Source of the DNA: Thermococcus eurythermalis | GTDB lineage: Archaea; Methanobacteriota_B; Thermococci; Thermococcales; Thermococcaceae | Reading direction: 5' to 3' | Length of the DNA: 64,000 nucleotides | Assembly: GCF_000769655.1 (NCBI RefSeq) | Contig: NZ_CP008887.1 | Span: 620,001 to 684,000 of the forward strand | In this document: piece after piece, positions 1 through 64,000 of the stretch | How positions within the stretch are numbered: the first letter of the stretch is position 1 | Layout of the letters: every line of letters begins with the position of its first letter | Translations under genes and position numbers: made by a program | The notes under the pieces: model-generated | The model's input: the letters and a program-made list of their open reading frames with translations, nothing else | The model's database searches: none | Told to the model about the DNA's origin: nothing

Positions 1-323
1 AGTACATAGACTTCATCTACATCTAGAACTTCATTATTGTAGATTTTTTTGAGAAGGTACTGATAGAGCAATAAATCATCTTCAGATAGTGTCCTATCAA
101 GCAAATGTGCTATAAAATTGTGTAGAGTCAGTATTGATTCAACAGAAGCAATATAAAGGTCATAATCAACAGTTTCAGTGCTAGAATAGATTGCTTTCAG
201 CTTAGAGGTTGTCTCATTCAGCTTTAAAGCAATAAAGCTTATGTAGAACCTTGTGAAATCTAAGGGAACAGCAAAACTCTGCTTGTACAAACTGTACTTG
301 CTGAAAAGTTCATCAAGTTTCAT
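1..323 (-). CDS. Element hypothetical protein, C-terminus beyond left edge
   Basis: An open frame starts at ATG 323-321 and stays open to the window edge (107 complete codons seen). It begins MKLDELFSKYSLYKQSF. A GGTGGTG ribosome site lies just upstream (about 330-337), which supports the start. The visible part looks helical with no membrane segment or motif I recognise. It has its own promoter: a CTAAGCAGT box (minus strand, 371-379) and an AT box at 352-362, nearly the same as the promoter of the gene ending at 2106. The function is unknown. No CpG occurs in it, as in the rest of the element. Confidence 0.75.
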   Translation of the reverse strand, partial: MKLDELFSKYSLYKQSFAVPLDFTRFYISFIALKLNETTSKLKAIYSSTETVDYDLYIASVESILTLHNFIAHLLDRTLSEDDLLLYQYLLKKIYNNEVLDVDEVYV

Positions 324-744
324 AACTCACACCACCCACAAATAATTTTCCAAATAATATTAAACTGAAAACTGCTTAGAATTTTGTTAAAAGTAAAACA
401 CAACTTCCAGGGTCATCTCACATATATAGTATGTTCTTTTTTGAGATGTTTTCTCAAACTTTTCCCAGAAAAAGTAAACAAGATGAAAGAAAAATTTTTC
501 ATTTGAAATATTTTCCAAATAAAAAACAAAAATAAAACAGATGAAAATTTTTTGAACAAAAACATATAATATATATTGTTGAGAAATTCTCACAAGTACA
601 CAAAACCCAGAACAAAATTTTCACACAAAAATAAAACAAAAAGTTTTCAGAAAAAATCCAGAATTCAAAAATTTTTTCAAAAATAAAAATAAAATAAAAA
701 TTTTTGTGAAAATTTGAAATGACATCTCAAAAAAATCTAGGAAG
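324..744. other. AT-rich gene-free stretch with A/T tracts and small inverted repeats
   Basis: This 421-bp gap is the most AT-rich part of the window, with phased A- and T-runs (AAAATTTTT-type tracts near 490, 545, 612, 668 and 697). It also has two short inverted repeats built on TTGAGA: TTGAGA-N4/5-TCTCAA near 441-457 and TGAGAA-A-TTCTCA near 579-591. The right part is downstream of the 745-1086 gene and the left part holds the promoter of the leftmost gene. Possible roles are an AT-rich unwinding or partition region or a transcription end. A weak 68-codon frame here (387-593) has no ribosome site and I do not accept it as a gene. Confidence 0.4.
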
Positions 745-1086
745 TCAGAATTTGATGAACTTCACAAGCTCTAGCTCTTTTTTGAAGCTTTCAATGTTTT
801 TAAAAAACCAATCCAACACAAAATCAGCAACATCACTCTTTTTGAGGTCACTTCTCCTCTCACAGAGGTAATTAAACTTGTTTAGAACAGATAAGGACAC
901 ACTAAGAGATTGTGCTGTGGAATGACCCCACCTCTTCTTACTATAAGCCTTATCAATTGTATCCAAGGGGAACTCAAACACTGCAATAGAAAAGATGTCA
1001 GAAACTGAGAGTTTTGTTTGATTTGAAAGTTCAAGAAGCTTAACATAATTATCTTCACTGATTGACACCCTGAGTACAAACTTCAT
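745..1086 (-). CDS. Tandem ribbon-helix-helix-like DNA-binding protein
   Basis: A 113-residue protein, read from the internal ATG at 1086 because GGTGATG sits three bases upstream of it; an ATG at 1098 would have no ribosome site. Two stretches each resemble a ribbon-helix-helix unit (short basic strand, then two helices): FVLRVSISEDNYVKLLELS near residues 3-21 with the following helix, and SLSVSLSVLNKFNYLCERR near 60-78 with the following helix. Such proteins are common as repressors of archaeal viruses and plasmids. It is a single-gene unit with a promoter overlapped by AT-rich palindromes, which fits autoregulation and a role as the palindrome-binding repressor; both roles are inferred. 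Confidence 0.6.
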   Translation of the reverse strand: MKFVLRVSISEDNYVKLLELSNQTKLSVSDIFSIAVFEFPLDTIDKAYSKKRWGHSTAQSLSVSLSVLNKFNYLCERRSDLKKSDVADFVLDWFFKNIESFKKELELVKFIKF

Positions 1087-1108
1087 ATACATCACCATTA
1101 TTGCTTAT

Positions 1109-1127
1109 TCATATATAATATATATGA
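1109..1127. promoter_or_regulatory. AT-rich palindrome in the promoter of the RHH gene
   Basis: TCATATATAATATATATGA is a perfect palindrome around one central base. It lies between the CTAAACAGT promoter box (minus strand, 1131-1140) and the start at 1086, where a bound repressor would block transcription. It belongs to a family of similar palindromes elsewhere in the element (8296, 8481, 13590, 13697). Confidence 0.55.
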
Positions 1128-1130
1128 TAT

Positions 1131-1140
1131 ACTGTTTAGC
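1131..1140 (-). promoter_or_regulatory. CTAA-type element promoter box upstream of the RHH gene
   Basis: On the minus strand this reads GCTAAACAGT, matching CTAAGCAGT at 371-379 and TTAAGCAGT near 2994-3004. It is followed by the AT-rich palindrome and then the gene start, the same order as in the other element promoters. Confidence 0.5.
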
Positions 1141-1156
1141 CTATACAATAATACTA

Positions 1157-1185
1157 ATTCCTATTATATATTATATAATAGGAAT
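1157..1185. repeat. 29-bp perfect palindrome, possible operator or terminator
   Basis: Two 14-base arms (ATTCCTATTATATA and its complement) flank one central T. It lies just past the stop of the 1188-1496 gene and upstream of the RHH gene's promoter, so it could end the three-gene operon on its right or act as an operator for the gene on its left. Confidence 0.5.
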
Positions 1186-1187
1186 AA

Positions 1188-1496
1188 TCACTCTTCATCA
1201 AGAGCATTCATAGTATCCTTAATTTTGTCTCTGAGCTTCTTAAGTTCTTGCTCAGGGATGTGCTCAATCTTTGAGTTCTTCTCTTTGAATGTGAGTCTGT
1301 AGAGCAAAAGAAGCCTTCCTCTAGCTGTTTTTTCTGAAATCTTCCCTGACCTGTAGTCTTCAACAATAGCTTTCTTAATCTTTAAAAAGTCCTGGACTGA
1401 ATCAAGCCCTTTTTTCTTTGAGTCTTTAACTCTAGAACCCAAGTACTTGTATCTGTTTTTGGAATAAGCTGACTTCACAATCTTCTTATATCCCAT
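1188..1496 (-). CDS. YSK-motif coiled-coil protein 1 (element paralog family)
   Basis: A 102-residue, very basic and helical protein of unknown function. It is the shortest of three adjacent paralogs that begin with the same signature: MGYKKIVKSAYSKNR here. A further shared piece, IVEDYRSGKISEKTARG near residues 43-59, looks like the helix-turn-helix hairpin found in the larger two (GLLTNAEA and GLLNKDEA). The ATG at 1496 is preferred over an in-frame GTG at 1499 because it aligns with the paralogs and has GGGGGTGAGG upstream. The start overlaps the stop of the preceding gene, so the two are translationally coupled. Structural or DNA-packaging roles are possible but not shown. Confidence 0.75.
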   Translation of the reverse strand: MGYKKIVKSAYSKNRYKYLGSRVKDSKKKGLDSVQDFLKIKKAIVEDYRSGKISEKTARGRLLLLYRLTFKEKNSKIEHIPEQELKKLRDKIKDTMNALDEE

Positions 1497-2074
1497 CACT
1501 CCTCACCCCCTTCTTCATTCTCTCTTCTAAAAATGAGGTCTCTCAGCTTTTTGAATGCTGAAACTTTTGCCTTATCAACTAATTCTTCTTTCTCATCAAT
1601 CTGCTTCCTCTTTTCAGCCAAAGCCTCTTGCTTAAACTCATTCTTCAGAATGTACCACATTGGACTCTTTATTTTATGACCCAAAAACTTAGTTGCTTTT
1701 GCCTCAGCTTTCTGCTCAGCTTCATTCTCATAAACCTTCTTAGTATTATCTTTGATTATGCCATACATTTGTTCTTTTAATTGACTATATCTCAGCTTGT
1801 AATGGTTTGCTTCAGCATTTGTGAGTAAACCCAACCTCTGTGCTTTATCAATCTCAATTTTAATAGCATCAGCAATCAAGAAAAGCTTCTCAACTCTCCT
1901 TTTGTCAGCTTCACTCCTCACAACAGTTCTCTCTGCTTTCCTGAGAAGCTCCTTCTCACCCTGCTCCAGGAACTTAAGGACTTTTTTCCTATCACTCTGA
2001 AGGGATTTGAGATGTCTAACTGCTTTATTTAAGTTCTTACTGTATGAGGCTCTGACAATTCTCTTGTACCCCAC
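1496..2074 (-). CDS. YSK-motif coiled-coil protein 2 (element paralog family)
   Basis: A 192-residue charged, helical protein, middle gene of the three-paralog operon. It starts at GTG 2074 behind GGGAGGGGTGAG and opens MGYKRIVRASYSKNL. The rest is heptad-like helix rich in Lys, Glu and Arg, with the hairpin LGLLTNAEANHYKLRYSQL near residues 85-105 that aligns with QGLLNKDEAEKYMKKF in the next paralog. It has no membrane segment and no enzyme motif. The shared N-terminus on three otherwise diverging helical proteins suggests a common tag or docking site. Confidence 0.8.
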   Translation of the reverse strand: MGYKRIVRASYSKNLNKAVRHLKSLQSDRKKVLKFLEQGEKELLRKAERTVVRSEADKRRVEKLFLIADAIKIEIDKAQRLGLLTNAEANHYKLRYSQLKEQMYGIIKDNTKKVYENEAEQKAEAKATKFLGHKIKSPMWYILKNEFKQEALAEKRKQIDEKEELVDKAKVSAFKKLRDLIFRRENEEGGEE

Positions 2075-2105
2075 TGCTCACCCCTCCCACAAAATAATAA
2101 ATAAT

Positions 2106-2945
2106 TCAGAGTGGGTACTCTCCTGACCCCTCAACTTCAAAACTAACCTCAGCAGACTCTGACACTCCAGACCCACTTTCTGATGACTTTTCTGAAGAAC
2201 TAATAAGTGATTTTAGTCCTTCAGTGATGCTCTTCTGTGATTTTGACTTCTTAGCTTTCTTCTTCAGCTCATTATACTGCTCACTTGCCTCTTCTTTTGC
2301 TTTGTGGTAGATGTCATCAACCATCTTGTGGTGTTTCATAATGTCTCTCATATAATTGCTTAGCCCTTCTTCATATCTCTTCAAAACAACATCAGCCTTC
2401 TTTGACTCTTTTTCAATTTCCTTAATCTTCTTTAGAAGCTTCTCTCTCTTTTTGGGGTCTTTCTCACTATTAGCTCTCTCTTGCAATCTCTTTATGACAG
2501 CATCCTTATCCATAAACCTATACTTAAGGTACTTTTCATAATCAGTGGTTACAGAATTAGCAGAGTCTCTAATGGCATCCATCTTAAACAATGTATATGT
2601 CCTTTTTTCAAGCTCATCAAACTTCTTCATATATTTTTCAGCCTCATCCTTGTTCAAAAGCCCCTGTTTAATGTTTTCTGACAAGAGAATCTTTGTGAAC
2701 TGAATTTGTTTGAAGAAAGTCTTCAATTTTTCCTGGAAGTTTTTTCTAGCCTCTTCATTCTCAGAGGCTATAGAATATTTGCTTTCAGCAAGTTCAGTTG
2801 CCTTCTTCCTCAACTCAGTCACAGAATTATCAAGATATTTGATTAGCTTCTTCCTTCTCCTCTCAGCTTGTTTAGAAGTTGTATAGAACTTTTTAAGGCT
2901 CTTTGAGTAAGAAGCAGAGATAATAGTCCTGACCTTATCCCCCAT
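2106..2945 (-). CDS. YSK-motif coiled-coil protein 3 (element paralog family)
   Basis: A 279-residue protein and the first gene of the paralog operon. The start is ATG 2945 behind GGGGGTG, not an upstream in-frame codon at 2978, and gives MGDKVRTIISASYSKSL, in register with its two paralogs. Long charged coiled-coil stretches fill residues 20-230. The tail is rich in Ser, Gly and Glu (near 245-275), probably disordered. A TTAAGCAGT box and TATTATTTG box upstream (2976-3004) form an element-type promoter. Its function is unknown; extended coiled coils would suit a scaffold, tail or nucleoid protein. Confidence 0.8.
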   Translation of the reverse strand: MGDKVRTIISASYSKSLKKFYTTSKQAERRRKKLIKYLDNSVTELRKKATELAESKYSIASENEEARKNFQEKLKTFFKQIQFTKILLSENIKQGLLNKDEAEKYMKKFDELEKRTYTLFKMDAIRDSANSVTTDYEKYLKYRFMDKDAVIKRLQERANSEKDPKKREKLLKKIKEIEKESKKADVVLKRYEEGLSNYMRDIMKHHKMVDDIYHKAKEEASEQYNELKKKAKKSKSQKSITEGLKSLISSSEKSSESGSGVSESAEVSFEVEGSGEYPL

Positions 2946-2975
2946 AAACAACACCCCCTGTTCAAACAAGTTTCT

Positions 2976-3006
2976 CAAATAATACTAAGTCAGAAACTGC
3001 TTAAAA
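2976..3006 (-). promoter_or_regulatory. Element promoter for the YSK-protein operon
   Basis: On the minus strand TTTTAAGCAGTTTCTG is followed by TTAGTATTATTTG. The same words in the same spacing occur upstream of the leftmost gene (CTAAGCAGTTTTCAG then TTAATATTATTTG at 352-379). The identity over about 30 bases, with unrelated sequence around it, marks a conserved element promoter. Confidence 0.6.
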
Positions 3007-3066
3007 TATTAGAAAAGACAGTGTATCTATATGTAGATACACCCATAAAAGAAAAGAGGAAAGGTG

Positions 3067-3558
3067 TTATGGTAAGTTGATATTGGGTTGTTGGGGTTGA
3101 ACTGTTGAAAGTTGCTGTTGCAATGTTTGAACAGCAGTCCAGAGTGCCTGAACCATTTTTTCAAGGTTCTGAAGCTTGTAATAAAGCATTATAACAGCTA
3201 AGAGACTGAATACAGTTATTGCAATCATAATGTATTGATTGTTTTGTAGCTTTTCAAACCACTTTGAACCAGCATTAGCTATCTGTCTGAGCACTTCTGA
3301 TTGAACAATTAACTCTACATCCTCTGAACCAATGAGTTTAACTTTATCACCCTCTATCAACTCAATAGAGCTTATTTCATTACTGTAACCCTCTATGAAA
3401 ATGTGTGTGCTCCTATCTTTAATTGGGTAGTACTTATGATTGTTTATGATGAAAGCACCTGTTTCATCTCTTGCTTTTTTGAAAACTTTGACCTTACCAG
3501 TCCTATACACAAAAACAACAGTTTCCTGGTGTGCAAAAATCCTATCAAGAATGCTCAT
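3067..3558 (-). CDS. Single-span membrane protein with coiled-coil tail
   Basis: A 163-residue protein, last gene of a ten-gene operon (6717 down to 3067). The N-terminal ~80 residues look like a beta-rich soluble domain. A hydrophobic span, YIMIAITVFSLLAVIMLYY, lies near residues 109-127, then a short coiled coil (LQNLEKMVQALWTAVQTLQ) and a Gln/Pro-rich end. The start ATG overlaps the stop of the 37-codon gene upstream, so they are coupled. The architecture suits an envelope or adhesion-type structural protein, but I do not recognise the family. Confidence 0.75.
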   Translation of the reverse strand: MSILDRIFAHQETVVFVYRTGKVKVFKKARDETGAFIINNHKYYPIKDRSTHIFIEGYSNEISSIELIEGDKVKLIGSEDVELIVQSEVLRQIANAGSKWFEKLQNNQYIMIAITVFSLLAVIMLYYKLQNLEKMVQALWTAVQTLQQQLSTVQPQQPNINLP

Positions 3559-3668
3559 TTTGAAACACCTCCTTTACTTTCTTTTTCAACTAACTTAGTG
3601 ATTGAATATGAAACAGCAAACAAATACACCAATAAAAATAGAAAAATTGATAAGAGAAGCCCATTCAT
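3555..3668 (-). CDS. Very small membrane protein (37 residues)
   Basis: A short frame too small for usual gene calling. ATG 3668 follows GAGGGGTGATTGAG, a good ribosome site, and the stop TGA at 3555-3557 overlaps the next gene's ATG. The product begins MNGLLLSIFLFLLVYLFAVS, so it is mostly one membrane span, with a short charged tail (KLVEKESKGGVSK). Position inside a coupled operon, a ribosome site and an ATGA-type junction together make it a likely real gene. The function is unknown. Confidence 0.7.
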   Translation of the reverse strand: MNGLLLSIFLFLLVYLFAVSYSITKLVEKESKGGVSK

Positions 3669-3682
3669 CTCAATCACCCCTC

Positions 3683-4063
3683 TCAATCCCCTGGTGTGTT
3701 GAAGAACTTCTTTCTGACCTTATCTATCAGACTCTCATCAGTCTCCTGTTTGTGCTTATCATTTCTGAGAAGGCTCTGTATTGCCTCTTCTCTACCTTTT
3801 CTGTTGTGAGAAACTCTGAGTTCTAACATTGTCTTCACATAGTCTCTAGCAAACTTTCTAAACCAATCAGAAACCTGTTGGTATTCAGCAAGCATCAGAA
3901 AATTTGTGACAAGGGTAATTTCAGACTTCTCTAAATCAGTAATCAAATGAATAAGCTGTTCTCTTGTTTTAGAGTCTTCAGGGTAGAGGATTGAAAGTAC
4001 AGCAGTGAGGTCATTCCTCCTAACAAAAATCTCCTTTCTGAGCTGTTCTTTTACATTACTCAT
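3683..4063 (-). CDS. Hypothetical helical protein
   Basis: A 126-residue, mostly helical, charged protein without membrane span. The start ATG 4063 (MSNVKEQLRKEIFVRR) has GGGGTGATAAG upstream; the longer frame to 4117 lacks a ribosome site. It overlaps the end of the upstream 2-TM protein gene by eight bases. I see no motif that would indicate function. Confidence 0.7.
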   Translation of the reverse strand: MSNVKEQLRKEIFVRRNDLTAVLSILYPEDSKTREQLIHLITDLEKSEITLVTNFLMLAEYQQVSDWFRKFARDYVKTMLELRVSHNRKGREEAIQSLLRNDKHKQETDESLIDKVRKKFFNTPGD

Positions 4064-4295
4064 TCTTATCACCCCTAAGTTGTTTTCTGATGTATTTTCC
4101 AGCAACAACAAGTTCAAAAGTAATCACTATTGCTAGGAAGTATAACACTGAGATTATGTAATCAATAACCCCAGTAGTACTAGTTATTGCTACTAACACT
4201 GTCAATAATAGCAACATTGTGAGTGATATTGCTTTGATAAAGCTGATTACTGAATAAACTTCATACAAAACATCTTTCTTCACCATTTCACTCAT
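4056..4295 (-). CDS. Two-span membrane protein, paralog of the 6000-6227 product
   Basis: A 79-residue protein with two hydrophobic spans (roughly residues 20-40 and 47-66) and a basic C-terminus. The start at ATG 4295 is set by GGAGGTG six bases upstream. Its N-terminus MSEMVKKDVLYEVYSVISF aligns with MTEIIKKDDLYAIHTATS of the protein encoded at 6000-6227, and both have the same two-span plan, so they are paralogs in one operon. A holin-like, envelope or entry-exclusion role can be imagined but nothing shows it. Confidence 0.7.
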   Translation of the reverse strand: MSEMVKKDVLYEVYSVISFIKAISLTMLLLLTVLVAITSTTGVIDYIISVLYFLAIVITFELVVAGKYIRKQLRGDKNE

Positions 4296-4953
4296 TCCCA
4301 TCACCTCCTTTCTCCAAAATAGCCCATTTCACTCTTCTCTGGGGCTTCTCAATCAGAATACCCCTCTTCTTTGCTCTATGAATTGCTACAGCCACAGCAC
4401 TGTAAGAATAGCCTGTGAGGTCTACAATTTCTGAAATAGACTTACCTTCTTCCCAGAGTTTGAAAATAAGCTTGTAGTTTAATTTTCTAGGTCTACCAAT
4501 GTGTTTTCCTTGCTCTTTTGCCCTCATAAGCCCCTCTCTTGTTCTCTTTCTGATGAATTCTCTTTCCAAGTCAGCAAATAGTGAAATTAAGGTTGTCATA
4601 ACCTTAAACTGAAAAGCATCTCTGTGACTATCTAAATTCTCCTTACAGCTGATTACCCTGACTTTTTTCTCCCTAATGAGCTTGTCCAAGACAAAAATGA
4701 CATCACTAAGGTTTCTCCCCAATCTACTGAGTTCTGAGACAATAAGAACATCCCCAGACTGAATCTTACTGAAAAGATATTGAAAGCCCTGTCTCTGAAG
4801 AGCAGGGACACCACCACTTATGCCTTCATCTTTGATGACTTCTATGTCTTCCTTTTTAATGTTAAGCTCTTGTAGTTTCTTTTTTATAGATTGATATTGA
4901 CTTTCAATGTCTTGCTTGTCTGTACTAACTCTGAGATAAACATAAACCCTCAT
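4288..4953 (-). CDS. Small serine recombinase (resolvase/invertase family)
   Basis: A 221-residue site-specific recombinase of the small serine (Hin/TnpR-like) type. The catalytic domain has the nucleophile Ser10 in YLRVSTDKQ and the conserved Arg-rich SELSRLGRN near residues 74-82. The long dimer helix follows (DLEREFIRKRTREGL near 127-141). A C-terminal helix-turn-helix follows GRPRKLN (about 153-195), giving the usual domain order. It could integrate or excise the element, resolve dimers or invert DNA; as the only recombinase seen, integrase is my first guess. Thermococcales integrated elements described so far mostly use tyrosine integrases, so this is unusual. It is coupled to its neighbours by ATGA-type overlaps. 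Confidence 0.93.
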   Translation of the reverse strand: MRVYVYLRVSTDKQDIESQYQSIKKKLQELNIKKEDIEVIKDEGISGGVPALQRQGFQYLFSKIQSGDVLIVSELSRLGRNLSDVIFVLDKLIREKKVRVISCKENLDSHRDAFQFKVMTTLISLFADLEREFIRKRTREGLMRAKEQGKHIGRPRKLNYKLIFKLWEEGKSISEIVDLTGYSYSAVAVAIHRAKKRGILIEKPQRRVKWAILEKGGDGNE

Positions 4954-5306
4954 TCAACCACCTCCTTGTGAATAATATCACTAAAATAAGCTTCAAAGAC
5001 AGACTGATAGTCTCTCATTATTGTGTTCAGAGTGAACACAATGACCAGCACCCCAAGAGCAATGACTATCTTTGATTGAGGTTCTAAAGTTGTGAACTGA
5101 ATGAGCACTATCATAATCAGCAGAAAGAATGTGTTCACAAAACCAGTCAAAAAACTGAGCCTTGCACCAATAAACCAAAACCTGCTGAGAAAATACTGTT
5201 TCCTAGCTCCTAAACTGAGAAAATCAGTGTATGAAAGTCCATTTTTCTCAAACTCATTAATCATCTGATTATAGAGTTTTTTGTGAAAATTTTCTTCAAT
5301 CTTCAT
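4950..5306 (-). CDS. Two-span membrane protein
   Basis: A 118-residue protein with a soluble N-terminal ~45 residues and two hydrophobic spans (LTGFVNTFFLLIMIVLIQF and KIVIALGVLVIVFTL), then a short C-terminal tail. The start ATG 5306 overlaps the stop of the upstream gene (TGATG); an in-frame GTG at 5318 is less likely. The function is unknown. Confidence 0.7.
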   Translation of the reverse strand: MKIEENFHKKLYNQMINEFEKNGLSYTDFLSLGARKQYFLSRFWFIGARLSFLTGFVNTFFLLIMIVLIQFTTLEPQSKIVIALGVLVIVFTLNTIMRDYQSVFEAYFSDIIHKEVVE

Positions 5307-5563
5307 CACCAATCCCACCCCCTAAAAAATTGCTTCAAATAGATTGGATAAAGAACTAAGTGCTCATCTCTCTCTTTTTCAGAATTCAATTCATCTGGGG
5401 TTGTGAAATTGATGAATCTCTCCTTCCAGACCTGAATCTCATCAGAGTATCTAACAACAACTAGAAAGAACTCACCACACTTGTCTTCTAGTCTATATCT
5501 CTTAAATTCAACTTTTTCTGTATCTTTCAGTTCTTCAAAGATGTTTGTTTTTGATTCTACCAT
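5306..5563 (-). CDS. Hypothetical small acidic protein
   Basis: An 85-residue soluble protein, MVESKTNIFEELKDTEK..., with a beta-rich centre (FFLVVVRYSDEIQVW) and a C-terminus rich in aromatic residues (FFRGWDW). A strong GGAGGTGTGAG site precedes the ATG. It is a middle gene of the ten-gene operon. No family is recognised. Confidence 0.7.
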   Translation of the reverse strand: MVESKTNIFEELKDTEKVEFKRYRLEDKCGEFFLVVVRYSDEIQVWKERFINFTTPDELNSEKERDEHLVLYPIYLKQFFRGWDW

Positions 5564-5592
5564 TACTCACACCTCCAAACAAAATAAAAAGT

Positions 5593-6003
5593 TCAGAGAA
5601 GCTCATCACTGAAACTATCATATCTCTTGTCAAACTTGTACTCAGTCTCTATACTCTTCTGAATCTCCCTGTAAACCTGCATAAACTCTTCTTTTGTGAA
5701 ACCATCTTCTAAAAACAATTCAATAAGCCTTTCAAGACTAATAGAGTCTGAATCAGTGATTTGATGCTGAATTGAGTAAACTTCAACAAGCACTGAACCA
5801 TCCTCTTCTTGTTTGATTATAATCCTTCCTTCATCTTTGATTGAGAAGAGGAGTCTTTCTGGAGCATTATTGAACTTATTAAGTTCCCAAATTTCTATTC
5901 TGTTTGAAACAGAGTCTTTTGAGACTTCTAGAGTGTGGCCTGGGGTGGGTGTGAACTTCTTTCTAAAAATGAGATTATAAGTAACAAAGCCCCACACTGT
6001 CAT
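5593..6003 (-). CDS. Hypothetical protein
   Basis: A 136-residue soluble protein. The first half looks beta-rich (VSNRIEIWELNKF, RLLFSIKDEGRIIIKQ); the second half is helical and acidic. The start ATG overlaps the stop of the upstream gene in an ATGA junction. No recognised motif. Confidence 0.7.
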   Translation of the reverse strand: MTVWGFVTYNLIFRKKFTPTPGHTLEVSKDSVSNRIEIWELNKFNNAPERLLFSIKDEGRIIIKQEEDGSVLVEVYSIQHQITDSDSISLERLIELFLEDGFTKEEFMQVYREIQKSIETEYKFDKRYDSFSDELL

Positions 6004-6227
6004 TCTCTCACCTCCTTGAGTTTTTCAGCAACATCATCAACTGTAGACTTAAGTATCACAAATTCTACTGAATTTATGAGAAACAGAAGCTGAACAATGT
6101 TTTCAGTAATAGCTTTTTCTAGTATTCCATACAATGCAATCACTGCAATAATGATTGATAGTATAAGTGCAATTGAAGTAGCTGTGTGAATAGCATACAA
6201 ATCATCTTTTTTGATGATTTCAGTCAT
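6000..6227 (-). CDS. Two-span membrane protein, paralog of the 4056-4295 product
   Basis: A 75-residue protein with two hydrophobic spans (SIALILSIIIAVIALYG and VQLLFLINSVEFVIL) and a charged end. The N-terminal MTEIIKKDDLY matches MSEMVKKDVLY of its paralog 1.7 kb away. The start overlaps the upstream gene's stop. Keeping two copies in one operon suggests a heteromeric membrane complex; this is inference. Confidence 0.7.
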   Translation of the reverse strand: MTEIIKKDDLYAIHTATSIALILSIIIAVIALYGILEKAITENIVQLLFLINSVEFVILKSTVDDVAEKLKEVRE

Positions 6228-6717
6228 TCTTCATCACCTCTTCTACATTATCTTGCTTCTTTTCAAGAATAGAGTCAAGCAGAATCTCAACAAACTCATC
6301 TGAGAGCTTCTTTACCTTCTCTGAGAACTTTGTCTTCAAAATCTTTTGCTCAATCTCAATTTTGAGTGGCTTCTCAGCCCTGAGAGAATGGAACAGGTCT
6401 ATAACAAGCTCTTTAGCTATGTAGCTCATTTCTCTTTCAATGTTTTCATTATCAACCAGTCTCTCAATTGTGTATGGGTGTCTGTTAGTGTGCACACTGA
6501 GTTCAACAACTTCAACATCAACCCACTTAAACAGCTTTATGATGTTGTTATACAGTATTGTGAGCTTTTCTAGAAGCTCTATGATGCTGTTTATCTCCCA
6601 GTTGTATGTTTTGTTTAGTCTTTGTGCTGTTTTTTCAATGTTGAGAGCTTCATCAGCTTTGAACAAGAATTCACCAAGCCTAAGTGCCTTTTCATCTGTG
6701 ACTTTGAACTCTACCAT
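6220..6717 (-). CDS. Hypothetical helical protein, first gene of the ten-gene operon
   Basis: A 165-residue soluble, largely helical protein beginning MVEFKVTDEKALRLGEFLF. ATG 6717 is chosen because GGTGACTGTG lies directly upstream; the longer frame to 6744 runs into the promoter. The promoter (6731-6760) has the CTTAAGCAGTTTTTG box of the element. No family is recognised. The operon it leads also encodes the recombinase and four or five membrane proteins, so it may be a 'structural/integration' module. Confidence 0.7.
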   Translation of the reverse strand: MVEFKVTDEKALRLGEFLFKADEALNIEKTAQRLNKTYNWEINSIIELLEKLTILYNNIIKLFKWVDVEVVELSVHTNRHPYTIERLVDNENIEREMSYIAKELVIDLFHSLRAEKPLKIEIEQKILKTKFSEKVKKLSDEFVEILLDSILEKKQDNVEEVMKND

Positions 6718-6730
6718 CACAGTCACCATA

Positions 6731-6760
6731 GAATATAATAACAAAAACTGCTTAAGATTT
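6731..6760 (-). promoter_or_regulatory. Element promoter of the ten-gene operon
   Basis: On the minus strand AAATCTTAAGCAGTTTTTG is followed by TTATTATATTC, about 15 bases before the ribosome site. The TTAAGCAGTTT word is shared with the promoters near 371 and 2994. Confidence 0.55.
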
Positions 6761-6814
6761 ACAAAAAATAAATGAGGGTATGCAACACATATTACATATT
6801 ATGTTACCAATAGT

Positions 6815-6883
6815 TTGTAATGAGAAACTGATTGAATTAACACATTCTCATTACAATTATTGTGGTGGGTTTGTAATTTACAA
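6815..6883. repeat. 12-bp stem inverted repeat plus second palindrome
   Basis: TTGTAATGAGAA (6815-6826) and its complement TTCTCATTACAA (6845-6856) form a perfect 12-bp stem around an 18-base loop. Just right of it lies TTTGTAA-T-TTACAAA (about 6869-6883). The gap between the 6950 gene's end and the ten-gene operon's promoter could use these as a terminator or operator. The TTGTAA core recalls the iterons at 8960-9426. Confidence 0.5.
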
Positions 6884-6949
6884 AACTCCCCTTTTGTGTG
6901 TACAAAAAAGTACATTATGATGAAAGTATCAATAAAAAATGAAACTCAC

Positions 6950-7159
6950 TCAAACATTCATAACAACAAACTTCTCAATCTTCTTAATTTGCTCAATTAG
7001 TTCCTGTGCAAAATCATCAGAAATCCTATTATCTTGCTTCCCCTGTTCAATTAAGTTCTCAAGAGCTTCTAACTCTTCAAACAAAGCATCTCTGATAACT
7101 GCTTCAGTTCTCAACAAATCATTAATCATTTCACTAATACTCTTCACTTCCTTAATCAT
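6950..7159 (-). CDS. Small coiled-coil protein
   Basis: A 69-residue protein, almost entirely one amphipathic helix (MIKEVKSISEMINDLLRTE... LENLIEQGKQDNRI...). ATG 7159 follows GGGTG at good spacing; a GTG at 7162 is also in frame. TATA-like CTTATAAA lies upstream (about 7194-7201 on the minus strand), so it has its own promoter, one of the few in the element without a CTAAG box. The function is unknown. Confidence 0.6.
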   Translation of the reverse strand: MIKEVKSISEMINDLLRTEAVIRDALFEELEALENLIEQGKQDNRISDDFAQELIEQIKKIEKFVVMNV

Positions 7160-7215
7160 CACAATACACCCAAAGAAAAAATATAAAGAAGGGTTTTATA
7201 AGTGTTTTTAGGGGG

Positions 7216-8229
7216 TCAGAAGAAGTAGCTAATCTTGTTTAGAAGTTCAAGAGTCTTATCAAAATCTTCAAAATCACTGAATTTGACTTTGTTCTTTCTG
7301 ACAAAGAGTTTCAACCCATCTTTGATGTTCTTCTGTTGGACAAGCCAGTAAACTTTACACTTCTCTTTATAATCACAGGCCTCACAAAAGTCAATATTGA
7401 GTAACACAGGGCTGTCAGGGTTCTTAATTCTCTCAGCATAATCTTCAAAATACTTAATCCAACTCTCTGCTTCCTCATCTCTGTAATGTATTTTTATGTT
7501 CATATCATCATCAAACATCAAATCACCCCTTCTCTGACCCTTCTTTGTGTTTTGAGTGATAAGCTTCCAGTCTAGAGCTTCCTTCTTCCAGTATCTGTAC
7601 AGATAGGGACTAAAGACAATCACAGCATCAAAGAACAGCTTGTAGAACTGAAGCTGTAAGTAGTCAAACTGATGAATGTGCCTACTCTTTATCTCAATCC
7701 CAATCTTTTTTTGATTAGGTGTGAAGAGGACAACATCAATTCTGCTGTAGAACAGAACCCCCTGAAACTCCTCTTCCACAACAACATCAAACTCAACAAA
7801 ATCACTGAATCTTGTTTGTGAGAGCTTGTACTTCAAGAACCTATCAAACCAAGTCCCAGTCTTCTGACTCCAACCCTGATTAAGGTAATTTGTCTCAGAG
7901 AACTGTGAATCACTAACTTTATAGTAACCATCACCATATCTATCAATATGCTTCTTTCTGAGCATATAAGCCTGATACTCACACCTGCTCAAATGAGAGA
8001 CAGCTATTGCATCAGCAGGGATTAACCTAACTTCTTCAGACTCTGAAATCTCCTGCTTAAGTTCTTCCCATTTTTCTGTCTCATACACTTGCTCAAACTC
8101 CTCAAAGATTTGATAGACTTCCTCTAAGAACTCTTTAACAAACTCTAAATCTTCATCAGAGAGTCTGATTGGGTATGATTCAAACTTTGATTGTGGTTGA
8201 CTGATGACCCCAGTCATTGTGATTCCCAT
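7216..8229 (-). CDS. Cas4-like / RecB-family Fe-S exonuclease
   Basis: A 337-residue PD-(D/E)XK nuclease of the Cas4 type. Asp165 in YSRIDVVLF, Glu179 and Lys181 in GIEIKSR, and a Gln/Tyr motif (FDYLQLQFYK) form the nuclease core. Cys83 (SRCEYQ) with Cys282, Cys285 and Cys291 (FCEACDYKEKC) form the 4Fe-4S cluster site typical of the family. Cas4-like enzymes occur in many archaeal viruses and plasmids, where they process DNA ends during replication or recombination; no cas genes are near, so a CRISPR role here is unlikely. The ~65-residue N-terminal acidic helical extension is not part of the core. The upstream region is shared with the divergent 8495 gene. Confidence 0.85.
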   Translation of the reverse strand: MGITMTGVISQPQSKFESYPIRLSDEDLEFVKEFLEEVYQIFEEFEQVYETEKWEELKQEISESEEVRLIPADAIAVSHLSRCEYQAYMLRKKHIDRYGDGYYKVSDSQFSETNYLNQGWSQKTGTWFDRFLKYKLSQTRFSDFVEFDVVVEEEFQGVLFYSRIDVVLFTPNQKKIGIEIKSRHIHQFDYLQLQFYKLFFDAVIVFSPYLYRYWKKEALDWKLITQNTKKGQRRGDLMFDDDMNIKIHYRDEEAESWIKYFEDYAERIKNPDSPVLLNIDFCEACDYKEKCKVYWLVQQKNIKDGLKLFVRKNKVKFSDFEDFDKTLELLNKISYFF

Positions 8230-8250
8230 TCATAATATAGTGAAATTTTC

Positions 8251-8258
8251 ACTTAGCA
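8251..8258 (-). promoter_or_regulatory. CTAAGT box upstream of the Cas4-like gene
   Basis: On the minus strand TGCTAAGTGA is followed by TATATTATG just before the start at 8229. It matches the CTAAGT boxes at 13046, 13231, 13611 and 14625. The close spacing suggests a leaderless or nearly leaderless message. Confidence 0.45.
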
Positions 8259-8295
8259 ATTAGAATAAAACAGTGTAAAGTGATGACCATATATC

Positions 8296-8313
8296 ATATA
8301 TTATATAATATAT
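8296..8313. promoter_or_regulatory. AT-rich palindrome in divergent intergenic region
   Basis: ATATATTATATAATATAT is a perfect 18-bp palindrome in the 265-bp gap between the Cas4-like gene and the only plus-strand gene of the element. It is related to the palindrome at 8481-8498. Confidence 0.5.
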
Positions 8314-8461
8314 ATGAATAAGAGTGTGGGGTTCACTGCAAATTGAATACCACAACTAAATCTCTTACCACCTTTCATTGTAAAGGATAATTGTATGGTG
8401 ATAAGCTGGGTTATACAAAACAAAAATAGTCACAAAATGAAGGGTTTCAATATATGATGAA

Positions 8462-8476
8462 AAAGCTTTTAATCCA
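8462..8476 (+). promoter_or_regulatory. TATA/BRE-like promoter of the 8495 gene
   Basis: AAAAGCTTTTAATCC contains a Thermococcales-style BRE/TATA (AAGC-TTTTAAT) centred about 26 bases before the ATG at 8495. This would give transcription starting at or near the start codon. Confidence 0.5.
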
Positions 8477-8480
8477 TTAT

Positions 8481-8498
8481 TCATATTATATAATATGA
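8481..8498. promoter_or_regulatory. Operator-like palindrome covering a start codon
   Basis: TCATATTATATAATATGA is a perfect 18-bp palindrome whose right arm contains the ATG (8495-8497) of the plus-strand gene. With the TATA box directly upstream, a protein bound here would stop initiation. Confidence 0.6.
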
Positions 8499-8941
8499 GT
8501 GAGCTTAATTATTATGTTGGAAAGATGGTGTTTGATTTTATCAAAGCACAGTATTTGAACAGGGAGATACTAGAACAAGAAGAGCTTGTGATAGACTTAA
8601 ACAAAATATCTGAATACTGCTTTGAAGACATTTCTGACAAATTTGTATATGATGAAGCAATAATACACTATTGTGGTGTTTTAATATACTACAAAAAACA
8701 CACAAAAGACAATGTTATTGTGTTTGATGTGATGATTGACTTCTACAAAGAAAAGAAGACTGTAACAGATACAATCTCAATAGTACTGTACCCCAGATTC
8801 TTTGATTGGGGTGAGATTAATAAATATGAGATTAAAGCTGAGTTGTACAGTACAACAGCAAAGACAAATGAAAGCTTCCTCATTGTACTGGGTGATGATG
8901 AGAGTGCTGTGGTTGAGGATGATATTGATGATGACATCTAA
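8495..8941 (+). CDS. Acidic hypothetical protein, only plus-strand element gene
   Basis: A 148-residue protein starting MSELNYYVGKMVFDF. It appears alpha/beta, with an acidic tail (VVEDDIDDDI). It is the single gene of the element read rightwards, with its own TATA box and an operator-like palindrome over its start codon, so it is probably made as a leaderless transcript and tightly repressed. A separately controlled acidic protein could be a regulator or a DNA-mimic anti-defence protein, but no sequence match supports either. Confidence 0.7.
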   Translation: MSELNYYVGKMVFDFIKAQYLNREILEQEELVIDLNKISEYCFEDISDKFVYDEAIIHYCGVLIYYKKHTKDNVIVFDVMIDFYKEKKTVTDTISIVLYPRFFDWGEINKYEIKAELYSTTAKTNESFLIVLGDDESAVVEDDIDDDI

Positions 8942-9468
8942 TGTAACCTCAGCACCAAAAATCTTACACAATCTTACAAATCTTACAGCTTTCTCCTGCC
9001 TTCTTTTATACTAAAGAAGCCCTATTAAGGCTTATCTCTGTTTTAGCCAAATAAGGCCTTATACAGCTTTCTTTCAACAAACAGAGAATTATGGTTGATG
9101 TAAGATTGTAAGATTTGTAAGATTAATTAAATTGTGAGAACATTAATGTTATTGACAAATGTAAAGGGTTATGACAAGAATGTAAAGATTTTTTGAAAAA
9201 GTTTGATTGTATATGATTTTCAATCTTACAATCTTACAAATAGCTCCCCTGTGAAGGCTCTATTTCAAAATCTGAGGATTTTTAGGCTTGTAAGATTGAT
9301 GGTTTTCAATAGTTTTAGAAGGTCTGTGAGACCTTCTTTGATACTAAGGAAGCCCTCTTCTGTCTGTAAGATTGTAAGATTTGTAAGAATGGTAAATCTT
9401 ACAGTTCATCTTACAAACTTCTTACACCAGAAAAGTTTGTTTTTGAAACCAAGTAAAAAGAAAAGACA
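8942..9468. other. Candidate replication origin: iteron array and hairpins
   Basis: A 527-bp gap next to the replicase gene. The 9-mer TGTAAGATT (or its complement AATCTTACA) occurs about a dozen times: 8960, 8970, 8979, 9099, 9107, 9116, 9222, 9230, 9289, 9365, 9373, 9395, with near-copies at 9382, 9407 and 9418. They come in twos and threes spaced 8-10 bases, close to one helix turn. Between clusters lie a perfect hairpin AGAAGGTCT-GTG-AGACCTTCT (9317-9337) and a 15-base repeat TACTAARGAAGCCCT (9009-9023 and 9342-9356). Iterons beside a replicase gene are the usual plan of plasmid and virus origins. Weak frames here overlap the array and are not genes. Confidence 0.7.
9317..9337. repeat. 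Perfect 9-bp hairpin inside the iteron region
   Basis: AGAAGGTCT and AGACCTTCT pair around a GTG loop. This is the longest tight hairpin in the candidate origin. Confidence 0.6.
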
Positions 9469-12400
9469 TCAAATTCTTTTCACCTTGAATACTGGTACTT
9501 CACTGTTGTTGAGTAGTGATGACATTTCTGTTCCCAATAGTTCTATGTTCTTTCTAAACTTTGTTAATAATAATTCCTTCACTTTTTCTGCAACCTTTTC
9601 TTCATCATTAACACTGATTCTAGTGAGTAAGAGTGAGATAAACTTGTCAAAGCTGATTGAATCATAATTCTTGACTTCTTTGAGCAGTTGATACACTTCT
9701 TCTACAAGCTCTTCTTCATCAGTTTTGTTTGTTCTAACCTCTGTTAAATCAATTAGAAGCCCCCAAACTGGTTTATTGTTGATTCTGACAGTCTTGAGTT
9801 TAGCAATGTTCTTGTACTTGTAGTTGATGAGTGTTTCTAGTTCTTTGAGACTTCTAATCTCTTCAAACAGTTTGTTTGTTTCTCTTAGCATTCTAAGTAC
9901 TGTTGAAGTAACAAGCAATTCACCCTTATCTGTTCTCTTGATGAATGTTGCTGATTCCAATTTTTCAATAATGTCATCAACATAGAGTACTGATTCTGAG
10001 ACATCATTTTGTATAGCTTCTATTTGTTCAATAATCTCTGTTGAGTGTTCTGCTATGTATTTGAGCTTCTCTTTGAGTTTTTCAACACCAAATGCTTCTG
10101 CAAAGTCATACAGTATTACAAGCCCTGCCCAGACTTGTGCATACAATTGGAGTCTTCTGGAGTGTACATTCAGGTTAAGCTCTTTCAGAATCTTATAACT
10201 CTCTTTAACAAGGTCTGTGAAGGTTTGATTCTTTGCTCTGAAGTACTCTACTAAGAGGTCTGCTATTCTATAACCAACACCCTCTGTTAGCTCATAAATC
10301 TTGTCTACTGTTTCTTCTGTTTCAAAAACATAATCTTCTAGCTTTATCTGTATAACCCTGTCTTTGAATGCCTCATCTTCTACCATTAGTTTATTATTAC
10401 TGGTTATCATAAGAGTGGCTCTAAGGTCAATATTCAGAGAACTGAGGTCTGCTCTACCCCTTGTTACACTCTTGACACCTGTTAGGTATGCTTTCACAAA
10501 ATCTCTTAGGTTCTTGTCTATTTTGCTAACATCATCAAGGGCAATCATAAAGTGTCCAAGGGAGAGTGCTTTCACAATTCTGAAGTCACTCTTGACCTCT
10601 TGTACTGAAAGCTTCTTTATTGCAAATGCTTTCTCTGTGAGGAGTTCTGCTAGGGTTGATTTACCAATCCCAGCTTCTTTGCTCCAAACCCACAACAATG
10701 GTTTCATTCTGAGTTCATTATTGAAGTAGGAGCTTATGAATGTCCCAGATACTGTGTAGAATAGGTTGATGTCCTGGATTTCTGAGAGAATTTCCAGGAA
10801 TTTTCTGATGTCATCATCAGAGACCATCTGGTGGTAGTTTCTAGTGTCAGAGAGTGAGTAAGTCTCATTCCAAAACTCAATAGCATTGTGTGTGTATCTC
10901 TTCTTTTCTTCATCCCAGTTCATTTCAAAAGTCTCTGAGAGCTTTGTTATCTTAATCTTGTAATATCTGATGAGTATTTCAAACACAGCTTGTAGGATTG
11001 TCTCTATTTGCTGTTTTGACTTCATTCTGACCAGGGGTGAGCCATAGAGGTATTCTGCAATCTTCTTGAGGCTGGCCTGTTTGAATTCTTCAGTAGTGAA
11101 GTCTGAGATGATTTTGACAGTGTAGAGCCACTCAGAAGTCTTTTTCAGTTCATTTCTCTTTATTGTGACCTCTTTGAGGATTATTCTTGCTTTTATGAAG
11201 TTCTCTCTCCCAATCAGTTTAAGTTCATTCTCATCAGTTCTTTTGTAGAATGCAAGTGTTACTGAGTCTCTGAAGACTTCAACATCAACAATTCTTCCTT
11301 TATTGCTTATTCTAACCCTTCCTAGGAACTTTTTGTTATAAACATAACCCTTCTGCTTCAGTACTTCTATTATGTCTTTTTTGAGCTTTATTATGATTTC
11401 TTTTGCTTCTTCTAGCTCTAGTTTGTTAGCATTAGCAAATTGTGAGAGTCTTCTGTCTTCTATGATGTTCCCTTGCTCATCTTGTGTGAAGAAGAAACTG
11501 ACTGTTGCTATCTTCTCTCTTCCAGAGAACTCTTCTTGTTTGACTATTGATTTAACAATGCTTATTCTTTGTTTTTCTTCATCATCATTGAGCAAACTGA
11601 TGAGTTCTTCTGTAATAAACCTTAACTGTTCTTCTGTTATTCTACTGTATTTGTATATGGTAGATAGGGTAAAGAACATCAGATTGTGTCTTGTACTCTG
11701 TTTATAGAAGTCTTTAATTACTAAGTAAACATCTCTTGCTACTTCTGTGAGCTTGTCATCATCAATATCAATTACTGTATCATCATCAAATTCCTTTTCT
11801 GTGTTTTTCCTTGCTTCTCTGAGCTTCTCTAGTTCATTAACCAACTCTATGAACTTCTCTTTTTTAGTTGTTTCTTCAGTTTTGTAAACAATCCTAGCTT
11901 GCTTTTTGCTTTCTTGATTTATGCTGTATGGTAGTCTAATAATCCTAGCAAAGTCATAGATATTATCAACTTTGAAGTTTGAGTCTCTAAAGATTTCTGT
12001 TAACAGAGAGAGCCTCTTATATTCCTCTTCTGATAGGAGTTGTGAGAGCACTATCTTGATATGGATTCCTCTTCCACTCTGAATTACACTGTAGTGGATT
12101 TCTCTGTTTGTGAACCACTTCTGCATAATTTCTCTGATGTCTTTGTTGATTTCCTTGATTGATATTGGTTGGTGTCCCTGTTTGTCAATGTCAATAAATA
12201 CAACCCTGCTTTCTTTGATTGCAAATTCTGCTTTTCTTTTTGCTTGTTGGTAGATGAAGATGCTGTGGTATAGGTTGTACTCTTCTATGTTTTCAATTAT
12301 CCAAATCTTAATTTTTTGAGGCTCTTCTTTGAGTTCTTTGATTGTGAAGTAGAAGTCTATCTTGCCTTTATTCTCCTTGTTGAGTCTGGTGAGGCAGAAG

Positions 12401-12561
12401 TACCAGTCATCTCTGTCAGCCCAGCCTTGCTCTTCTAGATAGTATTGTTGAAGGTACTTAACAATTTGTTCTGCTGTTTGTTCTTTATTAATTTCTAAGT
12501 GTTTTTTGTCTTTATTATTACTGAGGGTCTTTTGTTCCTGTGGGGTTGGGGCTGTCATCAT
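9469..12561 (-). CDS. Primase-polymerase fused to SF3 helicase (element replicase)
   Basis: A 1030-residue replication protein. The N-terminal half holds an archaeo-eukaryotic primase/polymerase core: metal-binding Asp124 and Asp126 in VFIDIDKQGH, His167 in SGRGIHIKI, and the basic FARIIRLPYSIN near 204-215. The C-terminal half is a superfamily 3 helicase: Walker A WSKEAGIGKST (about 626-636), Walker B HFMIALDDVSK (about 670-680), sensor TLMITSNN (716-723), and a following Arg (AFKDRV). The same fusion runs replication in plasmids such as pRN1 and in several archaeal viruses. It probably starts replication at the iteron array directly downstream of its stop. The start codon overlaps the upstream gene's stop (GAATGATG). 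Confidence 0.92.
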   Translation of the reverse strand: MMTAPTPQEQKTLSNNKDKKHLEINKEQTAEQIVKYLQQYYLEEQGWADRDDWYFCLTRLNKENKGKIDFYFTIKELKEEPQKIKIWIIENIEEYNLYHSIFIYQQAKRKAEFAIKESRVVFIDIDKQGHQPISIKEINKDIREIMQKWFTNREIHYSVIQSGRGIHIKIVLSQLLSEEEYKRLSLLTEIFRDSNFKVDNIYDFARIIRLPYSINQESKKQARIVYKTEETTKKEKFIELVNELEKLREARKNTEKEFDDDTVIDIDDDKLTEVARDVYLVIKDFYKQSTRHNLMFFTLSTIYKYSRITEEQLRFITEELISLLNDDEEKQRISIVKSIVKQEEFSGREKIATVSFFFTQDEQGNIIEDRRLSQFANANKLELEEAKEIIIKLKKDIIEVLKQKGYVYNKKFLGRVRISNKGRIVDVEVFRDSVTLAFYKRTDENELKLIGRENFIKARIILKEVTIKRNELKKTSEWLYTVKIISDFTTEEFKQASLKKIAEYLYGSPLVRMKSKQQIETILQAVFEILIRYYKIKITKLSETFEMNWDEEKKRYTHNAIEFWNETYSLSDTRNYHQMVSDDDIRKFLEILSEIQDINLFYTVSGTFISSYFNNELRMKPLLWVWSKEAGIGKSTLAELLTEKAFAIKKLSVQEVKSDFRIVKALSLGHFMIALDDVSKIDKNLRDFVKAYLTGVKSVTRGRADLSSLNIDLRATLMITSNNKLMVEDEAFKDRVIQIKLEDYVFETEETVDKIYELTEGVGYRIADLLVEYFRAKNQTFTDLVKESYKILKELNLNVHSRRLQLYAQVWAGLVILYDFAEAFGVEKLKEKLKYIAEHSTEIIEQIEAIQNDVSESVLYVDDIIEKLESATFIKRTDKGELLVTSTVLRMLRETNKLFEEIRSLKELETLINYKYKNIAKLKTVRINNKPVWGLLIDLTEVRTNKTDEEELVEEVYQLLKEVKNYDSISFDKFISLLLTRISVNDEEKVAEKVKELLLTKFRKNIELLGTEMSSLLNNSEVPVFKVKRI

Positions 12562-13013
12562 TCAGCCTCACCCCCTATCATCTCTTCTTCAAATTTCTTG
12601 AGGTCAAAACATCTCTCAATTTCCCACTGTGGTACTTCCAGGATTAGTTTCTGAGTGTTCTTCTCTACATCAACAATGATTGTGATGTTGACTGTGAACC
12701 TGAACCCTGAGAAGCCAAATTCTGTTCTTAACATATCAACTATGATTGTTGGGATTTGATAGTTGATGTTGTATTGTTTGTAGTTGTACATTTTGCTGAG
12801 GAATTTAATTTTCTGCCCAGCAATTATCATTTCTGTCTTAATTTTGTCTTTCTTTTTCAGCTCTATGAGGCTTGTGATGTGTTTCTTTTTGACTGAGAAG
12901 TATCCAGCACCATTTATGATGCTGACTGTTCTCTCAGGAATGATGATTTTGAACTTTGTTTGTGCTATCATTTCAACAACAACATCATCTTGATTGTGAA
13001 CCTTACCCTTCAT
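12558..13013 (-). CDS. Hypothetical protein with possible AbrB-like fold
   Basis: A 151-residue protein beginning MKGKVHNQDD. ATG 13013 follows GGAGGTGATGCT; the frame extends upstream but without a ribosome site. It shares its opening (MKGK-[VI]-H) and a later strand-turn-strand piece (IPTIIVDML ... FRFTVNITIIVD) with the product of 13189-13578 (VPSTIAEVY ... MRVNITVIDDKIIV). That pattern resembles swapped-hairpin AbrB DNA-binding domains, which I offer as a weak match. It lies directly upstream of, and is coupled to, the replicase, so a role in replication control or origin binding is plausible. Confidence 0.65.
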   Translation of the reverse strand: MKGKVHNQDDVVVEMIAQTKFKIIIPERTVSIINGAGYFSVKKKHITSLIELKKKDKIKTEMIIAGQKIKFLSKMYNYKQYNINYQIPTIIVDMLRTEFGFSGFRFTVNITIIVDVEKNTQKLILEVPQWEIERCFDLKKFEEEMIGGEAE

Positions 13014-13192
13014 AGCATCACCTCCATTACACATAATACTATAGACCACTTAGTATAAATCAAAAAATGAAAGGTTGACAGTAACCCCACAACATCAATT
13101 CTGAGTGCTCTGATGAGTGCTATTGTGAGAAGTATGAGTTGTAGCAGTGCTATGATTGTGAAACCCTTCTCATTGACATTACCCATCATCAT
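13010..13192 (-). CDS. Small membrane protein
   Basis: A 60-residue protein with one clear hydrophobic span (FTIIALLQLILLTIALI) and a second moderately hydrophobic stretch near the C-terminus. ATG codons at 13192, 13189 and 13186 follow GGAGGTGATGA; the true start is uncertain by two codons. It overlaps both neighbours by 4 bases and so is translated as part of the replicase operon. Confidence 0.6.
   Translation of the reverse strand: MMMGNVNEKGFTIIALLQLILLTIALIRALRIDVVGLLSTFHFLIYTKWSIVLCVMEVML
13046..13055 (-). promoter_or_regulatory. CTAAGT box, internal promoter candidate
   Basis: On the minus strand TACTAAGTGG, followed by an AT box (TATAGTATTATG) and then the ribosome site of the 13013 start. 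It lies inside the membrane protein gene, so it would be an internal promoter for the replicase part of the operon. Confidence 0.4.
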
Positions 13193-13578
13193 TCATCACC
13201 TCCTTCTTCATTAGTATATAATATTATAGAGTACTTAGGATAAAGAAAAGAAATTGAGTCAGTAGAGACCCCTTCTTCAACTACTATTATTTTATCATCA
13301 ATAACAGTAATATTGACCCTCATCCCTTGTTCAACATATACTTCAGCTATTGTTGATGGGACTTTGAATCTGATGAGTTTGTTGTGTTTGAACTTCTTTG
13401 TTTTGAACTTTACAGTCCCCTGTTTTGTCACAAGAACACACACATACTCTTCTTTAAACTCAAAGTCTTCAGGGACTGTTCTCTTATAGATAACTAGTTG
13501 TGAGCTACTGTTTTTGAGCTTGTGTATTTTACCCTTCATTTCAATCTTCTCAACTTTTTGATTGTGTGTGTCAGTCAT
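13189..13578 (-). CDS. Hypothetical beta-rich, possible AbrB-like protein
   Basis: A 129-residue protein. After an N-terminal piece it continues MKGKIHKLKN, like the start of the 13013 gene product. LIRFKVPSTIAEVYVEQGMRV followed by NITVIDDKIIVVE (about 67-100) resembles the beta-hairpin of AbrB/SpoVT regulators (xVPxxIxExxxxxxGxxV). GGTGATAACAAG precedes the ATG. It heads the replicase operon; its promoter has a CTAAGT box and a palindrome. A regulator of copy number is a reasonable guess; the fold match is weak. Confidence 0.6.
   Translation of the reverse strand: MTDTHNQKVEKIEMKGKIHKLKNSSSQLVIYKRTVPEDFEFKEEYVCVLVTKQGTVKFKTKKFKHNKLIRFKVPSTIAEVYVEQGMRVNITVIDDKIIVVEEGVSTDSISFLYPKYSIILYTNEEGGDE
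13231..13240 (-). promoter_or_regulatory. CTAAGT box upstream of the small membrane gene
   Basis: On the minus strand TCCTAAGTAC, then TATAATATTATA (a 12-bp palindrome, 13217-13228), about 40 bases before the start at 13192. Same order as the other element promoters. Confidence 0.4.
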
Positions 13579-13589
13579 CTTGTTATCAC

Positions 13590-13620
13590 CTATTATATAA
13601 TAGTGATAAAATCACTTAGT
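13590..13620 (-). promoter_or_regulatory. Promoter and palindromic operator of the replicase operon
   Basis: On the minus strand ACTAAGTGAT (13611-13620) is followed by TTTATCA and then the palindrome CTATTATATAATAG (13590-13603), which is bracketed by TATCAC and GTGATA arms (13584-13608). The start of the first operon gene is at 13578. Confidence 0.55.
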
Positions 13621-13696
13621 GTTTCACTAAAAAATGATGAGTGAGTTTTTATAAAAATAAGCATAACTTCAAACAATGTTGTACACTCAAAAACCA

Positions 13697-13727
13697 ATTA
13701 TTCATATATATAATATATATGAATAAT
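13697..13727. repeat. 31-bp perfect palindrome
   Basis: Two 15-base arms (ATTATTCATATATAT and complement) around one base, in the gap between the 13745 gene's stop and the replicase operon promoter. It is the longest member of the AT-rich palindrome family. Confidence 0.6.
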
Positions 13728-13744
13728 GGAAATAGAAGAGAGGG

Positions 13745-14143
13745 TCACAGTGATTGCATCACTTCTTCTAGCTTCTCTTCAGCTTGCTGTGGGAATTTAA
13801 GTATTGAGATTTTTCTGTTTTCTACATCAATCTTTAACCCAAGAAATCTTCTATTGAAAAGATTTAGCAGTTGTGAGGCTGTGGTGTTGAATGTAAGTTG
13901 TAACCCTGACCTCCACCTTTCTAAATTTTCAGTGTAGCTTGCTTTGTTTCTATAATCTTCTATAAGCCATTCTCCTTCTTCTAATCTCAGTTCTGAGCAA
14001 TCAGTTGCATTAAAGAAGACTTTCATTGTGTTGTGTTTCTTATCATAGTGAAGCTTCTTAATAAGCACATTTTTGATTACACTGTTATCTTTGTCTTTTA
14101 CATTAGTTATAAAGCTTGAAGAAGAGACTTTCTTGTACTTCAT
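13745..14143 (-). CDS. Hypothetical protein
   Basis: A 132-residue soluble protein starting MKYKKVSSSSFITNV. Near residues 85-115, LQLTFNTTASQLLNLFNRRF followed by LGLKIDVENRKISIL, a helix then two strands, again faintly recalls the AbrB-like pieces of its neighbours. The start overlaps the stop of the 14140 gene, so it is the second gene of a two-gene operon. The function is unknown. Confidence 0.65.
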   Translation of the reverse strand: MKYKKVSSSSFITNVKDKDNSVIKNVLIKKLHYDKKHNTMKVFFNATDCSELRLEEGEWLIEDYRNKASYTENLERWRSGLQLTFNTTASQLLNLFNRRFLGLKIDVENRKISILKFPQQAEEKLEEVMQSL

Positions 14144-14595
14144 TCTATCATCACCCCTTCATCATCTTCTTCTATGTCTCTAAGAACTTCAATTGGTGGG
14201 TGGTCTTCTATGAATGCTTTGTACTCATACTGTTCAATCAATTGTTCTTCAATATCCCAATCCTCATCTTCCTCTTCTTCTTCATCACAGTCCTCTTCTT
14301 CATCTTCTGTTCTCTCTTTGAGAAGTTCATAATAGTCAAAGTCTTCATCACCCTCTTCTTCAAATTCAATCTTGTCTTTGAGTTCTTCATAAACTTCTAA
14401 TGCTCTTGTTGAATAATACCCTGTTCTGGAAACAATAACAACATCTGAGTTCTGCACAACTGCTGTGGTGTCATCTGCATAGACTAGTTTTCCAAAAAGG
14501 CTCATTTCACCTAGCCTTGTGTCAGAAAAAACAACATAAGAACCAACCTGCTTAACCCAATCCTTGTTGTGGATGTTGAACCTTTCACCAATCAT
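14140..14595 (-). CDS. Hypothetical protein with very acidic C-terminal half
   Basis: A 151-residue protein. The first ~65 residues look beta-rich (SYVVFSDTRLGEMSLFGKLVY, TAVVQNSDVVIVS). The rest is extremely acidic, with a run of Glu and Asp near 100-118. ATG 14595 is three bases after GGTGATATG; 14598 is also possible. A CTAAGTACC box lies at 14625-14636. Acidic proteins can be DNA mimics or histone-binding, but there is nothing specific here. This is the rightmost gene of the element. Confidence 0.65.
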   Translation of the reverse strand: MIGERFNIHNKDWVKQVGSYVVFSDTRLGEMSLFGKLVYADDTTAVVQNSDVVIVSRTGYYSTRALEVYEELKDKIEFEEEGDEDFDYYELLKERTEDEEEDCDEEEEEDEDWDIEEQLIEQYEYKAFIEDHPPIEVLRDIEEDDEGVMIE

Positions 14596-14949
14596 CATAT
14601 CACCATTATATATTGATAACAAAAGGTACTTAGTGTATCTAATAATAGATACAAAAATCTTAAATAATTACATAAAAAGGTACATTTCAACTGGAGTGGA
14701 GCTAGTGACTTCTTTTAATCATTCATTGTAACTAAAAAAGTTTATAAGGAATTTTGTTCATTGTGCTCTGATTTGAGCATTTTGAATGGGGTGTTTTTGG
14801 TGGAGCTGGTGACTCATCCTTCAACAACTTCTAGTTTTAAGCTATGAGAAAGCCTTAAATTTGTCACTCCTGTACATTGTAGTATGGGGACTGTGACAAG
14901 AAAGCACCTCCACTGAGAGCCAATGCTGAGACGCCCACGGTCGGAGTCC
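14596..14949. other. Right end of the element and junction with host DNA
   Basis: A 354-bp gene-free stretch. CpG is absent up to 14,931 and then suddenly frequent (ACGCCCACGGTCGG), so the junction is near 14,880-14,935. A 15-base imperfect repeat GTGGAGCTRGTGACT occurs at 14696-14710 and 14800-14814. GGGACT (about 14887-14892) and AGTCCC (about 14946-14951) are complementary and bracket the compositional switch. A TATA-like GTTTATAAGG lies near 14740. I cannot fix the attachment site because the left end of the element is outside the window. Confidence 0.5.
14625..14636 (-). promoter_or_regulatory. CTAAGT box of the rightmost element operon
   Basis: On the minus strand ACACTAAGTACC is followed by ATCAATATATAATGGTG and the start at 14595, as in the other CTAAGT promoters. 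Confidence 0.45.
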
Positions 14950-15693
14950 CTAAAGCGTTAAAATCAGGCTGTGTCTCCACCGGGTTCCCGCCTTAAAGCG
15001 GACGTCCTTCACCGAGTAGTCAAGCTCCTTTCCTTTTTCTGATATCGCGTCTATCAAGGGTTCTTTGTCGGGCAGGAAGAGGGCCACCCTTCCACCGGGT
15101 TTTAAGTAGTCCCTAGCCTCTTCGAGGAGCTTCACCGAGAACGCCTCGCCGTATTTGCCCCCTCCAACCCCTTCCCGCTCCGTCAAAACACCCCTCGTCG
15201 GTTTCTCGTAGTAGGGCGGAGCGGAAAAAACTACATCAAAACGCTCCCCCTCCGGGACGACGCCCCGGATTATTCCACCGTTGCTTTTGAGCAATCTAAC
15301 TCTGGCGCCGTTCCTCTCGATGTTCTTCCTTGCGTACTCGAAGAACTCCTCATCGAGCTCCGTCGCCGTAACGTCGCACTTGAATAGCTTCTCTGCCATG
15401 AGGGCTATCATTGCGGTGTGTCCCGTGCCGATTTCCAGAACCTTCTCTCCTCCGCGCAGGAACGTCTTCAGGAAGAGGTAGCGCGAGACCGGCGTCGTTA
15501 CAAGTCCTCGCGGGTGGTACTCAATCTCAAGCCCGAAGAGGGCCTTTGCTATTGCCCTGTTGTAGAGTATCCTCGTCTCCCTGTTCGAGAGGTCGAGTCT
15601 TCCGCGTTTGTCGAGGTATTTTTCAAGCTCCGGGAAGAGCTTTACCGCCTCTTTGACCGGCAGTCCGAGCTTTCCGTCCTTCCAGAGGGGCAT
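14950..15693 (-). CDS. RlmF/METTL16-related class I methyltransferase
   Basis: A 247-residue SAM-dependent methyltransferase. The SAM-binding motif VLEIGTGHTAMIALMA is near residues 85-100. The catalytic loop SAPPYYEKP (about 158-166) is the [NSA]PPY type seen in N6-adenine enzymes, and the family is usually named RlmF-related (23S rRNA adenine methylation in bacteria; the archaeal substrate is not certain). The natural C-terminus (RWRHSLILTL) is intact, so the adjacent element did not interrupt it. It is the last gene of the run from 19273 leftwards, though a weak TATA upstream may give it its own promoter. Confidence 0.75.
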   Translation of the reverse strand: MPLWKDGKLGLPVKEAVKLFPELEKYLDKRGRLDLSNRETRILYNRAIAKALFGLEIEYHPRGLVTTPVSRYLFLKTFLRGGEKVLEIGTGHTAMIALMAEKLFKCDVTATELDEEFFEYARKNIERNGARVRLLKSNGGIIRGVVPEGERFDVVFSAPPYYEKPTRGVLTEREGVGGGKYGEAFSVKLLEEARDYLKPGGRVALFLPDKEPLIDAISEKGKELDYSVKDVRFKAGTRWRHSLILTL

Positions 15694-15729
15694 AACCCAA
15701 GGTGGAAAAGAGGAAGAAAAAGCTTTTGC

Positions 15730-16998
15730 TCAGAGAAGCGCCAGCGCTGCCATGACCTTCGCGTCCTCGACCATGTTGTCTATCTTCGCGTACTCGTTGG
15801 GCTGGTGGGCCATCTCGTCGAGTGTCGCCCAGACCACCGCCGGGATTCCGAGCTTCCTGAAGTAGGCCGCGAAGGTTCCGCCGCCTATTCCGCCGACCTT
15901 GGCCTCCTTTCCGCGGAGCTTCCTGAGGGCCTCCTGGAGGAGCTTCACTATCTCGCTGTTCGGGTCCGTCGGCTCCGGGGCATCAACGCGCTGGAGGACT
16001 TCGAACTCTATCTCCGGCAGGACTTCTCCGTCAACTTCCTTCCTGTGCCTCTCCTTGACCTCTTCGGCCAACTTCTCTGCGTCGGCGAGGACCTCGTCGA
16101 GGTTATACCTCGGCAGAACCCTGCAGTCGAAGACGAGCTCGTGCTCGCCGGGGGCTATGTTCGGGCTGTCCGCGGGGTTTTTGACCATCGTCGGCTCGAA
16201 GGTGCTCTCAGGCGGGTCGAAGAGCTCGTCCCTCTCGCCGTACTTCTCGTGGAGGAGTCTGTCGAGGTGGTAGGCGAAGTCGAGGGCAACGCGGTGGGCG
16301 TTGAGGCCCTTGTCGGGCATGCTCGCGTGAACCTGCTTGCCCTTGACCCTTACCTTGAGCCAGAGGATGCTCTTCTCGGCGACCTCTATGAAGGTTCCGT
16401 CCTCGTTTCCGCCGTCCGGGACGAGGACAAGGTCGTCCTTCCTGAAGAGCTCCGGGTGGTTCTTCATCAGCCACTCGACGCCGTACTTGCTGCCGGTCTC
16501 CTCGTCGCTGACGAAGGCCAAAATAACTGTCCTCTTCGGCCTTATGCCGAGGTTCATCATGGCCCTTACCGCATAGAGGCTCGCCACCAGGCTCTGCCCG
16601 TTGTCCTCGCTTCCGCGTCCGTAAACTTTCCCGTCCTTCACGACCGGCTTGAAGGGCTCGGTAACCGTCCACTTGCTCAGGTCTCCGGGCGGGACTACGT
16701 CAAGGTGCGTTAGAATCCACAGGCGCGGGCTCTCCTCACCCTTTTCGCCGTAGTAGTAGGCCAGAATGCTCGGCCTGACGCCGTTTTTGGCCCTCTCGTC
16801 GGGCGCGTTGTAAACCTCAACCTTGTCGAACGGCCAGTCCTTGATTATCTCAAGGAGCTTCTGGGCCTTGTCGTATTCGCCCTCGTAGCCGTAGTCAGGA
16901 CTTATGGCCGGAATCTTAATCAGCTCGACGAGTGTTTTTACCATCTCGTCGCGGAGCTTTTCAATCTCCTGCGAGACCTTTTCAAGGACTTCGCTCAC
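15730..16998 (-). CDS. M20-family metallopeptidase/amidohydrolase
   Basis: A 422-residue cytosolic dizinc hydrolase of the ArgE/DapE/CPG2 type. Metal and catalytic motifs are in order: LTHLDVVPPGD (about 97-107), GRGSEDNGQS (about 125-134), DEETGSKYG with catalytic Glu (about 165-173), VPDGGNE (about 192-198), and a late His near DEMAHQPNEY. I start at GTG 16998 because GGTGGTGAT lies four bases upstream; an ATG at 17013 would overlap that site. Downstream of an OPT transporter and a PqqD-like gene, it most likely hydrolyses imported peptides or acylated amino acids. Confidence 0.85.
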   Translation of the reverse strand: MSEVLEKVSQEIEKLRDEMVKTLVELIKIPAISPDYGYEGEYDKAQKLLEIIKDWPFDKVEVYNAPDERAKNGVRPSILAYYYGEKGEESPRLWILTHLDVVPPGDLSKWTVTEPFKPVVKDGKVYGRGSEDNGQSLVASLYAVRAMMNLGIRPKRTVILAFVSDEETGSKYGVEWLMKNHPELFRKDDLVLVPDGGNEDGTFIEVAEKSILWLKVRVKGKQVHASMPDKGLNAHRVALDFAYHLDRLLHEKYGERDELFDPPESTFEPTMVKNPADSPNIAPGEHELVFDCRVLPRYNLDEVLADAEKLAEEVKERHRKEVDGEVLPEIEFEVLQRVDAPEPTDPNSEIVKLLQEALRKLRGKEAKVGGIGGGTFAAYFRKLGIPAVVWATLDEMAHQPNEYAKIDNMVEDAKVMAALALL

Positions 16999-17014
16999 GG
17001 GTATCACCACCATA

Positions 17015-17347
17015 CTATAGCTCGCTTACCCTTTTAAACTCAACCAGATACCTCCTGGCCAGCTCAAAAAGAAAAGTCACCAGGCGCTCGTAGAGGGGCT
17101 CAACTTCTTCTCCAAAGCGGGCCTTGAGGGCCTTACCAATCTCCCTCACAGTTCTCCTGCCGTCGCAGAGCTCCCACGTGTATGCCCCTACCTCGTCGAG
17201 CTCTATCCTTCTGTAGTCCCCGTGGAGCCTCCGGGCCAGAAAGTCCAGCTTTGAGTCCATGGGGATTAAGAGGTAGTACTTGCCGTCAATCTTCTTCAGC
17301 TGGACTTTGGGGTTTGGCACTGGGACAAGCTCGAGGTACTCTTCCAT
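17015..17347 (-). CDS. PqqD-like protein
   Basis: A 110-residue protein with the PqqD-type winged fold (about 45-105, ELDEVGAYTWELCDGRRTVREIGKAL with a following helix). PqqD proteins present peptides to partner radical SAM enzymes, but many stand-alone archaeal copies have no known partner. The start ATG 17347 sits behind GGAGGGGA. It lies 17 bases before the M20 peptidase start and 39 bases after the OPT transporter, so it is probably in the same operon and may have a peptide-linked role. Confidence 0.7.
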   Translation of the reverse strand: MEEYLELVPVPNPKVQLKKIDGKYYLLIPMDSKLDFLARRLHGDYRRIELDEVGAYTWELCDGRRTVREIGKALKARFGEEVEPLYERLVTFLFELARRYLVEFKRVSEL

Positions 17348-17386
17348 GAAAGTCCCCTCCAAAAGAGGAAATAAAGGGACGGGCCT

Positions 17387-19273
17387 TCACTGGCCCTCTT
17401 TTCCTATCTTGTAGAGCCAGCCAAGCAGTCCAAAGAGGAAGAGGGCTCCGAGGACGTTGCCGGCGGTCGTGGTGGAGACGGAGGGCGCCACGTCGCCAAT
17501 GATGAGTGCGGCGAACACTATTCCCATGAGAGCCTCTCCCGTTATAAGGCCCGCCGCTCCGAGGACTCCTGGGTCGGTGAGGCTCTCACCCTTGGCGCCC
17601 CTGACCTTGTCGACGAAGTACCTAACGATACCGCCGAGGAATATCGGGACGCCAAGTGAAAGCGGCAGGTATATACCGACGGCCACGGGCATTACCGGAG
17701 TCCTGAAGCTTGAGCCCTTCATGGCGAGTATCTCGTCGAGAATTATGAGCACTATTGCAATTCCGGCACCGATGAAGACCATGTTCCACGGCAGGTTGCC
17801 CTCGAAGACACCCTGGGTGACCTTTGCCATCAGGAAGGCCTGCGGTGCGGCGAGGGCGTTTTCTTTTGCCGTGGGAGTTCCTGCTATTCCGTACGCCTCA
17901 ATCAGGAGGTTGAGGACGGGAGCCATGACGAGGGCCGCCGCGAACACACCGACAATCTCAAAGACCTGCTGCCTCTTGGGTGTTGCACCGACGATGTAAC
18001 CAGTGGCAAGGTCCTGCATGGTGTCTCCAGCTATTGCTGCAGCGGTACACACGACGGCAGCGACGAGTATGGTGGCGACTGCGCCTTCAATGCCAGTAAG
18101 GCCGAGGGCCTTGAGGATGAGGGCCGTGAAGAGGAGGCTCATGATGGTTATTCCTGAGACCGGGTTGTTTGATGAGCCGACGATACCCGCGAGGTAGCCT
18201 GCTATTGCGCTTCCGAAGAAGCCCAGTATGAGCATGAGAACTGCCATCACCGCAGCGTGGAGGACGCTATCGAGCACGTGCATGTACAGGAGGAAGAGCG
18301 GAATGACGAAGGCAACGATGAGGACTATTACGTAGTTAAGAGGCATGTCCTCCTCTGTCCTCAGGACAGTACCTCCGGCCTGCCTGTGCTTAGCGGCTTC
18401 GAGACCGGCCTTGATACCTCTGCTTATCGGCCCCCTGAGCTTGATGAGGCTCCAGAGGCCACCGACGACCATCGCACCTACTCCCATGTACCTAATCTTG
18501 GTGCTCCAGATGGTCCAGGCAAGGTCGACGGCACTAAGACCATCGGGGTTGCCGTATGAGGCGGCATAGATGGGAATCGCTATGAACCATGCTATTGCAC
18601 CACCGAGGAAGACAAGGAAGGCTATATTAAGCCCAACGATGTAACCGACGCTTACCAGCGCGGCGGAGAGGTCGCTTCCAAGGTAGAGAACCCTTTTTCC
18701 AATGAACTTCGCGCCTTCAAGGGTTCCCTTCCACACGCCGATGCTTCCGAGGAACTTGTAGAGCGCACCGAATATTCCACCTATGAATATCGGCTTCGCG
18801 TGGCTTCCACCCTTGTCACCGGCTATGAGGACTTCCGCACAGGCGGTACCCTCCGGGTACGGGAGCTTCTCCTCGGCTATGAACGCCCTCCTGAGGACGA
18901 TTGTGAAGAGCGCACCGAGGGAACCGCCGAGAGCCGCTATCGCCGTGACCAGGTAGTACGGGAAGGTCGTGTAGTACTCGAGGACGACCAGCGCCGGGAA
19001 CGTGAAGATGACTCCCGCCGCGAGGGACTCGCCTGCTGAAGCCGCCGTCTGCACCATGTTGTTTTCGAGGATGTTCTTGTCCTTGAACGCAAGAAGTATT
19101 GCCATCGATATAACCGCTGCTGGAATGCTGGCGCTCACGGTCATACCGGCGTACATGCCGAGGTAGGCGTTTGCCGCGCCCATTATCACTGAAAGCACAA
19201 TACCCAAAACAAAAGCCTTCAGAGTGTATTCGGGCAGGGATTTCTCGGGTGGTATATAGGGTTTGAACTCCAT
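17387..19273 (-). CDS. OPT-family oligopeptide transporter
   Basis: A 628-residue membrane protein with about 14-16 hydrophobic spans, typical length for prokaryotic OPT proteins. Family signatures are the N-terminal GAANAYLGMYAGMTVSASIPAA (first spans; quoted in part), the GESLAAGVIFT segment and the late GEALMGIVFA. These carriers import small peptides, probably by proton coupling. The start ATG 19273 is set by GGGGGTG six bases upstream. It heads a run of four leftward genes that includes the M20 peptidase. Confidence 0.88.
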   Translation of the reverse strand: MEFKPYIPPEKSLPEYTLKAFVLGIVLSVIMGAANAYLGMYAGMTVSASIPAAVISMAILLAFKDKNILENNMVQTAASAGESLAAGVIFTFPALVVLEYYTTFPYYLVTAIAALGGSLGALFTIVLRRAFIAEEKLPYPEGTACAEVLIAGDKGGSHAKPIFIGGIFGALYKFLGSIGVWKGTLEGAKFIGKRVLYLGSDLSAALVSVGYIVGLNIAFLVFLGGAIAWFIAIPIYAASYGNPDGLSAVDLAWTIWSTKIRYMGVGAMVVGGLWSLIKLRGPISRGIKAGLEAAKHRQAGGTVLRTEEDMPLNYVIVLIVAFVIPLFLLYMHVLDSVLHAAVMAVLMLILGFFGSAIAGYLAGIVGSSNNPVSGITIMSLLFTALILKALGLTGIEGAVATILVAAVVCTAAAIAGDTMQDLATGYIVGATPKRQQVFEIVGVFAAALVMAPVLNLLIEAYGIAGTPTAKENALAAPQAFLMAKVTQGVFEGNLPWNMVFIGAGIAIVLIILDEILAMKGSSFRTPVMPVAVGIYLPLSLGVPIFLGGIVRYFVDKVRGAKGESLTDPGVLGAAGLITGEALMGIVFAALIIGDVAPSVSTTTAGNVLGALFLFGLLGWLYKIGKEGQ

Positions 19274-19429
19274 TGTTGTCACCCCCTTAATTGGGCATAG
19301 TAATTAGGTGCCGCGTCATAAAAATGTTTTGTTGTGTTCATTTACGTTTGTCTGTGTGCTTGGTGGCACCCCTCTTGAAAGTTTTCCACTGCCATGGTGC
19401 TCTCTGCTCTTTTTGCTCCGCCGATGTGG

Positions 19430-19446
19430 GGCAATGCCTTATATAC
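19430..19446 (+). promoter_or_regulatory. TATA region of the MBL-fold gene
   Basis: GCAATGCCTTATATACT contains a TATA box (TTATATA) about 50 bases before the GTG start at 19494, in the divergent gap from the OPT gene. Confidence 0.5.
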
Positions 19447-19493
19447 TCCCGGTTGTATATTTCACCGTCCGCAAAGGATACGGAGGTGGGGAA

Positions 19494-20309
19494 GTGATAG
19501 AGATAACGTTCCTGGGGAGCGGTGGGGGCAGGTTCATTACCATAACCCAGTTCCGCTCCACGGGAGGGTTCCACATAAGGGCCAGCAGGAACGTCTACGT
19601 TGACCCTGGGCCCGGGGCGCTTGTGAGGAGCTGGCGCTACAAGCTCGACCCGAGGAAGCTCGACGCCATCTTTGTCTCCCACAGGCACGTAGACCACTGC
19701 AACGACCTAGAGGTCATGGTTGAGGCGATGACAGGCGGTGCTCTGAAGAAGAGGGGGACGCTGATAGCATCTAAGAGCGTCGTCTACGGCGACGAGGATC
19801 ACACGCCGGCGATAAGCAAGTACCACATAGACGTCCTGGAGAGCGTCCACACGCCGGAGCCCGGCAACAAGATAACTATCGGCGAGGAGGAGTTCCTGAT
19901 AACTCCCAGCAAGCACTCAGACCCGACCACGATAGGCTTCCGCATGAGGACAGCCTACGGGGACATATCCTACATTCCGGACACTGCGTATTTCGACGGC
20001 CTGATAAAATGGCACGACGGGGCGAGGGTTCTCATAGCGGCAATTACGAGACCAAGGGACATGGGTATTCCGTACCACCTCAGTACCGACGATGCCGTCG
20101 AGATGCTGAAGAGCATGGAGAAGAAGCCTGAGGTGCTGGTAATGAGCCACATCGGAATGAAAATGCACTTTGCGAACCCATACAAGGAGGCCAAATACAT
20201 AGAAAACGTCACGGGCGTAAAGACCTACGTCGCCAAAGAAGGGTTCAGGGTAATGGTGGACAAAAAGGAAATAGCAGTCAGAACGCTCAGGCCTGCCCGC
20301 TTTGTTTGA
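19494..20309 (+). CDS. MBL-fold metallo-hydrolase
   Basis: A 271-residue metallo-beta-lactamase-fold hydrolase. The metal motif SHRHVDHCND (HxHxDH, about 62-71) is followed by a further His in TPSKHSDPTT and an Asp in YIPDTAYF; a late His is in MSHIGM. The start is GTG 19494, with GGAGGTGGGG upstream; the frame extends 60 codons further left but through the promoter. It is most like stand-alone archaeal hydrolases; the substrate cannot be read from the sequence. Its 3' end overlaps the convergent phosphohexomutase gene by 23 bases. Confidence 0.8.
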   Translation: MIEITFLGSGGGRFITITQFRSTGGFHIRASRNVYVDPGPGALVRSWRYKLDPRKLDAIFVSHRHVDHCNDLEVMVEAMTGGALKKRGTLIASKSVVYGDEDHTPAISKYHIDVLESVHTPEPGNKITIGEEEFLITPSKHSDPTTIGFRMRTAYGDISYIPDTAYFDGLIKWHDGARVLIAAITRPRDMGIPYHLSTDDAVEMLKSMEKKPEVLVMSHIGMKMHFANPYKEAKYIENVTGVKTYVAKEGFRVMVDKKEIAVRTLRPARFV

Positions 20310-21657
20310 GCTTTTCCACTTCTTTTGCGACGACGCTGTAGGCAAGCTCAAAGAGCTCGTCGCGCCTCTTCTCGCTCGGGGCCTCGACCACGACGCGAAT
20401 CTTCGGCTCCGTTCCGCTCGGTCTCACCAGAACCCAAGAGCCGTCCTTGAGCTGGAAGCGGTAGCCCGAAATCGTGAGGACTTCCTTAATCTCGTCCCCA
20501 AGCTTTTCTTCAAGAACCCGGTGTGCCCTTTCGAGGACGGCCTTTTTGAGATCGTCTGGGCACCTCACGTTCTTCTTGGTCAAGTAGTAGGTTGGTATCT
20601 CCTCCTTGATTATTTGGGAGAGCGGCTTTCCGCGCTCGTCTATGAGCTTTATGAGGAGCCCCATCGTCACGAAGCTGTCTATCCACGGGCCGAACTTCGG
20701 GTGGACGAGCTTCCAGGGCTCGGCGGCAAAGATGGCGCCGTACTTCTTTATTCCGTCGTGGGGCTGGCCGAGGGGAATTCTTACAACCTTTCCGCCCGCT
20801 TCCTCAACAACGTGGTCTATCCTTGAGCCGGTGTCTATCGAGACGACGACAGTTCCTCCTCCGTGCTCCTCCACGTAGAGTTTGGCGAAGAGGGCTATCA
20901 GGGCGTCCTCGTTCACGTACTGACCCTTCTCGTCGAAGACTGCTATCCTGTCGGCGTCGCCGTCCTGAGCGATGACCAGGTCAGCGCCGAGCGTCCTCGC
21001 GAGCTCGCCGAGGTAGGCGATGTTCTCGTACCTCGGCTCCGGCTTCCTTCCCGGGAAGTGGCCGTCGATGTGGGCGTTCACGCTTATCACTTTGGCGCCC
21101 ATCTCCCGGAGGAGGTACGGCGCCACAACGCTTCCAGCACCGTTGGCGCCGTCGTAGAGAACCGTTAGGTTTGTTTCGTGATTGACAAAGTCGAGAACAG
21201 CCTTAATGTATTCATCCCTAATGTCGAGGCTTTTGAGGCCCTTTATCTCGTCCCACTGGGCCTTTCTGAAGTTCTTGGAGAAAACGAGCTCCTCAAGCTC
21301 TCTCTCCTGCTCAACGTAGAATTCCGTCCCGTCACCGTTGAAGACCTTTATGCCGTTGTCCGTCGGGGGGTTGTGGCTCGCGGTTATCATGACCCCCCCG
21401 TCGGCGTATTTCCTCGTTCCCCACGCCAGGGCTGGCGTCGGAATCAGGCCAAAGTCAAGGACTTCCTTTCCTGTCGAGAGGAGCCCGGAAATGAGCGCGC
21501 TCTGGAGCATCACGCTTGACGTCCTGCCGTCCCTGGCAACGGCCACGGTCTCTCCGTCAACGTACGTCCCCATGGCCTTTCCAATGTCCATCGCGAGTTC
21601 CGGCGTGACCTTCTCCCACAGAGTCCCGCGGATTCCAGCCGTGCCGAAGAGCTTCAT
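20287..21657 (-). CDS. Phosphoglucomutase/phosphomannomutase family enzyme
   Basis: A 456-residue alpha-D-phosphohexomutase. The active-site serine loop is TASHNPPTDNG (about 92-102), the metal loop DGDADR (about 238-243), the sugar loop GxEP-like AAEPWK (about 320-325), and the phosphate-binding loop VRPSGTEPKIR (about 415-425). The family interconverts 1- and 6-phosphates of glucose, mannose or glucosamine; which one here is not certain. It starts with MKLFGTAGIRG behind GGTGGTGTT. A TATA-like GATATTTAA lies upstream. Confidence 0.88.
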   Translation of the reverse strand: MKLFGTAGIRGTLWEKVTPELAMDIGKAMGTYVDGETVAVARDGRTSSVMLQSALISGLLSTGKEVLDFGLIPTPALAWGTRKYADGGVMITASHNPPTDNGIKVFNGDGTEFYVEQERELEELVFSKNFRKAQWDEIKGLKSLDIRDEYIKAVLDFVNHETNLTVLYDGANGAGSVVAPYLLREMGAKVISVNAHIDGHFPGRKPEPRYENIAYLGELARTLGADLVIAQDGDADRIAVFDEKGQYVNEDALIALFAKLYVEEHGGGTVVVSIDTGSRIDHVVEEAGGKVVRIPLGQPHDGIKKYGAIFAAEPWKLVHPKFGPWIDSFVTMGLLIKLIDERGKPLSQIIKEEIPTYYLTKKNVRCPDDLKKAVLERAHRVLEEKLGDEIKEVLTISGYRFQLKDGSWVLVRPSGTEPKIRVVVEAPSEKRRDELFELAYSVVAKEVEKLKQSGQA

Positions 21658-21686
21658 AACACCACCGTGTTTAGTTGGGCGGGCCC

Positions 21687-22091
21687 TTAAATATCTTTGG
21701 TGGTGTAGATTGATAGCCTTCGGTAGTTTACCAGCCGCAGTCCCCTCGGGACGGAGTCGCCGCTCAGCGGTAGAATTACTAGGGGAACCCTTACTTTCCG
21801 GCTTAACTCAATAATCGGCCTCATTATCTCTGGTGTTGGCCTCACGGAGTAAAGGGCAACCGCGTCGCTGTAGAGCTCCAGCTTCGGCCTGAACAGGTCG
21901 TCCCGAACGGCTTTAATCCCCGCTTTCCTCGCGTTTTCCACGGCTTCCTCGTTCCAGTCCACTGCCAGAACGTCGTATCCGAGCTCCTTCAGCCTGAGCG
22001 CTACCTTTATTTGGAAGCCTATCCCCAGCTCGACTATTTTTCCCTTTGGAAACTTCTCCGCCAGAAAATCCGCGAAGTCCTCAATTGGCAT
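21687..22091 (-). CDS. UPF0146 family protein
   Basis: A 134-residue protein with a short Rossmann-like, methyltransferase-like core: KGKIVELGIGFQIKVALRL (about 16-34), then DVLAVDWNEEAVENA (about 40-54). This is the UPF0146 pattern found across Euryarchaeota; the function is not known. TTTTTAAACCCC precedes the start by about 25 bases and there is no ribosome site, which suggests a leaderless transcript. Confidence 0.75.
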   Translation of the reverse strand: MPIEDFADFLAEKFPKGKIVELGIGFQIKVALRLKELGYDVLAVDWNEEAVENARKAGIKAVRDDLFRPKLELYSDAVALYSVRPTPEIMRPIIELSRKVRVPLVILPLSGDSVPRGLRLVNYRRLSIYTTKDI

Positions 22092-22123
22092 GGGAGAAAA
22101 TAGAAACGGGGGTTTAAAAAGCT

Positions 22124-23242
22124 TCAGAACACGGCCTTTCCGCTTCCCTTCTCGAAGATGTGGGCCTTATGCATGTCGAAGACAACGTCGACCTCCTGGC
22201 CCTCCACGACCTTGGACTCGGCGCGGAAGGAGCCAAGGAAGGTCACGTTGCCCACGCGGAGGTGGACTATCTTCTCGCTTCCGAGGTTCTCTATGATGTC
22301 CACCATAGCCCTGACCATGTTCTCCCCCGGAATCTTCACCTGGGCGAACATGGCATCGTAGAGGTCTTCCGGCCTGATGCCGAAAATGACATCCTTTCCG
22401 ACGAGGTTCTTCTCCTCAAGAACCTCAAACTGATCTGGTAAGAGCTTGAGCTTGAACTCGCCGAAGTCCACGAAGCCGTCTTCTGTGACGGTTGCATCAA
22501 TGAAGTTCATCGGCGGTGAACCGATGAAGCCGGCAACGAACGTGTTGGCCGGCCTGTCGTAGACTTCCTCGGGGGTTCCAACCTGCTGGAGGACGCCCCT
22601 GTTAATGACGGCAATCCTGTCGCCCATAGTCATGGCCTCAACCTGGTCGTGGGTGACGTAAATCGTGGTGACGCCGAGCTGTCTCTGGAGCCTCTTGAGC
22701 TCGGCGCGCATCTTTACACGGAGCTTTGCGTCAAGGTTGCTCAGCGGCTCGTCCATGAGGAAGACCTGCGGCTTTCTCACGATTGCCCTGCCGAGGGCGA
22801 CACGCTGTCTCTGTCCACCGCTGAGCTCCCTTGGCTTTCTGTGCAGGAACTCCGTGAGACCGAGCATCTCCGCGACTTCTCTCACTCGCTTGTCAATCTC
22901 CTGCTTCGGAACCTTCCTCAGCTTGAGCGGGAAGGCTATGTTGTCGTAGACGGTCATGTGCGGGTAGAGCGCGTAGCTCTGGAAGACCATTGCGATGTCC
23001 CTGTCCTTTGGCGGGACAAAGACTCCCTTCTCCGGGTCGGCGACGAGCTTGTCTCCGATGTAAATCTGGCCTTTCGTGGGCTCTTCCAGACCGGCTATCA
23101 TTCTGAGGGTTGTGGTCTTTCCACAGCCGGACGGCCCGAGGAGTATCATGAACTCGCCGTCCTTAATATCAAGGGTCATGTCTTTGACGGCGGTAAAGTC
23201 GCCAAACTGCTTCCACACATGGATGAGCTTAACTTCCGCCAT
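22124..23242 (-). CDS. malK: Maltodextrin ABC transporter ATPase MalK
   Basis: A 372-residue ABC ATPase of the MalK/MsmX type. Walker A GPSGCGKTT (about 36-44), Q-loop FQSYALYP, signature LSGGQRQR (about 140-147), Walker B VFLMDEP and the switch His in VTHDQ are all present, followed by the ~130-residue C-terminal OB-fold regulatory domain. It is the last gene of malE-malF-malG-apu-malK and energises maltodextrin import at the membrane. Because the trehalose/maltose locus at 33.6-39 kb has no ATPase gene, this one may serve both transporters. Confidence 0.93.
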   Translation of the reverse strand: MAEVKLIHVWKQFGDFTAVKDMTLDIKDGEFMILLGPSGCGKTTTLRMIAGLEEPTKGQIYIGDKLVADPEKGVFVPPKDRDIAMVFQSYALYPHMTVYDNIAFPLKLRKVPKQEIDKRVREVAEMLGLTEFLHRKPRELSGGQRQRVALGRAIVRKPQVFLMDEPLSNLDAKLRVKMRAELKRLQRQLGVTTIYVTHDQVEAMTMGDRIAVINRGVLQQVGTPEEVYDRPANTFVAGFIGSPPMNFIDATVTEDGFVDFGEFKLKLLPDQFEVLEEKNLVGKDVIFGIRPEDLYDAMFAQVKIPGENMVRAMVDIIENLGSEKIVHLRVGNVTFLGSFRAESKVVEGQEVDVVFDMHKAHIFEKGSGKAVF

Positions 23243-23272
23243 CTCACCACCCCTTAAAATTTAAAGGAAAGG

Positions 23273-26200
23273 TCAGCGCCTCCTCCTGAGGAGGAGCGGC
23301 ACTATTGCGAGGCCGACTATGAAGGCCGGGCCGCAGATTCCGCCACCCTCCTCAGTCGAAGTGCCTGCCTGCTCAGTAGTAGTTGTCTGCCCGGTGGTGG
23401 TCGTGGTAGTTTCCTCGTTAGTAGCATTCGTCGTAGTAGTCTCCTCAGTAGTGGTGGTTGTGTTCGTGCTCGTCTCAGTCTCAGTTGAGGTCTCGGTCTG
23501 GGTCTCTTCTGCCGGAGTCTCTGTAGAAGTCTCTTCTTCCCCGCCAGTTCCCTGGACGAGCGGTATCATGGTGACGGTTGCGAGTTTCATGTTCTGGGTG
23601 TCGTAGGAGCTGAGCTGTTCCTCCTGGGTCGGTTTGAAGCCTTCTGGGACAAGGAGGTCGTAGACTCTAGGTGCGACGCCGTTTATGACAGCGTCTGGGT
23701 CGGCTCCACCACCCTTCCACTGTTCAGCCTCGACTGCTACAGGCCTCCACTTGTCCGGGCCGTAGCCGTCCTGCGAGCCGACGAGGACTGTGGCGTAGAG
23801 CCCGTACTCTCCAACCTCTGGCAGGTACTTCTTCGGGAGTTTGACTATTATGGCGTTCTTGACGGGGTCTGCCGAAATCTGCATCTCGCCCTGCAGGGCG
23901 GTTCCGTCCGGGAGGACTATGAGGTTGCCGTAGTCCCAGCCGGCAATCCTGAAGGCCACGTCCCACGGGTGGTCTGGGTCAAGGTTGACATTGCTTCCCG
24001 GCCCGTCGGGGAACATCTTTATCGCCGAGCTGTTTCCGCCCTCCTTGAAGTCGAGGTAGACTTCGATTATCTGGAGGCTGAAGCCGTTTGGCCCGTTCCA
24101 CGGGTTGTCAGCGAGGTTCTTGAAGTAGAACTCCATGACGTAGGCGTCGGTCTGCTCAAGCACCCTGAAGCGGAGGAGGTCGAGGTGTCCCGGTTCGAAG
24201 ACCTTGTCGGTCGGGTAGGTGTAGGTTCCCGGCCCGTGGTCATCTCCTTCAGGGTCGGCGATGTCAACGATTGTTACTCCTTTGACCTCTGTCGGGAGCT
24301 TAAGTTCGACAGGGGTTGTTATGACCTCAAGTTCTCCGTCCTTGACAGTGGAAACCGCGAAGTAGAAGTCCTCAGGGGTCTCTATGTAGTCGAATGGCAC
24401 GACGACCTCAATTCCCTCGTCGGTCTTCCTGACGGTCGCCTCTCCAAGCTTCTCGCTCCTCTCGTAGTCGGTGGCGGTGTAGACCTCGGCCTTTCCGTCG
24501 CGGTAAACGATGTGCTTGGTTATGAGGAGGCCGACGCTGTCCTTTGAGAACGGGAACATCGAGTACCTGAGCTCGGTCGGCCTCTCCTGGAGGAGGGTGA
24601 ACGTGTTGCCGACGCGCTTGCCCTTCTCCCAGATGCTCACCTCAAACTCGCTGAGGTCGCCCTTGACCGCGAAGTGGATTCCGTCTCCGTCGAAGTAGAC
24701 GCTAACTCCCTCCGCGAGGGGTGACATGCTGGAGTACTCCTTCACCTGGCCCTCTCCAAGGCCGTCGAGGGCCCTCGTAACGTATGGCTCGCCGTCCGGG
24801 AAGTAGTTTCCGAAGAGGTAACTCGGCGGCTCGACTCCGGCCAGCTTGTAAATCTCATAAAGGTAGGTCTTTAGGTAACGGTCAAAGGAGTAGTCCTGGC
24901 CGCTGTTCTGGTCGCTCCCGTACCACCAGAACCAGTCGCTCGCCTCCGCTCTCAGAAGATACTCGTAAGCCTTCTCCCAGTCCTCCTGGCTCATCTTGTC
25001 CCTGTTCTCCATTAGAGCCTTTCTCGCGAGGTAGAGCCAGTACCAGCCGTAGTTCTCCTGAGGCTCGCCTATCCATGTTGAAAGGGTTCCGTCAATCCAG
25101 CTGCTCTCTGGCCACTGCATCTCCTCATTAACTCCGGCCATGTCGTAGAGGTCGCCGAGGCTCTCGGCCTTGAGGAGGGCGTTAACGTTCTCGCCGGTAA
25201 GGTCGAGGCGCTCCATCATCTTTGGGGTGAGCCTGTTGGCCTTGTCGCCGTAGAGCTTGATGTACTCGCTTGGGGTGACGGTTCTGATTAAGCCAGCCTT
25301 CTGGAGCTCGGTGAGCTTCTTGTAGAGCGTCTCAAGGAAGAGCTGGCCGTCGTAGGGGTAGTTCTCCCACGGGTTCTCGCCGTCGAGGGTGACGACGTAG
25401 ACCAGCGAGCCGTCGTAGTTCTGCTTTTGTATCTTGAGGAGCTCGTTCACGAAGTCCTCAACTGCCTCGTACTGGTTCATTCCGCCGTATGTGAACCCAA
25501 CGCGGTCGCTGAGAGCGTGGTCGCGCGGGAAGAGGTAAATCTTCTTTCCGTTGAACTCGGCCACCCAGGGCTTGTAGTAGTTCTCGACGGTTCCCTCGAT
25601 ACCGAGCCTCTCCAGGACGAGCTGGTCTGTCATGACCCAGGTCCAGCCGTTCTCGGCGAGGGTTTCCAGAGTTTTGTCGTTGAGGGCACTCTCGGCGGCC
25701 CAGCCTCCAACCGGGACGGCGGTTCCGTTTCCAAGGTACTGCTTGTACAGCTCGTCCGCCCTCTTCACCTGGTCGTCGAAGTCACCCTCCCAGCCGAAGT
25801 CGTTGAGTATCGGCCCTATCGGGTGGGCGTAGGGGACGACGGTCACCTCAACGTTGCCGTTTTCGAGGAGGAGGTTTATCTTCTCGTGCTCCTCGAAGGT
25901 GTGGTTGAGGAGCCACATCTGGGCTTCGAGGACAGTCTTGACGTCCTCCCTCGTGTAGCCGCCCTCATCGACCTTCTCGTAGAGGGCCTTGAGCTCGGGA
26001 GTGTCCGTTATGTACTTGTAGTCAATCCAGGCGAGATTGAAGAGGACGGCGAGGTCGATGTAGTCCCCCTCGGTGAACTCGTTCGTCACAGCGGCCTTCT
26101 GCTCCTCGAGCGGCAGGTTGGCGTACTTGGCCTTTGCGGCCATCATCTTGTCCTTCAGCTCTGTGTAGCGGTTCCAGAAGTCCCTTGTCGGGTTGCCGTT

Positions 26201-26644
26201 CGGGTCGGCTATCGGCTCGCCGTTCCACGGAATCGTGTGGTCAAAGAACCCTCCGGGGGCCTGGAGCATGAGCCATTTCTCCTCGACGGTGAGGGGCTCG
26301 CCGTTGGCTATCTTCTCGGTGATTATCTGGTAGGTGTCCTTCTTGCCGTTCATGTAGTCCGCCAGCTGGGCTATTAGCGAGCCGGAGAGGTCAATGGCAA
26401 CATGAACGTCCGGATACTGGCTCAGGTAATAGGCCATCTTCCAGTAGTTGTTCGCCGCGTGGAGTCTGACCCAGGGCCTGGTATAGACGTCCTGGATCGG
26501 GTCGTAGTAGTAGGGCTGGTGCTGGTGCCAGACTATTATGACGTTGAGCGGCTTCGGCTCGGCCGCTCCGACCGTTTTCGCGTTCGCTCCAATCAGACTC
26601 CCAACCATCAAAAAGGCAAGGAAAAGGGCAGCGACCCTTCTCAT
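23273..26644 (-). CDS. apu: Secreted GH57 amylopullulanase with CGP-CTERM anchor
   Basis: A 1123-residue extracellular enzyme. The signal peptide covers residues 1 to about 27. The GH57 domain has HQHQPYYYDP, the nucleophile Glu318 in GGWAAESALND and the acid/base Asp421 in VTLDGENPWE; these equal E291 and D394 of the mature enzymes from related Thermococcus. It cuts alpha-1,4 and alpha-1,6 bonds of starch, glycogen and pullulan. A DOMON/SLH-like beta region follows (about 790-1020), then a Thr/Glu-rich linker and the C-terminal GGGICGPAFIVGLAIVPLLL plus RRRR, the Thermococcaceae CGP-CTERM surface signal. It sits inside the transporter operon, so product release and import are co-expressed. 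Confidence 0.95.
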   Translation of the reverse strand: MRRVAALFLAFLMVGSLIGANAKTVGAAEPKPLNVIIVWHQHQPYYYDPIQDVYTRPWVRLHAANNYWKMAYYLSQYPDVHVAIDLSGSLIAQLADYMNGKKDTYQIITEKIANGEPLTVEEKWLMLQAPGGFFDHTIPWNGEPIADPNGNPTRDFWNRYTELKDKMMAAKAKYANLPLEEQKAAVTNEFTEGDYIDLAVLFNLAWIDYKYITDTPELKALYEKVDEGGYTREDVKTVLEAQMWLLNHTFEEHEKINLLLENGNVEVTVVPYAHPIGPILNDFGWEGDFDDQVKRADELYKQYLGNGTAVPVGGWAAESALNDKTLETLAENGWTWVMTDQLVLERLGIEGTVENYYKPWVAEFNGKKIYLFPRDHALSDRVGFTYGGMNQYEAVEDFVNELLKIQKQNYDGSLVYVVTLDGENPWENYPYDGQLFLETLYKKLTELQKAGLIRTVTPSEYIKLYGDKANRLTPKMMERLDLTGENVNALLKAESLGDLYDMAGVNEEMQWPESSWIDGTLSTWIGEPQENYGWYWLYLARKALMENRDKMSQEDWEKAYEYLLRAEASDWFWWYGSDQNSGQDYSFDRYLKTYLYEIYKLAGVEPPSYLFGNYFPDGEPYVTRALDGLGEGQVKEYSSMSPLAEGVSVYFDGDGIHFAVKGDLSEFEVSIWEKGKRVGNTFTLLQERPTELRYSMFPFSKDSVGLLITKHIVYRDGKAEVYTATDYERSEKLGEATVRKTDEGIEVVVPFDYIETPEDFYFAVSTVKDGELEVITTPVELKLPTEVKGVTIVDIADPEGDDHGPGTYTYPTDKVFEPGHLDLLRFRVLEQTDAYVMEFYFKNLADNPWNGPNGFSLQIIEVYLDFKEGGNSSAIKMFPDGPGSNVNLDPDHPWDVAFRIAGWDYGNLIVLPDGTALQGEMQISADPVKNAIIVKLPKKYLPEVGEYGLYATVLVGSQDGYGPDKWRPVAVEAEQWKGGGADPDAVINGVAPRVYDLLVPEGFKPTQEEQLSSYDTQNMKLATVTMIPLVQGTGGEEETSTETPAEETQTETSTETETSTNTTTTTEETTTTNATNEETTTTTTGQTTTTEQAGTSTEEGGGICGPAFIVGLAIVPLLLRRRR

Positions 26645-26653
26645 TCTATCACC

Positions 26654-27904
26654 TCACTCCTTTAGACCTCCAACTGTAAGGCCGCTCCTTATGTAGTTCT
26701 GGGCGAGCATAAACATCACGAACACCGGCAGGGCGAACAGCAGGGCAGCGGCCGCGAAGTAGCTCCAGTCTATTCCCCTGCCTATGCCGCCCATGAGGGT
26801 GTATATCCAGACTGAAAGTGGCTGGTTGTTCCCGGTCAGCAGCAGGCTTGCAAGGACGAACTCCGTCCAGCCGCCTATGAAGGCGAAGATTGCAACGGTC
26901 GCTATTCCGGGCAGTGCCATTGGGAGGAGGACGTACCTGATTATCTGCAGGTAGCTGGCGCCGTCGACAAGCGCCGCCTCGTCGAAGTCGGGGCTTATGG
27001 AGTCAATGTAACCCTTGAGGAGCCACGTGTTGAACGGGACGCTTCCGGCGGCGTAGATGAGGGACATCACCGGCAGTTTGTCGTATAGGCCGAGCTTGAC
27101 TATCATACCGTAGAGCGCTATGAGCCCTGCGATTCCGAGACCTCCTGACACTTGAGTGAACATCAGGTAGAAGTACAGCACGTGCTCCCTGCCGAAGAAC
27201 TGCATTCTGGAGAACGCGTAGGACGCTGGGACGACGAAAACGAGGGTCAGCAACACTGTTAATGTGGCTATGATGAGGCTGTTCTTCAGGTAGCCGAAGA
27301 ACTTGGAGTTCACGAACTTGCCGATGGCCGTGAAGCTGACGGTTCCGCTGTTCCTGACGACAACATACTTCTCCATCGGGCCTGAGACTGAAGTTCCGTC
27401 AACTGTTCCGCTCTTCAGCTCCACGTCCTTTATTACCGCAAAGCCGATTGTGCCGTCTTCGTTTATTCTCGTGAGGGTAAAAACACCTCTAACTTCTCCC
27501 TTCAGCTGTCCCTGGACGTTCTTTTCCGCTGAGACGTCGAAGACCTTGTTTTTAACGGGGACTTCAAATACCAGTCCGGTGAATGGCCCGTACTTGACCT
27601 TGCCCTTTATCGTTCCCTCTACGAGGTACAGCTTGCCGTCCTTGATGTAGGCGCTTCCCTCGATGGTTCCAGTGAAGTTCTCACTCACCTTACCTCCGGA
27701 GAACCCGAAGAGCACCTCGCGGTATGAGTCAAGGCTGACGTTTCTGGGTATCAGGTGGAGTTCAGTGGTCGCGAGCGTTGAGCTCGGCTCCAGCGAGACT
27801 GTGAATATGTAGTACACCGGGAAGAGTATGATGAACATGACGAAGATGGCCAGCAGGGTCATGAGGAAGCTCTTAAGGACTTCCCCCTTGCGTCTCCCCA
27901 TCAT
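26654..27904 (-). CDS. malG: Maltodextrin ABC permease MalG with large extracellular insert
   Basis: A 416-residue permease. The EAA loop EAALVDGASYLQIIRYVLLP (about 315-334) contacts MalK. Six spans are seen, but between span 1 and span 2 there are about 150 extra residues (about 48-205, beta-rich, FSGGKVSENFTGTIEGSAY...). Ordinary MalG has about 280 residues; the extra domain is known from Thermococcus/Pyrococcus MalG and faces outwards, perhaps meeting the binding protein or the cell wall. The start overlaps the end of malF. Confidence 0.9.
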   Translation of the reverse strand: MMGRRKGEVLKSFLMTLLAIFVMFIILFPVYYIFTVSLEPSSTLATTELHLIPRNVSLDSYREVLFGFSGGKVSENFTGTIEGSAYIKDGKLYLVEGTIKGKVKYGPFTGLVFEVPVKNKVFDVSAEKNVQGQLKGEVRGVFTLTRINEDGTIGFAVIKDVELKSGTVDGTSVSGPMEKYVVVRNSGTVSFTAIGKFVNSKFFGYLKNSLIIATLTVLLTLVFVVPASYAFSRMQFFGREHVLYFYLMFTQVSGGLGIAGLIALYGMIVKLGLYDKLPVMSLIYAAGSVPFNTWLLKGYIDSISPDFDEAALVDGASYLQIIRYVLLPMALPGIATVAIFAFIGGWTEFVLASLLLTGNNQPLSVWIYTLMGGIGRGIDWSYFAAAALLFALPVFVMFMLAQNYIRSGLTVGGLKE

Positions 27905-28797
27905 CCTTTGGCACCCTCCTGGAGCTTCGTTATCCTGACGTTAACGTACATGTAGACGGCAAGAACCAGCGTGGCTATCACCATTATCGCCGCGGCCCTG
28001 CCGTAGTGCGGGCTGGCGCCGAAGGCCTTCCTGTAGCCGTAGAGCAGTATGAACTTGTCCTCGAAGAGGCCCGCGTTGTAGATGTATGGCACCATGAAGT
28101 ACTGGAAGCTCGCCGCGCTGGTGAGTATCGTTGCGAATGCTATCGGCTTCCCAACGACGGGCAGGACGACGTGCCTGACCCTCTGCCAGTAGTTGGCACC
28201 GTCGATTATGGCCGCCTCTATCAGGGTGTCCGGAATCGACTGCAGTGCCGCTGTTATTACAGTCACCATGAACGGGTAGGCAAGCCAGACCTCAATCAGG
28301 TTGAGTGCAATGAAGCCCCAGGTGGGGTCGCTGATCCAGTTCGGCCCGCTGATTCCGAGGGACTTGAGTACCTGGTTTATGGGGCCAAAAATCGGGTCAA
28401 ACATAAACTTCCAGACGGTGACCGAGAAGAGCAGGGGCAGGGCCCAGGGGATTATGAGCAGGGAGCGGTATATCATCTTACCCTTCACGTATTTGCTGTT
28501 GTAGAGCAGGCTGAGGAGGACGCCGACGACGACTTTCAGGGTGACGCTGGTCAGGACGAATAACCACGTCCAGAGAAAGGCCCTCCTGAACTTCTCGTCA
28601 CTGAGTACCCACTTGAAGTTCTCCAGTCCGACGAGCTTAAGCGGTGGCGCATTGGGGGCCTGGATAGGGAAGTTTCCGAGCTGTGCGTTGGTGAACGCCA
28701 GGTAAACCGAGTACAGTATCGGCCACATGTTGAAGAACAAAAATGCTGCAATTCCTGGGAGTATTAGGAACAGGGCAATCATTGTTGTTTTCTTCAT
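27901..28797 (-). CDS. malF: Maltodextrin ABC permease MalF
   Basis: A 298-residue inner-membrane permease with six predicted spans and the EAA loop EAAIIDGANYWQRVRHVVLP (about 205-224). It starts at ATG 28797 (MKKTTMIALFLILPG) behind GGAGGGGTC. It is short compared with bacterial MalF because it lacks the large P2 loop. With MalG it forms the channel for maltodextrins delivered by MalE. Confidence 0.92.
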   Translation of the reverse strand: MKKTTMIALFLILPGIAAFLFFNMWPILYSVYLAFTNAQLGNFPIQAPNAPPLKLVGLENFKWVLSDEKFRRAFLWTWLFVLTSVTLKVVVGVLLSLLYNSKYVKGKMIYRSLLIIPWALPLLFSVTVWKFMFDPIFGPINQVLKSLGISGPNWISDPTWGFIALNLIEVWLAYPFMVTVITAALQSIPDTLIEAAIIDGANYWQRVRHVVLPVVGKPIAFATILTSAASFQYFMVPYIYNAGLFEDKFILLYGYRKAFGASPHYGRAAAIMVIATLVLAVYMYVNVRITKLQEGAKG

Positions 28798-28836
28798 ATT
28801 TGACCCCTCCAAGAAAAATTGTAGAAAAGTAAGAAG

Positions 28837-30165
<1,329 letters not shown>

Positions 30166-30195
30166 TTATCACCCGCCTCATCTTTGGTGATTAAG

Positions 30196-30222
30196 TATCA
30201 TTCTTGGTGATATATATATCTT
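30196..30222 (-). promoter_or_regulatory. malE promoter with Tgr operator (TGM)
   Basis: TATCATTCTTGGTGATA (30196-30212, plus strand) matches the Thermococcales glycolytic motif TATCAC-N5-GTGATA with one mismatch. On the minus strand it lies directly after the TATA-like ATATATATA (30212-30222). A TGM downstream of TATA is the position at which Tgr is known to repress; maltotriose-type sugars release it. The Tgr gene is nearby at 32303. Confidence 0.75.
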
Positions 30223-30272
30223 GCGCTCACCTGCCCACTCTTGTGGGTCTGGATAAAAATGTACATAGGGGT

Positions 30273-32231
30273 CTACTCCTTGAAAGTGAGCACAGCAAAA
30301 GACCACGGGCGGAGCACAATGCGCTGTGCTCCCCTTACTTTCCGATATCCTGCAGGAAGCTCCAGTTCTGCTTCTTCTCCTGAGTAGTTTATGGCCACCA
30401 TAACTTTCTCCTCCTCGTAGGCCCTCTCGTAAACGAGCAGGCCATCCTCGAACTTCAGCGGTCTGAAAGTGCCGAGCTGGAGTGCCCTGCTCTCTTTCCT
30501 TAGGTTAATGAGTGTCCTCGTGACGTCAAGGATTTCGGTGTCCCACTCTCCCAGGTTCCAGGTCATTGGAGCCCTGCCTGCGCTCAGGCCGCCGTTGAGC
30601 CGACCCTTCAGCCCTATTTCATCGCCGTAGAATATCGAGGGGATTCCCTTGTACGTCATCAGGAAGGCGAGGGCACAGAGGTACTTTTTCTTGTCCCCGA
30701 CGAGGTCGAGGAAGCGTTCGGTGTCGTGGTTGTCGAGGAAGTTGTACATAGCATATTCAGCCGGGCCCAGGCGGGCGCTTAGGAGCTCAAGACCGTTAAG
30801 GAACTCCTCCGCTGTGATTTCCCTTTCCACAAAGAACCTCAGGATGAGGTCGTAAAGCGGGTAGTTCATGGTGCCGTGAAAGGCGTCGAAGACCCAGGGC
30901 CGGGCGTCGTCCATGACCTCCCCCATCAGGTACGCGTCCTCTGGGAGGGCTGACCTGACTTCCCTCCAGAGCTCAGGGGGGACGCCGTGTGCGACGTCCA
31001 GCCTCCAGCCGTCTGCCCCCCTGTCGAGCCAGTACTTCATTACATCCCTCACGAAGCTCCTTACCTCTGGGTTGTCGTGGTTGAGCCTCGGCATCGCCCA
31101 TACAGAGAAGAAGGACTCGTAATTCCATTTTAGCTCCTTGAGCTTCCTGTATTTTTCCACCCCTGGGAGGTCGGAGTTCAGGACTTCCAGGAACTCTTCA
31201 GGGACAGCGGGGAAGTCCAATATCCGGTAGAAGTCCTTGTAGCGGCTCTTCTCCCCCTTTGTGAGAACGTCCTGGAAGTACGGGTGGAAAAAGCTCGTGT
31301 GGTGGAAGACCCCGTCGAGAATGAGTTTAATGCCCCTCTCTTTAAGCTCCTGGACCAGCCGGGAGAAAGTCTCGTCCCCTCCAAGCTTTCTGTCAACGTG
31401 GAAGTAGTCGGTAACGTCGTAGCGGTGGTACGTCATGGACTCGAATATGGGGGTGAGGTAGAGAGCGTTTATACCGAGCTCTTCGAGGTGCTCCAGCCTC
31501 CGCCTTACCCCCTCAAGGTCGCCGCCGTGGAACTGCTCCCCACGGAGCCCTTCTTCTGGCGCATTCTGAAGGCCCTTCTCAAACCTGTCCGGCATTATCT
31601 GGTAGAACACCCTGTCAAAAACCCATCTCGGGGCTTCCAGTTTATAGGGACTAGCCCTGAAGGGCCCGAGGGTCTCGATTTCTCCATCTTTTCTCCGGAT
31701 TTCAAAGCGATATTCGATCTCGCCTTTTTTGGGCAGGACGGCCTCAAAGTACTCAAAAAGCTCATCGCCGGCTTTTCTCCTCACGGGAAAGCTCTCGTTC
31801 CCAAGAACAACGGAGGCTTCTTTTACCAGATTGGGCTCAGACCGTAATATGATGTGGGTTCTCCCGGCGAAGGAATACAGGTAGACCGCACTGGGTCTGT
31901 GGAAAAACTTCCCCGGCCCCTTGATGACGGCGACGCTCGTCTCCTTCTCGAACTTGTACGATATACGTCTGTATGCTTCTCTCCTGGGATTTTCGGGGTC
32001 TACGGTGAACTTCCCCCCAAGGGAAAACGCGTAGTGCCAGACGCCTTCAGGGAGCTCGACCGTGATGCTCCACCGTTCTCCTTTCTTTTTCATTCGGAAG
32101 GAGCCCTCGTTGAAGGCGTTGAAGCTTCCGAGGAGATACGCATACTTTTCTCCCCCATAGGGGATTGAAAACTCGACTTCGGCTACTCTGCCAAATTTCT
32201 TGTCAGCCCTGAACCCGAAAGTTTTATACAC
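30273..32231 (-). CDS. GH13 cyclomaltodextrinase/neopullulanase
   Basis: A 652-residue cytosolic alpha-glucanase. An N-terminal beta domain (about 1-190) precedes the GH13 barrel. Catalytic residues are the nucleophile Asp in GWRLDVAHG (about 411-419), the acid Glu in YLMGEVMDD (about 437-445) and the third Asp in FLDNHDTERF (about 500-509). There is no signal peptide, so it splits cyclodextrins and maltodextrins after import. I start at GTG 32231 (MYKTFGFRAD), three bases after GGTGGTG; a GTG at 32243 is also in frame. Divergent from tgr. Confidence 0.88.
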   Translation of the reverse strand: MYKTFGFRADKKFGRVAEVEFSIPYGGEKYAYLLGSFNAFNEGSFRMKKKGERWSITVELPEGVWHYAFSLGGKFTVDPENPRREAYRRISYKFEKETSVAVIKGPGKFFHRPSAVYLYSFAGRTHIILRSEPNLVKEASVVLGNESFPVRRKAGDELFEYFEAVLPKKGEIEYRFEIRRKDGEIETLGPFRASPYKLEAPRWVFDRVFYQIMPDRFEKGLQNAPEEGLRGEQFHGGDLEGVRRRLEHLEELGINALYLTPIFESMTYHRYDVTDYFHVDRKLGGDETFSRLVQELKERGIKLILDGVFHHTSFFHPYFQDVLTKGEKSRYKDFYRILDFPAVPEEFLEVLNSDLPGVEKYRKLKELKWNYESFFSVWAMPRLNHDNPEVRSFVRDVMKYWLDRGADGWRLDVAHGVPPELWREVRSALPEDAYLMGEVMDDARPWVFDAFHGTMNYPLYDLILRFFVEREITAEEFLNGLELLSARLGPAEYAMYNFLDNHDTERFLDLVGDKKKYLCALAFLMTYKGIPSIFYGDEIGLKGRLNGGLSAGRAPMTWNLGEWDTEILDVTRTLINLRKESRALQLGTFRPLKFEDGLLVYERAYEEEKVMVAINYSGEEAELELPAGYRKVRGAQRIVLRPWSFAVLTFKE

Positions 32232-32244
32232 TTCCACCACCACG

Positions 32245-32261
32245 TATCACTACTGATGAAT
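32245..32261. promoter_or_regulatory. Imperfect Tgr operator between cyclomaltodextrinase and tgr
   Basis: TATCACTACTGATGAAT has one perfect TATCAC half and a degenerate second half (TGA kept) at the right spacing. It lies between the shared TATA region (TTTAAA near 32280) and the cyclomaltodextrinase start, so Tgr would repress that gene. Confidence 0.5.
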
Positions 32262-32273
32262 AAACTGCCGCCG

Positions 32274-32302
32274 GTGAAATTTAAAAGGTTGGAGGTCATA
32301 TC
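32274..32302 (+). promoter_or_regulatory. tgr promoter and ribosome site
   Basis: TGAAATTTAAAAGG (BRE/TATA) is about 23 bases before the ATG, and GGAGGT is seven bases before it, so the leader is very short. Confidence 0.5.
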
Positions 32303-34932
<2,630 letters not shown>

Positions 34933-34987
34933 AGTTCCTGTTCTTTCTTTTTTCAGCGGGTCTGCGACGTCCAATGAGGTGGTGCCA

Positions 34988-35866
34988 ATGGGTGGTGCAA
35001 GGTACCCCGAAGAGAAGCTCGCCTATGGAATGCTGTCCCCCATGCTGGCGTTTGTGGTGCTCTTCATCATAATACCTGTTCTTGGAACCTTCTGGATAAG
35101 CCTGCACAGGGACGTGACCTTTATCCCGGGTTTTAAGTTCGTGGGGCTTGATAACTATATTAACGTGCTCAGCAAGAGAGAGTTCTGGTACTCCCTCTTC
35201 GTTACTGTGTCGTTCTCCCTCGTGAGTGTCGGTCTTGAGACGATACTCGGTCTGGCCTTTGCGCTCATACTGAACGAGCGTATGAAAGGAAGGGGAATTT
35301 TGAGGGCTATAGTCCTTATCCCTTGGGCGGTTCCCACCATAATTTCTGCCAGAACCTGGGAGCTTATGTATAACTACAGCTACGGCCTCTTTAACTGGAT
35401 TCTGAACTCAATTGGGCTGGGTGGTGTTAACTGGCTTGGAAGCCCCCTGAGCGCGTTCTTTGCGGTGGTTTTTGCAGACGTGTGGAAGACAACGCCCTTC
35501 ATGACGCTCCTTCTCCTTGCGGGGCTTCAGGCCATACCCGGTGACACGTACGAGGCCGCCATCATAGACGGGGCGAACATGTTTCAGAGGTTCAGGCACG
35601 TGACCCTGCCCCTCCTCAGGCCTGTCCTGATAGTCGCGGTGACGCTGAGGACGATAGACGCCCTGAGGGTGTTCGACGTCATCTACGTCCTCACAGGCGG
35701 GGGGCCGGGCGGAGCCACGATGTCCCTCTCCATGCTGGCCTTCAACTACTACAACCTCGGTGACTACGGCGTCGGCTCTGCAATCTCGATAATCACCTTC
35801 CTGACTGTCCTGAGCTTTACGGTGGTGTACCTCAAGGTAGGACGGTTCCAGGAGGGATTGAAATGA
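34988..35866 (+). CDS. malF: Trehalose/maltose ABC permease MalF
   Basis: A 292-residue permease with six spans and the EAA loop EAAIIDGANMFQRFRHVTLP (about 195-214). ATG 34988 follows GAGGTGGTG. It pairs with the product of the next gene, whose start overlaps its stop by 4 bases. Confidence 0.9.
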   Translation: MGGARYPEEKLAYGMLSPMLAFVVLFIIIPVLGTFWISLHRDVTFIPGFKFVGLDNYINVLSKREFWYSLFVTVSFSLVSVGLETILGLAFALILNERMKGRGILRAIVLIPWAVPTIISARTWELMYNYSYGLFNWILNSIGLGGVNWLGSPLSAFFAVVFADVWKTTPFMTLLLLAGLQAIPGDTYEAAIIDGANMFQRFRHVTLPLLRPVLIVAVTLRTIDALRVFDVIYVLTGGGPGGATMSLSMLAFNYYNLGDYGVGSAISIITFLTVLSFTVVYLKVGRFQEGLK

Positions 35867-36699
35867 ACGAGAAGTTCCTCAAAAAGGCCCTGCTAATCAT
35901 CGGGGCGGCCCTGATGGTGCTGGTGTGCCTCTTTCCATTCGTCTGGATGATAATAATCTCGTTCACAAAAGACGCGACCTTCCTGGGGTCCCCCTACGTC
36001 CGCTTCGAGTTCACGCTGGATAACTACAGGACAGTCCTCAGCGACCCGACGCTCCACTTCCTGGACTACTTCAGGAACAGCATTGTCATAGCCACCATTG
36101 TGACAATCACGACCGTCATGACCTCCGCCTTAGGAGCGTACGCGGTCTCAAGGATAAACTTCAGGGGCAGGCTCGTGGTGCCCATCTTTGTCCTTGGAGT
36201 CTCGATGTTCCCGCAGATAAGCCTGGTGGGTTACCTGTTCAAGTTCATTGAAAAGCTGGGGTGGATAAACACCTACAAGGCCCTGTTTTTCCCCTACGTG
36301 GCGTGGACACTGCCCCTGGCCCTCTGGATGCTCCTCAGTTACTTCTCCCAGCTCCCCAAGGACCTCGATGAGGCCGCCATGATAGACGGCGCATCGAGAA
36401 TTCAGACGCTTTACAAGGTCATACTGCCGCTGTCTGCACCGGCCCTGTTTTCAACGGCCCTCCTGGTCTTCATAGCGGCCTTCAACGAGTTCATGTTTGC
36501 CCTGCTCTTCACGACGGACTACAGAGCCAGGACGGTGCCCGTGGGCATAGCCCTGTTCCAGGGAGTTCACGGAGAGGTGCCCTGGGGCAACATAATGGCC
36601 GCCTCTGCAATCTCGACAATTCCGCTGGTCATACTGGCGCTCATCTTCCAGAGGTATATCGTCAGCGGGCTTACCGCTGGTGCCATAAAGGGAGAGTGA
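35863..36699 (+). CDS. malG: Trehalose/maltose ABC permease MalG
   Basis: A 278-residue permease with six spans and the EAA loop EAAMIDGASRIQTLYKVILP (about 170-189). Unlike the maltodextrin MalG at 26654 it has no extracellular insert and is the normal family length. Translationally coupled to malF. Confidence 0.9.
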   Translation: MNEKFLKKALLIIGAALMVLVCLFPFVWMIIISFTKDATFLGSPYVRFEFTLDNYRTVLSDPTLHFLDYFRNSIVIATIVTITTVMTSALGAYAVSRINFRGRLVVPIFVLGVSMFPQISLVGYLFKFIEKLGWINTYKALFFPYVAWTLPLALWMLLSYFSQLPKDLDEAAMIDGASRIQTLYKVILPLSAPALFSTALLVFIAAFNEFMFALLFTTDYRARTVPVGIALFQGVHGEVPWGNIMAASAISTIPLVILALIFQRYIVSGLTAGAIKGE

Positions 36700-36708
36700 G
36701 GTGGTTGC

Positions 36709-37950
36709 ATGTTTGAGGTAACTGAGTTTGGGGGAACGGGAAAGAGGCTCCAGGACTACAAGGGAATAATCGGTGAGGAAGCCCTGAACAGGATACTTGA
36801 AAAGGCGGAGCGCGTAAAAGGCGCGACCTTTGCCAACGTGAACTCGACGTCCTTTGGAGGTGGCGTCGCCGAAATCCTTCACAACCTCGTTCCCCTGATG
36901 AGGGACGTTGGGCTGGACGCCAGGTGGTTCGTCATCGAGGGCACCGATGAGTTCTTCAACGTCACGAAGAGCTTCCACAACGCCCTCCAGGGGAACAAGG
37001 AGCTCCGCTTAACCGAAGATATGAAGCGCCTCTACATTGAGACCAACAGGAAGAACGCCGGGGACGTTGACTTGGGCTCCTTCGACTACGTGCTCATCCA
37101 CGACCCGCAGCCGGCACCGCTCGTCGAGTTCTATGAGAAGAAGCGGCCGTGGATATGGAGGTGCCACATCGACCTGAGCGACCCCAACATGGAGTTCTGG
37201 AAGTTCCTGAGGCGGTTCGTGGAAAAATACGACGCGTACATATTTCACATGGAGGAGTACGTACAGAGCGACCTTGAGGGGGACAAAGTCGTCATAATGC
37301 CGCCATCAATTGACCCCCTCAGCGAGAAGAACATGGAGCTGAGCGAGACTGAGGTACTCATGACGCTTGAGAGGTTTGACGTCGACCCGGACAGGCCAAT
37401 CCTCACCCAGGTCGCCCGCTTTGACCCGTGGAAGGGCGTCTTCGACGTCATTGACGTTTACAGGAAGGTCAAGGAGAAAATCCCCGACGTCCAGCTCCTC
37501 CTGGTCGGTGTAATGGCCCACGACGACCCGGAGGGGTGGGTGTACTTCGAGAAGACCCTGAGGAAAATCGGTGAGGACTACGACGTCAAGGTGCTCACTA
37601 ACTTCAACGGAGTCCACGCGAGGGAGGTAAACGCCTTCCAGAGGGCAAGCGACGTAGTCCTTCAGATGTCCATCAGGGAAGGCTTCGGCCTGACAGTTAC
37701 CGAGGCGATGTGGAAGGAGAAGCCGGTAATCGGGAGGGCTGTTGGGGGGATAAAGCTCCAGATCATCGACGGGGAGACGGGGTTCCTCATTAGGGACGTC
37801 AACGAGGCCGCGGAGAAAGCCATATACCTCATCAAGCACCCCGAGGTCGCAAGGGAGATGGGCAGGAAGGCCAAAGAGAGGGTCAAGGGGAATTTCATCA
37901 TCACCAAGCACCTTGAAAGGTACCTTGACCTTCTGGCCAAACTTTCTTAA
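36709..37950 (+). CDS. treT: TreT, trehalose glycosyltransferring synthase (GT4)
   Basis: A 413-residue GT4 glycosyltransferase. N-terminal GGGVAEILHNLVPLM (about 49-63) and the C-terminal nucleotide-sugar region QMSIREGFGLTVTEAMW (about 313-329, E-x7-E) are the family hallmarks. TreT reversibly makes trehalose from NDP-glucose and glucose; in vivo it mainly degrades imported trehalose to glucose and activated glucose. It sits immediately after the transporter genes, the T. litoralis order. Confidence 0.9.
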   Translation: MFEVTEFGGTGKRLQDYKGIIGEEALNRILEKAERVKGATFANVNSTSFGGGVAEILHNLVPLMRDVGLDARWFVIEGTDEFFNVTKSFHNALQGNKELRLTEDMKRLYIETNRKNAGDVDLGSFDYVLIHDPQPAPLVEFYEKKRPWIWRCHIDLSDPNMEFWKFLRRFVEKYDAYIFHMEEYVQSDLEGDKVVIMPPSIDPLSEKNMELSETEVLMTLERFDVDPDRPILTQVARFDPWKGVFDVIDVYRKVKEKIPDVQLLLVGVMAHDDPEGWVYFEKTLRKIGEDYDVKVLTNFNGVHAREVNAFQRASDVVLQMSIREGFGLTVTEAMWKEKPVIGRAVGGIKLQIIDGETGFLIRDVNEAAEKAIYLIKHPEVAREMGRKAKERVKGNFIITKHLERYLDLLAKLS

Positions 37951-37984
37951 CACCTTTATTTTTTGTGCATGTGGGTGGTGACGA

Positions 37985-39010
37985 ATGGAAATCCCCTCAA
38001 ACCTCATGCAGGCGCTGAGCGAGATTGGCTTTACAAAATATGAAATCCTGACATACTGGACGCTCCTCGTCTATGGCCCCAGCACTGCAAAGGAGATATC
38101 AACAAAAAGCGGGGTGCCATATAACAGGGTCTACGACACGGTTTCGTCCCTGAAGGCGAGGGGGTTTGTCACAGAGATAGAGGGCAGCCCCAAAGTCTAT
38201 GCTGCCTACTCACCGAGGATAGCGTTCCTCAGGTTTAAGAAGGAGCTTGAGACGATAGTTGAGCAACTGGAAAAAGCTCTGCGCGACGTAAAGCGGGACG
38301 ACCACCGGCCAGCAATCTGGAGGAGCAGAAGCCTTGATGAGGCCCTTGAAATGTTCAGGGAGGCGATAGATTCCGCCGAGAACGAGGTAATCGTTGTTGT
38401 CCCCAGCGAGTTCTGGGGGCAGCTGGAGGAAGACCTGCTCCGGACGTTCGAGCGGGGAGTAACACTTTCTGTGTACACCGACAAGGCTCCGGATCCCTCC
38501 AAGTTCAGGGGCAGGGGCAACCTGTTTGTGAGGGAGTTTCAAAGGCTCAACCACATTATAGGGATGGCCGACGGCAAGGAGGTTGTTGCCGTCCAGAACG
38601 CTGCATTCAAATCAAAGAACCTTCCCGCCTTTAGGTCAACCTACCCTGAGATAATATTCTCTCACTACAGCCTCATAATAGAGATTTTCAAGGAGTCGGC
38701 GCTGAGGCTGGAGGTGATTAACAACCCCGACGACCTCCGGTTTTTTGCCATGTTCCACGCGGTTGATTTTGCCTCCAGACACCTCAAGGACAGGCGCCTC
38801 ATGGCCACAATCAGGGCCAAGCACGTTGAGACCGGGAAGGAGGAGACCATAAGCGGGCTCGTGGTGGGGTACACCCTCTCGCTCAGGGAGGCGATTAACA
38901 ACCTTCACGTAGAGACTGAGGGGGGAATTGTGAAAGTTGGGGGCATGTTTGCTGTCCTGGAGGACTACGAGAGCACGGATATCAGACTTACGGTAAGCGA
39001 GCCGTTGTGA
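37985..39010 (+). CDS. trmB: TrmB, regulator of trehalose/maltose uptake
   Basis: A 341-residue TrmB-family regulator, close in sequence to T. litoralis TrmB, starting [20 protein letters not shown]. The winged helix is at about 10-65 ([19 protein letters not shown] in the recognition region), then a coiled linker and the sugar-binding domain ending [15 protein letters not shown]. It represses the trehalose/maltose operon through TACT-N3-AGTA sites, one of which lies upstream of 33583, and is relieved by maltose or trehalose. It is encoded in the operon it controls. Confidence 0.92.
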
Positions 39011-39050
39011 TTGTGTTCACCCTTTGATTAGCATCTGGGGGTGTATCCTA

Positions 39051-40403
39051 ATGAAAGTCTTAACGCTGGGTTTCGAGTACCTTCCGGTCAAGGTTGGAGG
39101 CCTTGCAGAGGCGATAACTAGCATAGCCGAAGGCTTAGTTAAGCTCGGCAACGAGGTCGTTGTCTTCACGCCAGACCACGGGCGGAACCTCGGGGAAGTA
39201 ATCGGCTCCATTAAGGTCTCCGCCTTCGGGGAAGAAGTCGAGGTAACAGTCAGGAGGAGGGAGCAGAACGGCGTCCTCGTTTACTCCCTCGGCGGCGGGC
39301 TTTTGAGCGAGCAGGACGTCTACGGGCCGAGCTGGGAAGCCATGCTAAAAAAAACTGTCCTCTTCGGAAAAGCGGCCGTCGGGCTGATGAACGACCTCAT
39401 TGAAACGTTCAAGCCGGACGTAGTCCACGCCCACGACTGGCACACCGCCTTTGCCCTCGGCCTCCTGAAGAAGTACTTCGGGGTAAGGAGCGTATTCACA
39501 GTCCACAGGCTCAACAAGGCCAAAGTCCCGGCCTGGCTCTTCCACGAGGCGAACCTGAGCGAGCTCGCCCCCTACCCGGACATTGACCCTGAGCACACGG
39601 CCGGCTACATCACAGACATGGTCACCACCGTGAGCAGGAGCTACCTGTGGGAGGAGTGGGACTTCTTCAGGAACTTTGACGGCAAGGTCACGCACGTCTT
39701 CAACGGCATAGACTGCTCCTTCTGGAATGAGGAGCTCCTTGAGAACGCGGACAAGCCGAGGGAAGAGCGGAGGAAGATAATACTGGAGCGCTTCGGCCTG
39801 AGCGACGGGAAGGCCTTCATGTTCATCGGCCGCTTCGACAGGGCCCAGAAGGGAGTTGATACGCTCCTTAGGGCTATAGAGATACTCTCTTCAGACCCTG
39901 CCTTCAAGGACATGAGGTTCATCATAATCGGTAAGGGCGACCCAGGATTGGAGGCCTGGGCCAGGGCCGTTGAGAACCGCTTCCCGGAGAACGTTAGAGT
40001 TGTTACTGAGCTCCTCAGCAGGGAGACGGTCAGGGAGCTCTACGGCTCGGTGGACTTCGTGGTGATTCCGTCTTACTTCGAGCCCTTTGGCTTAGTCCAG
40101 CTAGAAGCTATGTGCCTCGGCGCAGTGCCGATAGGCAGTGCTGTCGGCGGACTCAAGGACACAATAATAGACCTCAACACAGACCCCGAGAACGCCACCG
40201 GACTGCTCGTCCCGCCGAGGGACGCATTTGCCCTTGCCAGGGCAATGGTGTTCGCGAAGGAGCTGGACGAGGAGACTCTGAGAAGGCTCCGCGAGAACGG
40301 ACGGAAGAGGGCAACGAAAGACTTCACGTGGGAGAACGCCTGCAGGAGGTACATGAGGGTCTACGAGGGGGCCGTTGACAGGGCCGTCCCGTTCCTCCGC
40401 TAA
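39051..40403 (+). CDS. glgA: Glycogen synthase (GT5/GT4 type)
   Basis: A 450-residue glucosyltransferase. The N-terminal [16 protein letters not shown] (about 13-28) carries the KxGG nucleotide-sugar motif; the C-terminal [18 protein letters not shown] (about 345-362, E-x7-E) completes the site. It makes alpha-1,4-glucan from UDP- or ADP-glucose. ATG 39051 follows GGGGGTG by 6 bases; the frame upstream is not coding. It occupies the place where T. litoralis has malK after trmB. Confidence 0.88.
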
Positions 40404-40762
40404 CGCCAGCCGAACTCGGCCAAAAATTTCTTTTTCAGCCTTTTTATTGTTCCGGAAACACCGAGGGTTCTGAAGATGGCCTTTGAGCCGTTTATCTCGG
40501 TCACGAGGGTCAGGGCAAAGCGGAGCTCCTCAACGTGCTTCCTGTCCACCCTGACTATCCCGGTCTGGCTCTTCTCGTCGAACTTGATGAACCAGGGCTT
40601 TGCCCTCGCCGATCCGAGGGTTCCCAGCGTTGAGAGGCTCGCGTCCCAGATTGCCCTCTTTATCTCGTCCTTCTTAAACGGCCTCTCCCCGATGACCTGG
40701 AAGGCTATGTAGCGGTGCTTCTCGCGGAGCGTCGGCGGCAGGTACTTCGGCTTCTCCCTCAT
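40400..40762 (-). CDS. rnp2: Ribonuclease P protein component 2 (Pop5)
   Basis: A 120-residue RNase P subunit of the Pop5/Rpp14 family, beginning [21 protein letters not shown], as in Pyrococcus Pop5 of the same length. With Rpp30 it helps the RNA subunit mature tRNA 5' ends. ATG 40762 follows GGAGATG; a longer frame to 40789 adds nine unconserved residues. It overlaps the 3' end of glgA by 4 bases, convergently. Confidence 0.9.
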
Positions 40763-40834
40763 AGGCATCTCCACAACTTTGCCCGCCAACCTTTTTAAGC
40801 TCTCCCCCGCGTTTAGGGTTAGCGAGGTGAGTCG

Positions 40835-41920
40835 ATGGTCAGGGAGACGCCTTACTTTTCATACGCTGTGAGAGAGCTCCCCAAAGGCTGTCAGCTCTGC
40901 GTTAGAGGTGAGAAGCTCGTCCTCTTCACAACTGGAGCCTGCCCGAGGAACTGCTTTTACTGCCCGCTGAGCCCCTGGAGGCGTGGCGATGTCGTGTATG
41001 CCAACGAGAGGCCAGTCAAGAAAATTGACGACGTCATTGAGGAGACCATGATTCAAGAGGCCAGGGGAGTGGGCGTTACTGGCGGAGACCCGCTTGCTAG
41101 GCTCGACAGGACGGTTGAGTACATCCGGGTCCTCAAGGAGACTTTTGGAGAGGACTTCCACGTCCACCTCTACACCACCGGCGCCCTCGCCACGAAGAAG
41201 AACCTTGAGAAGCTCTACGATGCCGGCCTCGACGAGATACGCTTTCACCCTGACCTCTTCAATCCCAACTCGAAGCTCTTCAAGGTCGAGATTGAGAACA
41301 TAAAAAATGCCTTCGACTTCGACTGGGACATCGGCGGCGAGATTCCCTCGATTCCGGGGCAGTTCGAGAAGATGAAGTGGTACGCGGAGTTCCTTGACAG
41401 TCTCGGCGCGAAGTTCCTCAACGTGAACGAGCTTGAGTTCAGCGAGGTCACCCTTAAGACGATGCTCGACATGGGCTACCAGCCGGTAAGCGACGAGAGT
41501 TCCGCCATAAAGGGCTCCCTTGAGCTCGGCCTCAAGCTCCTCGAATGGGGCGAGGAGAACACCTCGCTGAGCTACCACCTCTGCACCGCCAAGCTCAAGG
41601 ACGCCGTCCAGCTCAGGAACAGGCTCAGGAGAATGGCGAAGAACGTGGCTAAACCTTACATGGAGGTAACGGAGGACGGGACGCTCCGCTTTGGCATCGC
41701 TGAATACGACGACCTCGACGAGCTCTACCGGTTCCTCGTGGAAGAAGCGGAGGTTCCTGAGGAGTGGCTCTACATCAACCGCGAGAAGGGCAGGATTGAG
41801 ATGCCGGAAGAAGTGGCAGTCGAGCTGGCGGAGGCAATCGAGGGCGACGTGAAGTTCTTCATCGTTGAGGAGTACCCCACGTGGGACAGGCTTGAGGTCG
41901 AGAGGATTCCTCTGCCGTAA
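40835..41920 (+). CDS. Radical SAM protein
   Basis: A 361-residue protein with the cluster motif [10 protein letters not shown] (CxxxCxxC, about 35-44), an extra CxxC-like QLCV before it (about 20-23), and GGDPLA (about 83-88) for SAM binding. The C-terminal ~120 residues are a separate domain unrelated to known accessory modules I can name. Orthologs occur across Thermococcales without assigned substrate. GAGGTGAGTCG precedes the ATG. Divergent from rnp2, with TATA-like TTTTTAAGC between them. Confidence 0.82.
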
Positions 41921-41941
41921 AGAGATAAGGAAAGAGAAAAA

Positions 41942-44900
41942 TCATATCGAAACTGCGACCGCCTGGGGCACGACGCCCTGGGGCTGGAACGCAGTCATGA
42001 ACTGCACGAAGACGTGGCTGTAGGCCCAGTCAGGGTCGCTGGTTCCCCTGTGGAGCGGCGAGACTTCTCCCTCAGGCCCTGGGTGGTCGCGGTCCACGCT
42101 CCAGAAGGCGAGGGACCTCAGTCCGTGCTGAACTGCCCACTCAACGAGCTGCTGGGCGTCGCTGAGCGTGAACACGCTCTTGTCGTCGTTGGTTCCGATC
42201 ATCGGGGTCAGTCCTATCATTCCCCATATTTCCCTGTCCGTTTTGTTCGGGTATATCTGTTTGAGCTGTCTGAATGTGTTTTCCGCGACCTTTATCGCGT
42301 TCTCGGCGTTGGCCGGCGTCCAGTAGTAGTCCATGGTCATCGGGTTGACCCTGTCAACCTCGACGCCGTTCTTGGCGAGGCTCTCTATGAGCCCGTATCC
42401 CCTTGCGACTCCTATTCCTGGGTCCGCGGGCAGTGTAAGGCTGAACTTGACCCAGGGCCTCTCCCTCTGCACTATCTTGAGGGCCTCAATGAACACGTTT
42501 TCATTGACACCGCTCTCGATGTCAAAGTCGAGGTACGTTGCGTTGTACATGTCTATTACTTGAATGTACCACTGGGCCAGCTGTTCGGCGCTCTGGGCCT
42601 GCTGGCAGAGGTAGGGCCCAACCGCACCGCCGAACGCTATTATGACATCGCCCCCGGCCTCCCTCAGCTCCTTGACCTCCTCAACGAAGGCATCGAGCGG
42701 GAGCTTTCCGCCCCAGCTGGGCCCGTTGAATGCCTGGCTGTAGATGACGAAGGCCAGGGTGAAGTACGGCGTCCCGGTGAGGTTGTAGTAGTCCACAAGG
42801 GGCCTGTGGACGCCCAGCGTCACGTCAATGTACGGGGCAAAGAAGTGCTCCGGAAGGCCCGGGCCGGCTGGGACGTAGGTTGTGTTGTCGGGGATTGTTT
42901 CGGTCTGGTTCTGGGAGGGTGTCTGGTCGCTCTGGTTCTGGTCAGGTTGGGATATTGAGCTCCCCTCTGGCCAGATGTCCCAGATTTCCCCGTTGATTTC
43001 GAGCACCATCTGCTCCACGGGTTTGCTTCCCGTTGCTATGAAACCGAAGGTGGCCGTTGGCCCGCGGTTCCAGCTCATTGGGGTGAACACGATGTACCCG
43101 TCCTGTTCGGCCTTGTTGGTGCTCCAGTGGGAGCTTATAGATGAGCCCTCTCTGAGCTTCACTTTCAGCGTCCAGTCGTAGGTTCCCCCGAGGTCGAGTG
43201 TGACATCGTACTCGGTGTTGCCCCAGTCGTTGAGTGTAACCTTAATTGCCCCCGGTCTCACAAGCGTGACGTTGCCGGCGGGGTTCTGGTCTCCGCTTGA
43301 GTCGGTGCCGTTGTCTGTGTTGTCAGGTTGCTCGGTGTCGGTCTGGTTGTTGTCTGGGGTGCCCTCGTTTGAAGTGTCCGGCCGTGGAATCGGGCCGAGT
43401 TCTGGTGTGAAGTCCAGGGCCGGGAGGCCGCTCTGGTCTGTGTACTGGTTGAATATCCTGCTGAACTCGTAGTCCTCAATGTCGGGCAGTCCTGAGTGGC
43501 GCGGGGAAACACCGCCGCTTCCCGGGTGGTCTCTGGTCATTGACCACATCGAGAGCATTCCAACGCCGGTTGAGTTTGCCCAGTCCATGAGCTTCCAGGC
43601 GTCGCTCGGGTAGAACACCTCGCTTGTTATATCGTTCACTCCTATCATTGGGGTAATGGAGAGCATCTGCCAGATTTCAGCGTCGCTCTTGTTGGGGAAC
43701 AGCTCCTTAAGCTGGTTGAACGTGCTCTTGGCTGCCTGAATCGCGTACTCGCCCATCTTTCCATCGGGGTTGGGTGCCGCCCAGTCGCCGTAGTCCATCG
43801 CCATGATGTCAACGCGGTCGATTCTGACGCCGTTCTCGATGAGGTTCTTCAGGAAGTCTATGCCTGCCTGGGTCAGGCCGCTGGGCAGAACAGGAAGGGT
43901 GAAGCTGACCTTTAGGTTCGGGTACTTCTTCTGAATCATTGCGAGGGCCTTTGCGCGCTTGTCGTTGTCTTCCATCTTCTGGAGGTACGCCCCCTCCACG
44001 TCAAAGGTGAGCCACGTGGCGTTGTACGTTGTTATGACTTCTTCTATGGCCGAAGCCAGGTCCTCCGGGGAGGAGCACTTCTCTGCCAGGTACGGCCCGT
44101 TAGCGCCTCCGAAGGCTATGAGGACGTCTCCACCCATGCTCCTGACCCTGTTTATCTCCTCGAGGTAAAACTTGTCTGAAACCTTGTAGGCCCCGGCCCA
44201 CGCGGGCTCGCAGGCCCCGCTGGTGGACGCCACGATAAACGCCAGGTTGAAGAACCTGACGCCCGTTTTCTTCATCATCTCGCTTATTGATGGGGTCGGG
44301 TAGAGCGTTATGTCGACGTAGGGTGAGAAGACCTTTGCCGGCCACTGAACCTTCGCCGGGAGTGCAACGTCTCCCGGTACCGTGTTGTCGTTTGAAGAGT
44401 CCCCTGAAGACCCGTTGAGTCCGCCGAATTCCGGAGGCACAGGTGTCCCTTCGGGCCACACGTCCCACACGGCCCCGTTTACCACGAGAACCGCGATCAT
44501 CTCTGGGTTGCCGCCGGTGTAGGTGAACCCAAAGGTTGCAGTTGGCCCGCGGTTCCAGCTCGGGGGCGTGAAGACAATCCAGCTTCCGTTTTCCGCTTTA
44601 TTGGCGCTCCAGTGGCTGGCCAGGCTCGCGCCTTCGAGCTTTACGTAGAGCTTCCAGTCGTACTCGCCTCCGAGGTTTAGGGTTATGTCGTATTCACCGC
44701 CGGTGCCCCACGAGGTGTGCTTTACGGCTATCGCACCCGGTTTTACCGGCTCTATGGTCTGGTTTGAAGTGTCTCCGGTGTCAGTTGAGTTGTCCGGGCT
44801 CTCTTCTGGCTGGCCGCTGTCGTTACCGCCGGCCCCGTTGTCCGGCTGTCCTGTGTCGGTCTGGTTTCCGTCTCCGGTGTTGGGCTCTTCAGAATCCGTG

Positions 44901-46630
44901 CTGTTGTCATAGCTCGGTTCCGGGATGGTCAGGTTTGCCGGGACGCTTGCACCGAGGTAGTAGGTGTCGGGAATCCACGCCGGCGGCTTTTCTCCGAGGT
45001 GCTCCAGAACGGTGTCAAGGAGCGGGTGGTCGTTGGTGCCCGGCTTTCTATCCGCGGTTATCTCCCATACCATGACGCCTCCGATTCCGTTCTTGAGCAT
45101 GTAGTCTACCTTTATGCCTATGGCCCTCGGGTCGTCAAATGTTATGAATATCTTCTTCGTCGGTGAGTACAGCCATGCGACCATTGCCACGGGGTCCCAG
45201 TAGTAGTTGTACTCCGAGCTCTTGTTTTTCTCGGCCACGTCCCAGTAGTCCATCACGCCGTAGGTTTCCCAGGCTGGCCCCCACGTTCCGTCGGGGGTTC
45301 CGCTGAAGGGCTGGTACAGGCCGTTGTTGGTGGGCGGAACGTTGGCAAAGCTCCTGCTGTAGAACGGCAGGCCGAGAACGATTTTGGTCTTGTCAGGGAC
45401 GTGCTTGATGTACCACTGAATGGAAGCGTTCACGTTGAAGTTCCATTTTATGTTCGGGTTGGTGTACGGGGCGTTTGGGTCGGCGTAGAGCGGCGCGAGG
45501 TGGCCGGTGATGCTGTCCCATGCGCCGTGGTAGTCGTATGTCATCACGTTTATGAAGTCGAGGTACTTGGTGGCTTCGGCCCAGTCTATCCTTCCTGCCT
45601 TGACTGGGTCTGCCGGGACTGCCGCGGTGAGGAGGTACTCCTTGCGGTCCTCAAGCTCCGCCCTGTCGAACACCTCTCTGACGGTCTTGAGGAGGAGGAC
45701 GAAGTTTTTACCGTCGTCCGGGCGCACGTGGTTTCCTTCCATTCCGCCCCCGCCCGGGTACTCCCAGTCAATGTCGAGGCCGTCGAGGTTGTACTTTCTG
45801 ATGTATTCAAGGGCGCTCTCCGCGAACCTCTGCCTCTTGGCTGGGTCTGCCGCTATGTCCGAGAAGTACTTGCTCAGGGTCCAGCCGCCGACGCTGATGA
45901 GCACCTTGACCTGCGGATACTTTTTCTTGTACTCCTTCAGGTCTTCCAGGTTGAGCTCGTCGCCGTAGCTGTCGAAGAAGCTTATGCTCCCGTCCTCGTT
46001 CGGCTTCAGGAAGGCATAGTTCACGTGGGTGACCTTCTCCCAGGGGATATCGCTGACGTAGAACTTCCTCGCGTACCTGCCCCAGGAGATGTAGTAGACC
46101 ACGACCCTGTACGGCTGGGCGGGCGTCGTTACGGTCAGGACGTTTGAGGGACTGCCTCTCGAGCCGTCTGCCAGAACCGGAACCACGGCGTAGTAGTAGG
46201 TCGTGTTGGCCTTGAGGTTCCACTGATCGAGGTAGTTGGTCGTCGGGACGGCGTCTCCAAGAAGGGTCCATGCATCGCCTCCGGGGACGCTCTGCGTCCA
46301 GTACTTTGCCCGCCATATTTTGCCGTTGTACTCAACGATGTCACCCTGATTGTAGACCTTTCCAGGTTCGTACTGGGGGTAACTGCTCCAGTTAACCGTC
46401 GCTACGAGGTTGCTGGGGCTCAGGATTGCGTTTGGGTCTGTTGAGCGATAGACCTCATAGGCCTTTGTCCCCTCGTAGGGGCTCCATGTCAGGTTCACGA
46501 TGTCCCAGGCGATGGCCTGGCCCCTCAGTTCTACGGTCGTTGCTCCAGAAACCCAGGGGTAGTACACCTGCGGTGCCAGGGAGAGCACCAGCAGGGCTAC
46601 GAGTAGCAGGGTTGCCTTTCCACTTTTCAT
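41942..46630 (-). CDS. chiA: Secreted chitinase with three GH18 domains
   Basis: A 1562-residue extracellular enzyme; ATG 46630 follows GAGGTG. After a signal peptide (about 1-30) come an Fn3-like region interrupted by a CBM5/12-type chitin-binding piece (YPQYEPGKVYNQGDIVEY, about 84-125), GH18-A (about 170-555, catalytic Glu290 in DGLDIDWEYP), a Thr/Asp/Gly linker, a CBM2 (about 630-735), GH18-B (about 765-1070, Glu879 in LTFDVEGA), a linker, a second CBM2 (about 1125-1230) and GH18-C (about 1265-1560, LDFDIESG). The T. kodakarensis chitinase has two GH18 domains (exo and endo); here the B module and its CBM2 appear duplicated. The products, mainly diacetylchitobiose, feed the downstream import and deacetylation genes. 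Confidence 0.93.
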   Translation of the reverse strand: MKSGKATLLLVALLVLSLAPQVYYPWVSGATTVELRGQAIAWDIVNLTWSPYEGTKAYEVYRSTDPNAILSPSNLVATVNWSSYPQYEPGKVYNQGDIVEYNGKIWRAKYWTQSVPGGDAWTLLGDAVPTTNYLDQWNLKANTTYYYAVVPVLADGSRGSPSNVLTVTTPAQPYRVVVYYISWGRYARKFYVSDIPWEKVTHVNYAFLKPNEDGSISFFDSYGDELNLEDLKEYKKKYPQVKVLISVGGWTLSKYFSDIAADPAKRQRFAESALEYIRKYNLDGLDIDWEYPGGGGMEGNHVRPDDGKNFVLLLKTVREVFDRAELEDRKEYLLTAAVPADPVKAGRIDWAEATKYLDFINVMTYDYHGAWDSITGHLAPLYADPNAPYTNPNIKWNFNVNASIQWYIKHVPDKTKIVLGLPFYSRSFANVPPTNNGLYQPFSGTPDGTWGPAWETYGVMDYWDVAEKNKSSEYNYYWDPVAMVAWLYSPTKKIFITFDDPRAIGIKVDYMLKNGIGGVMVWEITADRKPGTNDHPLLDTVLEHLGEKPPAWIPDTYYLGASVPANLTIPEPSYDNSTDSEEPNTGDGNQTDTGQPDNGAGGNDSGQPEESPDNSTDTGDTSNQTIEPVKPGAIAVKHTSWGTGGEYDITLNLGGEYDWKLYVKLEGASLASHWSANKAENGSWIVFTPPSWNRGPTATFGFTYTGGNPEMIAVLVVNGAVWDVWPEGTPVPPEFGGLNGSSGDSSNDNTVPGDVALPAKVQWPAKVFSPYVDITLYPTPSISEMMKKTGVRFFNLAFIVASTSGACEPAWAGAYKVSDKFYLEEINRVRSMGGDVLIAFGGANGPYLAEKCSSPEDLASAIEEVITTYNATWLTFDVEGAYLQKMEDNDKRAKALAMIQKKYPNLKVSFTLPVLPSGLTQAGIDFLKNLIENGVRIDRVDIMAMDYGDWAAPNPDGKMGEYAIQAAKSTFNQLKELFPNKSDAEIWQMLSITPMIGVNDITSEVFYPSDAWKLMDWANSTGVGMLSMWSMTRDHPGSGGVSPRHSGLPDIEDYEFSRIFNQYTDQSGLPALDFTPELGPIPRPDTSNEGTPDNNQTDTEQPDNTDNGTDSSGDQNPAGNVTLVRPGAIKVTLNDWGNTEYDVTLDLGGTYDWTLKVKLREGSSISSHWSTNKAEQDGYIVFTPMSWNRGPTATFGFIATGSKPVEQMVLEINGEIWDIWPEGSSISQPDQNQSDQTPSQNQTETIPDNTTYVPAGPGLPEHFFAPYIDVTLGVHRPLVDYYNLTGTPYFTLAFVIYSQAFNGPSWGGKLPLDAFVEEVKELREAGGDVIIAFGGAVGPYLCQQAQSAEQLAQWYIQVIDMYNATYLDFDIESGVNENVFIEALKIVQRERPWVKFSLTLPADPGIGVARGYGLIESLAKNGVEVDRVNPMTMDYYWTPANAENAIKVAENTFRQLKQIYPNKTDREIWGMIGLTPMIGTNDDKSVFTLSDAQQLVEWAVQHGLRSLAFWSVDRDHPGPEGEVSPLHRGTSDPDWAYSHVFVQFMTAFQPQGVVPQAVAVSI

Positions 46631-46675
46631 GTCGCGACACCTCAAGGGTTGTCGCATTGGATATGCTCCAATTAT

Positions 46676-46698
46676 TTATAACTTTTTCCAATTTTATA
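46676..46698 (-). promoter_or_regulatory. chiA promoter with chitin-locus operator motif
   Basis: On the minus strand TATAAAATTG, then GAAAAAG, then TTATAA. The same frame of words in the same 24-base length stands upstream of dac (46795) and of the transporter operon (49906). It overlaps the TATA region of chiA. Confidence 0.6.
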
Positions 46699-46794
46699 TT
46701 TATGCCATTTTTGTAATTTTGGAACATCGTGGTCAGTGCCCCCATAATGTTGGCCATGTCGTCACACAGGCTGGGTAGAAACTAACCAAAAACA

Positions 46795-46818
46795 TTATAA
46801 AATTGACAATTTTTATAA
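46795..46818 (+). promoter_or_regulatory. dac promoter with chitin-locus operator motif
   Basis: TTATAAAATTG and CAATTTTTATAA form a near-perfect 24-base palindrome. It differs from the 49906 copy at only two positions. Confidence 0.65.
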
Positions 46819-46834
46819 AACGGCGGTGGTTGAG

Positions 46835-47638
46835 TTGGCCTTCGAGGAGTTTGATGACTTTGAATCCGCCCTGAAAGCGCTTATAGACAAGCTGGATTTT
46901 GACCTGGAGAACCCGCTCAATGACGTGGACAAGGTTCTCTGCATTGAGCCCCACCCTGATGACTGCGTCATCGGCATGGGGGGCACGATAAGGAAGCTGA
47001 CTGAGATGGGGAAGGAAGTCGTCTACCTCTGCCTCACCGACGGCTCAATGGGAACCACCGATGAAAGTGTTAGCGCCCACGAGCTGGCATTAACCCGCAG
47101 GCGGGAGGAGGAAGAGAGTGCAAAAATGCTCGGCGTGAACAGGATTATCTGGCTCGGCTACAAAGATACGGAGCTCCCCTACACCGTTGAGGCGAGGAAC
47201 CAGATAATCAAGGTCATAAGACGCGAGAAGCCTGACGCCGTTCTCGCCCCCGACCCCTGGTTGCCGTATGAGGCCCACCCCGACCACGTAACCGCCGGCA
47301 GGCTCGCCCTTGAGGCAGTTTCGTTCTCCCCGTTGCCAAACGTCGTTCCGAGCGACCTCCAGCTGGGCATAGAGCCCCACCAGGTTGATGTCCTCGGCTT
47401 CTACTACACCGCGAAGCCCAACTACTTCGTTGATATAACCGACCTTATGAAGCTGAAGCTGAGGGCGGTCAGGGCCCACCGGAGCCAGTTCACCGACGAT
47501 GTCTGGGAGAAGTGGGAGCCGTTCCTCAGGACTGTGGCGCTGTATTATGGAAAAAAGGTCGGGACAAAGTACGCCGAAGGCCTGCGCTTTATCCCCGGGC
47601 TGTTCCTGCACATAACTCCCTTTGCGGAGCTCATTTGA
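46835..47638 (+). CDS. dac: Diacetylchitobiose deacetylase (PIG-L/LmbE family)
   Basis: A 267-residue zinc-dependent deacetylase. The metal motif [13 protein letters not shown] (about 39-51) has the HPDD signature, and AHPDHVTAG (about 149-157) supplies the later His. It removes the acetyl group from the non-reducing sugar of imported diacetylchitobiose, after which GlmA can act. The start is TTG 46835 behind GGTGGTTGAG; a GTG at 46826 would lie in the ribosome site. It is divergent from chiA. Confidence 0.92.
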
Positions 47639-48080
47639 GCTCCTTCTTCACTATCCTTTCGAGCTCGCCGAGGAACTTCTCCAGGGGCATCGTGTCGAGG
47701 CCGAACTGCCTTATGGGCTCGTAGCGCTTGGGGTTGTCCGTTACGAGGAGGCTGTTGGTGCATATTGCCGTTGAGGCCGTCAGTATGTCCTCAAGGTCGA
47801 GCATGATGCCCCTCTGGAGGAGCTGGCCCTCTATCTGGGCCCCCTTGGTTATTATCCTGTCGTCGAGAGGGATTATGTTGTAGATGTCCTTGAGGACTTC
47901 CAGCTCCTTCTCGACGTTCCTCTTGAGGTAGGCCTTGGCCGAGAGGTAGCGGTAGACTGTTATTATCGAGAGGGAGACGTTGAACTTGGCGAGCGTTATT
48001 TCTAGCTGTCTCTTTCTCTTCGCTGTGTGCATTTTGAGGAGCGTTATGCTGTCGAAGGTTATGTCGGGAGGCAGCGGCAT
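47631..48080 (-). CDS. vapC: VapC-like PIN-domain toxin
   Basis: A 149-residue PIN-domain ribonuclease-like protein. Acidic residues in [11 protein letters not shown] (about 7-17), [10 protein letters not shown] (about 103-112) and VTDNPKRY (about 120-127) fit the PIN active site. The adjacent VapB gene ends three bases upstream. It lies inside the chitin cluster, between dac and the glycosidase, overlapping dac by 8 bases. ATG 48080 follows GGGGAG; a TTG at 48086 is in frame. Confidence 0.8.
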
Positions 48081-48082
48081 GG

Positions 48083-48292
48083 TCAACTCCCCTTCTTCTT
48101 TTCGAGTATGTTAATCAGAGTTTCTGCCTCTTCCTCATCAACGATTACGTTGTCCACCTTCTTGTCGAGCTCGACGAGGTGCCACGTCTCTATGAGCTTC
48201 TGAAGAACCTCGTCGTAGGAGCGGGCATCGAGCTTGTCCTTGAGCATCTTAATCTTCTTCCACGTCTTCTCATCAACCGCTATCGTCTTCAT
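48083..48292 (-). CDS. vapB: VapB-like antitoxin
   Basis: A 69-residue protein. The N-terminal [20 protein letters not shown] ... [13 protein letters not shown] has the strand-helix-helix form of RHH antitoxins; the acidic C-terminal part ([13 protein letters not shown]) would bind the PIN toxin. It overlaps the glycosidase stop by 4 bases, so the toxin-antitoxin pair is co-transcribed with that gene. Confidence 0.8.
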
Positions 48293-49743
48293 TCCAATCC
48301 CTCCTTTACAACCTTGCGGTACGTTTCAACGCTGTTCCTCCTTGGTATGCGCTCCTTTGTTATCATGTCCACTTCGTAGAGGCCGAAGCGGATTTTGAAC
48401 CCCATGGCCCATTCGTAGTTGTCGGTCAGCGCCCAGTGGAAGTAGCCCCTAACGTCTATTCCGTTCTCGACGAGCCTCCTGACTTCCTCCACGTGCTCAA
48501 CTATGTACCTTGGGCGGAGTATGTCCTTTGAGTCTGCCACGCCGTTCTCGGTGATGTAAACCGGCTTCCCGTACTCTGCGCCCTCCACGGTGGAGTCGTA
48601 TAACCCTTTCGGATAGACCTCCCAGCCGAAGTCACTAGTCGGATTGTTGTCCGGGGAGACGCCGTTCGGGTTCCCGGAGTAGCCGTAGCCCTCAACCCCA
48701 ACGAAGGTCACCATCGGGAGCTCCTTGAAGCGCGGCTCAACCCACTTGACGACCTCTCTCGTGTAGTAGTTGTTGCCTATCCAGTCGTTTCTTTCCAGGT
48801 GGGGGATTTTTACCGGGTTCCAGTCAAGCTCCAGGTCAACCCTACCCCGGTTCAGGGCCTCCAGGAAGAGCCTGTTGTGGAAGTAGTCGTAGTTCTCGGC
48901 GGCTTTGACGTCCCTGGCGTCGCTGGGGTTTAGTGGGTAGGCTGGGATTATGTTGAGTATTATCCCAACTGGCGCTTTTGTGTGCTCCTTTATCGCGTCA
49001 TACGCCCTCGCGTGCGCCACCATCTGGTTGATTACAACGCGCTTCGCTGCTTCGGGGTTTAGGATTCCCGGCGGCCAGCCGACGTACGGGGCCAGATAGC
49101 CGAGCTCGACGGTCACCATGGGCTCATCGAAGGTCGCCCAGAAATCGACCAGCTCGCCGAACTTCCAGGCCGAATAGGCCGAGAACTTTACGAACTCGAT
49201 TATGCTGTCCTCGTCCACCCAGCCCCTCGCCCTGCTCCCCTCGAAGTCGCTCCTCGTCCAGAGGGGGTCGTGAACCCAGATGGGCAGCGTCTGGTGGTTC
49301 AGGGTCACAAAGGTCGTGAAACCGAGCTTTTTGAGGTTCCTGAGAACCGCCAGGTAGTGGAGGATCTCCCTCCTGTTTGCGAGCCGGTCAAGTTCTTCAA
49401 GGGCTCCCTTTGTAACCTTCACGCACTTTATCAGGCCGTAGGAGTCCCTCTCGACTTTAACCTCTACCGAGCGCGTGGGGCAGGGAAATACCCTGCTCCA
49501 CTCAATTGTGAGCTGGTAAGCGTTCAGTCCGAGGCCTTTAGCCAGGCGGTGGTCTATCTCGTAGAGCTCGTAGTTGTTTATCCCGTCTTCGGGCAGGTCT
49601 CCGCTCACGAGGTCGTTTTTGATGTTAAACGGGTCTCTGACCCAGTGCCACCAGTCGCTCCGGGAGTCTATATTCCTTCTTAGGGGATCTCCCATCTCGA
49701 ACTGAAAAGCCGACTGCACGACACCCCAGAGGAAGTTGGACAT
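48289..49743 (-). CDS. GH1 beta-glycosidase
   Basis: A 484-residue cytosolic GH1 enzyme. The acid/base Glu is in WATFDEPMV (about 205-213) and the nucleophile Glu in PVYITENGVAD (about 405-415). The position in the chitin cluster matches the T. kodakarensis layout. Substrate may be beta-glucosides or chitobiose-like sugars; not certain. It starts at ATG 49743 behind GGTGAAAGG, with TATA-like CTATAAAAG about 50 bases up. Confidence 0.88.
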   Translation of the reverse strand: MSNFLWGVVQSAFQFEMGDPLRRNIDSRSDWWHWVRDPFNIKNDLVSGDLPEDGINNYELYEIDHRLAKGLGLNAYQLTIEWSRVFPCPTRSVEVKVERDSYGLIKCVKVTKGALEELDRLANRREILHYLAVLRNLKKLGFTTFVTLNHQTLPIWVHDPLWTRSDFEGSRARGWVDEDSIIEFVKFSAYSAWKFGELVDFWATFDEPMVTVELGYLAPYVGWPPGILNPEAAKRVVINQMVAHARAYDAIKEHTKAPVGIILNIIPAYPLNPSDARDVKAAENYDYFHNRLFLEALNRGRVDLELDWNPVKIPHLERNDWIGNNYYTREVVKWVEPRFKELPMVTFVGVEGYGYSGNPNGVSPDNNPTSDFGWEVYPKGLYDSTVEGAEYGKPVYITENGVADSKDILRPRYIVEHVEEVRRLVENGIDVRGYFHWALTDNYEWAMGFKIRFGLYEVDMITKERIPRRNSVETYRKVVKEGLE

Positions 49744-49905
49744 ATCCTTTCACCGCTTTTTGTTTTATAACTTTGTAATTATTTGTGGTTCTTATGGCTT
49801 TTATAGTTTTTGAGTGTGGCGGGGCACATTTCTGTAATTTGCGCACAGTTTATGCATTGAGGGACATAAACGTCCGCCAAAAGCTTTATATAGAATCCCA
49901 AAATG

Positions 49906-49929
49906 TTATAAAATTGACATTGTTTATAA
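49906..49929 (+). promoter_or_regulatory. Transporter-operon promoter with chitin-locus operator motif
   Basis: TTATAAAATTGACATTG followed by TTTATAA, 24 bases, nearly identical to the dac copy. It lies about 20 bases after BRE/TATA AAGCTTTATATAG (49881-49893), covering the expected transcription start; this fits a repressor site. Confidence 0.65.
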
Positions 49930-49943
49930 TGAGGTGACAAACT

Positions 49944-51809
49944 ATGAAAACTGCAAAACGGTATCTGGCCATGGCCGTTGTGGCCGTGATGCTCGGTAGC
50001 GTTTTTGGTTTTGCTCCAGTCAGCGCTGCTTCGATGTATCCAAGGAGTGAGACGCTGTACACTGCCAACAGTGCTCCTCCGACAAACGCAAACCCGTTCC
50101 AAGGCGGCAATATCATCGGTCTCGATGGCCTCATATTCGAGCCCCTCGCGATGCTGAACTTCATGACCGGCGAACTTAAACCCTGGCTCGCCGAAAGCTG
50201 GGATTGGGTGGAACCAAACGTTTTCCAGGTCAAGCTCCGCTCAGGGCTCAGATGGCAGGACGGTGAGCCCCTCACCGCTGAGGACGTTAAGTTCTCCTAC
50301 GAGTACTACCAGGAGATTGGGCTGAGGGACTGGACTGCCCTCGGCCTGGAGGAGATAAAAGTTGTGGATGACAGGACAGTCGAGTTCGTGTTTGACGGCA
50401 CCCCTAACTACCAGCTCTGGCAGCTTCAGCTCTTCTACGGCTGGGGGCAGGGTGCCCTCATAATTCCGAAGCACATCTTCAAGGACGTTGACCCCAAGCA
50501 GATACCCAAGATGACGTTTCTCGGTGACGAGAAGAAGTACCTTGTCGGTTCTGGCCCTTACAAGCTTGATGAGGTCGTGGAGCAGCAGAAGGCGATTCTC
50601 GTCAGGAACGACGACTGGTGGGGCAACGACGTCTTCGGCAAACCGGCTCCGAAATACATCATCCAGCTCTACGTTAAGGACAACTCCCAGGCCGCGAACA
50701 TGTTCATCAAGGGAGACCTCGACGTTGGAACCTACTACATTGACATCGTCCAGGCAAAGAAGCAGAACCCGAACCTCGCCAGCTGGCTTGAGGAGCCTCC
50801 GTACTTCCCGCCGGTTGCCCCGGTTCTGCTCTACTTCAACACCAAGAAGCCTCCAATGGACAACCCGCAGTTCAGGAAGGCCATAGCCATGGCCATAAAC
50901 CCAGACCAGATTGTTAAGAACGGTCCCATCGGCGGAAAGCCCGCGGAGATACCCTTTGGAACCGGTCTCCTCCAGAAGTGGGCCGACAAGATAGACCTCG
51001 ACGGCCTCGTTGAGAAGTACGGCTGGAATTACGGGGACATCGCCGAGGCCAACAGGATACTCGACGAGCTTGGAATGAAGAAGGACTCGAACGGCTGGAG
51101 AACCTACAACGGCAAAGAAATCGAGCTCCACCTCGTCACCTGTGCCGGCTGTTCTGACTGGATTTCGGCCGCGGAGATAATCCAGAACCAGCTCAGGGCC
51201 CTTGGAATCAAAGTCGTCATAGACAAGTACGACTGGGGTGCAATGATGGACAGGTACCACAACGGCGAGTTCGACCTCGGTCTCCACTGGTCCGGAACCT
51301 TCCAGCCGACCGCCTACGCTGTCTACAACGCCCTTCTCAGCGAGGGGGGTGTTGCGAACTTCGGAAACTACACAAACTCCGAGGCCCAGGGTGTGCTTGA
51401 CGAGTTCTCTAAGACCACCGATCCAAACAAGGAGGCAGAATACGTAAAGAAGCTCAGCGAAATCTGGCTCAAAGACGTTCCCGCCGTCCCGGTTTACATG
51501 GCCACCCTGTTCTACGAGGCCAACACCAAGTACTGGACCAACTGGCCCAACGAGAAGAACCCCTACGGCGTCCCGATATTCTGGGCCAAGTATGGAACCT
51601 GGGGAACCGCCCTGGCGCTTCTGGGAGTTAAGCCGGCCGGCGAGGCTCCAGCAACGACCACGGAGTCTCATACAACTTCACCCTCGCAGTCCCAGGAGAC
51701 CACGAGCACGCCCTCCAGCTCGACCAATGAAGAGGGTGGAGGAATCTGCGGCCCGGCCCTCATTGTGGGCCTTGCAGTCGTCCCGCTCCTGTTGAGACGC
51801 AGAAGGTGA
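49944..51809 (+). CDS. Chito-oligosaccharide (DppA-type) binding protein with CGP-CTERM
   Basis: A 621-residue extracellular solute-binding protein of family 5. The signal peptide is at about 1-30 (ending PVSAAS). The binding domain opens SMYPRSETLYTANSAPPTN and carries the family pattern near 80-100 (NVFQVKLRSGLRWQDGEPLT). A Ser/Thr linker and GGGICGPALIVGLAVVPLLL plus RRRR form a CGP-CTERM anchor. Family 5 proteins usually bind peptides; in this cluster the ligand is probably diacetylchitobiose or related sugars. It is the first gene of the rightward operon. Confidence 0.88.
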   Translation: MKTAKRYLAMAVVAVMLGSVFGFAPVSAASMYPRSETLYTANSAPPTNANPFQGGNIIGLDGLIFEPLAMLNFMTGELKPWLAESWDWVEPNVFQVKLRSGLRWQDGEPLTAEDVKFSYEYYQEIGLRDWTALGLEEIKVVDDRTVEFVFDGTPNYQLWQLQLFYGWGQGALIIPKHIFKDVDPKQIPKMTFLGDEKKYLVGSGPYKLDEVVEQQKAILVRNDDWWGNDVFGKPAPKYIIQLYVKDNSQAANMFIKGDLDVGTYYIDIVQAKKQNPNLASWLEEPPYFPPVAPVLLYFNTKKPPMDNPQFRKAIAMAINPDQIVKNGPIGGKPAEIPFGTGLLQKWADKIDLDGLVEKYGWNYGDIAEANRILDELGMKKDSNGWRTYNGKEIELHLVTCAGCSDWISAAEIIQNQLRALGIKVVIDKYDWGAMMDRYHNGEFDLGLHWSGTFQPTAYAVYNALLSEGGVANFGNYTNSEAQGVLDEFSKTTDPNKEAEYVKKLSEIWLKDVPAVPVYMATLFYEANTKYWTNWPNEKNPYGVPIFWAKYGTWGTALALLGVKPAGEAPATTTESHTTSPSQSQETTSTPSSSTNEEGGGICGPALIVGLAVVPLLLRRRR

Positions 51810-51859
51810 TGTCTCCTTTCCTTTTCCTTATCTATACAACAAACGCGGTGGGGGTAACA

Positions 51860-52843
51860 ATGGGGTTCAAGAAATACCTCGCACGAAAGGTCTTTGTGTA
51901 TGTGATAACCCTCGTGTTTGCCGTGACTCTCAACTGGCTCCTCCCAAGGCTTATGCCGGGAAACCCAATCGAGGCGATGATGTCGCGGAGCGGTAGCGCC
52001 GCGGGCCCTCAGCTCGTGAAGTTCTACGAAGAGCTCTACGGCTTAAACCAGCCGCTCTGGAAGCAGTTCATAAACTTCTGGTCCAACCTCTTCCACGGGG
52101 ATTTGGGGTACAGTATGCTGTACAACGCCCCAGTTTCGAGTATAATCGGGCACGCCCTCCCCTATGATATAATCGTCCTCCTGCCTGCAATCGTTCTGAG
52201 CTGGCTTGTTGGAAACTGGCTCGGTGCAATCGCGGGTAAAAACAAGAAGTATGACAGGTACACGATGCCGGTCTTTTACTTCCTCGCGAGTATGCCCTAC
52301 TTCTGGTTCGCGATGATTCTCGTCTACGTTATAGGTGTTAAACTCGGCTGGCTCCCGTATTCTGGCGCCTACGCGCCCGACATGGTTCCAAGCTTCTCGT
52401 GGGCGTTCATCAAGAGCTTCCTCAGCCACTGGATTCTGCCCTTCCTGAGCCTTTTCATAGTCATGATAGGCAGCTGGGCGATAGGAATGCGCAACATGAT
52501 AATCTACGAGCTTGAAGCCGACTACGTCCGCTACCTTGAGGCCCTTGGCGCGAGCGAGAAGCTGATGACCAAGCACGCCTACAGGAACGCTATTCTGCCC
52601 CAGGTCACGGGTCTGGCCTTACAGCTCGGAATGATGGTTGCTGGGGCTATTGCGACGGAGATAGTCTTCAACTACCCGGGAATAGGAGTGCTCATAATGA
52701 ACGCCGCCCTCAACCAGGACTACTTCCTCCTCCAGGGAGCGTTCCTGATCGTCGTCATCTCAGTCCTCGCGGCCAACTTCCTGATTGACATAATTTACGC
52801 CTTCATAGACCCGCGCGTCAGGGCCAGCTACACGGAGGGTTGA
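51860..52843 (+). CDS. ABC permease, DppB type
   Basis: A 327-residue permease starting MGFKKYLARKVFVYVITLVF, with six spans and an EAA-like loop (VRYLEALGASEKLMTKHAYRN, about 225-245; quoted only in part as YLEALGASEKLMTKHAYRN). ATG 51860 follows GGTGGGGG; an ATG at 51806 in the same frame overlaps the previous stop and is less likely. Partner of the next gene. Confidence 0.88.
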   Translation: MGFKKYLARKVFVYVITLVFAVTLNWLLPRLMPGNPIEAMMSRSGSAAGPQLVKFYEELYGLNQPLWKQFINFWSNLFHGDLGYSMLYNAPVSSIIGHALPYDIIVLLPAIVLSWLVGNWLGAIAGKNKKYDRYTMPVFYFLASMPYFWFAMILVYVIGVKLGWLPYSGAYAPDMVPSFSWAFIKSFLSHWILPFLSLFIVMIGSWAIGMRNMIIYELEADYVRYLEALGASEKLMTKHAYRNAILPQVTGLALQLGMMVAGAIATEIVFNYPGIGVLIMNAALNQDYFLLQGAFLIVVISVLAANFLIDIIYAFIDPRVRASYTEG

Positions 52844-52845
52844 AT

Positions 52846-53778
52846 ATGCCCAGGAGGAAACGGTTCGAGGTCGTTAAAATCGCGTTCAGGAACAGAAAGT
52901 TCCAGTTTGGCTTTGGCCTCCTGATGTTTTTTGTAGTGTTCTCTCTCATAGGCCCGCTCCTCACTCCGTTCGCGTGGGACGGCCTCTACTATACAAAGGT
53001 CGAGGGCGTTAAAATAGCCTCCTACGGTGAGAAGACCCTCCCGCCGATGAGCAGGGAGGTCATAACGACGTACACGGGCAAGGAGGTCGAGGTTCTCCAT
53101 ATCCTTGGCACGAACATCAACGGCCAGGACCTCTACGCGAGGCTCGTCTACGGCCTGAGGACGAGCCTGTGGATAGCGTTCCTCGCGGCGGTTATAGGAA
53201 CGGCCCTTGGAATAACGATAGGCCTTTTCGCGGGCTACAAGGGTGGCTGGGTGGACGAGCTCCTGATGATGTTCACCAACATAATGCTCGTTATCCCCTC
53301 TATCGTGCTCCTCATCTTGGTCGCGGCATACCTGTCCGCAAGGACGCCGGAAGTCCAGGCGGTCATCATAGGCCTCACCGGCTGGCCCTGGGTCGCAAGG
53401 GCCGTTAGAAGTCAGACCCTCTCGCTCAAGAACAGGGAGTTCGTCCACCTATCAAAGCTTGCTGGACTCAGCGACCTGAAGATTGTCTTCACAGAGGTAA
53501 TGCCCAACATGATTTCCTATGTCTTCATGGCCGGAATCCTGCAGTTCAGCGGGGCAATCCTCGCGAGCGCCACCCTCGACTTCATAGGCCTGGGCCCGAC
53601 CACAATGGTCTCGCTCGGAAACATCCTCCAGAGGGCAATAGCCTACAACGCGCTCCAGTTTGGCTGGTGGTGGTGGTTCATTCCGCCGGGGCTGATAATC
53701 ACCCTCATCATCACGGCGTTGTTTTTCATCAACATCGGCCTTGAGGAAGTGTTCAACCCGCGCCTCAGGAGGGAGTAA
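52846..53778 (+). CDS. ABC permease, DppC type
   Basis: A 310-residue permease, MPRRKRFEVVKIAFRNRKF..., with six spans and the loop EFVHLSKLAGLSDLKIVFTE (about 196-215). About 60 extracellular residues lie between spans 1 and 2 (GLYYTKVEGVKIASYGEK...), as usual for DppC. ATG 52846 follows GGAGGG. Confidence 0.88.
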   Translation: MPRRKRFEVVKIAFRNRKFQFGFGLLMFFVVFSLIGPLLTPFAWDGLYYTKVEGVKIASYGEKTLPPMSREVITTYTGKEVEVLHILGTNINGQDLYARLVYGLRTSLWIAFLAAVIGTALGITIGLFAGYKGGWVDELLMMFTNIMLVIPSIVLLILVAAYLSARTPEVQAVIIGLTGWPWVARAVRSQTLSLKNREFVHLSKLAGLSDLKIVFTEVMPNMISYVFMAGILQFSGAILASATLDFIGLGPTTMVSLGNILQRAIAYNALQFGWWWWFIPPGLIITLIITALFFINIGLEEVFNPRLRRE

Positions 53779-53779
53779 A

Positions 53780-54748
53780 ATGGCAATGCTCAACGTTGAA
53801 GACCTCAGGGTGTACTACTCAACGCCCCTTGGACACGTTAAGGCCGTTGATGGCGTCTCATTCGAGGTGAGGGAGGGGGAGGTCTTTGGAATAGCCGGCG
53901 AGAGCGGCTGTGGGAAATCGACGCTCGTCCACTCCTTAATCCTCAGAAAGCCCCCGATGGTGCACATGGGCGGTAGGGCCCTGTTCAAGGGCAGGGATTT
54001 GATGACGATGGACGTTAGGGAGTCCCGGAAAATCCGCTACACCGAGCTCTCCATCATCCCCCAGTACGCCATGAACGCCCTCAACCCCACGAAGAAAATC
54101 AAGGACATCGTTTGGGACTTGGCGAGAGAACACGGCCGCACAGACCGCGAGGAGGTTGAGAAGCTCCTCCGTGAGAGGCTTGAGATGGTCAAGCTCTCCC
54201 CAAAGGTCGCCGAGATGTACCCCGTTGAGCTCAGCGGCGGCATGCGCCAGCGCGCGACAATGGTGGTCTCTACCCTGCTGAACCCCGACCTGCTCATCGC
54301 GGACGAGGTCACCTCTGCCTTAGACGTTACCACGCAGCGCGTCGTCATCGAGCTCCTCCACTACTTCATGGAAGAGGGAATCGTCAAGTCAATAATCTTC
54401 GTCACCCACGACTTAGCGTTGCTCGACAAGATAGCGGACAGGATAATGGTGATGTACGCCGGCAAGGTCGTCGAAATCGGCCCGACGGAAGAGGTCATCA
54501 ACGAACCGAGCCACCCCTACACCCAGCTCCTCCTCAACTCCCTGCCGAGAATGGGCGTGCAGTACAAAAAGCAGAAGCTCAAGGGAATTCCCGGCTACCC
54601 GATAAGCCTTCTCAACCCGCCGAAGGGCTGCCGCTTCTACACGCGCTGTCCCTACGCCCTCGACAAGTGCCCGCACGTCGAGCCTGGGCTCGCCAAAGTG
54701 AGTGAAGAGCACTACGCGGCCTGCCACCTTCTCGGGGGTGAGGACTGA
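53780..54748 (+). CDS. ABC transporter ATPase, DppD type
   Basis: A 322-residue ATPase. Walker A GESGCGKST (about 38-46), signature LSGGMRQRA (about 152-160), Walker B LLIADEVTSALD and switch His in VTHDLAL are complete. The C-terminal oligopeptide-transporter domain has a Cys cluster (CRFYTRCPYALDKC ... CH) that usually binds Fe-S. ATG 53780 follows GGAGGG. Confidence 0.9.
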   Translation: MAMLNVEDLRVYYSTPLGHVKAVDGVSFEVREGEVFGIAGESGCGKSTLVHSLILRKPPMVHMGGRALFKGRDLMTMDVRESRKIRYTELSIIPQYAMNALNPTKKIKDIVWDLAREHGRTDREEVEKLLRERLEMVKLSPKVAEMYPVELSGGMRQRATMVVSTLLNPDLLIADEVTSALDVTTQRVVIELLHYFMEEGIVKSIIFVTHDLALLDKIADRIMVMYAGKVVEIGPTEEVINEPSHPYTQLLLNSLPRMGVQYKKQKLKGIPGYPISLLNPPKGCRFYTRCPYALDKCPHVEPGLAKVSEEHYAACHLLGGED

Positions 54749-55713
54749 TGAGCGAGCTTCTGAGGGTTGAGCACCTCACGAAGACGTTCACCTCCGGCCT
54801 AATCGGGGGCTTTGAAATCAGGGCCGTTGATGATGTCAGCTTCACCATGAAGAAGGGGGAGATAGTTTCCCTCGTTGGAGAAAGCGGCAGCGGGAAGACG
54901 ACCATCGGAAAGCTCATCCTGCGCCTAATCCAGCCGACGGGCGGGAGGATACTCTTCGAGGGCAGGGACGTCCTCCAGATGAGCAAGAAGGAGCTCCGGC
55001 GGGACTACTACCGCCAGGTTCAGGCCGTCTTCCAGGACCCCTTTGCGAGCTTTAACCCCCTGTACCCGATAGACAGGTCCTTTGACCTTGTATTTGACTC
55101 GTACCTCCCTGACGTCAGCAGGGGCGAGAGGGACGAGGCAATCAACAAGGCCCTCGTCCAGGTCGGCCTCAACCCAGACCAGATTCGCGGAAAGTTCCCG
55201 CACCAGCTCAGCGGCGGCCAGCTCCAGAGAATCCTCATAGCGAGGGCCCTGCTGTTGAAGCCGAAGCTCCTCATAGCGGACGAGGCCGTCTCGATGCTCG
55301 ACGCAAGCACGAGAATTGACATTCTCAACCTTCTCGGCGACTTCAGGGACAGGTACGGGACTTCTATCCTCTTCGTCACCCACGATTTGGCCCTCGGCTA
55401 CTACATCAGCGACTCTACGATTATCATGTACCGCGGGACAGTGGTGGAGATGGGCGACACCGAGAAGGTCTTCTACAACCCGCTCCACCCGTACACGAAA
55501 ATGCTCCTTGAGAGCGTCCCGGATTTGAACGTCAAGTGGGAGTTCAAGGGCATAGAGCCGGAGAAGGAAGAGGAAACCGTGTATTCCCTCCAGGGGTGCC
55601 GCTACGCCCCCAGGTGCCCCAGAGCCAGGAAAACCTGTTTCAGGTCGCGCCCGGCCCTTCTTGAGGTTGAAAAAGATCACTGGGTTGCCTGTCATCTTTA
55701 CGGGGGTGAGTGA
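54748..55713 (+). CDS. ABC transporter ATPase, DppF type
   Basis: A 321-residue ATPase, the second nucleotide-binding subunit. Walker [10 protein letters not shown] (about 45-53), signature LSGGQLQRI (about 151-159), Walker [13 protein letters not shown], switch His VTHDLALG, and a C-terminal Cys cluster ([14 protein letters not shown] ... CH). Its ATG overlaps the stop of the DppD gene (TGATG). Confidence 0.9.
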
Positions 55714-55714
55714 G

Positions 55715-56695
55715 GTGCACTCGACGATTAAGGAGATTAGAAAGACTCCTGAGGGAATAATGAAGGCCCAGAAAGCGTTTGAGGACTTCGTGGCCAATCA
55801 CGACTTCCGGTTACCGAGAGAGATAGTGTATACAGGTTGCGGCAGTTCCCACTTCCTGTCGCAGCCGCTGGCCATGGCAACCACCCGCCTCGGGGGCAGG
55901 GGGTTCAGCGCCCCCTGCTCCGAACTTCTCTATTCACGCGAGTGGTACAGCATTGGGAGCCCCGAGCTCCTCGTTGCGATATCCCGCTCGGGGGAGACGA
56001 CCGAGGCCGTTGAGGCCCTTAGGGTTCTTGATGTCCCCAAGTTCGCACTGACGGCCTACGAGAGCACCCTTTCAAGGGAGGCAGACTACGCCCTTGTCGT
56101 CCCGGCCCACGAGGAGAGCGTCGTCATGACTCACTCGTTCCCGGCCTTTTACTTCGCTTACCTCCAGCTACTGCTCCACTCCTACGGGGGGGAGACCCTC
56201 GACGCCGGTCACGTTGCAACCCTTACAGAAGAGGTTCTCGGGAACGAGGGCTACGTAAGGGAGCTGGTTGAGGGCTTCGATTTCAGAAACGTTATCTTTC
56301 TCGGCTCCGGGATACTCTACCCGATAGCCCTTGAGGCCATGCTGAAGATGAAGGAGATGGCCCTCTTCTGGAGCGAGGCGTACCCGACGTTCGAGGTCAG
56401 GCACGGATTCAAGTCAATCGCCGACGACGGAACCCTCGTTGTTCTCCTTGTAACGGAGCCCTTTGACTGGCACGAGAAGCTCACTAGGGAGTTCCAGAAC
56501 CAGGGGGCGAAGGTTTTCACCGTCGGAAGGCGCGACACCGGGGCGGACTACTTCATCGAAGTCCCCGAACTGGACGAGCTTGCAAGTCCCGTCATCTACC
56601 TGCCGATAATTCAGCTCCTCGCCTACTACAAGGCCGTATCGCGCGGTTTGAATCCGGACAATCCAAGGTTTCTCAGCAAGGTGGTCAAGTGGTGA
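55715..56695 (+). CDS. glmD: GlmD-type glucosamine-6-phosphate deaminase (SIS domain)
   Basis: A 326-residue protein with two SIS (sugar isomerase) domains: [15 protein letters not shown] (about 40-54) and [13 protein letters not shown] (about 91-103), then [20 protein letters not shown] (about 197-216). In T. kodakarensis the equivalent enzyme deaminates glucosamine-6-phosphate to fructose-6-phosphate, linking chitin to glycolysis. Start is GTG 55715, after GGGGGTGAGTGAG; the frame open to 55661 lies within the ATPase gene. Confidence 0.88.
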
Positions 56696-56700
56696 TGGTG

Positions 56701-59046
56701 ATGAAGGTTGGCTACGATGGTAAGACTTACATACTGGACGGGGAGCGCTTCCTCATCTACGGGGGGACGCTCCAGTTCTTCAGGGTGCCGAGGGAGAGCT
56801 GGCGAGACAGACTGGAAAAAATGAAGAGGCGCAACCTCAATACCGTGGACACCTATGTCGCCTGGAACTGGCACGAGCCGGAAGAGGGGAGCTTCGACTT
56901 CACGGGCGAGACGCACCCCCAGAGAGACCTTGTGGGGTTCCTTGAGCTGGCGGACAAAGTTGGCCTTAAGGTCATCATAAGGCCCGGCCCGTACATCTGC
57001 GGCGAGTGGAGGAACGGCGGAATCCCGGACTGGCTTATCCAGAAACACCCGGAGATACTCGCCAGGGGCCCCAACGGCCCGCTTCCTGGAGACATCTACT
57101 ACCCGCCGATTACCTATCTCCACCCGACCTACCTGGAGGCAGTCTCGAAGTGGTATGACGCTGTCCTCCCAATAATCAGGGAGTACCTCTACACCAACGG
57201 CGGACCGATAATAAGCGTGTCAATAGACGATGAGCCGTCCTACTGGGAGACAATCTTTCAGCCCTTCCTGACGGACTACAACGAGGTCATAATAAGACCC
57301 GGCGGCCTATGGGAGAGGTGGCTGAGGGACAACTACACCCTTGACGAGCTGAGCGAGCGCTACGGGACGCCCGTGGGGGACTACTCGGAAGTCCGCGCCC
57401 CCGCGAGCGAAGACGAGCCCCTGCCGAAGATACTCGACTGGCACCACTTCAAGATATGGATGACCAACCGCTACGTGGAAACCCTTTACGACCACCTCAG
57501 GCGCTACGTGGACGTCCCAATAAGCATACTCGACCCGTACCTGCTCCTCGCGGCGTGGAGGCACTTCTACCGCTATGTAACTGAGAGGGGCCTCAGCGTC
57601 CACCTGTGGACTGAGTTCTGGTACTCATTCTACCGCTCCTTCGACCTCAAGGAGGACAGGCTCGGCCACATCTACTACAAAACTGGAATCTACCGCTTCT
57701 ACCAGAAGAGGCTCGGAACGCCGCCGCTGAGTATAGAGACCCAGGCTTCGCTCGCCCACACCATCGAGCCGGACGAGGCCGAGCACCTCTACTCGCTGAT
57801 AGCCGCCCTTGGAATCCACAACATCAACTACTACCTCTACGTCGGCGGTGAGAATCCCAAAGGCTACGAGTCCCACAACGGGGTGACGTGGGACGTTTAT
57901 TCGCCCCTCAGCCTTGACGGGGACGAGCGCCCTCACGTGGAGCCAATAGAGTGGCTCGGCGAGTTCCTGCTCAACAACCCCGGCTTTGCCGGCTCAGAGC
58001 TCCGGCCTAAGGTCGCCTTCGGTACCTACGAGCCGTACGAGGCTCTCTCAACCTTCGGACTCCGGGACGGTCTGACGGAGAGCGTGAACCTCAACGAGTA
58101 CCTTTTCGGCGAGCGCGGGCTCTTGACGCTCCTGGCAATGAGCAACGTCCCCTTTGACGTCCTAGACCTTGAAGAGGCAAGCGTGGAGGAGATGCTGGGC
58201 TACGGCCAGCTCTGGGTTTACTCCCTCGACTTCATGTCCCGTGAAGTCCAGGACAAGCTCGCTGAGTTCGTCGAGAGGGGCGGAAACCTCGTAATCCTGC
58301 CGATGCTTCCGTATCTCGACGAGAACATGAAGCCCTACTCGTCCCTGGCAGAGTTCCTGGGCGTCGAGGTTGAGAGGGTTGAGGCGAGGGACAACGTTAG
58401 GCTTATCCAGTTCACGAGCGTTGAGAGCGACGGAATAGACAGAATGCTCGTCAGGAACACGGTTCGGGAAGTCAGGGGAGGGGAGCCCTTCGTCTTCCAC
58501 TACGGGAAGCCCGCGGGAACGCTCGTTAGGAAGGGGAGGGGGAGTGCCATCGTCCTCGGCTTCAGGCTCCAGTACTACACAAGCTACCACGACCTGCACC
58601 GGAAGTTCGTTGACAGGCTTTTGGAGATGCAGGGGGTGGACAGAGACTTCAGCGTGACCGACAGGGACATGATAGCGATTCCGCGCGGCAACTACCTCGT
58701 CGTGCTCAACCCCCGCGGCCACAGGGTCTTCGGAAAGGTGAAGTATAGGGGAATCGAGGTTCCGAAGCTCCTAGACGGCATCGAGATGAGAAAGCGCGGG
58801 GCTCTCTTCATGCCCTTTGGCGTTAAGGTCGGGGGGGTTGAGGTCGTTTACTCGACTGCCACCCTGCTCGGCGGGGACAGCAGAACCCTCCGCTTCAGGA
58901 ACCACCTGAGCGGTGCAAGCGAAGTCGCGCTGAGGGGCGTTGAGGAAGTCAAGGCGATTGAGGGTAGAATCGTGGACGAGAGCTTTGAGAATGGGGTTCT
59001 CAGGGTTGCCGTTGAGCATGGGGACGAGTTTGAGCTCCTAATCTGA
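56701..59046 (+). CDS. glmA: GlmA, exo-beta-D-glucosaminidase
   Basis: A 781-residue cytosolic GH35-type enzyme that splits glucosamine units from the deacetylated chitobiose. The barrel contains NTVDTYVAWNWHEPEEG (about 47-63) and the active-site GGPIISVSIDDEPSYWE (about 172-188), where the usual NE pair of GH35 appears as DDE, as in the archaeal glucosaminidases. Later domains are beta-rich. ATG 56701 is preceded by GGTGATGGTG; the run of GTG/ATG codons makes the exact start uncertain by four codons. Last gene of the chitin operon. Confidence 0.9.
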   Translation: MKVGYDGKTYILDGERFLIYGGTLQFFRVPRESWRDRLEKMKRRNLNTVDTYVAWNWHEPEEGSFDFTGETHPQRDLVGFLELADKVGLKVIIRPGPYICGEWRNGGIPDWLIQKHPEILARGPNGPLPGDIYYPPITYLHPTYLEAVSKWYDAVLPIIREYLYTNGGPIISVSIDDEPSYWETIFQPFLTDYNEVIIRPGGLWERWLRDNYTLDELSERYGTPVGDYSEVRAPASEDEPLPKILDWHHFKIWMTNRYVETLYDHLRRYVDVPISILDPYLLLAAWRHFYRYVTERGLSVHLWTEFWYSFYRSFDLKEDRLGHIYYKTGIYRFYQKRLGTPPLSIETQASLAHTIEPDEAEHLYSLIAALGIHNINYYLYVGGENPKGYESHNGVTWDVYSPLSLDGDERPHVEPIEWLGEFLLNNPGFAGSELRPKVAFGTYEPYEALSTFGLRDGLTESVNLNEYLFGERGLLTLLAMSNVPFDVLDLEEASVEEMLGYGQLWVYSLDFMSREVQDKLAEFVERGGNLVILPMLPYLDENMKPYSSLAEFLGVEVERVEARDNVRLIQFTSVESDGIDRMLVRNTVREVRGGEPFVFHYGKPAGTLVRKGRGSAIVLGFRLQYYTSYHDLHRKFVDRLLEMQGVDRDFSVTDRDMIAIPRGNYLVVLNPRGHRVFGKVKYRGIEVPKLLDGIEMRKRGALFMPFGVKVGGVEVVYSTATLLGGDSRTLRFRNHLSGASEVALRGVEEVKAIEGRIVDESFENGVLRVAVEHGDEFELLI

Positions 59047-59142
59047 CATCTCTATTCGTTTTTTCTGTTTTCACTGCCCTACCTGTTACAATTCAAGATT
59101 TCTTTTGGGTGGCATGACTCCTTTCAGGAGGATTGAGAAAAG

Positions 59143-59957
59143 TTGTCTGCCTTATTAGGAATACCAGCATCCATGCGGGTCTTTGTTAGGGACTACCTCA
59201 TGCCGTGGCTCCTCACCGTGGGCTTCTGGGTTGTGCTCTGGACGATTTCATCAGAGATGAGGGACAACTTAAGCCCCCTCGGCGTCATTGCAGTCGTGGT
59301 CCTTCTGGTGCCCTTTCTCATCGCGGCCCTTCACTTCGTCGGGAAGGCCTTAGAAAGGTACGGCTACTCGCGGGAGGACTTAAAGCGCCTTCCAGAAATC
59401 ATTGAGAAGACCCACGGCAGGCTCTACCTCGCCAAGGAGATTTTTGATATTATTGGAAAAACCCTCGTGTTCTGGGGCCTCTTCTCGACTGTCGTACTGC
59501 TGGCTGGCGACCCTGTTAGGGGACTCCTCAACGGAATAGCCCTTTGGGCATACATCTTTGCTTTCTTCATTGTGCTCGTCTCCATGGTTATCTGGGTGAT
59601 GGTATTCCCGCTTTCCCTCTACAGGCTCATTACCGGCAGGGAGCCAGATAGAGGTTTGCTTATTGAGGTCACAATAAAGCAGAACCTCCTTTATACGGCA
59701 GTTCTCGTTACTGTCAGGCTCATCGCGCTTCACTTATCTTACCCCAGCGGTGACGATTTAATTGGTCGGCTCTTTGCCCTTGGCAGAAGTACGAGGTTGT
59801 GGAGTTTCTCCTCAAGCTGGCGGGTCTAAACTTCCTCTTTGGCCTTGTGGGTCTCTACGGGTCGAAGAAGAGTAGAGTAATGACTGCGTTAGCGCTTGCA
59901 CTGATCGTCGTCGCCCAGCTGTGGATTACGTGGAAGATGTTTGCCGGCAATCTTTAA
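59143..59957 (+). pseudogene. Multi-span membrane protein gene with a frameshift
   Basis: The frame from TTG 59143 (ribosome site AGGAGGATTGAG) encodes a protein with about five hydrophobic spans up to LFALG near 59784, then would end at 59829 with unrelated residues. From 59781 the -1 frame continues sensibly to a stop at 59957: WQKYEVVEFLLKLAGLNFLF, then GLVGLYGSKKSRVMTALALAL and IVVAQLWITWKMF. One missing base near 59780 (in CCCTTGGCAG) would explain it. The end segment is also found as a remnant at 61731-61856, which confirms that it is protein-coding. Sequencing error or real mutation cannot be told apart. The function is unknown. Confidence 0.75.
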
Positions 59958-59994
59958 ATATTTCGTGTGTGCATGCACTTATAGGTGAGGGGAT

Positions 59995-60225
59995 TTGGGA
60001 AAGACGATAACCATAGCCGATGACGTTTACTATGAGCTCGTGAAGATGAAGGGTAACAAGAGCTTTTCCGAGATACTGCGGGAGCTTATAGGCAAAAAAA
60101 AGAAGGGCAACCTTGACGTGCTCATGATAGCTTTTGGAACGAGAACCCCCGAAGAGCTTGAAGAGCTCAAGAAGGAATTGAAGGAGGTCGAAGAATGGAT
60201 GGACTCCTGGACACCAGCGTGGTAA
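59995..60225 (+). CDS. vapB: VapB-like antitoxin
   Basis: A 76-residue protein starting at TTG behind [29 protein letters not shown], the RHH strand-helix, followed by [16 protein letters not shown]. The C-terminal [21 protein letters not shown] ... [10 protein letters not shown] would hold the toxin. The start of the toxin gene lies inside it (31-base overlap). A partial second copy of the C-terminal region is at 61881. Confidence 0.85.
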
Positions 60226-60572
60226 TCGAGCTCTTCGGCGGGAACGGAAAGATTGTGGAAGAGCTCTATCAAGAAGGGAACAGGGAATATCATTTACCAA
60301 CGATTGTCATTTTTGAACTTCACTGTGGTCATCTCAAAGAGAGGGAGGAACTAATGCTTGAGATGATGCCCAAGGTTGAATTCGATGAAAACTCCGCAAA
60401 GGTAGCGGGAGCGATTTTCAGAGACCTCATGAAGAAAGGAAAACGACCTCCCCTGAAAGACCTTCTCATAGCTTCCACTGCCATAGCCAACAACGCAACG
60501 CTCTACACCTGCGATGAGGGCTTCAAGCGCTTCGAGGAGTACGGATTGAAGGTGAAAATTTTGGAAAAGTGA
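60195..60572 (+). CDS. vapC: VapC-like PIN-domain toxin
   Basis: A 125-residue PIN ribonuclease. Asp in [14 protein letters not shown] (about residue 6), Glu in IFELHCGHL (about 40), Asp in [14 protein letters not shown] (about 88) and Asp in [10 protein letters not shown] (about 108) give the four-acid site. Paired with the antitoxin gene it overlaps. Confidence 0.88.
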
Positions 60573-60623
60573 TGTGACTGAATGGAAAAGGAAAAGCAAA
60601 AGCCCAACCAGTGCAATCAGGCT

Positions 60624-61679
60624 CTATGACCCTCTCAGGATTAGCTTAATCACTGGGTCGGCCAATCTGTACTCCCCGTTCTCCTCCTCAATCCACCCCA
60701 TCTTCTTCAGGTTCTTGAGAAGTTCGTATAACCGTGGTTCGGGAGTTCTCATACCCTTCACGGCGAGGTAGTCTCTTATCAGGCTCCACCTGTTGTAGCC
60801 GAGGGCTATCGCCCGTAAAATCTCAGTGTACCTCCTGCTCCTCCTTTCAAGCTCCTCCAGCTCACCGAACAGCAGGCCCTTTGCAACGTTGAGCGTTGCT
60901 TCCATCGCCTTTTCGAAGTCTCTCGTTTCAAGGTATTTCACGCCGAAGAGGACGAGCCAGCCAGGGATTCCGTCAATGATTGATACGGCGCGGTTTATGG
61001 TGTCGTCATCCACATCGAGGCCGGCTTCTCTAAAGCCTGTTCTCAGGAACTCCTTTGAGGTTTTTTCGTCGAAGGGCCTGACGTAGATTTCGCCCCCGAC
61101 CCTGCCGTAAAGCGGGCTCTCGTAGTCGTCTATGCCAAGAAAGTCATGGAGCAGGCCAACTTCCGAGCCGGTTAAGATAATCCTGAGGTTTGGCAGAGTG
61201 TCGTAGGTGTGGGCAAACAAAGCCAAAAGCTCCTTCCCGCCCCGTGAGCCGTAGAAGCGCAGGTACTGGGCCTCGTCAAAGGCTATTATGAGCCTCCCCG
61301 TTTTCTCGCCGACTTCGTTCAGCCCCCTGAAGACCTCCCTCAGCGAGGCCTCTTCCGGTTCTATCTCAAGAAACCGGAGGTTCAGCTTTACCCTGAACCG
61401 GGCAAGGGTTCTCTGAAGGGGTCCCCTTTTCGACTGAATTTCTCTTATGAGGTCATCTTTCGTTATGTGCCCGCTCTCGGCGTAGAGCTCCCTGCAGTCT
61501 ATCAGAATCCCGGGGTTCTCGTTGAGGTAAGCCCTGAGTATCGAGCTCTTGCCCACGCGCCTTATTCCGAGAAGGAGAGTCAGAGGATACCTCTCAACGC
61601 TTTTCTCAAGGTCCTTGAACTCCTTTTCCCTGTCGAAAATATCCTCTCTCCTCTCCTTCGGTCTGAGGTCAAACAGCAC
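60624..61679 (-). CDS. Archaeal AAA+ ATPase (STAND-like, ATPase_2 family)
   Basis: A 351-residue ATPase: Walker A LLLGIRRVGKSSIL (about 34-47), Walker B RLIIAFDEAQYL (about 129-140), sensor LRIILTGSEVG (about 164-174). A C-terminal winged-helix region follows (RWSLIRDYLAVKG ... LKKMGWIEEENGEYRLADP). Such genes are abundant and often mobile in Thermococcales; function is mostly unknown. The promoter has two stacked inverted repeats (61679-61715). It interrupts the region between the two membrane-protein/antitoxin copies. Confidence 0.85.
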   Translation of the reverse strand: MLFDLRPKERREDIFDREKEFKDLEKSVERYPLTLLLGIRRVGKSSILRAYLNENPGILIDCRELYAESGHITKDDLIREIQSKRGPLQRTLARFRVKLNLRFLEIEPEEASLREVFRGLNEVGEKTGRLIIAFDEAQYLRFYGSRGGKELLALFAHTYDTLPNLRIILTGSEVGLLHDFLGIDDYESPLYGRVGGEIYVRPFDEKTSKEFLRTGFREAGLDVDDDTINRAVSIIDGIPGWLVLFGVKYLETRDFEKAMEATLNVAKGLLFGELEELERRSRRYTEILRAIALGYNRWSLIRDYLAVKGMRTPEPRLYELLKNLKKMGWIEEENGEYRLADPVIKLILRGS

Positions 61680-61715
61680 TTACGCCACCGTAAGTAACTT
61701 ATGGGGGCATAAGTT
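61679..61715. promoter_or_regulatory. Two stacked palindromes in the ATPase promoter
   Basis: CTTACG-CCAC-CGTAAG (61679-61694) and AACTTATG-GGGG-CATAAGTT (61696-61715) lie side by side over the start of the ATPase gene. The outer arms share CTTA(C/T)G. They look like two binding sites for one dimeric regulator; the ATPase's own winged helix is a candidate. Confidence 0.5.
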
Positions 61716-61730
61716 ATAAGGGTTTCGAAA

Positions 61731-61856
61731 GGATTAGTTAACTTCTACGCGCCAAGAAAAGTTGAAAAACTGACGGTTCCCCTACTTCTAACCATAATCG
61801 TTGCCCAGCCCTGGGTGGTGTGGAGGCTGGGGTTTTTGGATGAGGGGAAACGTTAA
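61731..61856 (+). pseudogene. Remnant of a second membrane-protein copy (C-terminal end)
   Basis: In frame, GLVNFYAPRKVEKLTVPLLL then TIIVAQPWVVWRLGFLDE to a TAA at 61854. It aligns with GLVGLYGSKKSRVMTALALAL-IVVAQLWITWKM of the frameshifted gene at 59143-59957. No start or upstream spans remain; a stop lies just before it at 61710. A decayed paralog. Confidence 0.65.
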
Positions 61857-61880
61857 GTAAGCGAGAGATCAATTTTTGAC

Positions 61881-62054
61881 ATGACAGAGGATGAGAAACG
61901 CACTTCCAAGCGGAAGAAGGAGAAGAAAGGTAACATTGACGTTCTGATGATTGCGTTTGGAAGTATGGCCTGGGAAGAAGTTGAGGAACTCAGAAAAACG
62001 CTGAAAGAAGTTGAGGAGTGGATGAATGAGTGGAGCCCTCAACATAAGTGCTAG
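61881..62054 (+). pseudogene. Remnant of a VapB-like antitoxin, lacking the DNA-binding part
   Basis: A 57-codon frame whose [20 protein letters not shown] and [10 protein letters not shown] match the toxin-binding half of the antitoxin at 59995. The N-terminal RHH segment is absent and there is no ribosome site before the ATG. No toxin gene follows. It could be a relic, or a small toxin-neutralising protein if expressed. Confidence 0.65.
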
Positions 62055-63520
62055 ACGTATTTGGCGATTTCTGTAATCTTGTCCGTTAGGTATTTTTCAA
62101 ATGCCTTTTTGTTTAATACGATGAAAGGTGCAGCATCTGGCCGTGTAACTAGCCGTGAAGTGATTCCAAGTCTGTTCATATCTGCCAACACCTCGGCTAC
62201 TGCTGTCTCAGGGAGTTCTAATATCTGTAGGAGTTCCTCATAGGTTCTCCGGGCAGTTTGTGCATGCACTATTTCGGAAACTCTAGCAATCACATAATAA
62301 GCACTCAGCTTTTGGGCGTAATATGCTAACTGTGGTGGCTCTTTCGTGCGCGAGATAAAGAACTCAAAGAGCTCTCTGGGAGCTTTATAAACTTCCTCAA
62401 TGGGGTGCCATCTTGAGTCATACAGGTAATCCTTTATTGCAAGTCCAAATCTTTCTAGTTCTTCAAAGAGGCTAAGCGCAAAGTCTCTTAGTGTTGTATA
62501 CGCTACAAACTTTGTGAATAGTGCTATGGATGGGGAGGTAAGACGAATGTATGAGCTTCTTCCTATATAGATTGATTTCATGATTTTCAGTGGATTTTTC
62601 TCATAGGGTTCTGGTTTGTATAGTACTCCGTCGTAGAGTTTCCTCATTGGATTTATTGGATAGCTTATGTAAAAGTCATCTTGGCCTGGATACCTTGTTG
62701 ATAATGAACCCATCAAGACAATCCATATCTGGGAGCCATAATTTTGAATGAGCCTGCCAAGTTCGTCCTGATATTTACTGATTGTTTTAGTAACAATTGC
62801 GTGACCTGCTTCTCTCCCCCGTTCGTTCGGGAATAACACCAACTTTCTGCTGTATCCAGTTCCGACTCGTTGAGTGTTAACAAGTTGTAGTTTCTCAAGG
62901 ATTGCTAACACTTCCGGTGGAATGTTTACAGTTTGATATTCCCCAGGCATCCTTGCCGCAGGGTTATATCCCACTCGTTTTTCCGCTTGGAGTTCCCCCG
63001 AAATGTAGACTCTTCTCAGTGCATCAAACACGTCTTTCTCGTACATCTCCAAGCCAATGTCATAGAGTTCATCTCGTATCTCTTGGAGGATGGAAGAGGC
63101 TATGTTTTCTATCTCAATCTCTGGTTCTTGTTGGAGTCCCCCTCTAAAATACGGGTGAGTTGGAGGTATTCTTAGGTCCCGGCGAAGCTCATGTTCAAAG
63201 GAAGTCGGATCGAGAACCTTTACAATTTCTCCATCAACCAAAATTTTATCCACGTGTTTTGAAGGGCGAAGGACGATAATGTATTTGTATGTGTACCCAT
63301 TCATTACCAGCTTCTTGGCATCTCTGGCGACATCCCCGCTGTCTACAATCTCCACTCCTATTGTTATATGGCCCTTTTTACCGACGACGTCGGTTCTTCC
63401 GTATCCTCCTTCTGGGATTCTCGCAGGTGTTTCTTCTTGAGCCGTGAATCCATAGAATCGAAGAATCTGCACAACGTCTTTTTGTATTAAGTTATGGTCA
63501 GAAAATGTCCATTCAGTCAT
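62051..63520 (-). CDS. Orphan protein with possible degraded nuclease-like N-terminus
   Basis: A 489-residue protein in DNA clearly richer in AT than its neighbours. ATG 63520 follows GGTGACAGCT. N-terminal [22 protein letters not shown] with [13 protein letters not shown] (about 39-75) resembles the strand order of PD-(D/E)XK nucleases but lacks the usual ExK lysine. The middle is helical; the C-terminal [20 protein letters not shown] region (about 430-450) looks like a winged helix. I do not recognise the family. It appears transferred, next to toxin-antitoxin and ATPase genes, and could be defence-related; that is inference. Confidence 0.65.
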
Positions 63521-63610
63521 AGCTGTCACCGTAATTGATGTCTGAGAATTTAATTTTAACTTTTACGATTAAAATGGTGAAACAAGTGAAGGCTGAAATA
63601 AAAAAATTCC

Positions 63611-64000
63611 TCACTCCACCTTCTCAATCCCTATCTTCGCCTGCACTTCGGGCCACTCGACGACGAATCCCTTCGCCTCTCCGAAGACCACCTCGGTTGC
63701 CCTCGTCTCCTTCTTTATGTAGTCGAGGTTCTCCTCGAGCAGTTCGCGGTTCTCGTCGGTGGTCTCGATGGTGACGGCAATTCTGTCGTTGACGTCCAAA
63801 TCAAGGCGCTTGCGCATCTCCTGTATCCTCCTGACGAACTCTCTGGCGAGGCCCTCGGCGAGGAGCTCCCTCGTGAGGGTCTTGTCCACGAAGACCCTTC
63901 CTCCCTCGAACTCCTCGCTGACGAAGAAGTCGGGCAGTTTCTCCTCGATGGTCAGGTGCTCCCTCGTGAGGTGGAAGGTCTTTCCTTCGAGTTCAACGTC
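63611..64000 (-). CDS. ileS: Isoleucyl-tRNA synthetase, C-terminal end (runs off right edge)
   Basis: The last 129 residues of a larger protein, reading in from the edge: DVELEGKTFHLTREHLTIEE, then VFVDKTLTRELLAEGLAREF, VRRIQEMRKRLDLDVNDRIA, ending KIGIEKVE. LAEGLAREFVRRIQEMRK is a hallmark of the C-terminal domain of archaeal/eukaryotic-type isoleucyl-tRNA synthetase, which charges tRNA-Ile. The catalytic part is outside the window. Confidence 0.88.
   Translation of the reverse strand, partial: DVELEGKTFHLTREHLTIEEKLPDFFVSEEFEGGRVFVDKTLTRELLAEGLAREFVRRIQEMRKRLDLDVNDRIAVTIETTDENRELLEENLDYIKKETRATEVVFGEAKGFVVEWPEVQAKIGIEKVE

Follow-up and report, generated by a model that had tools for sequence, protein, structure and literature searches.

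A domesticated VapBC-like protein pair, encoded within the chitin cluster of Thermococcus eurythermalis, probably represses the chitin regulon and its own operon by bridging pairs of TTATAA hexamers that lie over TATA boxes and transcription start sites. The window analysed here is a stretch of 64,000 nucleotides (G000:C1:620001-684000) from a genome of 2.13 Mb, and all genome scans were pattern searches. The putative regulon, which is strongly supported at the sequence level, comprises chiA, dac and the operon of the oligosaccharide transporter with glmD and glmA; relatives add the GH1-vapB-pin operon. That chiA, dac and the transporter operon share an operator and form a chitin regulon had been proposed in the initial annotation; this proposal now draws strong support from the uniqueness of the motif in the genome, from its conservation in the orthologous promoters of some 25-30 species and from similar arrays before chitinase genes at other chromosomal positions.

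The proposed operator in the chitin cluster

The word TATAAAATTG-N7-TTATAA, claimed for three promoters of the cluster, is present without mismatch at all of them: at 46676-46698 on the minus strand (chiA), and at 46796-46818 (dac) and 49907-49929 (transporter operon) on the plus strand. As had been stated, two positions distinguish the dac copy from the transporter copy. No match to the word, even with one mismatch, was found in 100 dinucleotide shuffles of the window. The genome-wide scan that had been proposed gave exactly three sites at zero to one mismatch, all in the cluster, and with two mismatches one further, unrelated site was obtained; the motif is thus not common at unrelated promoters. 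TTATAA-N(4-30)-TTATAA occurs at 11 places in the genome, and only the dac and transporter sites have the two hexamers in an 18-bp register.

The chiA operator, ATATAA-N12-TTATAA (ATATAAAATTGGAAAAAGTTATAA; 46676..46699, minus strand), has one mismatch to the hexamer pair and overlaps the probable BRE/TATA region of chiA, which encodes a multidomain GH18 chitinase (41942..46657, minus strand; probable start ATG at 46630). Orthologous chiA promoters carry ATGTAA-N12-TTATAA. The dac operator, TTATAA-N12-TTATAA (46795..46818, plus strand), precedes the gene of a PIG-L family diacetylchitobiose deacetylase (46826..47638, plus strand). Its left hexamer is the probable TATA box, and the dac mRNA is probably leaderless. 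The same TTATAA-N12-TTATAA arrangement stands at 49906..49929 (plus strand) before the transporter operon (49944..59046, plus strand), which encodes SBP_bac_5, two permeases, two ATPases, GlmD and GlmA. A separate BRE/TATA box of this operon (CCAAAAGCTTTATATA; 49878..49893, plus strand) contains the TATA sequence TTTATATA at 49886-49893. The usual distance from an archaeal TATA box to the start of transcription is -27, which would put the transporter start at approximately 49916-49917. The centre of the operator, 49917.5, falls on this predicted start, in line with the earlier statement that the motif spans it.

The motif overlaps the probable TATA boxes of dac and chiA in this genome and is rich in A+T, as would be expected if it were ordinary TATA-box or A+T-rich promoter sequence recurring by composition. 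That explanation is refuted by the genome scan and we regard it as exceedingly improbable: the 2.13 Mb contain exactly three sites, the 18-bp spacing is sharp, the shuffles give values near zero, and a TATA box distinct from the motif lies upstream of it at the transporter operon and in many dac orthologues.

To the three promoters described before, that of the GH1-vapB-pin operon can be added as the fourth of the cluster. In the window its putative operator is a diverged form, CTATAA-N12-CCACAA-N12-TTATAA (49765..49806, minus strand), in the 18-bp register. The operon starts with a GH1 glycosidase gene (48289..49743, minus strand), and its promoter carries the motif itself in relatives. At the borders of the cluster, a radical SAM gene (window positions 40835-41920, plus strand) adjoins chiA/dac in many relatives, even where the remaining chitin cluster has been lost. 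Two ORFs following glmA, 59143-59829 (plus strand) and 59926-60300 (minus strand), had no Pfam or NCBIfam match; ORFs beyond glmA, one of 228 aa, are patchily conserved beside glmA and are not conserved with the cluster.

Conservation of the paired hexamers in Thermococcaceae

Stretches of at most 20 kb around dac orthologues, at 40 places in relatives, were compared after mapping of the cluster genes. Thermococcus and Pyrococcus share the gene order dac, pin, vapB, GH1, sbp, oppBCDF, glmD, glmA. Promoters with a TTATAA pair, allowing at most one mismatch, were counted for every spacing from 8 to 40 and compared with shuffles. The 18-bp pair forms a sharp maximum, with 24 of 27 sbp promoters, 27 of 30 dac promoters and 23 of 28 GH1 promoters (shuffles: 0.15, 0.25 and 0, respectively); these promoters are related by descent and are not independent trials, and what matters is that the spacers and flanking sequences have diverged around hexamers that keep their sequence and register. 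The three sbp promoters lacking the pair are cases in which the start was misplaced inside the gene by a partial alignment. Additional peaks, at 20 and 38 for sbp and at 36 for dac, are read by us as the TATA box and as twice 18, respectively.

In nearly all species the sbp promoters consist of a BRE/TATA block (CACCAAAAAGCTTATATAG, conserved in the orthologues), followed by TTATAAAATTGACAT..TTATAA and then a Shine-Dalgarno sequence, and the operator is the strongest conserved block among the aligned orthologous promoters. In the dac orthologues the spacer is free (e.g. TTATAAATCCAGCGATGTTTATAA) while the hexamers and the 18-bp register are kept, and the GH1-vapB-pin promoters that carry the pair have the form TTATAA-N12-(T/C)TATAA. 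The sharing of an operator by three promoters is strongly supported, whereas the 24-bp word as a whole is not the conserved unit. That unit is the two palindromic hexamers in the 18-bp register, TTATAA-N12-TTATAA, the intervening ATTG being dispensable at dac.

In genome G018, which has lost the cluster and kept dac, the dac site has decayed to TTGTGA..TATATA; G032 keeps TTATGA..TTATAA. The sbp promoter of one locus (L089, G069 C1) carries a tandem duplication of approximately 53 bp that repeats the operator, the ribosome-binding site and the first transporter codons.

Chitinase genes away from the cluster

In G024 and G021, chiA lies hundreds of kilobases (>240 kb) from the cluster and is preceded by TTATCA-N12-TTATAA-N12-TTGTAA. 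In G058 it is located on a separate contig, downstream of TTGTAT-N12-TTATAA-N12-TTATAT. The chiA promoter of G023, which we take to be T. kodakarensis, reads ATGTAA-N12-TTATAA-N12-ATGTAA. The presence of related 18-bp arrays at chitinase promoters distant from the cluster suggests that the regulon acts in trans. Not all chitinases belong to it, since chitinases of a second type (about 62-67 % identical) have no clear 18-bp pair upstream. Before an unlinked chiA of Pyrococcus (L216), the only pair has a spacing of 17 bp and lies approximately 300 bp ahead of the annotated ORF.

Exact 18-bp pairs outside the cluster in Pyrococcus were also considered as chitinase promoters and were rejected as such: two of them adjoin a cas1-like gene, with no chitin gene. 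These exact TTATAA-N12-TTATAA pairs (G005 C1:1634992 and G009 C1:802151) are conserved in the two Pyrococcus genomes and may belong to a CRISPR leader without relation to chitin.

The VapB-like and PIN proteins as candidate regulator

The regulator had been left unnamed in the initial annotation; the VapB-like/PIN pair of the cluster itself is now the leading candidate on sequence grounds. All intact clusters that were examined, from Thermococcus and from Pyrococcus alike, have the genes for a protein of 69 aa (48083..48292, minus strand, in the window) and a protein of 151 aa (47631..48086, minus strand) downstream of GH1, between dac and the transporter operon. The antitoxin-like gene directly precedes the PIN gene with an overlap of 4 bp, and this order is conserved. 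For T. kodakarensis, an operon TK1761-TK1762-TK1763 that diverges from TK1760 has been reported (PMC3691661).

The 69-aa protein is the proposed DNA-binding regulator. Among the aligned members of its family, VAPB_antitox of Pfam was found in 26 of 26 at E values up to 0.1 (best 4e-5) and RHH_1 in 12 of 26; for the protein of the window both matches are weak and under the curated cut-off. Its predicted structure (pLDDT 84) has an extended N-terminus and helices at residues 8-21 and 26-47. In a Foldseek search with this model, ribbon-helix-helix (RHH) DNA-binding proteins were at the top of the list, but with E > 0.4. Taken together, profile and model weakly suggest an RHH fold. All 26 aligned homologues, paralogues included, have the same N-terminal strand, MKTIAVDE. 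The N-terminal strand is the DNA-contacting element of RHH proteins, and an invariant strand would match an invariant hexamer.

The 151-aa protein, the proposed bridging or sensing partner, is a VapC-like PIN-domain protein. It matches the profile of PDB entry 1v96 (E 1e-66) and that of the VapC in 3zvk (E 7e-7), to which Foldseek aligns it with TM scores of 0.66-0.70. It is orthologous to PH0500 ("VapC4") of P. horikoshii (PDB 1v96, 1ye5, 5h4g, 5h4h) and to the P. furiosus protein of entry 1y82. PH0500 was deposited as a hypothetical protein or VapC4 toxin, and no regulatory role for it was found in the literature searched. Of the four acidic residues (D, E, D, D) of the PIN active site, the first and third are kept in the 28 aligned homologues and the fourth varies. 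The second, the catalytic Glu, is replaced by R, K, S, A, N, Q or P in 25 of the 28, and by Arg in the protein of the window. Because this second acid is mostly lost, the protein is unlikely to act as an RNase and more likely to serve in bridging or sensing.

The antitoxin-toxin gene order with its 4-bp overlap and the PIN fold with VapC relatives would also be expected of a standard, active VapBC toxin-antitoxin module that came to lie in the cluster by chance, the operator having spread to neighbouring genes by promoter duplication. We consider this quite unlikely in view of the missing catalytic Glu, the maintenance of the pair across genera at a metabolic locus, the stronger conservation of the VapB-like protein relative to its PIN partner and the operator-like sites at unlinked chiA genes.

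Proposed mechanism and relation to VapBC systems

We infer for the VapBC-like pair that the RHH protein binds DNA directly, that the PIN protein bridges its dimers, and that the resulting repression is released by an inducer. Each palindromic TTATAA would be bound by one dimer of the VapB-like protein, and the PIN protein would hold at least two such dimers at the right distance, as in VapBC and FitAB hetero-octamers. A palindromic hexamer fits one RHH dimer. Eighteen bp of B-DNA, the spacing between the proposed dimers, corresponds to approximately 61 Å, comparable to the spacing of approximately 60 Å between the RHH motifs in the VapBC11 hetero-octamer, which in turn is comparable to that in FitAB-DNA (PMC6265470). 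The bound complex would block TBP/TFB or RNA polymerase; repression is favoured because the sites lie over the probable TATA box at dac and chiA of this genome and over the predicted transcription start at the transporter operon. TrmB represses malE from a comparable operator position (PMC4158304). The complex would also control its own GH1-vapB-pin operon, and a chitin-derived signal would release it from the DNA. According to Tanaka and co-workers (in 2004), diacetylchitobiose reportedly induces dac and glmA in T. kodakarensis.

The proposed system resembles VapBC and FitAB in its adjacent RHH-like and PIN genes and in the paired palindromic sites at its own promoter in most relatives. Unlike these systems, it would have a metabolic regulon as its target, its PIN active site is degenerate here, one locus is conserved across genera, and the paralogous loci have arrays of up to seven sites. 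No regulator of archaeal chitin catabolism was found in the literature searched, nor was anything that links vapB/PIN to chitin, subscription journals being thinly covered; the novelty of this link is therefore provisional.

Paralogous GH1-vapB-pin loci and operator spacing

The candidate regulator is proposed on the grounds of co-occurrence, autoregulatory position, arrays at paralogous loci and geometry. Exact 18-bp pairs were present in 23 of 23 same-genus genomes with a chitin-type vapB and absent from 31 of 38 other genomes of the genus. Two of the seven exceptions, which have a pair and no chitin-type vapB, are incomplete genomes with an apparent sbp operator, as checked in G048 and, by the same sequence, assigned in G065. 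Within the chitin cluster by itself, co-occurrence cannot set vapB/pin apart from GH1 and the transporter, which co-occur too. The paralogous loci help to do so, though GH1, an enzyme, is common to them as well.

Further vapB homologues of the family are 54-68 % identical and belong mostly to GH1-vapB-pin operons; these are as a rule transcribed divergently from another Opp-type transporter (sbp 35-39 % identical). The intergenic regions of these loci contain arrays of three to seven TTATAA hexamers at 19-22 bp. The longest have six exact TTATAA in a row or, with one mismatch, seven (L150). In a scan of 94 genomes for triplets of exact hexamers with this kind of spacing, 23 of the 24 places found were in these intergenic regions; the reversed control pattern occurred in 3 of the 94 genomes. 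No array remains at a paralogous locus from which GH1 has been lost (L153). In three genomes (G029, G068 and G080) the two locus types coexist, the chitin locus with a spacing of 18 bp and the paralogous one with 19-22 bp.

A conventional winged-helix regulator encoded elsewhere, be it TrmB-like, Lrp-like or other, might read the operator instead, with VapB/PIN as a passenger within the regulon. Most known thermococcal sugar regulators are of the TrmB family (PMC4158304), and a TrmB gene is located 7 kb away (37985-39010). Like the system proposed here, TrmB and TrmBL1 (Tgr) control nearby genes for sugar ABC transporters and hydrolases through palindromic operators at BRE/TATA or +1 (PMC4158304). 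They differ in being winged-helix proteins with a sugar-binding domain and in their sites, TACTN3AGTA or TATCACN5GTGATA, which are unlike the motif and whose only matches, at 33546 and 30196, lie outside the chitin promoters. Since, moreover, the nearby TrmB is a maltose/trehalose equivalog and the TTATAA arrays accompany vapB/pin into paralogous loci, we hold this alternative to be unlikely.

With the VapB-like/PIN pair as regulator, a broader proposition, to which we would give an even chance, is that a class of archaeal metabolic regulators has arisen from VapBC modules. Its members would be RHH-PIN pairs in beta-glycoside uptake operons, in which a nuclease-dead PIN protein acts as a ruler, and possibly as a sugar sensor, that sets the array spacing (18 bp for chitin, 19-22 bp at the sister loci). 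Spacing would thus separate two paralogous systems that share one hexamer in the same cell. The pair provides a candidate regulator with a defined operator for archaeal chitin catabolism, which can be tested in the tractable T. kodakarensis (TK1762/TK1763). If the proposal is correct, a PIN protein present in the PDB for two decades as hypothetical or VapC4 would obtain a role, a toxin-antitoxin-like pair would have turned into a dedicated nutrient regulator, and operator spacing would be a possible specificity code.

One paralogous locus (L160, G080 C1:615278-629475) is a second GH1-vapB-pin/transporter cluster with its own glmD and glmA, which suggests that this genome has two amino-sugar systems that differ in operator spacing. 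In GH1-vapB-pin loci of a third type (L154, L156, L157 and L159), hexamers spaced by 18-20 bp precede another gene, the product of which has a CGP-CTERM-like end in two cases. The PIN proteins of three of these loci (L156, L157 and L159) keep the catalytic Glu.
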